A stretch of 39,386 nucleotides of DNA. Origin: Anaerovorax odorimutans (GTDB lineage Bacteria; Bacillota; Clostridia; Peptostreptococcales; JAAYPU01). A program made the translations under genes and the position numbers. Below the pieces are notes generated by a model. That model saw nothing but the letters and a program-made list of their open reading frames with translations. It did not search any database and had not been told where the DNA came from. Positions 1-39,386 of this stretch are shown in pieces (the first letter of the stretch is position 1; every line of letters starts with the position of its first letter). The DNA lies in the NCBI GenBank assembly GCA_016841185.1, contig JAENZQ010000015.1, positions 1 through 39,386 of the forward strand, read 5' to 3'.

Positions 1-1809
1 GCTATTGAAGATATCAAAGAATTCAGAGAGTTTATGGCAGATTGCCTTGAAAGGTATTTCAGGAGTTATCAGAAAGGCGTTATCATTGATTTCGGGCTTT
101 CAAAGATGAACTTGGAAAATTCATTTGTCAGGCTTGGAAACGGTTCTTTGGGCGGTAAAGCCAGAGGCGTAGCATTTTTCAGATCTCTTATTACCAAATC
201 GGAATTACAAAAAAAATATCCTGATATAAAGTTAAAAATACCCTCTTCCTTTGTAATTTGCAGTGAGGTTTTTGAAGTGTTCATGCGTATGAATAACCTT
301 CAGGAGATGGCGGTTAATTCAATAAATGAGGAAGAAATTGCCCGGAGATTTCTCGAGGCTCAGTTACCTGAGGTGATAGCTGATAACCTCCGGATACTCA
401 TTGATGAAATCGATTATCCGCTTGCAGTGCGTTCTTCGAGTATTCTTGAGGATTCGCAGGTTTTACCCTTTGCAGGAATTTTTAAAACTTATCTGCTTCC
501 CAATTGTCATCAGGATTCCGAAGTTCGGGTAAAACAACTTACCGATGCCGTAAAGCTCATATATGCATCAGTATTTTTCCAATCTTCTAAAGGATATGCA
601 AAAAATGCAGATATTCGTATTGAAGAAGGATTGATGTCTGTTCTCATACAGCAGCTGATAGGCGAAAGCCATGAGGATATATTCTATCCCACTGTTTCAG
701 GTGTTGCACAGACTTATAATTATTACCCCTATTCTTATCTGAAGCCTGAACAGGGCATTGTAAGTCTTGCGCTTGGTTTGGGAAAAGCCATTGTAGATGG
801 TGAACAGGTATACAGTTTCTCACCTGCTTTTCCTAAAATGAATCCTCCTTTTGCGTCGCCTTCCGAGTTTATGGAGAATACGCAATCAAGTTTCTATACA
901 CTTGATTTGAGTGGATCTTCAAAGCAGCTTACCGTGGATGATGAATGTACTTATAAAAAAATTGGTCTTGAACGTGCGGAGCAGGACAACACATTACAGC
1001 TGGTAGCAAGTACCTATTCGGTAGAAAATGATTTAATAATGGATACTTTTTCAGCCAAGGGCCCGAAAATCGTTAATTTTGCTTCAATACTAAAGTACAA
1101 TTCTCTTCCGCTGGTTGATATTATTAAGGATCTTTTTGATTTAAGTAAATCTGCCCTTGGGACAGATGTGGAAATAGAATTTGCAGTTAATATACCTGTC
1201 GATAGAAAAAAACCGCCGGAGTTCTATTTTTTGCAGATAAGACCAATGGTAGTAGGAAGAGAGGCTCGTGAGGTCAGGATAGATGATTATGATGATGAAA
1301 ATGTGATTTGTACAAGCAGACACATCATTGGAAACGGGGTTTACAAAGATATTTATGATATCATTTTTATTGACCCGGATCAATTTGAGATAAGTAAAAC
1401 AAACATGATTGCTTCGGAAATCGGTGAACTTAACAAACAGTTGATGGATGAAGACAAAAAATGTATCCTTATTGGATTTGGAAGATTAGGTACGTCAGAT
1501 CAATGGCTTGGTATACCGCTGTCCTGGTGGCAGATGTCTCAGGCAAAAGTGGTTGTGGAGGCAGATCTGGGGAACCTGGTAGTGGAGCCTTCCTTGGGAA
1601 GCCATTTTTATCATAACCTTACATCTTTAAAAATGGGGTATTTCCATATAGGTAAAGAATCCAAGCATGAAGAGTTTATAAGTTGGGATAATTTGAAACA
1701 GGCACCGATTGTCCATCAGACCAAGCATGTGAAACTTGCCCGTTTTAAAGAGCCACTTACAATCAAAATAGACGGTCTGAGCAGTAAAGGTGTTATATTG
1801 AAGCAGTAA
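1..1809 (+). CDS. PEP synthase/PPDK-type ATP-grasp protein (5'-truncated by window edge)
   Basis: The reading frame is open from the first base of the window, so this is the 3' part of a longer gene and the ATG at 34 is probably internal; 602 residues are visible. Motifs of the PEP/pyruvate-binding ATP-grasp domain (PPDK_N) are GNGSLGGKARG, AVRSSSILEDSQ...FAGIFKTY and FLQIRPMVV. No phosphohistidine (TSHAA-like) domain or PEP-binding barrel follows. Instead there is a C-terminal region with GRLGTSDQWLGIP and GSHFYHNLTS, which I recognise as the tail of long PEP-synthase-like proteins annotated in Bacteroidetes and others. In those relatives the missing N-terminus can carry a receiver-like domain, which cannot be checked here. 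A second PPDK_N protein lies at 6545-10648 on the other strand. The substrate is unknown; a classic gluconeogenic PEP synthase is unlikely because the catalytic His domain is absent. Confidence 0.85.
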   Translation, partial: AIEDIKEFREFMADCLERYFRSYQKGVIIDFGLSKMNLENSFVRLGNGSLGGKARGVAFFRSLITKSELQKKYPDIKLKIPSSFVICSEVFEVFMRMNNLQEMAVNSINEEEIARRFLEAQLPEVIADNLRILIDEIDYPLAVRSSSILEDSQVLPFAGIFKTYLLPNCHQDSEVRVKQLTDAVKLIYASVFFQSSKGYAKNADIRIEEGLMSVLIQQLIGESHEDIFYPTVSGVAQTYNYYPYSYLKPEQGIVSLALGLGKAIVDGEQVYSFSPAFPKMNPPFASPSEFMENTQSSFYTLDLSGSSKQLTVDDECTYKKIGLERAEQDNTLQLVASTYSVENDLIMDTFSAKGPKIVNFASILKYNSLPLVDIIKDLFDLSKSALGTDVEIEFAVNIPVDRKKPPEFYFLQIRPMVVGREAREVRIDDYDDENVICTSRHIIGNGVYKDIYDIIFIDPDQFEISKTNMIASEIGELNKQLMDEDKKCILIGFGRLGTSDQWLGIPLSWWQMSQAKVVVEADLGNLVVEPSLGSHFYHNLTSLKMGYFHIGKESKHEEFISWDNLKQAPIVHQTKHVKLARFKEPLTIKIDGLSSKGVILKQ

Positions 1810-1894
1810 AATTTGTTGCACAATGCGAAAATATGATATAAAATTATTTATTATATTAATTTGCTCAATAATCCGATAAATTCAATATCTTTCG

Positions 1895-1923
1895 TTGATA
1901 ATTCTTATTTACTATATTATAAT
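1895..1923 (+). promoter_or_regulatory. SigA-type promoter of the NSS transporter operon
   Basis: TTGATA (1895-1900), a 17-nt spacer and TATAAT (1918-1923) match the vegetative consensus very well. The site is 82 nt upstream of the transporter start codon and points toward it. Confidence 0.7.
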
Positions 1924-1930
1924 GTGGAAG

Positions 1931-1956
1931 TATATTAATAACCTTTTATTAATATA
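1931..1956. promoter_or_regulatory. Perfect 11-bp inverted repeat just downstream of the promoter
   Basis: TATATTAATAA, then CCTT, then TTATTAATATA is a perfect inverted repeat. It begins 8 nt after the -10 box, so it covers the expected transcription start. This is the usual place for a repressor operator; it could also fold in the leader RNA. No regulator is assigned. Confidence 0.45.
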
Positions 1957-2004
1957 TCATTAATTTATTTTATTATTATATATCTTACAAAGGAGGTTTT
2001 AGAC

Positions 2005-3504
2005 TTGAAAAGAGAAAGTTGGAACTCTAAACTGGGTTTCATATTAGCCGCTATTGGATCTGCTGTTGGCCTTGGTAATATTTGGCGTTTTCCATATACA
2101 GCGGCTGAAAATGGTGGAGGTGCGTTCCTTTTGCCATATTTCTTTGCAATTATTACTGCCGGTATTCCGATTCTCATTCTGGAATATACAATAGGCAAAA
2201 CTTACAGAGCAGGTGCTCCTGCAGCTTGGGCACGTATCAAGCAAAAATTTGAATGGCTGGGATGGTTCCAAGTCATGATCGCATTTATTATAACTGTTTA
2301 TTATACTGCAATTATCGTGTGGGTTATAAGTTACATAGGATTTGCTGCAAACCAGGCCTGGGGAACAGATCCAACCGGATTCTTCCTTGATTATCTCGGC
2401 TTGACAGCCAGCGGGATGGATTTAGGCGGCATTCAGGCTAATCTGATCGTTCCGTTTATTATTGTCTGGGTCGTAACTGCTATTATTATGTATAGAGGTA
2501 TTAGCAAAGGTATTGAAGCAGCTTGTAAAATAGCATTGCCTGTATTGTTGGTTTTGACTGCAATTCTGGTCATAAGAGGTATTACTCTTCCCGGTGCGTT
2601 GGATGGACTCAATTATATGTTTAACCCTAATTGGAGTAGGATCTTTGACTCCAGTGTGTGGGTGGCAGCATATGGGCAGGTTTTCTTCAGCCTGAGTATT
2701 GCTTTTGCTATTATGATTGCTTATTCCAGTTATCTTCCAAAAGATACAGATGTAGTAAACAGTGCATTCATAACAGCTACAGCAAACCATGGTTTCGAAC
2801 TTTTTGCAGGTATCGGTGTATTCAGTATTTTAGGATATATGGCTTATACACAGGGTGTACCAATTGAAGATGTAGCTGCCGGCGGTGTTGGATTAGCGTT
2901 CATGGTGTTCCCTGCTGCTATCAGTGCTTTACCTGCCATGAACGGTTTTATCGGGGTATGCTTTTTCGGAGCATTACTTTTTGCAGGATTCACTTCACTG
3001 ATTTCAATTATTCAGGCTGTAATAGCAGGTATTTCTGACAAGTACGAAATGCCGCATAAAAAGGCTACTACACTTGTTTTAGTACCTGCATTTATTATAA
3101 GTATTCTGTTTATAACCGGAGCCGGATTGACTATTTTGGATATTGTAGATGCTTTTGTCAACTCTATTGGTATTGTCGGATCCGGAGTATTAGAAGTATT
3201 GCTTATTGGCTGGTTCTTCGATACAGAATTTTTAAGAAAAGAAGCCAATCAGTTTTCAAATTTCAGTATCGGCAAATGGTGGACCTACATGCTGAAAATC
3301 GTTACCGTTTTAGTATTGGGCTTCATGGTAATATCAAATACTATTACTTATATGACCGAAGGCTACGGCGGTTATTCCGGCACTGATATTCTTGTCTACG
3401 GCTGGGGAACTGTTTTGATAATGATTGTAGGAACGGTTATCCTTACAGCAATGAAGGGCAAGGAAGGCTATGCCGATCTTACAAAGCATAAGGAGGATAA
3501 ATAA
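2005..3504 (+). CDS. Sodium-dependent amino acid transporter, NSS/SNF family (MetP-like)
   Basis: This 499-residue integral membrane protein belongs to the neurotransmitter:sodium symporter family, which imports amino acids with Na+. The N-terminal signature GSAVGLGNIWRFPY and the following GGGAFLLPY line the Na+ and substrate sites in this family, and the rest is a series of about 11-12 hydrophobic helices. Length is normal for bacterial NSS proteins. The start is TTG at 2005, chosen because AAGGAGG lies just upstream and the family signature begins about 18 residues in. A 35-residue single-helix gene follows one nucleotide after the stop, an arrangement known from the methionine/alanine importer MetPS of Corynebacterium. 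That supports a MetP-like amino acid importer, but specificity cannot be read from sequence alone. Confidence 0.95.
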   Translation: MKRESWNSKLGFILAAIGSAVGLGNIWRFPYTAAENGGGAFLLPYFFAIITAGIPILILEYTIGKTYRAGAPAAWARIKQKFEWLGWFQVMIAFIITVYYTAIIVWVISYIGFAANQAWGTDPTGFFLDYLGLTASGMDLGGIQANLIVPFIIVWVVTAIIMYRGISKGIEAACKIALPVLLVLTAILVIRGITLPGALDGLNYMFNPNWSRIFDSSVWVAAYGQVFFSLSIAFAIMIAYSSYLPKDTDVVNSAFITATANHGFELFAGIGVFSILGYMAYTQGVPIEDVAAGGVGLAFMVFPAAISALPAMNGFIGVCFFGALLFAGFTSLISIIQAVIAGISDKYEMPHKKATTLVLVPAFIISILFITGAGLTILDIVDAFVNSIGIVGSGVLEVLLIGWFFDTEFLRKEANQFSNFSIGKWWTYMLKIVTVLVLGFMVISNTITYMTEGYGGYSGTDILVYGWGTVLIMIVGTVILTAMKGKEGYADLTKHKEDK

Positions 3505-3505
3505 T

Positions 3506-3613
3506 ATGACTACCGGAGCAATTGTAATGATGATTATCGGATGTGTAGGCCTTTGGGGCGGATGTGCAGTTTCAATTTCAATTGCAATTAAGAATAATAA
3601 GAAAAACGCATAG
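3506..3613 (+). CDS. NSS transporter small subunit (MetS-like)
   Basis: A 35-residue protein (MTTGAIVMMIIGCVGLWGG...) with one hydrophobic helix and a lysine/asparagine-rich C-terminus. The ATG at 3506 lies 1 nt after the transporter stop, with AGGAGG at 3491-3496 inside the end of that gene, so the two are translationally close. Small subunits of this size and pattern accompany MetP-type NSS transporters and, in Corynebacterium, are needed for transport activity. Such genes are commonly missed by gene callers. The call rests on size, sequence pattern and position. Confidence 0.85.
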   Translation: MTTGAIVMMIIGCVGLWGGCAVSISIAIKNNKKNA

Positions 3614-3642
3614 TATAGATATGATCATCTAAGAAAATAATG

Positions 3643-3704
3643 AAAAAGATCCTCCATTGATTAATGTTTCTAATAGAAAATCATTACAAAGGAGGATTTT
3701 TATT
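3643..3704. terminator. Bidirectional terminator between convergent operons
   Basis: AAAAAGATCCTCC at 3643-3655 pairs with GGAGGATTTTT at 3691-3701 (one G-U pair). The loop contains further weak pairing (TTAATG with CATTA). A-rich and T-rich flanks let it serve both the NSS operon (+) and the aldehyde dehydrogenase operon (-), which converge here. Confidence 0.7.
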
Positions 3705-3743
3705 TTACAAATTTTTTGCTGATATTATCTTGAGATTCTCGCA

Positions 3744-5258
3744 TTAAAAGATTTTTTTTAAATCTTCAGGAAGTAAAGCCTTGGGAAAATCCTGATAGCA
3801 TACCGGGCGCAGGAATCTTCTGATTGCCATAGTGCCAACGGATGTGGCACCAAAATTTGTAGATGCCGGATAAGAACCTCCGTGAACCATGCTGTCACAT
3901 ACTTCTACACCGGTAGGGTATTCATTGACTATCAGCCGTCCTGCTTTTCTTTCCAGAATACGGGTAAGCTCTATAGCCTGTTCCATGTCGCTTTCGTCCA
4001 TATGTAATGCAAAAGTCAACTGTCCTCGAAAATGCGAAGCAATTGCTGAAGTCTGGTTTTTATCTTCTGAAAGGATAATAAACCCAAGGGGTCCAAATAC
4101 TTCTTCTGCAAGGGAATCGTCCGACATCCATGTATCGGCCTCTGCGGAAAAAAGACATGGTGTCACCATTCGGCCGATGTTTTCTGTTTTCATTTCTGTT
4201 TTAACTTCGGATTTCTCACTAAGTTTCCGATATCCTTCATAATACGCTGATGCAATATTCATGTTGAGCATTGGCTGGGGTTCTATGTTTTTCAGTACGG
4301 TTATGGTGGTATGAATAAAAGATTCCGCATCTTTTCCCTTTGGTAATACCGCAATTCCAGGATTTGTGCAGAACTGACCAACGCCTAATGTAAGTGATTG
4401 TGCCCAACTTTCAGCCAGCAGTGTCCCACGTGTATGAAGGGCATTTTTCAAGACAAAAATGGGATTTACAGAGCCAAGCTCCCCGTAAAAAGGTATTGGC
4501 TCTTCCCTTGAGGTGCAGAGGTTAAATAGTTGACGCCCGCCTTTTTGACTACCTGTAAAACCTACCGCTTTAATTAACGGATGCTGTACCAAAGAATTAC
4601 CTATGGAATGATCATTTCCTTGGATCAATGAGAAAACACCAGGGTGTACGCCACATGTTTCAATTGCTCTGCAAATTGCCTGAGCAACTAAATCCGAAAC
4701 TCCCGGATGGGATGAATGGCCTTTTACTACCACAGGACATCCGGCGGCCAATGCAGAAGCGGTGTCTCCTCCTGCTACTGAAAAAGCAAGAGGGAAATTC
4801 GATGCACCGAAGATTGCCACCGGTCCTATAGGAAGTTGTATTAATTTAAGGTCCGGACGGGGATTTGGCAGCCTATTGGGTAAAGGGGCATCGTGACGAA
4901 TATCCAGGTAATCTCCTTTTTCAATATAGGCAGCAAATAGTTTGAGTTGGTTTACCGTACGCCCTCTTTCACTTATCAGCCTTCCTTCAGGCAGCCCTGT
5001 TTCTTTTTTTCCCATTTTAGTGATTTCAGTGCCGGCTTGATCTATTTCCATTGCGATCTCTCTTAAAAAATCCGCTCTTTCTTTACGGGAAAGTTTTGAA
5101 TAACTTAAAAATGCTTCTTCAGCGCATTGAGCCGCCTGATCGACCAGTTCCGTTGTTCCTACGGAAAATTTATCGGGTAAACCATCAATGGGTTGATTTT
5201 CAAATGTTGAGTGACAGGCAGTCCAGGCACCGCCGATGCAATGTTTTCCGATTAGCAT
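3744..5258 (-). CDS. Aldehyde dehydrogenase, alpha-ketoglutaric semialdehyde dehydrogenase type
   Basis: This 504-residue cytoplasmic ALDH-superfamily enzyme oxidises an aldehyde to an acid with NAD(P)+. Visible signatures are the cofactor-site region GPVAIFGASNFPLAF, the FTGS motif, the general-base region YGELGSVNP, and the catalytic cysteine in GQFCTNPG (Cys297). The wording of these motifs (GASNFPLAFSVAGGDTASALAAG, GELGSVNP) is that of the 2,5-dioxovalerate (alpha-ketoglutaric semialdehyde) dehydrogenase subgroup, used in sugar-acid, arabinose and hydroxyproline breakdown. It is the last gene of a minus-strand operon, 24 nt after the GAPDH-like gene. None of the usual sugar-acid dehydratase genes are nearby, so the true substrate may differ from that of the named subgroup. 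Confidence 0.88.
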   Translation of the reverse strand: MLIGKHCIGGAWTACHSTFENQPIDGLPDKFSVGTTELVDQAAQCAEEAFLSYSKLSRKERADFLREIAMEIDQAGTEITKMGKKETGLPEGRLISERGRTVNQLKLFAAYIEKGDYLDIRHDAPLPNRLPNPRPDLKLIQLPIGPVAIFGASNFPLAFSVAGGDTASALAAGCPVVVKGHSSHPGVSDLVAQAICRAIETCGVHPGVFSLIQGNDHSIGNSLVQHPLIKAVGFTGSQKGGRQLFNLCTSREEPIPFYGELGSVNPIFVLKNALHTRGTLLAESWAQSLTLGVGQFCTNPGIAVLPKGKDAESFIHTTITVLKNIEPQPMLNMNIASAYYEGYRKLSEKSEVKTEMKTENIGRMVTPCLFSAEADTWMSDDSLAEEVFGPLGFIILSEDKNQTSAIASHFRGQLTFALHMDESDMEQAIELTRILERKAGRLIVNEYPTGVEVCDSMVHGGSYPASTNFGATSVGTMAIRRFLRPVCYQDFPKALLPEDLKKIF

Positions 5259-5282
5259 TAATGATTCCTCCTTTAAAAAGTA

Positions 5283-6530
5283 TTATATAAGATTTTTATC
5301 GATGTATTTGGTTAATTTCCCCAGAGCATTTACATAACTTCCGAATTCATTGTCATACCATCCAAAAATTTTTGCATGGGTGACAGGCAGGTCCATATCC
5401 TGAGTGGTCTCGGCACCATATTGTTTAAGTGTTTCAGCATCTAAAGAAAGAAAACCTGTCCGGGTATGATTCTCACGTCCTTCGATAATAATCGCAGCCT
5501 GTGAGCCCATTAAATCCGAAGATACATTCTGATCTTCACTAAATAGCAGAAGACCCTGCTGAGCGCCTGCGGCCGCTTTTCTATAGATATCATTGATAAA
5601 ATCACGATTTATGACCGGATTTCCGCTGTCCGTAAGATCTGTCCGAAAGGTCAGATTCAGTGATATTAAAGATACGGTACTGGTAGGAACCCGGATTGCA
5701 TCTGCCATGAAACCGATTCGTCTTGTTTCCGGCAGTACTTCTTCTAACGCAATAGCTGCTCCTGTGGAAGCAGGGATGATATTATTGATGACCGAACGGT
5801 TTTTCCTCAGATCCGATGTTCCTGCTCCTGGAGGAGAATCCAATATGCTTTGCGTATTTGTAGTTGAATGAACGGTTGTCATGGAAGCGGTGATGATTCT
5901 GGAAGTTTCTTTTGTATTCAGCAAAGGCTTCATCATATGGGCCAATCCTGTTGTAGTACAGCTGGCTGCCGAAAGAATATGATGTTGCATCGGATCATAA
6001 AGGGAATGATTGATACCGTATACCAGCATTGTGCTATCCTCGGGTTTCTTACGAGAGGAATCACTGATTTTAAAGGGGGCGCTGAGAATTACTTTTTCTG
6101 CGCCTGCTTCCAAGTGACCTCTTAGGCTGCCTTTTGGATGGTCTGCCGGAACTGTCGGATCCAAAAATTTCCCGGTACAATCAACAACAAGACGTACATT
6201 TTCATTCACCCAATTAATTTCTCTTGGATTTCTCGCCTTGTTTAATATTTTTACCGGAATGCCATCTATTTCCATAAGGTTTTCCAATCTATCCAAAATT
6301 CTGATATTGCAGGATTTCCCTGAATATCCATACAGGAATCTGTCAAGTGAACCGTAAGTGGAGTCTGTTGAAAGATACTGAATGATGTCCTCCATACTTC
6401 TTCCAAGTTCCCGGCCGGAATTTATAACGATCCCGTCAAAATGTTTTTGGGTCAAGTGATGCCATAAAGTTAATTTGCCAATCCGGCCAATCCCATTTAT
6501 CCCTAATAACCTTTTGCTTTTTAGATTCAT
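5283..6530 (-). CDS. Divergent long glyceraldehyde-3-phosphate dehydrogenase family protein
   Basis: A 415-residue GAPDH-family protein, about 80 residues longer than standard GapA. The N-terminus has the Rossmann motif GINGIGRIG. The catalytic cysteine is in SAASCTTT (Cys191) and the partner histidine in TTVHSTTN. NNIIPASTGAA, RVPTSTVS and WYDNEFGSYV are further family landmarks. Two departures are visible: the normally conserved SCTTN is SCTTT, and the Asp after strand beta-2 (VNDL in NAD-type GapA) is Ser (INSG). That Asp favours NAD, and its loss is also seen in NADP-using GapB types, so NADP use or another phospho-aldehyde substrate is plausible. It lies 14 nt downstream of the dikinase-like gene and is co-transcribed with it and the ALDH. 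It is probably not the main glycolytic enzyme. Confidence 0.85.
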   Translation of the reverse strand: MNLKSKRLLGINGIGRIGKLTLWHHLTQKHFDGIVINSGRELGRSMEDIIQYLSTDSTYGSLDRFLYGYSGKSCNIRILDRLENLMEIDGIPVKILNKARNPREINWVNENVRLVVDCTGKFLDPTVPADHPKGSLRGHLEAGAEKVILSAPFKISDSSRKKPEDSTMLVYGINHSLYDPMQHHILSAASCTTTGLAHMMKPLLNTKETSRIITASMTTVHSTTNTQSILDSPPGAGTSDLRKNRSVINNIIPASTGAAIALEEVLPETRRIGFMADAIRVPTSTVSLISLNLTFRTDLTDSGNPVINRDFINDIYRKAAAGAQQGLLLFSEDQNVSSDLMGSQAAIIIEGRENHTRTGFLSLDAETLKQYGAETTQDMDLPVTHAKIFGWYDNEFGSYVNALGKLTKYIDKNLI

Positions 6531-6544
6531 TTTTATGTTCCTCC

Positions 6545-9500
6545 TTATATTGGATTTAATTTACTTTTTTGAGTGGCATAATTTCCTTCGTAGATATTAC
6601 CAAGATCACCGTCGATGGCAATTTCATCGCCCGCTTTGAAATGATGACCGTTTATCAGGCAGTTTTTCTCTGTTTCATATATTTTAAGGCCTTTGCAGTT
6701 TACGATGCAAACTTTTCCGAGATTGACGGCTGTAACTGCGGCATGTGAAGTAATGCCGCCTTTTCCTGTAATCAAACCATCACATTCAAAAATCAATGGA
6801 ATGTCATCGGGTACGGTATCCGGTCTTGCCAATATAATTTTCGAATCATTACATTTTTTTCGAATTTTTTTTATATCATTCATATCGAAGGCCAATAAAC
6901 CTGATAAAGCACCGCTGCCTACACCAATTCCATGTCCGGCCAGTTTCATTTGATTAAGTGGTACTGTGAAACCGGAAGATGGTTTTTGCTTTTTAAGGTT
7001 CTGATTTCGGATTTGTAGGATGTATAGATTTTCTGCGTTATCCGATTCAAAGGTAAATTCTATTTCCTGATGTACAAACCCGTATTTCTCTATAAGATTT
7101 GCTGCATATTGGTTTAATGCTTTATAAATTTCAGGGAAACCGGATTCAAGAGATAAACTGATATCTTTATGATATTCCTTTCTTTGTCTCTCAGTAATAG
7201 GCAAAGGATTTACCAGTCCCGACACCACGTCTTCGCCCTGGCTGCAAATGGCAAAATCACCATAAAGGCTGATTCCGGAATACTCATTAAAAGGACTATT
7301 GGTAAAAACAACACCGGTACCCGATTTTGCAGATAGATTTCCCAGAACCATTTTTTGGACAAGAACCGCCGTGCCCCACTCGTTGGCTATTTGCATATGG
7401 TTTCTGTATTGATTGGCACTTTCTGAAAGCCATGAGTCTAAAACGCTGGTAATGGCTTGCCGCAATTGCTGAAAAGGTTCATTTTTGATATGGATCCCAA
7501 AATCCGACAGGACTTTTTTATAGGAGCCGACAACTTCTTTCATCTGATCATTTGTGAATTGCATTTTTCGTTCGACACCTCTTTTTTCTTTATGTTCGAG
7601 CATCACTTGATCAAAAATATCCCGGTCAATTCCGAATGCCATTCCCCAGCTTTGCAAAAATCGTCTGTAACAATCCCATGCAGCCCATCCGAAGCCTTCT
7701 TTTCTGCTGTATATTTCTGCGATTTCATCATTTATACCAACGTTCAGAAAAGTTTTCATAGCTCCGGGTAATGAAATGGAAGAGCCGGAACGAACAGAGA
7801 AGAAAAGGGGATTTTCAGGGTTGCCATATTTCTGTCCGGTCAGGCGTTCGATGGCAGAAACATGATTCATGATCTGCAGGTCTAATTCCCGGTTCATATA
7901 AGGATGATGCTTGATTGTCTCTCTATGACGGAATACCTCTGTTGTTAAAATAAACCCGGGAGGGACCGGAAAACCATATTCGTTCAGTTTTTTCAGAAAG
8001 AATGCTTTTGCTCCTATAAAAACCGGATTATCCATTTCCTCCGATCCTTTATTGAGAAGGCTGAAGGTCAGATCAGGGTCATAAGTCATCATATTTTCAA
8101 TAAACGAATCAGAATAATTATCCCTTACATTTTTTAGCGATTCTAAAATATCCGTAATAAAGTTATCAAGATCCTGTACCAGAAAAGCCAGAGAAAGATG
8201 GTTGCGCAGGAATTTTTCGGACTCCATATAATAAAACCGCTCTTGTGCTTCTTCCTCTTGTGGTATATCAGCAAAAAATATCTGAGGGATAATTACCTTT
8301 AAAGGTCTTTCATAAACATCAAAGAAATACTCGCTGATGATGCGTTTGATATCTTTTGCCATGAACTGAAAAATATTAATATATTGGTCGAAAGAAAAAC
8401 TTGGAGAAGCCAGGCTGAATTTAAGCATATCCAAATGAGAGTTAAACCCTTGATTATAAATGCCGTCCAGTTCCAGTCCCTTCTTGAAAAGTACCAGAAT
8501 ATCACAGATGTTTCGAAAAGTTTTAGCAGTAATGTATTCCAGATTTATGGCCTGCAACAATTGCCTTATCAACTTGGATGCAGTTCTTTCAAGCCGGTAC
8601 ATAAGCCCCAGTGCCTCAAATTTCGGTTCGATGTATTGACCATACATTGAGGGGATTCCTGCAGCGATATGGCGTTTATAATAAATATTTTCCAAGGCTT
8701 CACTCTGTTCAGGGTTCAGGATAATATTCTTCAGATGATCCATAAATGTACATATTTGTTGTACAGCTTCTATGTTTTGACCTTTCTTGAGGTTTTCCTG
8801 CAGCTTCAGCATATCTTTTTCCAAAAAGAAGCTGTATTGTCTCAGGACCGATAAGATATCTTCCGATTCCAGAGAATATTTTTCAAGGAGCAGAAAATAG
8901 ATTTCAAATATGTTGGATACTCTGTCCTTTGATTTCTTGTCACCGGAAGGTAAGTTGTCTATAGCAGCTTTGACGGTATCCACATCCGTATTCAGAAGAT
9001 TATCCGGTGTTTTACACAATTTTTCACATAAATTTATCAATATTTCATGAACATCTGTATACAAATTATTATCAGTATTAAGCCATACATATATATCATC
9101 AGGAACAAAGTCCTTTAGTTGATTTTTATTTCCATCATACCAATAATCAATGATTTTTTTTGTAAGGGTAATATGTGTGTTATTGCTTTCAGTGTGAACC
9201 TGTTTTCTTAAAAAATGAATTAATCTGTCTTTTCTGAGTGAGGATTCATCTATAGCGGTCGTAACATCTCTCAACTGTCCTTCCGCGCCAATGTCTCTGA
9301 AGTATATGGGGAAAAGCCGTGCCAATTGTTTGATTTCCCTGTATACCGGACCGATATCCGAGTTTAGAAGCTTAGTAACATCCCTTTGAAAAAGATCCGT
9401 ATCCGAGATAAAAATACCTCCGAGTTCAAGGTTTACAATGAGAGCTGCAAGAAGTTCTCTCATCGAAGATGGCGCATGTTCAATAAGTTCAAGCCATACG

Positions 9501-10648
9501 CGTATGTTTTTTACATGATTTGAGTTTACCTGTATCTGCCAGTCGCTGTTTAATATCAGGTCACCAGGGTGATTAAAGCCTAATTTGGTGAGCCATTTTA
9601 CAAAATATAAAATATTATTCTGGTTTTTGGTATTGATTACTTCTTTTCCCAAAGTAGCGATGCAGTCCAGGACTGTTCCGACATGTTCTTTTTTTAGCTC
9701 ATTGAATTGCTGCATAATGGTATCCAGAAAACTTGTGATGTCGTCTTGGTCAAGCTCCTTAAACACATGCCTTATATTTCGATTCATATCATATAATAAA
9801 TGAACGTTCAAATGTGTCATTCCCGGTAGATGCAATAAATAATACAAATAATATATGGTTTCCAATGAGGATTCAAATTTTTCGGTGAAGCTCCGAAAAT
9901 AATTGGATATATCATTATAAAACATAAGCTTACACAGCTGTTCCCAATTATTTGCTTCATCTAACTCAGTACGAAGCTTATTAAAGAAAGTGTGCCCGAT
10001 GTCCTTGATGGTTTCCTCATCCATTAATCGGAACAGTTGTCTTTTTAAGCTGAACCATTCTTCGGCCTTTGATGTGTTATCCCAATAGTCGATGCATTTT
10101 AATAATAGTTCAGATGTTAATTGTACCAGGTTTGCCTCGAATTTAGGCATATATCCAATTCTTTTAAAATATGTTTTAAAATATCCCGTATTTTGTATAT
10201 AAAACAACTCATTTTTTTCTTTATCTTCCTTGATGATATTTAAACATTGGGAAATAATGCTTTCAGGAAAACTTTCAAGACTGGCGAGGCGGTCCATAAA
10301 CTTTATCAGCGTTTTAATCAAGAGATCTTTTTGTTTTTCGTCCAAATCGGAGTCAAGGAGATCTTTGAAAATATCTACCAGCACCATAAGTGCTCGTTCC
10401 GATTCATCCAGAGAATTATAAAACCAAAGTTCATTTAAGCATATATTATGTAGAGATTCAATTACATATTGGTTATTTCTATATCTGTGATTCAGTTCTG
10501 AAAAGAATTCTTTTGTACGCTTATGAATACCCCATTGAAGTTTGGATAACTCCACAAACCACATTTGTTCTTCAGGGATTTTTATAACCATTTCCTGGGT
10601 GTGTACCAGATTTGCTTCCAGAGCTTTTGAAGAAAAGACTTCTGACAC
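6545..10648 (-). CDS. Giant PPDK-like phosphotransferase: ATP-grasp plus phosphohistidine domain behind a long N-terminal region
   Basis: A 1367-residue protein. The last 500 residues match pyruvate phosphate dikinase: an ATP-grasp PPDK_N domain from about residue 870 (FIGAKAFFLKKL, SVRSGSSISLPGAMKTFLNVG, EIEFTFE, LQIRNQ) and then the swivelling phosphohistidine domain with GKGGITSHAAV, whose phospho-accepting His is about residue 1302. The protein ends after GDEIAIDGDLGNIYEG, so the C-terminal PEP/pyruvate barrel of PPDK is missing. Residues 1-860 are charged, apparently all-helical, and match nothing I recognise. The start is GTG at 10648 behind GAGGAGG. It heads an operon with a GAPDH-like and an ALDH gene. 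By family knowledge it should phosphorylate its own His from ATP; the final acceptor is unknown. Rifampin phosphotransferase and glucan water dikinase show that such cores can be redirected. Confidence 0.85.
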   Translation of the reverse strand: MSEVFSSKALEANLVHTQEMVIKIPEEQMWFVELSKLQWGIHKRTKEFFSELNHRYRNNQYVIESLHNICLNELWFYNSLDESERALMVLVDIFKDLLDSDLDEKQKDLLIKTLIKFMDRLASLESFPESIISQCLNIIKEDKEKNELFYIQNTGYFKTYFKRIGYMPKFEANLVQLTSELLLKCIDYWDNTSKAEEWFSLKRQLFRLMDEETIKDIGHTFFNKLRTELDEANNWEQLCKLMFYNDISNYFRSFTEKFESSLETIYYLYYLLHLPGMTHLNVHLLYDMNRNIRHVFKELDQDDITSFLDTIMQQFNELKKEHVGTVLDCIATLGKEVINTKNQNNILYFVKWLTKLGFNHPGDLILNSDWQIQVNSNHVKNIRVWLELIEHAPSSMRELLAALIVNLELGGIFISDTDLFQRDVTKLLNSDIGPVYREIKQLARLFPIYFRDIGAEGQLRDVTTAIDESSLRKDRLIHFLRKQVHTESNNTHITLTKKIIDYWYDGNKNQLKDFVPDDIYVWLNTDNNLYTDVHEILINLCEKLCKTPDNLLNTDVDTVKAAIDNLPSGDKKSKDRVSNIFEIYFLLLEKYSLESEDILSVLRQYSFFLEKDMLKLQENLKKGQNIEAVQQICTFMDHLKNIILNPEQSEALENIYYKRHIAAGIPSMYGQYIEPKFEALGLMYRLERTASKLIRQLLQAINLEYITAKTFRNICDILVLFKKGLELDGIYNQGFNSHLDMLKFSLASPSFSFDQYINIFQFMAKDIKRIISEYFFDVYERPLKVIIPQIFFADIPQEEEAQERFYYMESEKFLRNHLSLAFLVQDLDNFITDILESLKNVRDNYSDSFIENMMTYDPDLTFSLLNKGSEEMDNPVFIGAKAFFLKKLNEYGFPVPPGFILTTEVFRHRETIKHHPYMNRELDLQIMNHVSAIERLTGQKYGNPENPLFFSVRSGSSISLPGAMKTFLNVGINDEIAEIYSRKEGFGWAAWDCYRRFLQSWGMAFGIDRDIFDQVMLEHKEKRGVERKMQFTNDQMKEVVGSYKKVLSDFGIHIKNEPFQQLRQAITSVLDSWLSESANQYRNHMQIANEWGTAVLVQKMVLGNLSAKSGTGVVFTNSPFNEYSGISLYGDFAICSQGEDVVSGLVNPLPITERQRKEYHKDISLSLESGFPEIYKALNQYAANLIEKYGFVHQEIEFTFESDNAENLYILQIRNQNLKKQKPSSGFTVPLNQMKLAGHGIGVGSGALSGLLAFDMNDIKKIRKKCNDSKIILARPDTVPDDIPLIFECDGLITGKGGITSHAAVTAVNLGKVCIVNCKGLKIYETEKNCLINGHHFKAGDEIAIDGDLGNIYEGNYATQKSKLNPI

Positions 10649-10683
10649 TTATATGCCTCCTCTTTAAATTGATGATTGGGGCA

Positions 10684-10709
10684 GGATAAACTCCCTATCC
10701 AGTATATCA
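10684..10709 (-). promoter_or_regulatory. Candidate extended -10 promoter and operator for the dikinase/GAPDH/ALDH operon
   Basis: Read on the minus strand, TGATATACT (10709-10701) is an extended -10 element about 55 nt before the GTG start; no clear -35 is visible. It is followed immediately by an inverted repeat, GGATA-N7-TATCC (10700-10684), which could be an operator at the transcription start. Promoter and operator are both inferred from pattern only. Confidence 0.4.
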
Positions 10710-11210
10710 TATTCAGTTTTGTTAAGCGAATATCCCGGAGAAATTTTCTTTATAAAGAAGGTGAGGTAAATGTCAGTTTTGCTAAATGATAAGCTAAAGT
10801 TTTTGTCTCGATTTTAGAAAATTTCCGAAGCCTTACTATATATAAGAAATATATTGTAAAAAATATCCTCGTAAATGACAATACTTTGTTACAAGTTATT
10901 TGAATTGGATAGTATTTTTTGTAAGTGATCAGTTTCATGAAAGAGTAGGAGAATTCAGTGATAGAAGATGTAAAATATGCTATAATAAACATATGCCCAA
11001 GATGAAATAACTGGAAGGAGGTACATATTTTCAGATGATTAACTGAATCAAATTGATTATATTATGAATCAGCTAATACTAAAAAAGATTACCTTAGAAA
11101 TGTTAATATAATACAAGAATCCATGTAAAACCAAGAAAAACGATTCAATTTTAAATCAATTAATACGATATGTCATTATGGATATTGTGATGATTACTGT
11201 ATATAAGCCT

Positions 11211-11226
11211 TGGCATATTTTTTGCA
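11211..11226 (+). promoter_or_regulatory. Sigma-54 (RpoN) promoter upstream of the M20 amidohydrolase
   Basis: TGGCATATTTTTTGCA fits every fixed or degenerate position of the sigma-54 consensus TGGCAYRNNNNTTGCW, with the -24 GG and -12 GC at the required spacing. It points toward the amidohydrolase gene at 11446, leaving a leader of about 210 nt. Such promoters need an AAA+ activator bound upstream; none is encoded in this window. Confidence 0.7.
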
Positions 11227-11445
11227 AATCTTTATTATTTGGAGTTTTTCATTTGGCTTAATGGAATAAAAGCGTTTGGCTCTGTTATTTAAATACATAT
11301 TTTTAAGAAGATTGGTTCAAAATAAAAAATTAAAATTAATGAATAGCTAATAATTCTGGAGGTAGTAAAAAGCACTTTAATTATAATAAAATGTTTTATA
11401 TCAAAGCCTTACAGAATTAGAGATTATTACAAAGGAGTGTGAGTA

Positions 11446-12711
11446 ATGATGTTTAAATGCAGTAAAAACAGAATGGAGGATAAGATCAAAACTTTTGCCC
11501 AATATGGTGCAACAGGAAATGGCGGAATCACAAGGTATGCGTTGTCACCTGAAGCGAATCAAGCCAGAGGAGAATTTGTCAAAAGAATGGAAGCAATTGG
11601 AGCGATCATTGAAACGGATGATCTGGCAAATATGTATGCGACTCTTGAAGGTACGGAGCCGGGACTAAAGAGAATCGTTATGGGCTCTCATGTGGACTCT
11701 GTTAAAAATGGCGGAAACTATGATGGGATTTTAGGAGTTATGACCGGTATGGAAGTATTAGAAACTATTGCCGAAAACAATATCCCTCACAGGCATCCCA
11801 TTACTGTCATGATTTGGACAAATGAAGAAGGTTCGCTTTATCCGCCGGCGCTTATGGTTTCGGGTGTTGTTTGTAATGATGTTTTGCCTGCAGATATTGC
11901 AGGGAAATATAAAATGGAAGATATGTTGAAGTCAAAAAGTGTCTTAGATAAAACCAAGACTTTTAAGGACGCTTTAGATGCCAGTCCGTATAAGGGTGAA
12001 AAGAAGAACAGGTTAAATCCCGATGACTACATGGCTATGTTTGAACTTCATGTTGAACAGGGTCCGATTCTTGAAGATGCAAAGAACGATATTGGCGTAG
12101 TTACTTGCGTGCTTGGTATGTTTAACTACAGGATCAGGTTCTTTGGCCAGGCAGACCATGCGGGCACAACACCCATGCATAAGAGACAGGATGCGTTATA
12201 TGCTGCAGCAAAAGGACTTTGTTATTTGCATGAAGAAATAGACAAGCTTGGCAGGCCTGAACTGGTATATACTACCGGTGAAATCGTGTGCCATCCATGC
12301 GTACATACAGTTATTCCCGACATGATTGATTTTTCAATAGATGTAAGGCATGAGGACCCGGAAGTAAGACAAAAAGTTCTGGATATTGTCAAAAGCCTTG
12401 ACGGCAAGGAAATTGAAAGGTGCAGGTGCGAAGTGGAACTGGCCTGGGCCCGTGATACAGTATATTTTGATGAAGAATTAGTAGGTTTTGTAAAAGACAG
12501 TGCGGATGAACTTGGTATATCAAATCAATATATCAACAGTGGTGCAGGACATGATGCTCAGTTTGCTTCCTATATGATGCCCACCACAATGATTTTCGTT
12601 CCAAGTAAAGATGGCCACAGCCATTGCGAACCAGAGTATACTTCTGTTGAGCAATGTACTGCAGGTGCAAGTGTCATGTTGAATGCAGTTCTTAAGACAG
12701 ACAAGAAATAG
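11446..12711 (+). CDS. M20-family Zn-dependent amidohydrolase (N-carbamoyl-L-amino acid hydrolase / allantoate amidohydrolase type)
   Basis: A 421-residue cytoplasmic metallohydrolase that cleaves N-carbamoyl or ureido groups from amino-acid-like substrates. The metal-site motifs of the subfamily are all present: GSHVDSV (His), GGNYDGILG (bridging Asp), TNEEGS (Glu pair), ELHVEQGP (His) and GHSHCEPE (C-terminal His). The dimerisation/substrate segment GQADHAGTTPMHKRQDAL is typical of hydantoinase/carbamoylase-type enzymes. The start is ATG 11446, 8 nt after AAGGAG. It stands alone, with a consensus sigma-54 promoter about 220 nt upstream and a hairpin terminator behind it. Sigma-54 control is common for nitrogen and amino acid catabolism, which fits release of ammonia or an amino acid. 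Exact substrate unknown. Confidence 0.88.
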   Translation: MMFKCSKNRMEDKIKTFAQYGATGNGGITRYALSPEANQARGEFVKRMEAIGAIIETDDLANMYATLEGTEPGLKRIVMGSHVDSVKNGGNYDGILGVMTGMEVLETIAENNIPHRHPITVMIWTNEEGSLYPPALMVSGVVCNDVLPADIAGKYKMEDMLKSKSVLDKTKTFKDALDASPYKGEKKNRLNPDDYMAMFELHVEQGPILEDAKNDIGVVTCVLGMFNYRIRFFGQADHAGTTPMHKRQDALYAAAKGLCYLHEEIDKLGRPELVYTTGEIVCHPCVHTVIPDMIDFSIDVRHEDPEVRQKVLDIVKSLDGKEIERCRCEVELAWARDTVYFDEELVGFVKDSADELGISNQYINSGAGHDAQFASYMMPTTMIFVPSKDGHSHCEPEYTSVEQCTAGASVMLNAVLKTDKK

Positions 12712-12747
12712 GCATTCACTTTAAAAGATGAGGATTTTTTAAAATTT

Positions 12748-12776
12748 GGGGCTGGTATTTTGCCAGCCTCTTTTCT
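12748..12776 (+). terminator. Terminator of the amidohydrolase gene
   Basis: GGGGCTGG at 12748-12755 pairs with CCAGCCTC at 12763-12770 (one G-U) across a 7-nt loop. TTTTCTT follows. Confidence 0.8.
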
Positions 12777-12899
12777 TGGCCATTTTTCCGCTTTTTTATT
12801 TTGTATTTTCAAGAACCTTTACATTTAATGCAATTTGCATGAAACAAAATATTTCTCCCTGTATAAAATATAGTAAAGACTTTTTAAGGGGGGAAATAA

Positions 12900-14171
12900 T
12901 TGAGAGTTTTGCAGCTTGGTTCCACAGGAACTGATGTAATGGAAATACAGGCACTGTTAAAAAAAATCGGCTATGATCCTGGTCCTATAGACGGTATTTT
13001 CGGCGAGCAAACCCGGCAGGCAGTCATCAATTTTCAAAGAGATAATAACTTGGTGCCGGATGGAATCATTGGACCCAATACTTACAAAAAACTTAATCCT
13101 TTATTACTTGGATATGATACCTATTATGTTCAGCCGGGGGATACGCTTTGGAGAATTGCGCAAAAATACTATACGACTTTAAACAGGCTTTTGACTGCAA
13201 ATCCAGGAATCGACCCATATCAGTTAAGAATAGGACAGAAATTGATTGTTCCTTTTGGGATAGATGTGGTTGATACAAATATCGATTATACCTATGAAAT
13301 CATGGAAAGAGATATTACAGGCCTTAAGAAAAGGTATCCTTTTATTGAGGTGGGCGTTGCAGGACAGAGCGTTTTAGGAAGAAACCTTTACTATCTCAAA
13401 TTGGGAAATGGACCCAACGAAGTATTTTATAATGGCGGAATACATGCGTTGGAATGGTTGCCGGTTCCAGTGCTTATGAGATGGATAGAAAATTTTGCAT
13501 TAGCCTATTCAGAAGGAAGATCCATTTTAGGGTATGATGTAAGGGATATTTGGAATAGAAGTACAATATACATTATTCCTATGATCAATCCTGATGGAAT
13601 AGATCTGGTATTGAACGGTCTGCAGCCTGATAATCCATATTATGATGAATTGTTACAATGGAATGACACCGGAGAACCATTTTCCCAGGTTTGGAATGCA
13701 AATATCAGAGGAGTAGATTTAAACCATAATTACGATGCGCTCTGGTATGAATATCAGGAGTTGGCAGAGGAATTAGGGTACGGAGATCCGGGGCCAACAA
13801 GATACCCTGGACCATTTCCGGAATCTGAGCCTGAAACAACGGCGGTTGTGGAATTTATACAAAACCACAATTTTCGTCTCATAATAGCATACCATAGCCA
13901 GGGGCAGGTAATTTACTGGGATTTTGAAAATATGGCACCTCCTATTGCAAGAGAAATAGGAGAGATGTTTGCGGATGTCAGCGGATATGAGCTGGCTGAG
14001 ACTGTTGGAACAGCGTCTTATTCAGGTATGAAGGATTGGTTTATACAAGAGTATCGAAAACCGGGATATACGATTGAAACAGGAATAGGGGAGAATCCTC
14101 TGCCTATTTCTCAGATACCAATGATTTATGAAAATAATGAAGAATTATTGCTGCTGGCGGCAGTTGTGTGA
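12900..14171 (+). CDS. Peptidoglycan-binding/LysM/M14 carboxypeptidase (gamma-D-glutamyl-DAP endopeptidase type)
   Basis: A 423-residue protein with three modules: a PG_binding_1 domain (about 5-58; GSTGTDVMEIQALLKKIGYDPGPIDGIFG), a LysM domain (about 77-118; VQPGDTLWRIAQKYYT) and an M14 zinc carboxypeptidase (about 130-415). Zn and catalytic residues are visible in GGIHALEW (HxxE), AYHSQGQ (His) and YTIETGIGENP (catalytic Glu). This architecture is that of endopeptidase I (ENP1) of Lysinibacillus sphaericus, which cuts the D-Glu-gamma-DAP bond of peptidoglycan peptides. There is no signal peptide, as in ENP1, which is linked to sporulation. The start is TTG at 12900, 6 nt after GGGGGG. A palindrome ATGCAA-T-TTGCAT (12828-12840) lies upstream. 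The gene appears to be monocistronic. Confidence 0.9.
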   Translation: MRVLQLGSTGTDVMEIQALLKKIGYDPGPIDGIFGEQTRQAVINFQRDNNLVPDGIIGPNTYKKLNPLLLGYDTYYVQPGDTLWRIAQKYYTTLNRLLTANPGIDPYQLRIGQKLIVPFGIDVVDTNIDYTYEIMERDITGLKKRYPFIEVGVAGQSVLGRNLYYLKLGNGPNEVFYNGGIHALEWLPVPVLMRWIENFALAYSEGRSILGYDVRDIWNRSTIYIIPMINPDGIDLVLNGLQPDNPYYDELLQWNDTGEPFSQVWNANIRGVDLNHNYDALWYEYQELAEELGYGDPGPTRYPGPFPESEPETTAVVEFIQNHNFRLIIAYHSQGQVIYWDFENMAPPIAREIGEMFADVSGYELAETVGTASYSGMKDWFIQEYRKPGYTIETGIGENPLPISQIPMIYENNEELLLLAAVV

Positions 14172-14240
14172 AAGGTTTGAAGCTATGAAAAGGTGGTTCA
14201 AAGTAGAACCGAATGTTAGAAAAAAATAAAAAACAGTATG

Positions 14241-14280
14241 AAAGAGCTGTGAATACTAATTTGTTATTCATGGCTTTTTA
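14241..14280 (+). terminator. Terminator after the M14 peptidase gene
   Basis: AAAGAGCTGTGAATA pairs with TATTCATGGCTTTTT around a 9-nt loop, with several G-U pairs, and ends in a T-run. Confidence 0.65.
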
Positions 14281-14309
14281 TAAAGTCAGAATAAAATATT
14301 TATAAATAA

Positions 14310-14338
14310 TTGACATATGCTCATAATAATAATAAAAT
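14310..14338 (+). promoter_or_regulatory. SigA-type promoter of the NifX-like operon
   Basis: TTGACA (14310-14315), a 17-nt spacer and TAAAAT (14333-14338). The -35 region ATTGACATATG is identical to that of the MinD operon promoter at 19419. Confidence 0.75.
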
Positions 14339-14340
14339 AA

Positions 14341-14354
14341 TAATGGGCATAAGC
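14341..14354. promoter_or_regulatory. Shared 14-nt element TAATGGGCATAAGC, copy 1 (candidate operator)
   Basis: It starts 2 nt after the -10 box, over the expected transcription start. The same 14 nt follow the MinD operon promoter at 19461. In this copy only the left half of the GGGC-ATAA-GCCC inverted repeat is complete. Confidence 0.55.
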
Positions 14355-14388
14355 TAATAAATAACACTTATAAGGAGATGATTTAATT

Positions 14389-14769
14389 TTGAAAGTTTGT
14401 ATTTCATCAAAAGGTAATTCATTGGAAAGTATAATGGATCCCAGATTTGGACGAGCAGCTTATTTTATTATTGCAGATACAGAAACAATGGAGAATGAAG
14501 CTGTGGAGAATTCCGCAGCAGCTTCAGGAGGCGGTGCAGGAGTTACATCAGGTCAGTTTATGGTGGATAAGGAAGTAACAGCCGTAATCACCGGTAATGT
14601 GGGGCCTAATGCAATGAACGTTCTCAAGGCTGCTGATATTGAAGTATATCGCGGTGTAGATATATCGGTAAAGGAGAATATTGAAAAGTTCAAGAAGGGG
14701 CTGCTGGAACAAATCAGCAAAACAGTACCCTCCCATTATGGGTTAGGCGTACAGGAAGAAAAGAAGTAA
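14389..14769 (+). CDS. NifX/NifB-family dinitrogenase cofactor-type metal-cluster-binding protein
   Basis: A 126-residue single-domain protein of the family containing NifX, NifY, the NifB C-terminus and Orange protein (ORP). The family fold is recognised from the start VCISSKGNSLESIMDPRFGRAAYF, the central HDK-like GQFMVDKEVTAVITGNVGPNAMNVL and the end AADIEVYRGV. Members bind Fe-S or Mo-containing clusters during cofactor assembly. The start is TTG 14389 behind AAGGAG. It opens an operon with a second NifX-like gene 21 nt downstream and two small glycine-rich genes. No nitrogenase structural genes occur here, so a nitrogen-fixation role is not supported. A role in metal-sulfur cluster handling with the MinD ATPases at 19545-21241 is inferred. 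Confidence 0.88.
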   Translation: MKVCISSKGNSLESIMDPRFGRAAYFIIADTETMENEAVENSAAASGGGAGVTSGQFMVDKEVTAVITGNVGPNAMNVLKAADIEVYRGVDISVKENIEKFKKGLLEQISKTVPSHYGLGVQEEKK

Positions 14770-14790
14770 AGACTTTTAGGAGGTATGATT

Positions 14791-15174
14791 ATGCGTGTTG
14801 CTATTTCCACCGATGGAGAATATGTTTCTCCTCACTTTGGCAGATGTCCTTCATTTACTTTGGTAGATATCAAAAAGGGAAAAGCTGTAAAAAGTATTGA
14901 AGTAAGTAATCCTGGTCATTCACCGGGATATATTCCACAGTTTCTGCATGAAAAAGGTGCAGAATTTATAGTATGCGGCGGTATGGGTGCCAGAGCACAA
15001 GGCTATTTTGAAGAAATGAACATAAAAACCATTATGGGTGTAAGCGGTAAAATAGATGAAGTAATAAAAAAATTGGAACAGGGAATCCTCGAAGGAGGAG
15101 ATAGTTTATGTTCGCCTGGCGAAGGAAGAGGATATGGACTTGAAAAAGACGAATGCGATCATGCACATGAATAA
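14791..15174 (+). CDS. Second NifX/NifB-family cluster-binding protein
   Basis: A 127-residue paralogue of the preceding gene: AISTDGEYVSPHFGRCPSFTLVDI at the start, GAEFIVCGGMGARAQGYFEEM in the middle, then MGVSGKIDEVIKKLEQG. It ends in a cysteine/histidine-containing tail (LCSPGEGRGYG...CDHAHE) that could bind metal. I start it at ATG 14791 because AGGAGG at 14779-14784 is 6 nt away; the ATG at 14785 directly abuts the ribosome binding site. The segment SPHFGRCPSF is closer to Orange-protein-like and NifB-tail members than the first paralogue is. Two paralogues in tandem suggest different partners or a heterodimer. Confidence 0.88.
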   Translation: MRVAISTDGEYVSPHFGRCPSFTLVDIKKGKAVKSIEVSNPGHSPGYIPQFLHEKGAEFIVCGGMGARAQGYFEEMNIKTIMGVSGKIDEVIKKLEQGILEGGDSLCSPGEGRGYGLEKDECDHAHE

Positions 15175-15220
15175 TCAGGCTTAAGAACTTTTATCAGAAT
15201 GGGTAGAAAGGAGGATGAAT

Positions 15221-15445
15221 ATGCCTTACGGAGACGGAACCGGTCCTACAGGGCAAGGTCCAGGTACGGGAAGAGGCATGACAGCCGGCAGTGGCAGGGG
15301 AAGAATGGGGGGCAATAATGCAGGTGCGGGACCAGGAGGAAATTGTGTCTGCCCTCGATGCGGGACAAAAGCTTCTCATGTAAGAGGAGTACCTTGTTTT
15401 ACTATTAAATGCCCACAATGCGGAACAAAGATGACACGAGCATAA
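15221..15445 (+). CDS. Small GDGTGP-tagged glycine-rich protein with a C-terminal zinc ribbon
   Basis: A 74-residue protein. The N-terminus MPYGDGTGPTGQGPGTGRG is glycine-rich and matches the tag of the next gene. The C-terminus holds two CxxCG pairs (CPRCGTK and CPQCGTK) plus one more Cys, a zinc-ribbon or rubredoxin-like knuckle. The start at ATG 15221 is set by AGGAGG 6 nt upstream; an ATG at 15215 is too close to that site. Proteins of this type are found beside NifX-like genes in anaerobes and archaea, but I know of no demonstrated function. It lies in the same operon, 46 nt after the second NifX-like gene. Confidence 0.75.
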   Translation: MPYGDGTGPTGQGPGTGRGMTAGSGRGRMGGNNAGAGPGGNCVCPRCGTKASHVRGVPCFTIKCPQCGTKMTRA

Positions 15446-15479
15446 TAACCGAATGCAATATATTAAGGAGGTGAGTGTT

Positions 15480-15797
15480 TTGCCAGGAGGAGACGGTACC
15501 GGCCCAATGGGTATGGGCCCTATGACAGGAAGAGGGGCAGGGTTTTGTTCAGGTTTTTCAACACCAGGCTATACAAACTTTGGAGGAAGATTTGGAATGG
15601 GCTTTGGCTTTGGAAGAGGCCGGGGGTTCGGAAGGCGGTTCTTCATTTCAGGTCTGCCCGGGTGGAACCGGTATGGTTACGCTTCATATTCACGAGATGA
15701 CGAAAAAAATTTTCTAAAAGGTCAGGCAGAATTTTTAGAAAACCAATTAGAGCAGGTCCAGCAGCAATTAAATGCATTAAATAATGATTCCGAATAA
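15480..15797 (+). CDS. DUF5320-type small protein: GDGTGP tag, Gly/Phe/Arg-rich middle, C-terminal coiled coil
   Basis: A 105-residue protein. It begins MPGGDGTGPMGMGPMTGRG, the signature of DUF5320 proteins. A Gly/Phe/Arg-rich low-complexity section follows (MGFGFGRGRGFGRRF), then a charged C-terminal helix of about 35 residues with coiled-coil character (QAEFLENQLEQVQQQLNAL). The TTG at 15480 is chosen as start because AAGGAGGT at 15465-15472 is 7 nt away and because the family begins with MPGGDGTGP; longer frames from 15453 are unlikely. It is the last gene of the NifX operon and is followed by a strong terminator. Function unknown; often seen with NifX-like and MinD-like genes. Confidence 0.8.
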   Translation: MPGGDGTGPMGMGPMTGRGAGFCSGFSTPGYTNFGGRFGMGFGFGRGRGFGRRFFISGLPGWNRYGYASYSRDDEKNFLKGQAEFLENQLEQVQQQLNALNNDSE

Positions 15798-15814
15798 TTA
15801 AATAATATAAGAGT

Positions 15815-15840
15815 AAAAAAGGCAGTGCACTGCCTTTTTT
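15815..15840 (+). terminator. Terminator of the NifX operon
   Basis: AAAAAAGGCAGTG pairs with CACTGCCTTTTTT as a perfect 26-nt palindrome. The centre cannot pair fully, leaving a tight TGCA loop. T-run present; it could work in both directions. Confidence 0.85.
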
Positions 15841-15981
15841 ATATCTTATAAAAATATCTGTCCATGAGATGAAAACAGTGATAAAATAATTTTAAAGAAA
15901 AATATGATTCTAAAGGCTTTTACAACTGTACAATAGTAGCATAATAATTGGTTTTTAATTATAGAAAGGGGATTGAAGAGT

Positions 15982-16455
15982 TTGGCCAGACCCACAAAGT
16001 GGAGAAAAGTTGAGTTTATACCAGTTGTTCAATATTTTGCACCTTGTGACGTTGCTGAGAATGATCTGAATGAGAATGTTATCCGTATTGAAGAAATTGA
16101 GTCGATACGCTTAAAAGATCTCGAAGGTATGGAGCAGGAAGAGTGTGCAGAAAAAATGGAAGTATCGAGACAGACTTTTCAACGTATTTTGAATGTTGCA
16201 CGGGCGAAGCTCGCAGACAGTTTGATAAACGGAAAAGCGATTCGAATTGAAGGTGGAAATTTCACACGTAACATTTGTCCTGTCAAGTGCCTTGATTGCG
16301 GTAAGCAATGGAGCGAGAGTTATGAAAATTTTCAAAAAGTGCTGAACGGACAGTTCAATTGTCCCTCCTGTGACTCTATAAAGGTCGTATGTTCCCGTAA
16401 AGAGGAGAAAAAATTTTGCAGGCGTAATTGCTGGAGATATAGGAATGAACTATAA
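15982..16455 (+). CDS. DUF134-family helix-turn-helix protein with C-terminal zinc-finger extension
   Basis: A 157-residue protein. Residues 1-95 are a DUF134 domain: MARPTKWRKVEFIP start, CDVAE, and a sigma-70-region-4-like helix-turn-helix in LEGMEQEECAEKMEVSRQTF. The C-terminal 60 residues carry Cys pairs (CPVKCLDCG, CPSC) and a further Cys-rich end (CSRK...CRRNC), suggesting one or two zinc or Fe-S sites. TTG 15982 is preferred over TTG 15973 because the former gives the canonical MARP start and 10-nt spacing from GGGG. A weak promoter-like TTTACA at 15919 lies upstream. Its place between the NifX and MinD operons makes it the best local candidate for their shared regulator; that is inference. 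Confidence 0.85.
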   Translation: MARPTKWRKVEFIPVVQYFAPCDVAENDLNENVIRIEEIESIRLKDLEGMEQEECAEKMEVSRQTFQRILNVARAKLADSLINGKAIRIEGGNFTRNICPVKCLDCGKQWSESYENFQKVLNGQFNCPSCDSIKVVCSRKEEKKFCRRNCWRYRNEL

Positions 16456-16551
16456 ACGGGATAGAATTGTAACCATCGGATTTCTCGGCGTGTAACGATT
16501 CAAACATGTTTGGATTAGATTATTTACAAATATAAGGGATCAATATATAAT

Positions 16552-16579
16552 AGGATTATGGGCAAAAACCCATAATCCT
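16552..16579. promoter_or_regulatory. 11-bp inverted repeat before the Fur-family gene
   Basis: AGGATTATGGG-N6-CCCATAATCCT is a perfect 11-bp stem. Only TTT follows, so it is a poor intrinsic terminator. It lies 27 nt before the Fur-family start codon. It could be an operator, a weak terminator of the DUF134 transcript, or an attenuator. The arm ATGGGCA resembles the shared element at 14343 and 19463. Confidence 0.45.
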
Positions 16580-16606
16580 TTGATTCAGGCAAATGGGGGG
16601 ATAAAA

Positions 16607-17059
16607 TTGTTGAATCAGTTAAATATTTTGCTTAGAGAAGAAAATCTGAGAGTTACACCACAAAGAGAAGCGATTCTCAAGGTTTTGTATGACTGCAGAG
16701 GCCATCATCTGGAAACAGAGAATATTTATGAACTTCTTGCCGCAAGGAGCGAAAAAGGGAAAAAAATTGGTTTGGCTACTGTATACCGAACGATGGAATT
16801 GTTTGAAAAAATTGGATTAGTATCAAGATTATCCATGGAAAATCTGCCTGCACGGTATGAGCTTATCCTTCAAACAAAACTGATACATCATCATTTGATA
16901 TGTTTAAAATGCGGCTGTGTACAGGAAATAGACGATAAGCTTGCGGAGGATTTCAAGAATCGGATCATAGATCAGACGGGATTTGAGGTTAAGGATAAAT
17001 CAATGAAAATATATGGATACTGCAGCAGATGCAGAGAGCAGGTAAAAAACAAAAGATGA
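16607..17059 (+). CDS. Fur-family metal-responsive transcriptional regulator
   Basis: A 150-residue cytoplasmic repressor of the Fur/PerR/Zur family. The N-terminal winged helix carries the family motif RVTPQREAILKVL and recognition segment GLATVYRTMELF. The C-terminal dimerisation half has the metal-binding region HHHLICLKCG and the second structural zinc pair CSRC. The start is placed at TTG 16607, 6 nt after GGGGGG; the longer frame from 16580 has no ribosome binding site. It lies 140 nt upstream of feoA, whose promoter region holds a perfect Fur box, so an iron-sensing Fur acting on feoAB is the natural reading. PerR or Zur cannot be ruled out from sequence alone. Confidence 0.9.
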   Translation: MLNQLNILLREENLRVTPQREAILKVLYDCRGHHLETENIYELLAARSEKGKKIGLATVYRTMELFEKIGLVSRLSMENLPARYELILQTKLIHHHLICLKCGCVQEIDDKLAEDFKNRIIDQTGFEVKDKSMKIYGYCSRCREQVKNKR

Positions 17060-17165
17060 TTAAGGACATTGGTAATTTGCAGTAATAGAATTTATCTATG
17101 AAAACTAAGTTGTACATCAAAAGGATTTGGATTAAGAGGTAAAGTATATTTTTTTTAGATTTAAA

Positions 17166-17180
17166 TGATAATGATTATCA
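17166..17180. promoter_or_regulatory. Fur box upstream of feoA
   Basis: TGATAATGATTATCA is a perfect match to the 7-1-7 Fur box TGATAAT-N-ATTATCA. It lies 20 nt before the feoA start codon, where bound Fur-Fe(II) would block transcription or elongation. Confidence 0.9.
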
Positions 17181-17199
17181 ATATGAAGGAGCAAAATGG

Positions 17200-17442
17200 A
17201 TGCAAAAAGAATTATTAGTTCTATCTATGATGAAAAATTCTCAATCAGGAACTGTCGCTAAAATAAGCGGAGGCAGAGGGATGGTTACCAGACTGGAAGC
17301 TCTGGGCATCAGGATAGGATCAAAAATAAAAAAGAAGAGTGCACTTATTGGATCTGGCCCTGTTATAGTTTTAGTCGGTAATACAGAAATAGCAGTAGGA
17401 CATAGAATGGCTTCGAAAATATTGGTGGAGGTGGATGAATAG
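17200..17442 (+). CDS. feoA: Ferrous iron transport protein A (FeoA)
   Basis: An 80-residue SH3-like cytoplasmic protein that supports the FeoB Fe(II) transporter. It has the family features: a GTVAKISGGRGMVTRLEALGI segment, IGSKIKKKS and the C-terminal VGNTEIAVGHRMASKILVE. The ATG at 17200 is used because AAGGAG is 8 nt upstream; the ATG at 17196 is in another frame. Its stop overlaps the feoB GTG start by one nucleotide, indicating translational coupling. A consensus Fur box just upstream indicates iron-repressed expression. Confidence 0.95.
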   Translation: MQKELLVLSMMKNSQSGTVAKISGGRGMVTRLEALGIRIGSKIKKKSALIGSGPVIVLVGNTEIAVGHRMASKILVEVDE

Positions 17443-19277
17443 TGACGATTCTTCTCATTGGGAATCCTAATGTTGGAAAGAGTTCTATATTCACCCATCT
17501 TACAGGTGTAAAGGTGACCATATCCAATTATCCGGGAACTACAGTACAATATGCTAAGGGATATTTAACATACAACCAAAAAAAATATGAAGTGATCGAT
17601 GTGCCGGGAACATATCAGATTGACCCTGAAGCTGAATCGGAAAGGGTTGCTGCTGATATGATAGAATCAGGAGACATTCTGGTTAATGTGGTAGATACTA
17701 CTAATCTTGAAAGAAACCTTAACCTTACAATTCAACTGCTGGAGTACGGAAAACCCATGGTGCTGGCTTTGAATATGTGGGACGATGCGAAACATAAAGG
17801 AATCAGTATCGATATAGGCAAGCTGGAAAAAATTCTCGGGATTCCGGTTGTTGCAACCAACGGACTCACAGGAGAAGGTTTAAAGCTTCTTCAGGAAAAA
17901 ATAACGACTTGTGAGCCAATTGAATACAAAAAGCTTACAAATGGTGAAAGATGGGAAAAAATAGGACAAATCATATCAGAAGTTCAAAATCTTTCTCACC
18001 GCCATCATACTTTTATCGAAGTGATGCAGGATTTAGCCGTCCATTCTTTAATCGGACCTGTTGCTGCTGTTGCAGTATTGTATCTTGTTTTTAAATTTAT
18101 TATAACTGCCGGAGAGTACATAACAGAGGTTGTTTCAATGCTTTTTGACATATTCTATTTGCCGCTTATAATGCATTTAAGCAAACTGTTAGATGGGAAC
18201 AATTTAATTCATTCCGTTCTGATAGGAAATATTTCTGCAGGAAAAATAGATTTTGAGGCTGCTATGGGGGTATTGACGACGGGTGTGTTTGTTGTTTTTG
18301 CAATTGTTTTGCCTTATATCATACTCTTTTATGCTTTATTCGGATTTTTAGAAGATTTTGGATATTTACCAAGAGTAGCTATTATACTGGATAGACTGCT
18401 TCATAGAATTGGGTTGCATGGGTATTCGGTAATACCTATGTTGCTTGCGTGTGGATGTAATGTACCTGGGGTATTGGCTGTCAGAAATCTGGAAACCAGA
18501 AGAGAACGGTTCATTACTTCTGTTATAACTTGTGTCACAATTCCCTGTATGGCCCAAACTGCATTAATTGTTAAAGCTGTAGGAGAACAAGGGGATATCT
18601 ACCTTTTATTGACTTTTACTTCTCTTGCTTCTGTTTGGATTGTGCTGGGAATGGTGCTAAAAGAAACGGTTAAAGGATCTACACATACATTGCTTATGGA
18701 AATTCCTCCATATCGAATACCAAACTTTAATATGCAATTAAAAAAATTAAGGATGCGTATTTCATGCTTTTTCAAGGAAGCGATTCCTTATGTATTAGGT
18801 GGCATACTTTTTATCAATCTTCTGCATACTACGGGATTCATTGAATGGGTTGGAATTGTGTTTTCACCTTTGATTAAAGGTGTGATGGGGCTTCCTGATG
18901 AAACGGTAGCTGCTTTGATTATTGGGACTTTAAGAAAAGACGCTGCCGTTGCACTACTTACTCCAATTGGATTAAGTAGTTTTGAAATGGTTAAAGCTGT
19001 TATTGTATTGACGATATATTTCCCTTGTGTCGCTACTTTTACTGTTTTACTCAAGGAACTTGGGATAAAAGATACAGTCAAAGCTGTTTTGATTATGTTT
19101 TTTGCAACTATTGCGGTAGGTGGGAGTTTGAATCTCCTTGGTAGATATTTTACGCCTGTTGTTTTGATAATAATAGAAATTGCCATTATAGTTATTTGTG
19201 GGCTATTTATACCAGGCATTTCATCTAAAAAGAGAGAAGATATAATGGACGATACAGAAGAAATAAGCGAAATATAA
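17442..19277 (+). CDS. feoB: Ferrous iron transport protein B (FeoB)
   Basis: A 611-residue membrane Fe(II) transporter with an N-terminal GTPase domain. GTPase motifs are G1 GNPNVGKS (residues 7-14), the switch region NYPGTT, G3 DVPGTY and G4 NMWD (the usual NKxD is altered, as is common in FeoB). The membrane half has two Gate motifs, one with the conserved cysteine region LLACGCNVPGV, and about 8-10 helices. Length is at the short end for FeoB, and there is no long C-terminal cytoplasmic domain. The start is GTG 17442, overlapping the feoA stop. No feoC follows. A hairpin lies behind the gene. Confidence 0.95.
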   Translation: MTILLIGNPNVGKSSIFTHLTGVKVTISNYPGTTVQYAKGYLTYNQKKYEVIDVPGTYQIDPEAESERVAADMIESGDILVNVVDTTNLERNLNLTIQLLEYGKPMVLALNMWDDAKHKGISIDIGKLEKILGIPVVATNGLTGEGLKLLQEKITTCEPIEYKKLTNGERWEKIGQIISEVQNLSHRHHTFIEVMQDLAVHSLIGPVAAVAVLYLVFKFIITAGEYITEVVSMLFDIFYLPLIMHLSKLLDGNNLIHSVLIGNISAGKIDFEAAMGVLTTGVFVVFAIVLPYIILFYALFGFLEDFGYLPRVAIILDRLLHRIGLHGYSVIPMLLACGCNVPGVLAVRNLETRRERFITSVITCVTIPCMAQTALIVKAVGEQGDIYLLLTFTSLASVWIVLGMVLKETVKGSTHTLLMEIPPYRIPNFNMQLKKLRMRISCFFKEAIPYVLGGILFINLLHTTGFIEWVGIVFSPLIKGVMGLPDETVAALIIGTLRKDAAVALLTPIGLSSFEMVKAVIVLTIYFPCVATFTVLLKELGIKDTVKAVLIMFFATIAVGGSLNLLGRYFTPVVLIIIEIAIIVICGLFIPGISSKKREDIMDDTEEISEI

Positions 19278-19303
19278 ATAATAAGAATAAGCATATTTTA
19301 AGA

Positions 19304-19327
19304 AGCCCGTTATGTTTCAGACGGGCT
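19304..19327 (+). terminator. Hairpin after feoB
   Basis: AGCCCGT at 19304-19310 pairs with ACGGGCT at 19321-19327 around a 10-nt loop. The tail GTTCTATT is only moderately T-rich, so termination may be partial. Confidence 0.55.
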
Positions 19328-19418
19328 GTTCTATTGCCTAAAAAAGGGCAGAGATTTACGAAATTCGAACTTATTTTATAAAAAATTAAAAAGAATAAAT
19401 AATAAGAAAGGCTAATTA

Positions 19419-19447
19419 TTGACATATGTTTAAAATAGTAATATGAT
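19419..19447 (+). promoter_or_regulatory. SigA-type promoter of the MinD/radical SAM/Mrp operon
   Basis: TTGACA (19419-19424), a 17-nt spacer and TATGAT (19442-19447). The 11-nt ATTGACATATG is identical to the NifX operon promoter. Confidence 0.75.
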
Positions 19448-19460
19448 TAGTTGTGAAAGT

Positions 19461-19477
19461 TAATGGGCATAAGCCCT
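19461..19477. promoter_or_regulatory. Shared element TAATGGGCATAAGC, copy 2, with complete inverted repeat
   Basis: The first 14 nt are identical to 14341-14354. In this copy GGGC-ATAA-GCCC forms a complete inverted repeat. It sits about 14 nt after the -10 box, i.e. in the first bases of the transcript. Candidate operator. Confidence 0.55.
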
Positions 19478-19544
19478 AAATTTTTCTGCTCGCCAAAAAT
19501 GAATTCGTTTTTATAACAAGTATTGAACATAAGAGGAGGTTAAA

Positions 19545-20375
19545 ATGAAGATAGCTGTTTTAAGTGGAAAGGGAGGAACAGGCAAAACAACCGTTTCGGC
19601 CAGTTTAGCGATGTCGCTTCCATCCTGTCAGTATATAGATTGTGATGTGGAAGAGCCTAATGGCGCAATTTTCCTTATGCCTGAATTGGAGAAACCGTCA
19701 CCGGTAAAAGTATTGGTACCGGAAGTAGATATGGCAAAATGTGATGCTTGTGGTAGTTGTGCAAAAGCATGTCAATTCAATGCAATTGCCGTTGTTAAAG
19801 ATAACGTACTTATGTTTCCGGAAATCTGTCATCATTGTGGAGCATGTTTAATTGCCTGTCCCAATGAAGCAATAAAAGAGGTAGAAAGAGTTATTGGTGT
19901 TGTTGAGTCCAATAAAGACGATTCTTTCCTTCACGGCAAATTAGATGTGGGGGAACCTATCAGTATTCCTATTATACAGCAACTTAAAAGACGCATTAAA
20001 ACTAAAGGAGATGTTATTCTCGATTGCTCACCGGGGGCCTCCTGTGTCGTTGTACAGTCTATAGAAGATTCTGATTATTGTATATTGGTTACTGAACCGA
20101 CGCCTTTTGGGCTCCATGATCTTAAAATTGCTGTGCAGCTGGTGAGAAAAATGGGTATACCCTTTGGAATCGTATTAAATAAAGCATCTGACGACAGCAG
20201 GATCATTCATGAGTTTTGTCGGGAAGAAGGTATCGACCTGTTGATGGAAATTCCTTTTGACCAGGATATAGCAGAAGGATATTCCAGAGGGATTCTTCCT
20301 GTTCAGAATGATCGTACCTGGCAGGAAAAATTTATTAAGCTTTATGAAAAAATAGAAAGAGGTGCCGGAAAATGA
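19545..20375 (+). CDS. MinD-family ATPase with inserted 2x[4Fe-4S] ferredoxin domain (first of tandem pair)
   Basis: A 276-residue cytoplasmic P-loop ATPase of the MinD/Mrp/NifH class. The deviant Walker A SGKGGTGKT is at residues 7-15. A bacterial-type ferredoxin insert follows at about 60-115 with two four-cysteine clusters (CDACGSCAKAC and CHHCGACLIAC), each expected to hold a [4Fe-4S]. Later motifs are DCSPGASC and TEPTPFGLHDLK, as in MinD-like proteins. Such tandem Fe-S MinD proteins are partners of NifX-like Orange protein in Desulfovibrio. ATG 19545 follows AGGAGG. The next gene starts inside its last codons (ATGA overlap), so the two are translationally coupled and probably form a heterodimer. 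Confidence 0.9.
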   Translation: MKIAVLSGKGGTGKTTVSASLAMSLPSCQYIDCDVEEPNGAIFLMPELEKPSPVKVLVPEVDMAKCDACGSCAKACQFNAIAVVKDNVLMFPEICHHCGACLIACPNEAIKEVERVIGVVESNKDDSFLHGKLDVGEPISIPIIQQLKRRIKTKGDVILDCSPGASCVVVQSIEDSDYCILVTEPTPFGLHDLKIAVQLVRKMGIPFGIVLNKASDDSRIIHEFCREEGIDLLMEIPFDQDIAEGYSRGILPVQNDRTWQEKFIKLYEKIERGAGK

Positions 20376-21241
20376 AACAGGTTGTATTTATAAGCGGAAA
20401 AGGAGGAACAGGGAAGAGTACTCTGGTTTCATCATTGAGTATCCTTGTTGAGAATAAAATGATAGCTGACTGTGATGTAGACGCCCCCAATTTGCATATT
20501 TTACTGAAAGGCGATGTACAAAAAAAGGATGATTTTTTTGGTGCGAAGGAAGCTGTAATCGATCCTGAGCTATGTGTCAAGTGCGGTTTGTGTGAAGAGA
20601 CATGCAGGTTTGATGCAATTGAAGAATGCAAAGTATCGGTCATGAAATGTGAAGGCTGTGGTGCATGTGTGCTGGTATGTCCCCAAAATGCAATTAAACT
20701 GGAAGAAGTAAAAACGGGCGAAACTTATGTGTCCAAGACTAATAGGGGTACTTTTTCCAATGCATTACTGGATATTGGGGCAGAAGGATCCGGAAAGCTT
20801 GTAACAGAAGTAAGGAAGAACGTAAATAATTACAAGAAAAAAGAAGAATGGGTACTTATTGACGGCTCTCCTGGAATCGGGTGCTCGGTTATTGCTTCTA
20901 TGACGGGAGCAGATGCAGTGATAGCAGTTTCGGAACCCACTAAATCAGGGAAAAGCGATTTGGAAAGAGTATTGGGGGTGGCAAGGTATTTTGAAATACC
21001 GGCATTTGTCTGTATCAATAAATATAATCTCAATTTACAGGTGACCAAGGAGATTGAAGCATTTTGCGAGCAAGAAGGTTTTCCTGTCATTGGGAAAATA
21101 CCCTTTGATGAAACAGTGGTGAGGGCTTTAAGGGAATTTAAAACACCTGTAGAGGCAGGCAATAGTGTGGTCACCCAAGAGATTAAAAATATTTGGTCAA
21201 GGATTAATGATGAAATGAAAAAGCTTGAAAGTGTGTCGTAA
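20372..21241 (+). CDS. MinD-family ATPase with inserted 2x[4Fe-4S] ferredoxin domain (second of tandem pair)
   Basis: A 289-residue paralogue of the upstream gene, overlapping it by 4 nt. Walker A is SGKGGTGKS (residues 7-15). The ferredoxin insert has CVKCGLCEETC and CEGCGACVLVC. Downstream motifs DGSPGIGC and SEPTKSGKSDLERV place it in the same subfamily. ATPase-driven loading or transfer of Fe-S or heterometal clusters is the expected role, by analogy with Mrp/Nbp35 carriers and ORP-complex MinDs. The two copies are clearly diverged, so the duplication is old. The radical SAM gene follows 29 nt downstream. Confidence 0.9.
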   Translation: MKQVVFISGKGGTGKSTLVSSLSILVENKMIADCDVDAPNLHILLKGDVQKKDDFFGAKEAVIDPELCVKCGLCEETCRFDAIEECKVSVMKCEGCGACVLVCPQNAIKLEEVKTGETYVSKTNRGTFSNALLDIGAEGSGKLVTEVRKNVNNYKKKEEWVLIDGSPGIGCSVIASMTGADAVIAVSEPTKSGKSDLERVLGVARYFEIPAFVCINKYNLNLQVTKEIEAFCEQEGFPVIGKIPFDETVVRALREFKTPVEAGNSVVTQEIKNIWSRINDEMKKLESVS

Positions 21242-21270
21242 TATGATTAAGAAAGCAGGTGCTGTAAAAG

Positions 21271-22212
21271 ATGATTGCATTTGGGCCGATTCCTTCCAGA
21301 AGATTGGGTCAAAGTTTAGGAATTAATAATATCCCACCGAAAACATGTTCTTATTCCTGTGTTTATTGTCAGATTGGAAGGACAAATAAAATGCAGGCTT
21401 CAAGAAGTAAATTTTATGACCCTAAGGATATTTTTCTGGAAACAAAATTAAAAATTAATGATATGAATGCTAAGGGTGAAAAGGCAGATTATATTACTTT
21501 TGTTGCTGACGGAGAACCCACGCTGGATATAAACTTAGGCGCAGAAATAGAGTTTTTGAAGCAGTTTGATATTAAGATTGCTGTAATAACCAATGCTTCT
21601 TTGTTATGGATGGATGATGTCAAAAGAGACTTAATGAAAGCAGATTGGGTTTCGATCAAGGTCGATGCAGTAGATTTCGATGCTTGGTATAAGGTAGACA
21701 GACCTCATGGCAATTTGGATATTGAAAGAATAAAAAAAGGTTCTTTAGATTTTGCTCAGTGTTATAAGGGTGTGTTGGTGACCGAAACTATGCTTGCAAG
21801 CGGTATCAATGATAATAAGGAATGTCTGGATGGGATAGGTATGCATTTGGCAAAAATAAAACCGGCTAAAGCTTATATTTTGGTGCCTACAAGACCGCCT
21901 GCCGAAAGTAATGTAAAAAGGCCTTCTACTTCAAAGCTAAAAGAGGCTTTTAATAGCATCAGAACTATGGTAGATGTTGAAGTTGAATGTATTACAGAAG
22001 ATGAAGGCGAAAGCTTTTTCTTTGCAGATGATATTATAAATGATTTGCTTAGTATTTTATCTGTACATCCGGTCAGAGAGGAAGTTATTGATAAGCTGTT
22101 GAATAAAAGAAAAATCAATAAAAAAGTAATTGATGATTTAGTTAAAAAAGGATTGATTAAAGAATTTATATATGAAAATAGAAAATTTTATCGAAAGAAT
22201 CAGGAGAAATAG
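21271..22212 (+). CDS. Radical SAM protein with C-terminal winged-helix-like region
   Basis: A 313-residue radical S-adenosylmethionine enzyme. CSYSCVYC gives the CxxxCxxC motif (residues 26-33) that ligates the [4Fe-4S] cluster cleaving SAM. GPIPSRRLGQSLGIN at the start and ADGEPTLD are features of a subgroup of uncharacterised clostridial and archaeal radical SAM proteins often found near MinD/NifX genes. The last 70 residues (LSVHPVREEVIDKLL...DDLVKKGLIKEFIYENRKFY) look like a winged helix, possibly binding nucleic acid or a partner. The ribosome binding site is weak (AGGT, 10 nt away), suggesting lower translation than the ATPases. Substrate unknown. Confidence 0.85.
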   Translation: MIAFGPIPSRRLGQSLGINNIPPKTCSYSCVYCQIGRTNKMQASRSKFYDPKDIFLETKLKINDMNAKGEKADYITFVADGEPTLDINLGAEIEFLKQFDIKIAVITNASLLWMDDVKRDLMKADWVSIKVDAVDFDAWYKVDRPHGNLDIERIKKGSLDFAQCYKGVLVTETMLASGINDNKECLDGIGMHLAKIKPAKAYILVPTRPPAESNVKRPSTSKLKEAFNSIRTMVDVEVECITEDEGESFFFADDIINDLLSILSVHPVREEVIDKLLNKRKINKKVIDDLVKKGLIKEFIYENRKFYRKNQEK

Positions 22213-22233
22213 TATACTGTGGAGTGATGTGTA

Positions 22234-23058
22234 GTGATAAGAGTACATATTCTGGCGGATAATACCGTCAGGAAACGTGGAATGATTGCAGAACATGGAC
22301 TTTCTTTGTGGATAGAAAAAGATGAAAAAAAGATATTGTTTGATACCGGACAATCTTCAGTATTTTATCATAATTCAAAGATTATAGGAATCAATCTCGA
22401 AGAAACGGACAGTATCGTAATCAGTCATGGTCATTATGACCATTGCGGCGGTCTTCAATATTTGCCTTGCAGGGGAAAGGCACCGCCAATATATGTACAT
22501 CCCGATGCTTTTATAAAAAAGTATATTTCTCATAGTAATCAAATAATCGGAGCAGGGTTACCTTTTAAAATAGATGATTATAAATGGTTAAAAAATGCAT
22601 TGGTCTATACACGACAGCCGTTATGGATTGAAAAAGAGATTTTAGTGTCTGGAGAAATACCTTGTTCCAATACTTTTGAGGAAGTGCCGGAAAACTTATA
22701 TATAGAGCATGAGGGAGAAATAATAAATGATATGATGCTGGATGAGCAAATGTTGATTGTTGAAGATAATGGGGAAATAGCTGTATTTCTTGGATGCAGC
22801 CATCCTGGCATCATCAACAGTGTCAAATATGCTCAGAATCTTATACCGGATAAGCGCATTAAACTTCTTGTAGCGGGCATGCATCTTCAGAACGTGAGTC
22901 CGATAAGATTACAGATGACGATCCAGCATTTAATGGACATAAATATTAAGAAGATCGTTCCTTTACACTGTACAGGTTTTGATGCAATGTGCGAAATGAA
23001 GCGTTTCTTAGGAAAACGATGTGCGATCTTGTCTGTAGGAGATTCAATTGAAGTATAA
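22234..23058 (+). CDS. Metallo-beta-lactamase-fold hydrolase
   Basis: A 274-residue MBL-fold protein. SHGHYDHCGG gives the dinuclear metal motif HxHxDH, and later ligands are in LGCSHPGI and at VPLHCTGFDA. It resembles the 7,8-dihydropterin-6-methyl-4-(beta-D-ribofuranosyl)aminobenzene-phosphate-synthase-like group, which is widespread in anaerobes without a known universal role. The start is GTG 22234, 9 nt after GGAG. It lies between the radical SAM and Mrp genes with short gaps (21 and 44 nt), so it is part of the same operon. MBL-fold proteins occur repeatedly in MinD/NifX clusters, which suggests a shared process, not a housekeeping pterin role. Confidence 0.85.
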   Translation: MIRVHILADNTVRKRGMIAEHGLSLWIEKDEKKILFDTGQSSVFYHNSKIIGINLEETDSIVISHGHYDHCGGLQYLPCRGKAPPIYVHPDAFIKKYISHSNQIIGAGLPFKIDDYKWLKNALVYTRQPLWIEKEILVSGEIPCSNTFEEVPENLYIEHEGEIINDMMLDEQMLIVEDNGEIAVFLGCSHPGIINSVKYAQNLIPDKRIKLLVAGMHLQNVSPIRLQMTIQHLMDINIKKIVPLHCTGFDAMCEMKRFLGKRCAILSVGDSIEV

Positions 23059-23102
23059 TTTAAACAATACTGAAATAATTAACAGGAAAGGAAAATATAA
23101 AT

Positions 23103-23936
23103 ATGAATCATCCGGAAAAAAATAAAAACAATTCTTCTGCCCGTCCAAAGACTAAAGCTGACTTGATTTTAAAAACACATGAGTTTAATGATATAAAAAA
23201 AACAGTAGCGATATTAAGCGGAAAGGGCGGGGTAGGGAAATCATTGGTTACTTCTTTGATTGCTGTTATGATGAGGAGGAAGGGTTATAATACCGGCATA
23301 CTTGATGCAGATATTACGGGACCTTCGATTCCTAAAATTTTTGGCGCCGATCACTATAGGCCTAACCCCGATGAACTTGGAATATATCCTGTTGAGACAC
23401 ATAATGGAAATAAAATAATGTCCATCAACCTTTTGCTGGAAAAAGGAGATGATCCTGTTATCTGGAGGGGTCCATTGATATCAGCAACCGTGAAACAATT
23501 CTGGACTGATGTAATCTGGGGGGAATTGGATTATTTGTTCTTTGATATGCCGCCAGGTACAGGGGATGTGCCTCTTACAGTGTTTCAATCAGTTCCACTG
23601 GATGGAATAATTATCGTTACATCGCCTCAGGATCTGGTTTCCCTTATTGTAAAAAAGGCTTACAATATGGCAAAATCAATGGATATACCAATAATAGGGA
23701 TTATAGAGAATATGAGCTATGCAACTTGTCCCAAGTGTGGAGAGATGATAAAAATATTTGGTGAAAGCAAGTCAGAAAAGGTTGCTCAAGAAATGAACAT
23801 TCCGTTTTTAGGAAGATTGCCAATAGACCCTGATTTGGCAGGGCTTTGCGACAAAGGGGAAATAGAAAAATTTAACAAGAATTATATGGATGAGTGTTTA
23901 AATACCCTTGAAAGGAAACTGGAAACTGTGAAATAG
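23103..23936 (+). CDS. Mrp/NBP35-family Fe-S cluster carrier ATPase
   Basis: A 277-residue P-loop ATPase. After a charged, probably disordered N-terminus of about 35 residues comes Walker A SGKGGVGKS, then the Mrp signatures DADITGPSIPK, WRGPLISATVKQFWTDV, FDMPPGTGDV and the cluster-bridging CPKCGE. Mrp/ApbC proteins dimerise around a bridging [4Fe-4S] and hand it to target proteins. This one lacks the N-terminal DUF59 domain of longer Mrp proteins, and unlike the two MinDs upstream it has no ferredoxin insert. It ends the operon and is followed by a strong terminator. In ORP-type clusters a similar ATPase accompanies the MinD pair. Confidence 0.92.
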   Translation: MNHPEKNKNNSSARPKTKADLILKTHEFNDIKKTVAILSGKGGVGKSLVTSLIAVMMRRKGYNTGILDADITGPSIPKIFGADHYRPNPDELGIYPVETHNGNKIMSINLLLEKGDDPVIWRGPLISATVKQFWTDVIWGELDYLFFDMPPGTGDVPLTVFQSVPLDGIIIVTSPQDLVSLIVKKAYNMAKSMDIPIIGIIENMSYATCPKCGEMIKIFGESKSEKVAQEMNIPFLGRLPIDPDLAGLCDKGEIEKFNKNYMDECLNTLERKLETVK

Positions 23937-23977
23937 GAAGCCCCAATGGCAAAGAAGAAAAGAAAAGTAAATTTTGA

Positions 23978-24004
23978 GACACCCTGATAAAGGGTGTCTT
24001 TTTT
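23978..24004 (+). terminator. Terminator of the MinD/radical SAM/Mrp operon
   Basis: GACACCCT pairs with AGGGTGTC around GATAA, followed by TTTTTT. It lies between convergent genes. Confidence 0.9.
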
Positions 24005-24033
24005 ACAAGCTTAATATTCAGCAAAAAATAGGA

Positions 24034-24873
24034 CTAATTCATTAATTTGTAATTAAAATAAGCCATGGTCAATACGATGCTGCTGCCTAAGAGGCTATAA
24101 AAATCGGGTATTTCGTTAAAAACCAAAAATCCTGTGATTAAAGCAAAAATAACACTCAGATAATTATATACTGAGACTTGTGAGGCCGGTGCATATTTAT
24201 AACTCAGTGTGATGGAAATTTGTCCCAATGAGGCAAAGACACCGATCATAAGAAGCTGTAAAAGTTGTATTGAACCGGGGACAATAAAGTCTGCCGCAGC
24301 AAAAGGGATAAGCCCTACTACAGAAAAAAGCGAAAAGGCAAAAATAATGGTGTAAGTATTTTCTTCTTTTAAGAATCGTAGTATCGTATAAGCGGCTCCG
24401 GCAAAGACAGCTGAAAGAACACCGGTTATTGCCGGCAATACGCTTAAATCAAATTGAGGTTTGACGATTAAAAGTGTGCCTGTGAAAACTGCAGCAAGGA
24501 TAAAAAAATGGTACCTGTTTAATTTTTCTTTAAGAAATATTGCAGCAAAAACGGTAGTAAAAAAAGGAGACAGTCTGTTTAAGGTAGAAGCATCGGACAT
24601 AATAAGTTTATCAATGGCATAAAAAAAGAAAATAACGCCTAATAAACCAAAAAAACACCTGAAGAATAAAGCCTTTCGATTTTTCTTTTTAGGAATGAAA
24701 GGTTTTTTATAAATAATCAATATCATTAAAGTAACAAATAAACTAACCGAATTTCGAAACAAGACTTTTTCATAAAGAGGTATTGCTTCTGCAAGTTTCA
24801 CAAAAAGTTGCATAAGTGTAAAAGAAAGAGCTGCTGCAATCATGAATATTACAGCCTTTTTTTTATTGTCCAA
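24034..24873 (-). CDS. EamA/DMT-superfamily permease
   Basis: A 279-residue protein of about ten transmembrane helices, the usual two-EamA-repeat layout of drug/metabolite transporters. Typical landmarks are KVLFRNSVSLFVTLMIL, LSPFFTTVFAAIFLKEKL at the end of the first repeat, and the matching QVSVYNYLSVIFALITGFLVFNEIP of the second. The RNS...AIDKL pattern is seen in members annotated as S-adenosylmethionine or purine/amino acid exporters, but the substrate cannot be told. It is convergent with the Mrp operon and transcribed alone. Confidence 0.88.
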   Translation of the reverse strand: MDNKKKAVIFMIAAALSFTLMQLFVKLAEAIPLYEKVLFRNSVSLFVTLMILIIYKKPFIPKKKNRKALFFRCFFGLLGVIFFFYAIDKLIMSDASTLNRLSPFFTTVFAAIFLKEKLNRYHFFILAAVFTGTLLIVKPQFDLSVLPAITGVLSAVFAGAAYTILRFLKEENTYTIIFAFSLFSVVGLIPFAAADFIVPGSIQLLQLLMIGVFASLGQISITLSYKYAPASQVSVYNYLSVIFALITGFLVFNEIPDFYSLLGSSIVLTMAYFNYKLMN

Positions 24874-25012
24874 GATAGCATCATTCCTTATTACAGAGGT
24901 TATTTACAGCTATTTTATCATATTATGGTTGAAAGCATAAATAATTGTAGTAGGATATAATTAAGTTTTGTTTCAAATAAAAAATTTATACATATTGTCA
25001 GGAGGCAAAAGG

Positions 25013-25330
25013 TTGAAGGATTTCTTTAAGAAAGTATATGATATTGTAGAAAAAATCCCACAGGGAAAAGTGATGACTTATGGTCAGATTGCTGCTGTTT
25101 TGGGTTGTCCTGAAAATGCAAGAGTCGTTGGCTGGGCTATGAGAGCTGCCCCGAAAAGCAGAAATCTTCCGTGTCATCGCGTTGTGAATAGAAAAGGTGA
25201 AATGGCACCGGGCCATGTTTTCGGAGCATCAGAAATACAAAAGGCCTTACTTGAAAGCGAGGGCATAAATATAGGTCAAAATGGATGCATTAATCTAAAA
25301 GAATACCTTTGGGATACCAATGTATTTTAA
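25013..25330 (+). CDS. Short MGMT-family (O6-alkylguanine-DNA alkyltransferase-like) protein
   Basis: A 105-residue protein equal to the DNA-binding/active-site domain of Ogt/MGMT without the N-terminal half. It contains the helix-turn-helix TYGQIAAVLG, the arginine-finger region RVVGWAMRAAP and the catalytic LPCHRVV with Cys54, so unlike Atl proteins (Trp at that position) it keeps the alkyl-accepting cysteine. TTG 25013 is chosen because GGAGG is 8 nt upstream; extending to 24968 adds residues with no family match. The segment N-G-E-M-A-P-G in place of the usual G/S loop may affect activity. Role: repair or sensing of alkylated guanine. Confidence 0.85.
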   Translation: MKDFFKKVYDIVEKIPQGKVMTYGQIAAVLGCPENARVVGWAMRAAPKSRNLPCHRVVNRKGEMAPGHVFGASEIQKALLESEGINIGQNGCINLKEYLWDTNVF

Positions 25331-25454
25331 AAAATATTCTTATAAAATAATTCTCAATGAAGCTTCAGCAATAATAATTCTTTAATTATTGCAATAATAT
25401 ATAAAGAATCCATTCAGACATATCGGAACAGATGAAGCTTTAGGGGGAAAATTT

Positions 25455-26987
25455 TTGAAAGATTTTTCTTATATACAGGGAGCTCTTGTACTTGCTATTA
25501 CCAACTTTATTACAGGTACCCTTGCATTTGGTTTCAGAATATATTTTTCTCGAAGTGTTGGTGCCGAAGGCATGGGTGTTTTTCAGCTGGTTTTCCCTTT
25601 ATATATGCTAATGATTACATTAGTATCAGGCGGGGTTACAACTGCTATATCTAAAATCGTTGCAGAGTATAAGGTGAAAAGAAATATGCCTGCAATGGTC
25701 AAGACCATCAGAACCAGCTTCATTTTTATTGGTTTATGGAGCATTTTTGTTTGTGTCATTATTTTTTTAAATTCGGATTTTATTGCTTCAAAGATCCTTA
25801 AAGATACGCGTACGTCCTTATCTATTGTATTATTAACACCTTCCGTATTTTTCATATCCATGTCTGCTATTTTCCGGGGTTACTTTTTCGGTATACAAAA
25901 AATAAAGCGGCCGGCATTGATCGATGTGGCAGAAAAAGTGGTTCGCCTTGGCGGGTTGATTATTTTGACGCGAGTTATGCTGCCTTATGGGATTGCATAT
26001 GCTTGTGCCGGAGCAGTGCTTGCGATGACAGCCGGAGAATTCATAAGTTCATTGTTATTAAGTATTACTTATAACCGGAATGGAAGCAATCGGCTGGTGC
26101 AAGTATCTTCTGAAAGCGCAGGAAGCATTATTTATAAAATTGTCAGCTTAGCTATTCCCTTATCATTAGCCGGGGCTTTAGCCACAATTATGGATATGAT
26201 CAGTGCGGTTTTAGTACCTGCTCAATTGGAGGCAGCCGGATATAACCATATAACAGCACTTTCCTTATATGGAGAAATTACCGGAATGGTTATGCCTTTA
26301 ATTTCTTATCCGGGTATTATTATCTTTTCTCTTACGATAACACTTGTACCTGCAATTACCAGATCTCATGTTAGCGGAAACCATAATGCTCTGAATAAAA
26401 AGTGCCATGATTCCCTGATCATTGCATGGTCTGTAGGATTGTTTGCAACAGTTCTTTGCATTTCTTTTCCCGAAGAATTATGCAGCATTATATATAAATG
26501 CCCTGAAGCCGGAAATCTTTTGTTTTGGGCAGGGGCAGGGTGTTCATTTCACTACTTCCATGTCATTCAATTTGCTATCCTTAATGGGCTGGGTCTTCAG
26601 CGGAAAGTGTTGGTCAATGTTGCTTTTGATATTCTTATAAATGTGGCTTGTATTTATTTGTTGATTCCTATTCCCCGAATCGGAATATATGGGTATATCG
26701 TGGGTTTTTTTCTCAGCGGCCTGTTTATCTCTATAAGAAATTCTAAAATTCTGCAAAAGCAGGCAGGTGTTTGTATCGATTATCGTAAGGTACTTGTCAA
26801 GCCCCTGATTCCTTTTATGTGTATGCTGATAATAGTAAAACTCAGTAACACACTTTTCATTACGTTGGGATTTACTTATAATATGATATTTTCAGGAATA
26901 ATGGGCATCCTTGCTTTCAGTACGGCACTTATCATGAGCGGTGTTTTTACATTGAAGCAAATAAAAAAGACCCTGAGTTTTAGATGA
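25455..26987 (+). CDS. spoVB: SpoVB-type MOP-superfamily flippase (polysaccharide/lipid II transporter)
   Basis: A 510-residue membrane protein with about 14 hydrophobic helices, the length and layout of Bacillus stage V sporulation protein B. Shared wording includes VGAEGMGVFQLVFPLY, GVTTAISKIVAEYK, IFRGYFFGIQKI and LPYGIAYACAGAVLAM. The family exports lipid-linked sugars (MurJ-like), and SpoVB is needed for spore cortex synthesis. The start is TTG 25455, 7 nt after GGGGG. An imperfect inverted repeat GCAATAAT...ATTATTGC (25368-25392) lies in the gap after the MGMT gene. Paralogues (YtgP, YabM) look alike, so a vegetative cell-wall role is possible. Confidence 0.82.
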   Translation: MKDFSYIQGALVLAITNFITGTLAFGFRIYFSRSVGAEGMGVFQLVFPLYMLMITLVSGGVTTAISKIVAEYKVKRNMPAMVKTIRTSFIFIGLWSIFVCVIIFLNSDFIASKILKDTRTSLSIVLLTPSVFFISMSAIFRGYFFGIQKIKRPALIDVAEKVVRLGGLIILTRVMLPYGIAYACAGAVLAMTAGEFISSLLLSITYNRNGSNRLVQVSSESAGSIIYKIVSLAIPLSLAGALATIMDMISAVLVPAQLEAAGYNHITALSLYGEITGMVMPLISYPGIIIFSLTITLVPAITRSHVSGNHNALNKKCHDSLIIAWSVGLFATVLCISFPEELCSIIYKCPEAGNLLFWAGAGCSFHYFHVIQFAILNGLGLQRKVLVNVAFDILINVACIYLLIPIPRIGIYGYIVGFFLSGLFISIRNSKILQKQAGVCIDYRKVLVKPLIPFMCMLIIVKLSNTLFITLGFTYNMIFSGIMGILAFSTALIMSGVFTLKQIKKTLSFR

Positions 26988-27031
26988 AGAAAGAGAATAT
27001 CCGGATATATATAAAAAATGGGATTTCATAT

Positions 27032-27056
27032 TTTTATCACAAACAGAGGGTATAAT
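27032..27056 (+). promoter_or_regulatory. Promoter/operator of the two-component system (TTTTATCACAA-N8-TATAAT)
   Basis: TTTTATCACAA (27032-27042), 8 nt, then TATAAT (27051-27056) followed by TAAAG. The same arrangement with the same spacing precedes the exported-protein gene at 29294. The -35 slot is occupied by the shared motif instead of TTGACA, as expected at a promoter activated by an OmpR-type regulator. Confidence 0.6.
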
Positions 27057-27124
27057 TAAAGGTGTAAGGTGTAAATTCTAAGGACCGGGATAAATGGGAG
27101 TTATATAAATACAGGAGGTTGTTT

Positions 27125-27817
27125 ATGGCAGCAACAAGAATTTTAATTGTAGATGATGATAAACGCATTCGGGAAATGATCAAAGAGTATATCAGTACAG
27201 AGGGATACCAAGTAGAAGAAGCAGCCAGCGGGATAGAGGCTCTTAATCATTTTAAACAAAAGGAATATGCTCTAATTGTTCTGGATGTTATGATGCCAAA
27301 GATGGATGGCTGGAGCGTCTGCAGAGAAATCAGAAAAATTTCTGCTGTCCCTATAATAATGCTGACTGCAAGAGGTGAAGAATATGATAAGCTGTTCGGT
27401 TTTGAATTGGGCGTTGATGATTACATGATAAAACCTTTTAGCCCAAAAGAACTTCTTGCAAGAATGAAGGCTATTATCCGAAGGAGTTCCACAAAAGGGG
27501 AGCAAAAAAATAAAGACCGTTTAATAATCGAAGGGTTAGAGATTGATTTCAATTCCCGGAACGTTTATGTAAATGGTGTACTAAAGATGCTAACACCAAA
27601 AGAATACGAACTTTTGAGTTTTTTTGTTCAGAATCAGAATCATGTTTTCACAAGAGAGCAGTTGCTTGATTCAGTCTGGGGTTATGATTTTATCGGAGAA
27701 GACAGAACTGTAGATACACATATCAAAATGTTGAGAGAAAATTTGGAAGCATACAGAAATTATATTGTGACAGTCTGGGGAGTAGGATATAAATTCCAGA
27801 CAGGAGGGAAAAAATGA
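27125..27817 (+). CDS. OmpR/PhoB-family response regulator
   Basis: A 230-residue cytoplasmic DNA-binding regulator. The receiver domain (about 5-118) has the acidic pair DDD, phospho-acceptor Asp54 in VLDVMMPKMDG, MLTARG and the Lys of MIKPF. The C-terminal winged helix (about 132-228) shows LTPKEYELLSFFVQN, REQLLDSVWGYDF and RTVDTHIKMLRENL. ATG 27125 is chosen because AGGAGG is 6 nt upstream; TTG 27119 touches the site. The stop overlaps the start of the histidine kinase gene by 4 nt. A promoter element shared with the gene at 29294 suggests autoregulation and a direct target. Confidence 0.93.
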   Translation: MAATRILIVDDDKRIREMIKEYISTEGYQVEEAASGIEALNHFKQKEYALIVLDVMMPKMDGWSVCREIRKISAVPIIMLTARGEEYDKLFGFELGVDDYMIKPFSPKELLARMKAIIRRSSTKGEQKNKDRLIIEGLEIDFNSRNVYVNGVLKMLTPKEYELLSFFVQNQNHVFTREQLLDSVWGYDFIGEDRTVDTHIKMLRENLEAYRNYIVTVWGVGYKFQTGGKK

Positions 27818-29208
27818 AAAGCATTGCATCAAAGCTCTGGATGGGAATGATGGCACTTGTTGTAATTATGCTCATTCTTCTATTGCTATTTCAGATTGTT
27901 TTTTTAAATCATTTTTATACGAACCTCAGAATTTCAGATATTGAGGATTCAGGATTGGAAATAATCCGTGAACAAAAAAAAGGGGAGGCAAGCAATTTTC
28001 AAAGCCGTCTGGATGCTTTTGCATATAATAACAATTTAACTGCAGAGATGTATGATACAAACGGACATAGGGTGTATATCACCGGAGAAAGCAGTCAAAT
28101 GACGATGATGATGAACAGCGCTAAAAGGGATGTTTTTCATGAAGCTTTGGCAGGTGATACGATACGCCTTGAGATGAAGCATCCGCGATTTAACAGCAAA
28201 TACGTTTTATTAGGGTTGCCTGTTGGTTTTTCCGAGGCAATAGAAGGCGTGCTGTTATTGACACTTCCTATGGCGCCTGTTCAGGAAACGGCAGAGATAT
28301 TAAAAAGGCAGCTTTTTTATATTTCTACTATTTTACTGACCGCTGCCATATTGATATCCTATCTGATTTCCAGGACGTTTACAAAACCGATTCGGGATAT
28401 TACGAAAGTTTCACTGGAAATGGCAGAAGGTGACCTATCTGCAAGAACTACGGTGAAGCGTGAAGATGAAATCGGTAAACTGGCAGAAACAATCAATCAT
28501 ATGGGCAAAGAGTTATTAAAACTTGATGAGCTCAGAAAGGATTTGATCGCCAATGTTTCCCATGAGCTCCGAACGCCTCTGAGTCTTATCAAAGGATATG
28601 CGGAAACTATCCGCGATGTGACAGGAAACAATATCCATAAGAGAGAGAAGCAATTGGCAATTATTATTGAAGAGTCTGACAGAATAAGCCATATTGTTGA
28701 AGATATATTGAATCTCTCCCAAATGCAAGCCGGTTATATGGTTTTAAATCGATCAGAATTCGAAATCAATGAATTTCTTGAAAAAGTTCTTAAAAAATAT
28801 GAAATAATGAGTGAAAAGACAGGAATATCCGTTAATAAGGAAAAGATCCGGAAGACTATAGTTCTTGCAGATGAAAACAGAATAGAGCAAGTTCTTTATA
28901 ATCTGATCAATAACGCTTTTAATCATACGAGGGAAGGCGGAACTGTTGCTATCCGGGCTGTTGAAAGGCTGGCATCAATAAAAATAGAGGTTTCGGATAC
29001 AGGAGAAGGAATACCCTCTGAAGAAATTGAATCTATATGGGATAGATTTTATAAAGCAGACAAGCCGGAAGAGAGACAAGCCGGAACGGGGCTTGGATTA
29101 ACCATTGTTAAGAATATTTTAGAAGCCCATAATCTGAATTATGGTGTTGAAAGCCAGATAGGAACCGGAAGTACATTCTGGTTTGAGCTGAAGAAATCTA
29201 AAAATTAA
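27814..29208 (+). CDS. Membrane sensor histidine kinase
   Basis: A 464-residue kinase, partner of the overlapping response regulator. It has a transmembrane helix near residues 10-33, an extracellular sensor region of about 130 residues with no recognised fold, and a second helix near 165-188. A HAMP linker (SRTFTKPIRDITKV...RTTVKREDEIGKL) follows, then HisKA with phospho-accepting His250 in NVSHELRTPL, and a HATPase domain with the N box (QVLYNLINNAFNH), DTGEGIP and GTGLGLTIVK. All catalytic boxes are intact. The stimulus is unknown; the neighbouring target encodes a small exported protein, which points to an envelope-related signal. Confidence 0.93.
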   Translation: MKSIASKLWMGMMALVVIMLILLLLFQIVFLNHFYTNLRISDIEDSGLEIIREQKKGEASNFQSRLDAFAYNNNLTAEMYDTNGHRVYITGESSQMTMMMNSAKRDVFHEALAGDTIRLEMKHPRFNSKYVLLGLPVGFSEAIEGVLLLTLPMAPVQETAEILKRQLFYISTILLTAAILISYLISRTFTKPIRDITKVSLEMAEGDLSARTTVKREDEIGKLAETINHMGKELLKLDELRKDLIANVSHELRTPLSLIKGYAETIRDVTGNNIHKREKQLAIIIEESDRISHIVEDILNLSQMQAGYMVLNRSEFEINEFLEKVLKKYEIMSEKTGISVNKEKIRKTIVLADENRIEQVLYNLINNAFNHTREGGTVAIRAVERLASIKIEVSDTGEGIPSEEIESIWDRFYKADKPEERQAGTGLGLTIVKNILEAHNLNYGVESQIGTGSTFWFELKKSKN

Positions 29209-29229
29209 ATTTTTCAAGGCTTATCAAAC

Positions 29230-29254
29230 TTTTATCACAATTAGGTTTTAAAAT
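29230..29254 (+). promoter_or_regulatory. Promoter/operator of the exported-protein gene (TTTTATCACAA-N8-TAAAAT)
   Basis: TTTTATCACAA (29230-29240), 8 nt, TAAAAT (29249-29254) then TAAAG, matching the response-regulator promoter. CTTATCAAAC one helical turn upstream looks like a second half-site (direct repeat), as OmpR-type dimers prefer. Confidence 0.6.
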
Positions 29255-29293
29255 TAAAGTACTTAGAATAATTTGATTAAAAGGAGCGATATA

Positions 29294-29749
29294 ATGATGA
29301 ACATGAAAAATGTGGTTGTTACATTGACAGCCGTCAGTGTACTGGTTTCAGCAGGTATTGTATATGCTGCAACAGCAAGGACGCCTGCAGAAATCGCAAG
29401 CGGAATAACCGGAAAAACTATTGAAAATCTTATCACAGAGCGTGAGCAAGGGAAAACCTATGGGTCGATTGCCAACGAAGCAGGCGTGTTAGAAGAGTTT
29501 CAAAGTCAGATACGCCAACAGAGAAAAGCAATTCTTGATCAAAGTGTAGAGAATGGTGAACTTACTCAGGAACAGGCAGATGATATCTATCAGGCAATTC
29601 TGAACCGCCAGGGATTCTGTAATGGTGCAGGAAATGGATTTGGCGGCTATGGCTCAGGATTTGGAAACAGTTATGGCTCAGGTAATGGCCCGGGCTATGG
29701 CGCACAAAATGGTGGAAGAATAGGATATGGATGCGGATTTGGGAGATAA
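29294..29749 (+). CDS. Small exported DUF2680-type protein with glycine-rich tail
   Basis: A 151-residue protein with a Sec signal peptide (hydrophobic TLTAVSVLVSAGIVYA, cleavage likely near AATA). A helical region with TPAEIASGITGKTIENLI, REQGKTYGSIANEAG and NGELTQEQADDIYQAI follows, characteristic of DUF2680 proteins. The last 45 residues are rich in Gly, Asn and Tyr with one Cys near the end. ATG 29294 is chosen because AAGGAG is 7 nt upstream. It lies 85 nt after the kinase gene and shares its operon's promoter motif, so it is a probable target of the two-component system. Function unknown; possibly an envelope-stress or metal-related periplasm-facing protein. Confidence 0.78.
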   Translation: MMNMKNVVVTLTAVSVLVSAGIVYAATARTPAEIASGITGKTIENLITEREQGKTYGSIANEAGVLEEFQSQIRQQRKAILDQSVENGELTQEQADDIYQAILNRQGFCNGAGNGFGGYGSGFGNSYGSGNGPGYGAQNGGRIGYGCGFGR

Positions 29750-29758
29750 AGAAAAATA

Positions 29759-29792
29759 AAAAATGAGATTTTGCTAAGCAAAATCTCATTTT
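29759..29792. terminator. Bidirectional terminator between the exported-protein gene and hcp
   Basis: AATGAGATTTTG pairs with CAAAATCTCATT around CTAAG, with A-runs before and T-runs after, so it works for both convergent genes. Confidence 0.85.
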
Positions 29793-29799
29793 AAAAACA

Positions 29800-31368
29800 T
29801 TAACCAAGGATTGCATTAAGATCTTCTTCGGGAGTGGAAATCGGGTGGATATCAAATTTTTCAATAAGTACTTCCAGTACATTTGAAGAAATGAATGCCG
29901 GAAGTGTTGGCCCCAGATAAATATTTTTAATGCCCAGGGACAGAAGTGTCAGAAGAATACATACTGCTTTTTGCTCATACCAGGAAAGTACCAAAGTCAA
30001 AGGCAGTTCGTTGATATCGCACTCGAAGGCATTTGCAAGTGCTGCTGCTACCTGTATGGCTGAGTAAGCATCATTACACTGTCCCATATCCATTATTCTG
30101 GGAAGACCTCCTATTTCACCAATATCTAAATCATTAAACCGATATTTGCCGCAGGCGAGTGTAAGAACGATTGTATCTTCGGGCGTTTTCTTAACGAATT
30201 CCGTATAATAATTTCTGCCTGTTTTTGCACCGTCACAACCTCCAACAAGGAAGAAATGCTTTATGGCACCTGCTTTTACAGCATCAATTACTTTATCTGC
30301 AACACTCAGAACCGTATTTCGGGCAAATCCTGTCATCAATTCAGTTCCGCCGTTTATACCCGTCAATTGCTTATCTTCATTCCAGCCTCCCAGTTCCAGT
30401 GCCTTATTGATTATTTCGGTAAAATCTTTTTTCCCGTCTTCTGATTCAGGAATATGTCGGATTTCAGGATAACCCACCACAGCCGTCGTAAATATGCGGT
30501 CTGCATAACTTGGCTTTGGAGGCATTAGGCAGTTGGTAGTAAATAAAACAGGGGCAGGAATATCTGAAAATTCTTTCTGCTGGTTTTGCCATGCTGTGCC
30601 ATAGTTTCCTTTTAAATGTGCATATTTTTTCAGTTCGGGATAACCGTGAGCAGGTAGCATTTCACTATGAGTATAAATGTTGATTCCTTTGCCTTCTGTC
30701 TGTTCCAACAGTTGTTTCAAATCATATAAATCGTGACCTGTAACGACAATAAAAGGCCCTTTTTCAATTTTCATAGGTACTTTTACAGGTGTCGGATGAC
30801 CATATGTTGAAGTATTTGCTTCATCTAAAAGTGCCATACATTTCAGATTGATCTGACCGAATTCCATAAGCAGATTGAGCCATTCGTCAATTGAATGATC
30901 TTCGCCCAGGGCCAGCATACCCTTGTAAAACCAGGAAGTTACTTCAGGATTCTCTTTTCCCAGTACATAAGCATGATAGGCGTAAGCAGCCATCCCGCGT
31001 ATTCCAAGCAATAAGGTTGAACGCAATGAGACGATATCCTCATCACCATTCCAAAGTACTTCCCAGGAAAAGTCTTCGGATCCTCCGAGGGCTTTCTTTT
31101 CGATTTTCACAAGTTCTTTGAGTTCATCAATACGGTCACCGTCAAAATTCACATTTGTAATGGTTGCAAACAAGCTTTGCATCATCAGTTCATCGGCTTT
31201 TTTACCGGGAGTTTTTCCGGATGCCGCTCTTGCAAGGCCAATCAGTGCACAAGTAAGTTCATCCTGTTTATTTGCGACATCAGGTTGTTTTCCACAAACA
31301 CCTACTTTTGTACACCCGCTGCATCCTGCGGTTTGCTCACATTGGAAACAAAACATTTTTGATGACAT
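29800..31368 (-). CDS. hcp: Hybrid cluster protein (hydroxylamine reductase)
   Basis: A 522-residue cytoplasmic Fe-S protein, which in other bacteria reduces NO or hydroxylamine during nitrosative stress. The N-terminal cysteines CFQCEQTAGCSGCTKVGVC have the C-x2-C-x8-C-x5-C spacing of strict-anaerobe Hcp, holding a [4Fe-4S]. Hybrid-cluster ligand regions are recognisable at GHDLYDL, TNCLMPP, GGCDGAKTGRNYY, LACGKYRF and the Glu-containing VLSWYEQKAV. The ATG at 31368 is used because AAAGGAGG is 7 nt upstream; the frame to 31425 adds non-family residues. The Hcp-associated ferredoxin gene lies upstream on the same strand and a Crp/Fnr regulator diverges beyond it. Confidence 0.96.
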   Translation of the reverse strand: MSSKMFCFQCEQTAGCSGCTKVGVCGKQPDVANKQDELTCALIGLARAASGKTPGKKADELMMQSLFATITNVNFDGDRIDELKELVKIEKKALGGSEDFSWEVLWNGDEDIVSLRSTLLLGIRGMAAYAYHAYVLGKENPEVTSWFYKGMLALGEDHSIDEWLNLLMEFGQINLKCMALLDEANTSTYGHPTPVKVPMKIEKGPFIVVTGHDLYDLKQLLEQTEGKGINIYTHSEMLPAHGYPELKKYAHLKGNYGTAWQNQQKEFSDIPAPVLFTTNCLMPPKPSYADRIFTTAVVGYPEIRHIPESEDGKKDFTEIINKALELGGWNEDKQLTGINGGTELMTGFARNTVLSVADKVIDAVKAGAIKHFFLVGGCDGAKTGRNYYTEFVKKTPEDTIVLTLACGKYRFNDLDIGEIGGLPRIMDMGQCNDAYSAIQVAAALANAFECDINELPLTLVLSWYEQKAVCILLTLLSLGIKNIYLGPTLPAFISSNVLEVLIEKFDIHPISTPEEDLNAILG

Positions 31369-31409
31369 AACATATCCTCCTTTAATTAAAAATTTATTAT
31401 TGAATGTAT

Positions 31410-31429
31410 AAATTTGCTGAGGCAAATTT
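31410..31429. promoter_or_regulatory. Inverted repeat in the hcp promoter region
   Basis: AAATTTGC-TGAG-GCAAATTT is a perfect 8-bp inverted repeat about 40 nt before the hcp start. Candidate operator; no clear -35/-10 pair could be assigned. Confidence 0.4.
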
Positions 31430-31466
31430 CACATTAAATTTAATTGTTTATTTCTAATTTTTTATT

Positions 31467-31499
31467 CTGAGAACGGAAATCAAAAATTTCCGTTCTCAG
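31467..31499 (-). terminator. Terminator overlapping the stop codon of the Hcp-associated ferredoxin gene
   Basis: A 14-bp stem, CTGAGAACGGAAAT (31467-31480) with ATTTCCGTTCTCAG (31486-31499). Read on the minus strand its first arm lies inside the last codons of the ferredoxin gene and the stop is in the loop. AATAAAAAATT follows on the minus strand, so the tail is not a clean U-run. Confidence 0.6.
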
Positions 31500-32196
31500 T
31501 TATGGTGCCGTCGGTGCCTATGGTGATTACATTCCAGGGAATCATTTTCCCCGAATTTTTCAATGCTGTTGTAACAGCATGGGTCATACCGCCGCAGCAA
31601 GGAACTTGCATTCTGAGTACAGTTACACTTTTGATATCATTATGGCTCAGAATATCTGTTAATTTTTCGGAGTAATCAATGCTATCCAGTTTAGGACATC
31701 CAATTAGAGTTATTTTATTTTTCATAAAATCATTATGGAAATTTCCATATGCGAATGCCGTACAATCTGCTGCAATAAGCAAATGAGCATTTTCGAAGTA
31801 AGGTGCAGTGGGAGGGATCAGTTTAATTTGACAAGGCCATTGCTGCAATTGAGATTCAATGGTGACAGGTTTCTCTTCATTTTTCTGATTCTTTCGCTCA
31901 AGAGTCTTAACCTGAGTACCGGGACACCCGCAAGGAAGATTGGGTATATCCGCCTTTTGTTCTTTCATACGCTCTTTAACGGCTTCTTCGTCATAAGCTT
32001 CAGCTTCACGTTTTTCTATGGTAATAGCACCTGTGGGGCATTCGGGAAGACAATCTCCTAAGCCGTCACAATATATATCTGAGACTAATTTTGCTTTTCC
32101 GTCCACTAACTGTAGTGCGCCTTCATGGCAGGCATCGATACAAAGACCACAGCCATTACATTTACTTTCATCTATTTTGATAATGTTTCTTTTCAT
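31480..32196 (-). CDS. Hcp-associated 4Fe-4S ferredoxin-type protein
   Basis: A 238-residue protein. The N-terminus is a ferredoxin with CNGCGLCIDAC and a second, modified set CDGLGDCLPEC. A middle linker with CGCPG leads to a C-terminal domain with AADCTAFAYGNFH, LIGCPKLD and PCCGGMTHAV, whose Cys residues may bind a further cluster. This is the ferredoxin usually next to hcp in clostridia and is the likely electron donor to Hcp. ATG 32196 is preferred: AAAGGAG is 8 nt upstream, while the ATG at 32202 is only 2 nt from it. Divergent from the Crp/Fnr gene. Confidence 0.85.
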   Translation of the reverse strand: MKRNIIKIDESKCNGCGLCIDACHEGALQLVDGKAKLVSDIYCDGLGDCLPECPTGAITIEKREAEAYDEEAVKERMKEQKADIPNLPCGCPGTQVKTLERKNQKNEEKPVTIESQLQQWPCQIKLIPPTAPYFENAHLLIAADCTAFAYGNFHNDFMKNKITLIGCPKLDSIDYSEKLTDILSHNDIKSVTVLRMQVPCCGGMTHAVTTALKNSGKMIPWNVITIGTDGTITENGNF

Positions 32197-32230
32197 TTTC
32201 ATAACTCCTTTCAAACATTTTTAATTGTTT

Positions 32231-32248
32231 TTGTACTACGAGTATAAT
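32231..32248. promoter_or_regulatory. Candidate regulator site between ferredoxin and Crp/Fnr genes
   Basis: TTGTACT-ACG-AGTATAA is an inverted repeat (6 of 7 positions match). It includes TATAAT (32243-32248) on the plus strand and TATACT on the minus strand, so one bound dimer would cover both -10 boxes. Its position fits control of both genes by the Crp/Fnr-type protein. Confidence 0.45.
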
Positions 32249-32310
32249 ATAATAAAAAAAGAAAATCGGTAGCTTCAGCAACATTTGTTATCGTTGAAAG
32301 GGTGATATAA

Positions 32311-33003
32311 ATGTATGAAAAATGGATCGATACGATTTCAGCTTCTGCACTGTTCAGTGGTATAGCCAAAGAAGACTTGAAATTTATGATTAATTGTATT
32401 AAACCAAGAATGGAGAAATTTTCAAAAAATGATTACATTGTATTTACCGGAGAAAGGTTTGAAGGAGTGGGTGTTCTTTTGTCCGGCGCTGCTACGGTTC
32501 TGAAAGAAAATGCTGCAGGAGAGCGCATTATTATGACGTTATTAGAGCCCGGGGATATTTTTGGGGAAATAGCTGTTTTTTCCAGCTTAATTAGCTGGCC
32601 TTCAACTGTTCAGGCTCAGGAAGACTCTGTTGTTATATTTGTATCCGGCGATAAAATTGTAGGAAGTTGTCAGAATGCATGTATCGGACATAAAAAACTG
32701 ATATTAAATATGTTGGGGATCGTTTCTGAAAAGGCTTTGAACCTGAATAAAAAAGTAGAATATCTGACAATTAAAAGCATGCGGGGGAAGCTCAGTGCTT
32801 TTTTACTGGAACAGTACAAAAAGACCGGAAAATCAACCTTTATGCTGCCCATGAACCGAAACGAACTGGCAGAGTTCCTGAATGTATCAAGACCTTCCAT
32901 GTCCCGTGAAATGAGCCGGATGAAAGAAGAAGGGACAATCGATTACTATTTGTCTTCCATCCAGATAAAAGATATGGAATCATTGAAGAATATGGTGGAC
33001 TAA
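32311..33003 (+). CDS. Crp/Fnr-family regulator (HcpR-like)
   Basis: A 230-residue transcription factor with an N-terminal cNMP-type sensor fold (about 10-130: LLSGAATVLKE, LEPGDIFGEIAVF) and a C-terminal winged helix (about 150-220: MNRNELAEFLNVSRPSMSREMSRMKEEG). It lacks the N-terminal cysteine cluster of classical Fnr. Being divergent from the ferredoxin/hcp genes it is probably the NO-responsive HcpR of this organism, a group that in other anaerobes controls hcp. No experimental binding motif is recalled here with certainty. The start ATG 32311 has only a weak site (AAAGGG, 9 nt). Confidence 0.85.
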   Translation: MYEKWIDTISASALFSGIAKEDLKFMINCIKPRMEKFSKNDYIVFTGERFEGVGVLLSGAATVLKENAAGERIIMTLLEPGDIFGEIAVFSSLISWPSTVQAQEDSVVIFVSGDKIVGSCQNACIGHKKLILNMLGIVSEKALNLNKKVEYLTIKSMRGKLSAFLLEQYKKTGKSTFMLPMNRNELAEFLNVSRPSMSREMSRMKEEGTIDYYLSSIQIKDMESLKNMVD

Positions 33004-33023
33004 AAGAAAAAATAAAGCGTATT

Positions 33024-33040
33024 ATTCAATTAAGTTGAAT
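33024..33040. promoter_or_regulatory. Inverted repeat upstream of nadA
   Basis: ATTCAA-TTAAG-TTGAAT, 6-bp arms, about 80 nt before nadA. NAD synthesis operons in Firmicutes are often repressed by a niacin-sensing regulator; whether this is such a site is a guess. Confidence 0.3.
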
Positions 33041-33121
33041 TAAAAGTATTATTAATGTTATGATATTTTTTGAAAAATTATGGAAAAATAAACGATAATA
33101 TAAAATAAATCGGAGGACAGT

Positions 33122-34024
33122 ATGGAAAGTATCAAAGATAAGATAAAAAAATTGAAAAAAGAAAAGAATGCATTGATCCTTGCCCATTATTATCAAGATA
33201 TAGAAATTCAGGACATAGCAGACTTTGTAGGAGATTCATTTGAGCTTGCTAAAAAGGCAAAGCAGGCGAAGGAAAATATCATTGTTTTTTGCGGGGTGCA
33301 TTTTATGGCAGAAGGTGCTAAGATCCTGAATCCTGAAAAGACGGTGATTCTGCCTGTAAAGGAAGCAGGATGCCCTATGGCTGATATGGCTTCGGCAGAA
33401 GATGTCATTGTATTGAAAGAACAGTATCCTGATGCGGCAGTAGTGACCTATGTAAATTCTACAGCAGACGTCAAGGCAGTCAGTGACATATGCTGCACTT
33501 CTTCCAGTGCACTGAAAGTAGTTGGCTCGTTGCCAAATAAGCAGATTATTTTTGTTCCTGACGAAAACCTGGGACAATATGTTGCAAAACAAATAAAAGA
33601 TAAAGAAGTGATTACTTTCAAAGGTTATTGTCCTGTCCATAAAAGAGTGACCGTGCAGGATGTGGAGGAAGTAAGAGAAGAACTGCCGGACGCCTTAATG
33701 CTGGTTCATCCTGAATGTACACCGGAAGTATTAGACAAATCGGATTTTATTGGAAGCACATCTCAAATCATTAAAAAAGCATTGGAATCGGAGTCAAAAA
33801 ATATCATTATTGGTACTGAAGTAGGCGTTGTAGAATACCTTAAAAAGAAAGACCCAAATAAAAACTACTATCTGCTGTCTCCCAAGATGACCTGTATCAA
33901 CATGAAAAAAACTTCTTTAAAAGACGTTTTATCTGCTCTAAAAAACAGTGAATATGAAATAAATTTGGAAAAAGAAGCAATAGGCAAAGCTTATAACAGT
34001 CTCAATAGAATGATGAATGTTTAG
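33122..34024 (+). CDS. nadA: Quinolinate synthase NadA
   Basis: A 300-residue [4Fe-4S] enzyme that condenses iminoaspartate with dihydroxyacetone phosphate to quinolinate. Landmarks are LAHYYQDIEIQDIADFVGDS at the start, FCGVHFMAEGAKIL, the ICCTSSSAL and KGYCPVHKRV segments, HPEC and the terminal SPKMTCINMKK. The cluster cysteines come from these regions. ATG 33122 lies 5 nt after GGAGG. It is the first gene of nadA-nadB-nadC, the complete de novo route from aspartate to nicotinate mononucleotide. The oxygen-labile cluster fits an anaerobe. Confidence 0.97.
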   Translation: MESIKDKIKKLKKEKNALILAHYYQDIEIQDIADFVGDSFELAKKAKQAKENIIVFCGVHFMAEGAKILNPEKTVILPVKEAGCPMADMASAEDVIVLKEQYPDAAVVTYVNSTADVKAVSDICCTSSSALKVVGSLPNKQIIFVPDENLGQYVAKQIKDKEVITFKGYCPVHKRVTVQDVEEVREELPDALMLVHPECTPEVLDKSDFIGSTSQIIKKALESESKNIIIGTEVGVVEYLKKKDPNKNYYLLSPKMTCINMKKTSLKDVLSALKNSEYEINLEKEAIGKAYNSLNRMMNV

Positions 34025-34048
34025 GAAACAGCGAATGGAGTGTTTATC

Positions 34049-35581
34049 GTGAGGAGATATGTATTTAACGGAAATATTGAGACTCTGAAGCGGGAGTATT
34101 ATGATGTTATTATTGTTGGAAGCGGCATAGCAGGTCTTTATACTGCTTTGAATTTAGATAAAAAATTGCGTTGCGCAGTATTATCCAAGGCGGAAATAGA
34201 AAAGAGCAGCTCATGGCTTGCACAGGGAGGTATTGCTGCAGTCGTTTCAAAGGAGGATAAGGCGCAGTGCCATTTCCATGATACGATTGTTGCAGGTGCG
34301 GGATTATGTGATGAAGAGTCTGTCAAAGTGCTTGTCAATGAGGGTCCGGGTGATATTCAACAATTGATGGCTATGAATGTTCCCTTTGATCTTAGCGAAG
34401 AAGGCGATTTACATATTACAAGAGAAGGCGGACATACGAGGAACAGAATCGTACATTGCGGAGGTGATGCCACTGGCCGGGAAACAGTCAAGACACTTGC
34501 TGCCATTGCCAGTACAAGGTCCAATATTTCTCTATTAGAAAATGTTTTTCTTTCAGATATTCTGACATCCCAGGATAAAGCAGCAGGTGTTATTGTAGCC
34601 GACAAGGATGGATATAAGGTAATGGTTTCTCCTAATGTGGTAATCAGCACCGGAGGGATCGGACAAGTATATGCCCATACGACAAACCCTATTGGGGCTA
34701 CCGGTGACGGAATTGCTGCAGCTTTAAGAGCAGGGGCAAACGTAAGAAATATGGAATTTATTCAATTTCATCCGACGGCTTTTTATAAACCCGATGAAAG
34801 TGGACAGTCTTTTCTTATTTCAGAAGCAGTAAGAGGAGAAGGCGGTATTCTCAGAAATATTCAGGGTGAATGTTTTATGAAAGGGAAGCATCCTATGAAA
34901 GATCTTGCACCAAGAGACATTGTAACCCGTGCTATTGCAGAGGAAATGATTAAAACAAACGGCAAATATGTTTTTGTTGATATAACTTCAAAATCCGAGG
35001 AATTTCTTGTAAAAAGATTTCCAACTATTTTCAATGAATGTAAAAAGCATGGTATCAACATTTCGAAACAGTGGATACCGGTTTATCCCGTGCAACACTA
35101 TTTAATGGGAGGAATTGCGGTAAATCTTCATAGTATGACCAATATCAAAGGGTTATATGTAACAGGTGAATCCAGCTGTACGGGTGTCCATGGAGCCAAC
35201 CGTCTTGCAAGCAATTCTTTATTGGAATGCATGGTCTTTGGGCGCAGATGTGCACAGCATATTAATAAAAATAAACATGAGGCTTCATATGACTATAAAT
35301 TTCAAAATATAACTGTAGAAAACAGCAACCTGGATATTACACATCTTAAAAAGACTATAAAGCACATAATGGTTCAAAAAGGCGGAATTGCACGGAACGG
35401 AACAGGCTTGAGAGAAGGATTAGAGCAGGTGGGGGGAATATTGAATGATTTAAATATAATTGAATTTAAAACCCGAGAAAGTATTGAACTTTTTAATATC
35501 GCAATAATAGCAGGTGCAATATTGGAAGCTGCTGTTGCAAGAAATAGTAATGTGGGTGCACACTTTAGAATGGATGCATAA
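34049..35581 (+). CDS. nadB: L-aspartate oxidase NadB
   Basis: A 510-residue FAD enzyme that oxidises aspartate to iminoaspartate for NadA. The FAD-binding motif VGSGIAGLYTALNL is near residue 25. SSWLAQGGIAAV, HTRNRIVHCGGDATG, FIQFHPTAFYKP and GEGGILRN are shared with the succinate dehydrogenase flavoprotein superfamily, and SSCTGVHGANRLASNSLLE ends the FAD domain. GTG 34049 is chosen because GGAG is 8 nt upstream; GTG 34040 overlaps that site. The protein appears a little shorter than enterobacterial NadB at its C-terminal helical part. Anaerobes are expected to use fumarate or another acceptor in place of oxygen. Confidence 0.96.
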   Translation: MRRYVFNGNIETLKREYYDVIIVGSGIAGLYTALNLDKKLRCAVLSKAEIEKSSSWLAQGGIAAVVSKEDKAQCHFHDTIVAGAGLCDEESVKVLVNEGPGDIQQLMAMNVPFDLSEEGDLHITREGGHTRNRIVHCGGDATGRETVKTLAAIASTRSNISLLENVFLSDILTSQDKAAGVIVADKDGYKVMVSPNVVISTGGIGQVYAHTTNPIGATGDGIAAALRAGANVRNMEFIQFHPTAFYKPDESGQSFLISEAVRGEGGILRNIQGECFMKGKHPMKDLAPRDIVTRAIAEEMIKTNGKYVFVDITSKSEEFLVKRFPTIFNECKKHGINISKQWIPVYPVQHYLMGGIAVNLHSMTNIKGLYVTGESSCTGVHGANRLASNSLLECMVFGRRCAQHINKNKHEASYDYKFQNITVENSNLDITHLKKTIKHIMVQKGGIARNGTGLREGLEQVGGILNDLNIIEFKTRESIELFNIAIIAGAILEAAVARNSNVGAHFRMDA

Positions 35582-35594
35582 AAGGAGAATAAAC

Positions 35595-36428
35595 GTGTCG
35601 AGCGAAATATTAAAAAAAGAAATCATTTTAAAAGCATTATCAGAAGATATCGGAACCGGTGACATAACGACTATGAGTATTGTTTCAAATCAAAAAAAAA
35701 TTAAAGGAAGCTTTATTGCAAAGGAAGCTGGGATTTTATGTGGTTTTGAAATTGTTGAAAGCGTCTTTCAAACGATAGATAAAGGAATCATATTTTGTCC
35801 ATCGGTAAAAGAAGGTGCTTCTGTTGAGGCGGGAAATATTTTTGCAACTATAGAAGGGCCGGCATCCGGAATCCTTACAGGTGAAAGGGTCGCCTTGAAT
35901 TTTTTACAAAGGCTTTCAGGAATTTCAACTAAGACAGCTTCTTTGGTTGATATTGTCCAAGGGACAAAAGCAAAGATCACAGATACACGAAAAACGACAC
36001 CAGGATTAAGAATTTTAGAAAAATATGCTGTAAAAGTTGGTGGAGGCGTTAATCACAGGTTTAATCTTTCTGACGGTGTATTGATCAAGGACAATCACAT
36101 TCTTGCTGCAGGAGGTATAACCCGAGCAATTGCTGCTGTAAGAAAGAATATCCCTCATACTCTAAAAATAGAAGTTGAGGTTGAAAATCTGGAACAAATT
36201 GAAGAAGCCCTTAATGCGGGAGCGGATATCATTATGCTGGATAATATGGATTTGCAAATGATGCGAAAAGCCGTGAGGTTGATAGATGGACGTGCTTTAG
36301 TTGAGGCTTCCGGTAATATGGGGGATAAAGATATTCTGTCAGTTGCTGAAACCGGTGTGGATTTTATTTCCGTAGGGGCATTGACTCATACGGTCAAGGC
36401 TTTGGACATCAGCCTTAAACTCACATAA
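35595..36428 (+). CDS. nadC: Nicotinate-nucleotide diphosphorylase (quinolinate phosphoribosyltransferase) NadC
   Basis: A 277-residue enzyme converting quinolinate and PRPP to nicotinate mononucleotide and CO2. Typical features are LSEDIGTGDITT, GERVALNFLQRLSGIST, the PRPP/quinolinate arginines in TRKTTPGLR, GGVNHRFNLSDGVLIKDNH, EVEVENLEQ and LDNMD. The GTG at 35595 behind AAAGGAG gives the family's normal length; a longer frame to 35514 would overlap nadB and add no family sequence. Starts 13 nt after nadB. Confidence 0.96.
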   Translation: MSSEILKKEIILKALSEDIGTGDITTMSIVSNQKKIKGSFIAKEAGILCGFEIVESVFQTIDKGIIFCPSVKEGASVEAGNIFATIEGPASGILTGERVALNFLQRLSGISTKTASLVDIVQGTKAKITDTRKTTPGLRILEKYAVKVGGGVNHRFNLSDGVLIKDNHILAAGGITRAIAAVRKNIPHTLKIEVEVENLEQIEEALNAGADIIMLDNMDLQMMRKAVRLIDGRALVEASGNMGDKDILSVAETGVDFISVGALTHTVKALDISLKLT

Positions 36429-36450
36429 ACTTTTATTATCTTTATTGCTT

Positions 36451-36807
36451 TTAGTGCTTTTTATCTAAAATACCAAAGACGATAAAAAGAAAGCCGATGG
36501 TTATTAAGGGTAAAGGAGCTGCCAGAAAACCACTAATTTCTTTGAAAGGGTCCCAGAATGTGATCATGAGAATGCTCGAGATAATATATAAACTTCCTCC
36601 GATAAGTGTATTTTTGCATGATATCCATAGAAACAATAAAAGAATCAGGACAGGGAACATATAAATAAGAAAAATTAATATTTGATGAGAAAAAGGTGTT
36701 TTAGTTTTAAAAGAATCCAAGGACAGATAGACAAGAAGTAAAACATAAACGATGGTCATGATTTTTGGGGCCAATAAAAAATTTGGCCTTGTTTTTGCTT
36801 GAAACAT
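36451..36807 (-). CDS. Small four-helix membrane protein, function unknown
   Basis: A 118-residue hydrophobic protein with four predicted transmembrane stretches (about 13-32, 42-62, 68-87 and 95-115) and a short basic C-terminus (LDKKH). The start ATG 36807 is supported by GGGGAT 7 nt upstream. No family motif is recognised. It is convergent with nadC (23-nt gap), with no strong terminator between them. It is separated from glnA by a repeat element. Confidence 0.6.
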   Translation of the reverse strand: MFQAKTRPNFLLAPKIMTIVYVLLLVYLSLDSFKTKTPFSHQILIFLIYMFPVLILLLFLWISCKNTLIGGSLYIISSILMITFWDPFKEISGFLAAPLPLITIGFLFIVFGILDKKH

Positions 36808-36882
36808 TTTGACATCCCCTAAATATTATTATCCTATTATATCATATTGTGGATATGAATGGAAATATTCGCAAAAAAAGAA

Positions 36883-36902
36883 GAGAATGAAATAATCATT
36901 CT
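36883..36902 (-). terminator. glnA terminator hairpin, distal copy with T-rich tail
   Basis: GAGAATGAAATAATCATTCT, an AGAATGA/TCATTCT stem. Read on the minus strand it is followed by CTTCTTTTTTT, so it is a complete intrinsic terminator. An identical 20-nt copy sits at 37052-37071 directly after glnA but without the tail. Confidence 0.65.
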
Positions 36903-37054
36903 GAGATTGTTGAAAAAGCCTACAATTTCCAGGCTTTTGAAAAATTCGAAGTTCAAGGCGCGCTGAGAGCGAGCAGCGGAGCTTACTTCAGGTAAGTGAG
37001 CATGTTCGATTGAAAGCAGCAACGCAGAAATTCGGAGATTTTCAACAGCCTGAG
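36901..37054. mobile_element. MITE-like non-coding repeat element with terminal inverted repeats
   Basis: A block of about 150 nt, visibly more GC-rich than its flanks, with imperfect terminal inverted repeats: CTGAGATTGTTGAAAA at the left and, read inward from the right, CTCAGGCTGTTGAAAA (13 of 16 identical, including a perfect TGTTGAAAA). Inside is a hairpin GCTTACTT/AAGTGAGC (36981-37001) and AAGCCT/AGGCTT near the left end. It has no reading frame of note. It is bracketed by 20-nt direct copies of the glnA terminator hairpin. This pattern fits a transposase-dependent miniature element, though no transposase is in the window. Confidence 0.65.
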
Positions 37055-37071
37055 AATGAAATAATCATTCT
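37052..37071 (-). repeat. glnA terminator hairpin, proximal copy (direct repeat of 36883-36902)
   Basis: An identical 20-nt copy, GAGAATGAAATAATCATTCT, 14 nt after the glnA stop. On the minus strand it runs straight into the repeat element (AGGCTGTTG) and has no T-run. Confidence 0.7.
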
Positions 37072-37084
37072 CCTTTTATTATAA

Positions 37085-38437
37085 TTAATAACGTTTTAAA
37101 TATTGTTTAATTTCCCATTTATGTACTTCCTTTTGATAGAACTGCCATTCTTTCAGTTTTGTATTATAAAAAACATTAAAAGCATGTTGGCCAAGGGTGT
37201 CTTTCACAAGTTCATCCTGTTTCATGTATTCCAAAGCTTCAAAAAGATCCCTCGGATATTTTTCAATACTGAAACTGTTTTTATCTTTTTCCGTCATATT
37301 GTAAAGGTTTTCACTGCATTCACTGGGAGGTTCTATCTTATTCTTTATCCCATCAAGGCCGGCTCTTAGCATAACTGCAAAAACCAGATAGGGGTTTGCA
37401 GTAGGATCCGGTGTCCGCAATTCCACTCGCGTTCCTTCACCCCGGCTGTCAGGAATGCGGATAAAGGCAGACCTGTTGGATCTGGACCAGGTAATGTTTG
37501 TTGGGGCTTCATATCCGGGAACAAGGCGTTTATAGGAGTTTATGGTTGGATTGCAGATTGCTGCGATTCCCTTGGCATGTTCTATTAATCCGCCGATATA
37601 GTATCTTGCGGTTTTGCTCAGACCAATGGTGTCATTTGCATCATAGAATATATTTTTACCGTCTCTTGAAAGAGACTGGTTACAGTGCATTGCATTTGCA
37701 TTTTCTCCTGTAAATGGTTTCGGAATAAAAGAAGCATATAAGCCGTGATGATGTGCAATATTCTTTACGATTTGCTTAAATGACATCCATTTGTCGGCAG
37801 CTGTCAGAGCTTCTTCGTATTTAAAATCTATTTCATGCTGTCCGGGAGCAACTTCATGATGAGAGGCTTCAATGGAAAAACCATATTTTTTCATTGTAAG
37901 AATGATGTCTCTGCGAGCAGATTCACCTTTATCTACAGGAGATAAATCAAAGTAACCGGCTTCATCATGAATATCAAAAGTCGGATCTCCATTTTCATCT
38001 AAATGAAAAAGAAAAAACTCGCCTTCCGGTCCGACACTCAGGTTAAAACCCATTTCTTCAGCTTCAGCTAAAGCTAATTTTAATATTTGCCGTGGGCAAC
38101 CCCTAAAAGGTTTTCTATCCCGCCCATATACATTACAAAATATATTGGAAATCTCCTCACTTCCATTGCCGGGTCTCCAGGGAACAGATTCAAAGGTATT
38201 TAAATCAGGAACCAGGTACATATCTGATTCTTCTATTCTGCCAAAGCCGTCGATAGATGAACCGTCAAACATGAGTTCTCCATCAAGAGCTTTATCTAAC
38301 TCGTCAGTTGTAATAGCCATGTTCTTTGACATGCCGAAAATATCAGTAAACTGCAGCCTGATAAATTCGTGTCCGCTTTTTTTGATTTTTTCTTTGATAG
38401 CGTTTTTCTTGTGACTCTCTGAATCATCGAATAACAT
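37085..38437 (-). CDS. glnA: Glutamine synthetase, type I (GSI-alpha-like)
   Basis: A 450-residue ATP-dependent ammonia-assimilating enzyme that forms a dodecamer. Landmarks are LMFDGSSIDGFGRIEESDMYL, the metal-binding GPEGEFFLF, HHEVAPGQHEIDF, NAMHCNQSL, NSYKRLVPGYEAP, RSAFIRIP and RVELRTPDPTANPYL. The length and the NLYNMT sequence in place of NLYDLP point to the alpha form, usually not adenylylated and feedback-inhibited in Firmicutes. The ATG at 38437 is favoured since the ATG at 38449 directly abuts AAAGG; the spacing of about 12 nt is long, so 38449 remains possible. A large palindrome lies 37 nt upstream of the start. Confidence 0.96.
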   Translation of the reverse strand: MLFDDSESHKKNAIKEKIKKSGHEFIRLQFTDIFGMSKNMAITTDELDKALDGELMFDGSSIDGFGRIEESDMYLVPDLNTFESVPWRPGNGSEEISNIFCNVYGRDRKPFRGCPRQILKLALAEAEEMGFNLSVGPEGEFFLFHLDENGDPTFDIHDEAGYFDLSPVDKGESARRDIILTMKKYGFSIEASHHEVAPGQHEIDFKYEEALTAADKWMSFKQIVKNIAHHHGLYASFIPKPFTGENANAMHCNQSLSRDGKNIFYDANDTIGLSKTARYYIGGLIEHAKGIAAICNPTINSYKRLVPGYEAPTNITWSRSNRSAFIRIPDSRGEGTRVELRTPDPTANPYLVFAVMLRAGLDGIKNKIEPPSECSENLYNMTEKDKNSFSIEKYPRDLFEALEYMKQDELVKDTLGQHAFNVFYNTKLKEWQFYQKEVHKWEIKQYLKRY

Positions 38438-38473
38438 AAAGTAATACATCCTTTCTTAATAACATAATAACTA

Positions 38474-38505
38474 ACTTTTTTATTATATCCATATAATAAA
38501 AAAGT
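38474..38505. promoter_or_regulatory. Perfect 15-bp inverted repeat upstream of glnA
   Basis: ACTTTTTTATTATAT, CC, ATATAATAAAAAAGT. The arms are perfect and almost pure A/T. On the minus strand it includes TATAAT-like sequence, so it may overlap the glnA promoter and act as an operator. A second small inverted repeat, ATGGAT-TGTC-ATCCAT, lies at 38521-38536. Confidence 0.45.
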
Positions 38506-38701
38506 AACAAACTTACTCAGATGGATTGTCATCCATTGAGAGAGATATATGCATGACAGCACTTTTATAAAGAGTTTTTCCATAATAATCCTCAAATATG
38601 CTGAAAAAAACTGTAGTATCCGGGTAAATGGCCTAAGTTGCTGTTATTTTCCGAAGTAAGTATGGTAGAATATATTAGATTATAAAGTGAAAGGAAATCA
38701 T

Positions 38702-39322
38702 ATGAACAAGACTGAGGTGGAATTGAAATATCATATAGAATGTAAAAAGGCAGAGGCTATATTATATGAAGTGACCCGTTATCTTTCCATATCTAATATG
38801 GAGGAAGAAAAATTGAAAGCCGTATACTATGATACTTTGGACAATACTCTCTTACAAAACCGGATCGCATTTAGGATCCGCAAGGAAGGTGAAAAAACCA
38901 GTGCAACAGTGAAAGCCCAAGGAACGTATAAAAACGGGATTTTTTCAAGAAAAGAATGGAATTTAGATGTTTCAGATAAGAAAGAAGCAGATGCAAAAGA
39001 TCTGTTGCTGAGAATGCAACTTGACATTGATTTAGAAGAAATCGTTAAAGATAAGCTGTTGATTCCAAAAGTGACTACAGAATTTGTAAGGAAAAGAAAA
39101 GAGATAGAAATCAAGGGCTGCTTGGTAGAATTGTCATTTGACAAAGGTGAGATTATCACAGAACGCGGGAGAGATAGATTTTGCGAGATGGAATTAGAGT
39201 TGCTGAAAGGAAACCAATCTTACCTTGAAGCTTTTGGTAAAGATTTGTCCCTAAAATTCAATCTGAAGCCTCAGCCTGTAAGTAAATATGCACGAGGGCT
39301 CAGGCTATTGGGCCTGGTATAA
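38702..39322 (+). CDS. CYTH-domain protein (triphosphate tunnel enzyme family)
   Basis: A 206-residue protein of the CYTH/triphosphate tunnel metalloenzyme family, which hydrolyses inorganic triphosphate, thiamine triphosphate or related compounds. The N-terminal signature ExExK is present as EVELKYH. It is followed by alternating charged strand segments that line the tunnel: YYDTLDNTLLQNRIAFRIRKEG, TVKAQGTYKNGIFSRKEWN, ELSFDKGEI and FCEMELELLKG. There is no CHAD domain. ATG 38702 is used because AAGGAAA is close upstream and the ExExK motif begins at residue 4. Divergent from glnA. Confidence 0.9.
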   Translation: MNKTEVELKYHIECKKAEAILYEVTRYLSISNMEEEKLKAVYYDTLDNTLLQNRIAFRIRKEGEKTSATVKAQGTYKNGIFSRKEWNLDVSDKKEADAKDLLLRMQLDIDLEEIVKDKLLIPKVTTEFVRKRKEIEIKGCLVELSFDKGEIITERGRDRFCEMELELLKGNQSYLEAFGKDLSLKFNLKPQPVSKYARGLRLLGLV

Positions 39323-39327
39323 TGTAT

Positions 39328-39386
39328 TAAGTGTAAGTGTAAGTGTAAGTGTAAGTGTAAGTGTAAGTGTAAGTGTAAGTGTAAGT
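39328..39386. repeat. Hexanucleotide tandem repeat (TAAGTG)n running off the window
   Basis: TAAGTG is repeated without error for 59 nt, nearly ten copies, starting 6 nt after the CYTH gene stop and continuing to the last base, so its full size is unknown. Being intergenic, copy-number change would not shift a frame, but it could affect the next gene's promoter. Confidence 0.95.

Follow-up and report, generated by a model that had tools for sequence, protein, structure and literature searches.

At positions 14389-23936 of the window (the whole stretch of DNA that was analysed, 39,386 nucleotides) lies a probable metal-sulfide cluster system of the orange-protein (ORP) type in split form, made up of two proteins with NifX domains, two ferredoxin-containing MinD ATPases in tandem and an Mrp carrier. 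It belongs to a gene group of oxygen-avoiding bacteria and archaea with a presumed role in building or storing metal-sulfide clusters. The layout of the locus is well supported; the metal that it handles and the action of its regulator we infer. All thirteen genes named in the initial annotation were confirmed among the window ORFs, each of them inside this range and on the plus strand, with family scores in support of most. The genes and control sites are as follows.

14305-14361, plus strand: operator 1 and promoter of the NifX operon, with TTGACA(TATG) at 14310, the -10 box TAAAAT at 14333-14338 and a second palindrome half, GGGCATAAG
14389-14769, plus strand: NifX-domain protein, type T1 (RFGRA...GGGAG), PF02579 81.4 bits
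14785-15174, plus strand: NifX-domain protein, type T2 (HFGRC), PF02579 79.6 bits, 89.9 bits against the ORP half of the MrpORP model
15215-15445, plus strand: small GDGTGP protein with a Gly/Arg stretch and a CxxC...CxxC module, resembling the tail of a NifX fusion (L226)
15453-15797, plus strand: DUF5320 protein (109 bits), the second GDGTGP protein, with a Gly/Arg/aromatic core and, by eye, a coiled-coil-like end
15973-16455, plus strand: DUF134 regulator of the long type with a Cys-rich, zinc-ribbon-like end, PF02001 79.3 bits against a gathering threshold of 27
16523-16578, plus strand: candidate operator 2 and fur promoter, TTTACA-17-TATAAT followed by the palindrome GGATTATGGGCAAAAACCCATAATCC
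16580-17059, plus strand: Fur, by profile match
17166-17180, plus strand: Fur box TGATAATGATTATCA before feoA
17200-17442, plus strand: FeoA, identified by its sequence and its position ahead of feoB
17442-19277, plus strand: FeoB, by profile match
19414-19481, plus strand: operator 3 and promoter of the MinD operon, with TTGACATATG at 19419, the -10 box TATGAT at 19442-19447 and GGGCATAAGCCC
19545-20375, plus strand: MinD1, ferredoxin-containing ATPase of the MinD/NifH fold (Orp3/4 type), Cys at D160+7
20372-21241, plus strand: MinD2, paralogue of MinD1 with a 4-base overlap, Cys at D164+7
21271-22212, plus strand: radical SAM protein, by profile match
22234-23058, plus strand: MBL-fold hydrolase, by profile match
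23103-23936, plus strand: Mrp/ApbC carrier corresponding to the Mrp half of MrpORP, with 343 bits where the MrpORP cut-off is 450

The orange-protein complex has been under study since about 2000, and there is no agreed job for it. Its core is recognisable in the window as two single-domain NifX/Di-Nase proteins and as tandem MinD ATPases with 4Fe-4S inserts that belong to the same two lineages as the pairs of MrpORP loci. The window Mrp clearly belongs to the P-loop family of Mrp/ApbC/NBP35 carriers (PF10609, 307 bits), but it stays below the ApbC equivalog cut-off (217 vs 348 bits) and is one part of a larger set. It also falls short of the MrpORP equivalog (NF041136), which covers Mrp and Di-Nase in one chain and which was passed by all eight Mrp-NifX fusions tested from related records, out of ten fused ORFs seen; the window has MrpORP split into Mrp and NifX T2. 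Sorting of NifX proteins into T1 and T2 by motif is rough, a NifX of neither type standing beside a T2 in 11 of 50 class loci and 26 of 80 named loci. The window resembles the D. vulgaris ORP complex (Orp3, Orp4, Orp5, Orp8 and Orp9/MrpORP) in its NifX-domain protein, tandem ferredoxin-MinD ATPases and Mrp carrier, and differs from it in the split Mrp and NifX halves, in having two NifX types, and in the addition of DUF134, DUF5320, Fur/FeoAB, radical SAM and MBL genes. The promoters may differ as well, those found in the window being of the sigma-70 type with palindromes, whereas the available part of PMC3897727 describes sigma-54 together with DVU2106 for Desulfovibrio.

The MinD pair, each member of which carries two 4Fe-4S motifs, goes back to one old duplication common to bacteria and archaea. 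In a tree of 62 pairs a branch separated all 62 first from all 62 second members (support 81 and 99), and the window pair was placed in the same two sister groups as the pair beside an MrpORP-passing Mrp (L229). This agrees with the relationship to ORP-type MinDs proposed in the initial annotation, a link that rests on MrpORP-passing loci since the 80 loci kept do not include D. vulgaris Orp3/Orp4. Cysteine was found at D+7 in 115/115 first and 114/115 second members, at a place that is occupied by Asp in 76 of 77 cases of Mrp and that probably resembles that of C132 in NifH.

The initial annotation mentioned a link of such a complex to cell division in Desulfovibrio, where, according to the available part of PMC6345978, the ORP complex is tied to division and MrpORP is polar. 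The modelled fold also ranked MinD first in a Foldseek search (Z 21.6), but ApbC, BchL and NifH, which the same model fits about as well, followed within about 1 to 3 Z units. With scores of 28.4 and 47 bits, far under the cut-off of 212.9 for the cell-division MinD family (TIGR01968), and with a D+7 cysteine and ferredoxin insert that fit redox use, a MinD-type division or positioning device is highly improbable; a division role was rejected and such a link is not indicated by our results.

The gene set travels together across genomes. Of 196 genomes in a class survey, among them that of the window, 47 gave a strong match to MinD1 (E below 1e-60, usually with the second gene beside it); in all 47, DUF134 and NifX exceed the family cut-offs, and 36 have DUF5320. 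Genomes lacking MinD1 have DUF134 in 34 of 149 cases and NifX in 55 of 149 (Fisher p 1.5e-23 and 9e-17, respectively). The 80 named MinD-pair loci span bacteria and archaea, and NifX is present in 75 of them, so that the initial proposal does not founder on a failure of NifX and MinD genes to co-occur, which it had itself named as grounds for dropping it; together with the grouping of the MinD pair with that of an MrpORP locus, these counts bear out the likeness to ORP.

Among unlabelled neighbours of at least 70 residues at 50 class loci, the clusters present in 4 or more loci, named by eye, comprised ABC transporter, response regulator, Crp-like, MerR-like, ArsR-like, FmdE-like, DUF89-like, FeoB, arsenate-reductase-like and similar proteins. 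These clusters contain no enzyme family that is widespread among the loci, and a recurring client enzyme was rejected. That result, the spread of the set over very different lineages and the lack of radical SAM and MBL genes at most loci make it quite unlikely that the locus is a maturation pathway for one client metalloenzyme encoded elsewhere, in which NifX, MinD and Mrp would build a special cluster and the radical SAM and MBL proteins would tailor it, even though such a pathway would follow the NifB/NifX/NifH logic of nitrogenase assembly and radical SAM genes do occur in 16, and MBL genes in 13 to 15, of the 80 named loci. With the nitrogenase system itself the window shares the NifX domain, a NifH-like fold and a cysteine at the C132-like place, but a scan of its whole genome, scored 100% complete, gave 0 matches to NifDK/NifEN-type proteins (PF00148) at E 0.001. 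The absence of nitrogenase genes, previously reported for the window, thus extends to the whole genome, and a nitrogenase remnant or nitrogenase cofactor assembly was rejected. No structured RNA reached gathering level in the scan.

Judged from their sequences, the two GDGTGP proteins resemble detached versions of the Gly/Arg-rich tails that are fused to NifX in other organisms, where 7 ORFs match both the NifX and the DUF5320 profiles. The smaller, Cys-containing protein is under the DUF5320 cut-off (21 vs 27 bits) and aligned to the tail of the L226 fusion with a score of 243, against at most 74 for shuffles. Taken whole, the DUF5320 protein is no more than mildly basic (pI 7.9), with a core of pI 11.3. 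The likeness to tails depends partly on low-complexity Gly/Arg stretches. Tail-fused NifX proteins have the same layout as the iron-sulfide storage protein IssA of Pyrococcus furiosus, which stores thioferrate and carries such a tail, and for which the available part of the source mentions no MinD partner (PMC5524996). The window is like IssA, as described there, in having a NifX-type domain that would work with a cationic, glycine- and aromatic-rich tail. It is unlike IssA in that both of its NifX proteins are tail-less, with the tail-like parts as separate proteins, and in the addition of a MinD pair, Mrp and a regulator; storage by the window proteins would be a predicted role. In Methanococcus voltae on pyrite, NifX-domain proteins and FeoAB rise together, and the EPR signal was judged distinct from the P. 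furiosus signal (available part of PMC8516115).

The NifX and MinD promoters, which read as TTGACA-17-TAAAAT and TTGACA-17-TATGAT, respectively, carry the same operator: a palindrome (about TTATTGACATATGYYMATAA) covers the -35 box, and another copy follows the -10 box. A weaker copy stands at the fur promoter, where the palindrome, read on the opposite strand, may instead represent a terminator-like hairpin. The word CATATGTC, on either strand, was present in 48 of 224 upstream stretches, some of them overlapping, compared with 1.9 in shuffles. A strict operator pattern gave 91 sites in 52 of the 196 class genomes (8 for the backward pattern), and 49 of these 52 have DUF134, compared with 3 of 115 DUF134-less genomes carrying the pattern (p 8e-21); counted by family, the operator is found in 26/39 with and 1/31 without DUF134 (p 1.5e-8). 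Because the pattern was learnt from MinD loci, only genomes without the pair are independent: the pattern occurs in 15 of 34 such genomes with DUF134, next to a DUF134, DUF5320 or NifX gene in 12 and at no gene of the set in 3. It is missing from 32 of 81 DUF134 genomes, and also from the window's own genome (0 sites), in which the NifX site is one T short and the MinD site has TTT after ATG; a looser two-part pattern found 3 plausible sites there and 1 that is probably due to chance. At least 59 of 78 operator regions lie directly before DUF5320, DUF134, NifX or MinD1, a lower bound because the assignment used part of the DUF134 matches, 14 NifX matches and one MinD1 match, and the matches not used could add to the count but not lower it. 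A further nine were placed by eye, before an MBL gene (G065), Fur and a radical SAM operon (both G095), a radical SAM remnant (G057), Mrp (G047) and a MerR-like gene plus Mrp (G181), and the other three stand back to back with an opposite-strand DUF134, DUF5320 or NifX gene; for the remaining ten of the 78 no matching gene could be named.

The operator is probably read by DUF134, for which no account as a regulator turned up among the open-access papers listed. That a different regulator travelling with DUF134, for example a Fur/PerR-like or Crp-like protein, reads it and leaves DUF134 another job would be consistent with the Fur-like genes beside several clusters. DUF134, however, shows the strongest operator link of the four families compared (DUF134, NifX, DUF5320 and the MinD pair), several operators lie directly before DUF134 in pair-less genomes, and the operator letters vary with the DUF134 subtype; Fur, present in 162 of 196 genomes, cannot alone explain the operator pattern, and we regard this alternative as improbable. 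In 5 loci DUF134 is fused to a NifX domain, so DUF134 may sense what NifX binds. The common operator, these fusions and the tail-like GDGTGP proteins are points absent from the initial annotation.

The gene set also appears tied to iron uptake. Fur genes were found in 11 of 47 loci where 0.84 were expected, an enrichment of about 13-fold, and the operators before Fur, MBL and radical SAM genes in other genomes place these under the same control circuit. FeoB, radical SAM and MBL are nevertheless optional, with own-profile matches at 4, 4 and 13 of 50 class loci. In the available part of PMC6311696, on iron-limited clostridia, no mention of these genes was found. Of the initial interpretation, the ORP likeness stands and the iron, radical SAM and MBL genes are joined to the set by control, but not in a fixed fusion; neither cell division nor a heterometal is indicated, no result pointing to a heterometal rather than to plain iron sulfide.

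In Desulfovibrio gigas the cluster bound by orange protein is Mo-Cu and not iron sulfide, and FmdE is a name tied to molybdenum enzymes. The gene core of the window is the same as that of the ORP system, and an FmdE-like protein (named by eye) recurs beside 4 loci, as might be expected if the NifX proteins held a thiomolybdate-type cluster, or another heterometal sulfide, that the ATPases load or remove, with the iron genes as bystanders. Orp8 homologues do bind S2MoS2CuS2MoS2 (available part of PMC6345978). The FmdE-like protein aside, no recurring neighbour (clusters in 4 or more of 50 class loci) hints at molybdenum, and the enrichment of Fur and the operator that it has in common with radical SAM and MBL genes elsewhere run against such a system, which we consider unlikely.

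The reading that we favour, as fairly likely, is a machine that assembles, stores and delivers iron sulfide, is controlled by DUF134 and has Fur/FeoAB as its iron supply. Fe(II) would enter via FeoAB under Fur control, and a NifX T1 scaffold would, together with cationic glycine-rich tails present as separate proteins (DUF5320 and the smaller, Cys-containing one), hold iron sulfide in an IssA-like manner. MinD1 and MinD2 would form a NifH-like heterodimer to which the ferredoxin domains bring electrons and in which ATP drives cluster reduction or release, and NifX T2 and Mrp, as a split MrpORP, would carry clusters to clients; the available part of PMC6345978 reports that MrpORP transfers Fe-S clusters to Orp3-Orp4-Orp8 in vitro. 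DUF134 dimers would bind the two palindromes on either side of the operons' -10 box, keeping transcription off until the NifX-bound cluster, or its lack, changes DUF134. More tentatively, as something possible rather than probable, DUF134 may be a cluster-sensing repressor and the orange-protein system the iron-sulfide store and dispenser of anaerobes, in which an IssA-like scaffold, split into a NifX domain and free tails, is filled and emptied by the NifH-like MinD1-MinD2 heterodimer under a switch that reads NifX and sets iron uptake as well.

The operator defines a regulon that is testable in any culturable anaerobe that carries it, and the tail fusions connect two families that have been studied separately, ORP and IssA. 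If the favoured reading is true, an iron-sulfide handling machine would be common to many anaerobic bacteria and archaea, working alongside the usual Fe-S assembly systems or ahead of them.

The anatomy of the cluster, its link to the orange-protein (ORP) complex of Desulfovibrio and the shared operator are all based on computed results. The thirteen genes listed by the initial annotation were all present in the window, every one on the + strand. A scan of 14180-24050 gave the following promoters, the sole better match in this interval lying inside feoB, and the Fur box is listed with them:

14310, + strand: promoter before NifX (11/12 match)
16523, + strand: promoter before fur (11/12 match)
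17166-17180: perfect Fur box upstream of feoA
19419, + strand: promoter before MinD1, the first of the tandem ferredoxin-MinD ATPases (11/12 match)

PF00148 had no match in the organism's own genome (3.56 Mb, scored 100% complete). By MinD1, the nearest named relative among those listed was a Tepidanaerobacteraceae MAG (78%). Just upstream of the cluster lies a zinc carboxypeptidase with LysM and peptidoglycan-binding domains (12900-14171), and at 32311-33000 a regulator named by eye as Crp/Fnr-type, with relatives in seven MinD-pair loci, window included.

In 47 of the 196 class genomes sampled, MinD1 was matched strongly (E below 1e-60), as a rule with MinD2 adjoining, and all 47 carried DUF134 and NifX above family cut-offs (DUF5320 in 36). 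Gene maps gave a common order of DUF5320, DUF134, NifX, MinD1, MinD2, optional MBL, Mrp and NifX; the window shows this order rearranged, fur-feoAB being inserted between. A genome_contigs scan showed 299 relatives and yielded at least 80 named MinD-pair loci, spread over many phyla of bacteria and archaea; in 80 of these, many on short contigs, our own profiles (E 1e-4) detected NifX in 75, Mrp in 38, DUF5320 in 36, DUF134 in 23, radical SAM (rSAM) in 16, MBL in 15, Fur in 11 and FeoB in 7, the last four becoming 16, 13, 11 and 5 at stricter E-values. Fur genes (own profile) occurred in 11/47 class loci, window included, where PF01475 copy numbers would predict 0.84 (p 1.7e-9). A MerR-like Cys-rich regulator, recognised by eye, was seen in five loci (e.g. 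L079, 11657-12082), and in L086 (about 7579) it stands after an operator and before Mrp.

In a quick tree of 62 ATPase pairs and seven Mrp proteins, one branch (support 81) set off all first ATPases and another (support 99) all seconds, with Mrp apart from both (support 100), albeit with a program warning of long branches meeting between the seconds and Mrp. Given this separation of firsts and seconds, one duplication, gene order included, is common to bacteria and archaea. Eight ferredoxin Cys were invariant in both paralogues (18 aligned sequences each), as was a further Cys seven residues past the switch-II Asp. Across 115 pairs the latter occurred in 115 firsts and 114 seconds, two firsts outside the regular expression being scored as Cys by eye and one second giving no motif; 76 of 77 Mrp proteins have Asp at this place. 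NifH has its bridging-cluster ligand, C132, seven residues past D125. An AlphaFold model of MinD1 (mean pLDDT 92) matched ApbC (Z 22.8, rmsd 3.2, 213 aligned), BchL (Z 21.8, rmsd 2.9, 209 aligned), MinD (Z 21.6, rmsd 3.0, 209 aligned) and NifH (Z about 20), near ties that by themselves assign no function. In a gut-loop model in pigs, CD2169 of Clostridioides difficile, a P-loop ATPase with a ferredoxin insert, is described as rising 2.5- to 3.2-fold (PMC3445491).

Ten of 77 Mrp-like open frames were flagged as NifX-fused; the eight of these scored against the NCBIfam MrpORP model (cut-off 450) all passed it, at 450.5 to 557 bits, and seven of them sit in MinD-pair loci. The window Mrp scored 343 bits on this model and the second NifX-domain protein of the window (NifX T2) covered the other half at 89.9 bits; since each matches one half, the window has a split MrpORP, whereas the ORP complex of Desulfovibrio vulgaris has both in one chain. 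In vitro, the Orp3-Orp4-Orp8 complex is described as receiving Fe-S clusters from MrpORP (PMC6345978).

Counting 8-mers over 224 upstream stretches of labelled genes, some overlapping, we found CATATGTC on either strand in 48, compared with 1.9 in shuffles. The sites look like one promoter type, with about GTTATTGACATATGYYMATAAY across the -35 and, in 84/95, a -10 box 15 to 19 bases away. A second palindrome follows the -10 box in 68 of these 84 (27% in shuffled controls), most centre-to-centre distances being 34 to 36 or 38 to 39 bases; the bases of this second palindrome beyond the scored core repeat the consensus, so it is not merely a scoring effect. At least 59 of 78 operator regions lay directly upstream of genes of the set (DUF5320 34, DUF134 13, NifX 11, MinD1 1), an assignment that drew on partial gene lists. 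At L180 (G125:C3, about 6517) an orphan operator, near-identical to the one at L072, a cluster in the same genus, is followed by transposase-like frames (by eye) and may be the scar of a lost cluster.

The strict pattern TTATTGACATATGNYM gave 91 sites in 52/196 class genomes, against 8 when read backward. DUF134 was present in 49 of the 52, and the pattern in 3/115 genomes without it (p 8e-21); collapsed by family, the figures were 26/39 with and 1/31 without (p 1.5e-8). It also occurred in 15/34 genomes with DUF134 but no MinD pair, adjoining a DUF134, DUF5320 or NifX gene in 12, the exceptions being genomes G022, G125 and G157. Counting against the association, the strict pattern is missing from 32/81 DUF134 genomes, and both sites in the window deviate slightly from it. 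Besides these two, a looser two-part pattern recovered two more sites in the own genome, one upstream of a second DUF5320-DUF134 pair and one that is probably a chance match; reversed, it had no match there.

The window DUF134 protein matched the Sigma70_ECF model in its helix-turn-helix part (27.1 bits, cut-off 21.1). Five loci among 94 DUF134 open frames (L103, L189, L190, L193, L197) fuse DUF134 to NifX in one frame; by eye, the NifX part in L193, L189 and L190 has a start that resembles an internal ribosome site, and free NifX may also be made there. Post-core operator letters vary by DUF134 subtype, CA-type letters occurring in 23/41 with the short type and 0/14 with the long type (p 1e-4), with subtypes called by motif, single-subtype loci only, three unclear sites dropped and relatedness uncorrected. 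Taken together, these results suggest that DUF134 is the likely reader of the operator and a NifX-bound cluster the likely signal. As the palindromes cover the -35 and the start, our guess would be repression rather than activation.

The palindrome at the window fur promoter, three mismatches from the ideal core, was the sole such match in the window and arose in 0 of 100 shuffles. In genome G095 an operator stands before each of a Fur gene, an MBL gene and a deformylase-rSAM operon with an rSAM of the window's kind, and an operator-like promoter before a 450-residue protein named by eye as an FAD-linked oxidoreductase (C28, L175, about 4937); operators also precede an MBL gene of G065 and an Mrp gene of G047. 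The cluster of the sister genome G136 (L069, C35, 7936-9330 plus a NifX gene) bears signs of decay: fur is missing, feoB is fragmented, either through decay or through sequence error, and one NifX gene is broken by a TGA, possibly a sequence error instead. Where fur would lie, an operator stands before feoA, and a stretch resembling a Fur box follows it. G057 carries one cluster on C137 and a second in pieces (L117, C120), in which the frames for MinD, Fur and radical SAM are truncated while good operators remain.

Seven open frames (L202, L207, L212, L224, L229, L243, L249) matched both NifX and DUF5320 profiles, with a NifX domain, a GMGRG-type tail and a coiled-coil-like end; in L226 and L219 NifX is fused to a Gly/Arg tail carrying a CxxC...CxxC module. 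Aligned to the L226 tail, the small Cys (GDGTGP) protein of the window scored 243, where no shuffle exceeded 74; the window DUF5320 protein scored 86 to 107 with three further tails, where no shuffle exceeded 54. In the core of this DUF5320 protein, Gly makes up 30% and aromatic residues 25%, and acidic residues are absent (pI 11.3; whole protein 7.9). Pyrococcus IssA is described as a NifX-type domain with a cationic Gly/aromatic-rich tail proposed to wrap thioferrate (PMC5524996), and the MrpORP paper keeps IssA separate on the ground that Orp9 has no such tail (PMC6345978). The tails seen in the present loci, some fused to ORP-type NifX domains and others next to them, narrow this gap. For Methanococcus voltae on pyrite, two NifX-domain proteins and FeoAB are described as rising together, with an EPR signal like that of IssA thioferrate yet judged distinct (PMC8516115). 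That DUF134 would bind the operator, that the cluster would be an iron sulfide and the proposed order of its hand-over make up a reading that, taken jointly, we hold to be somewhat better than an even chance.
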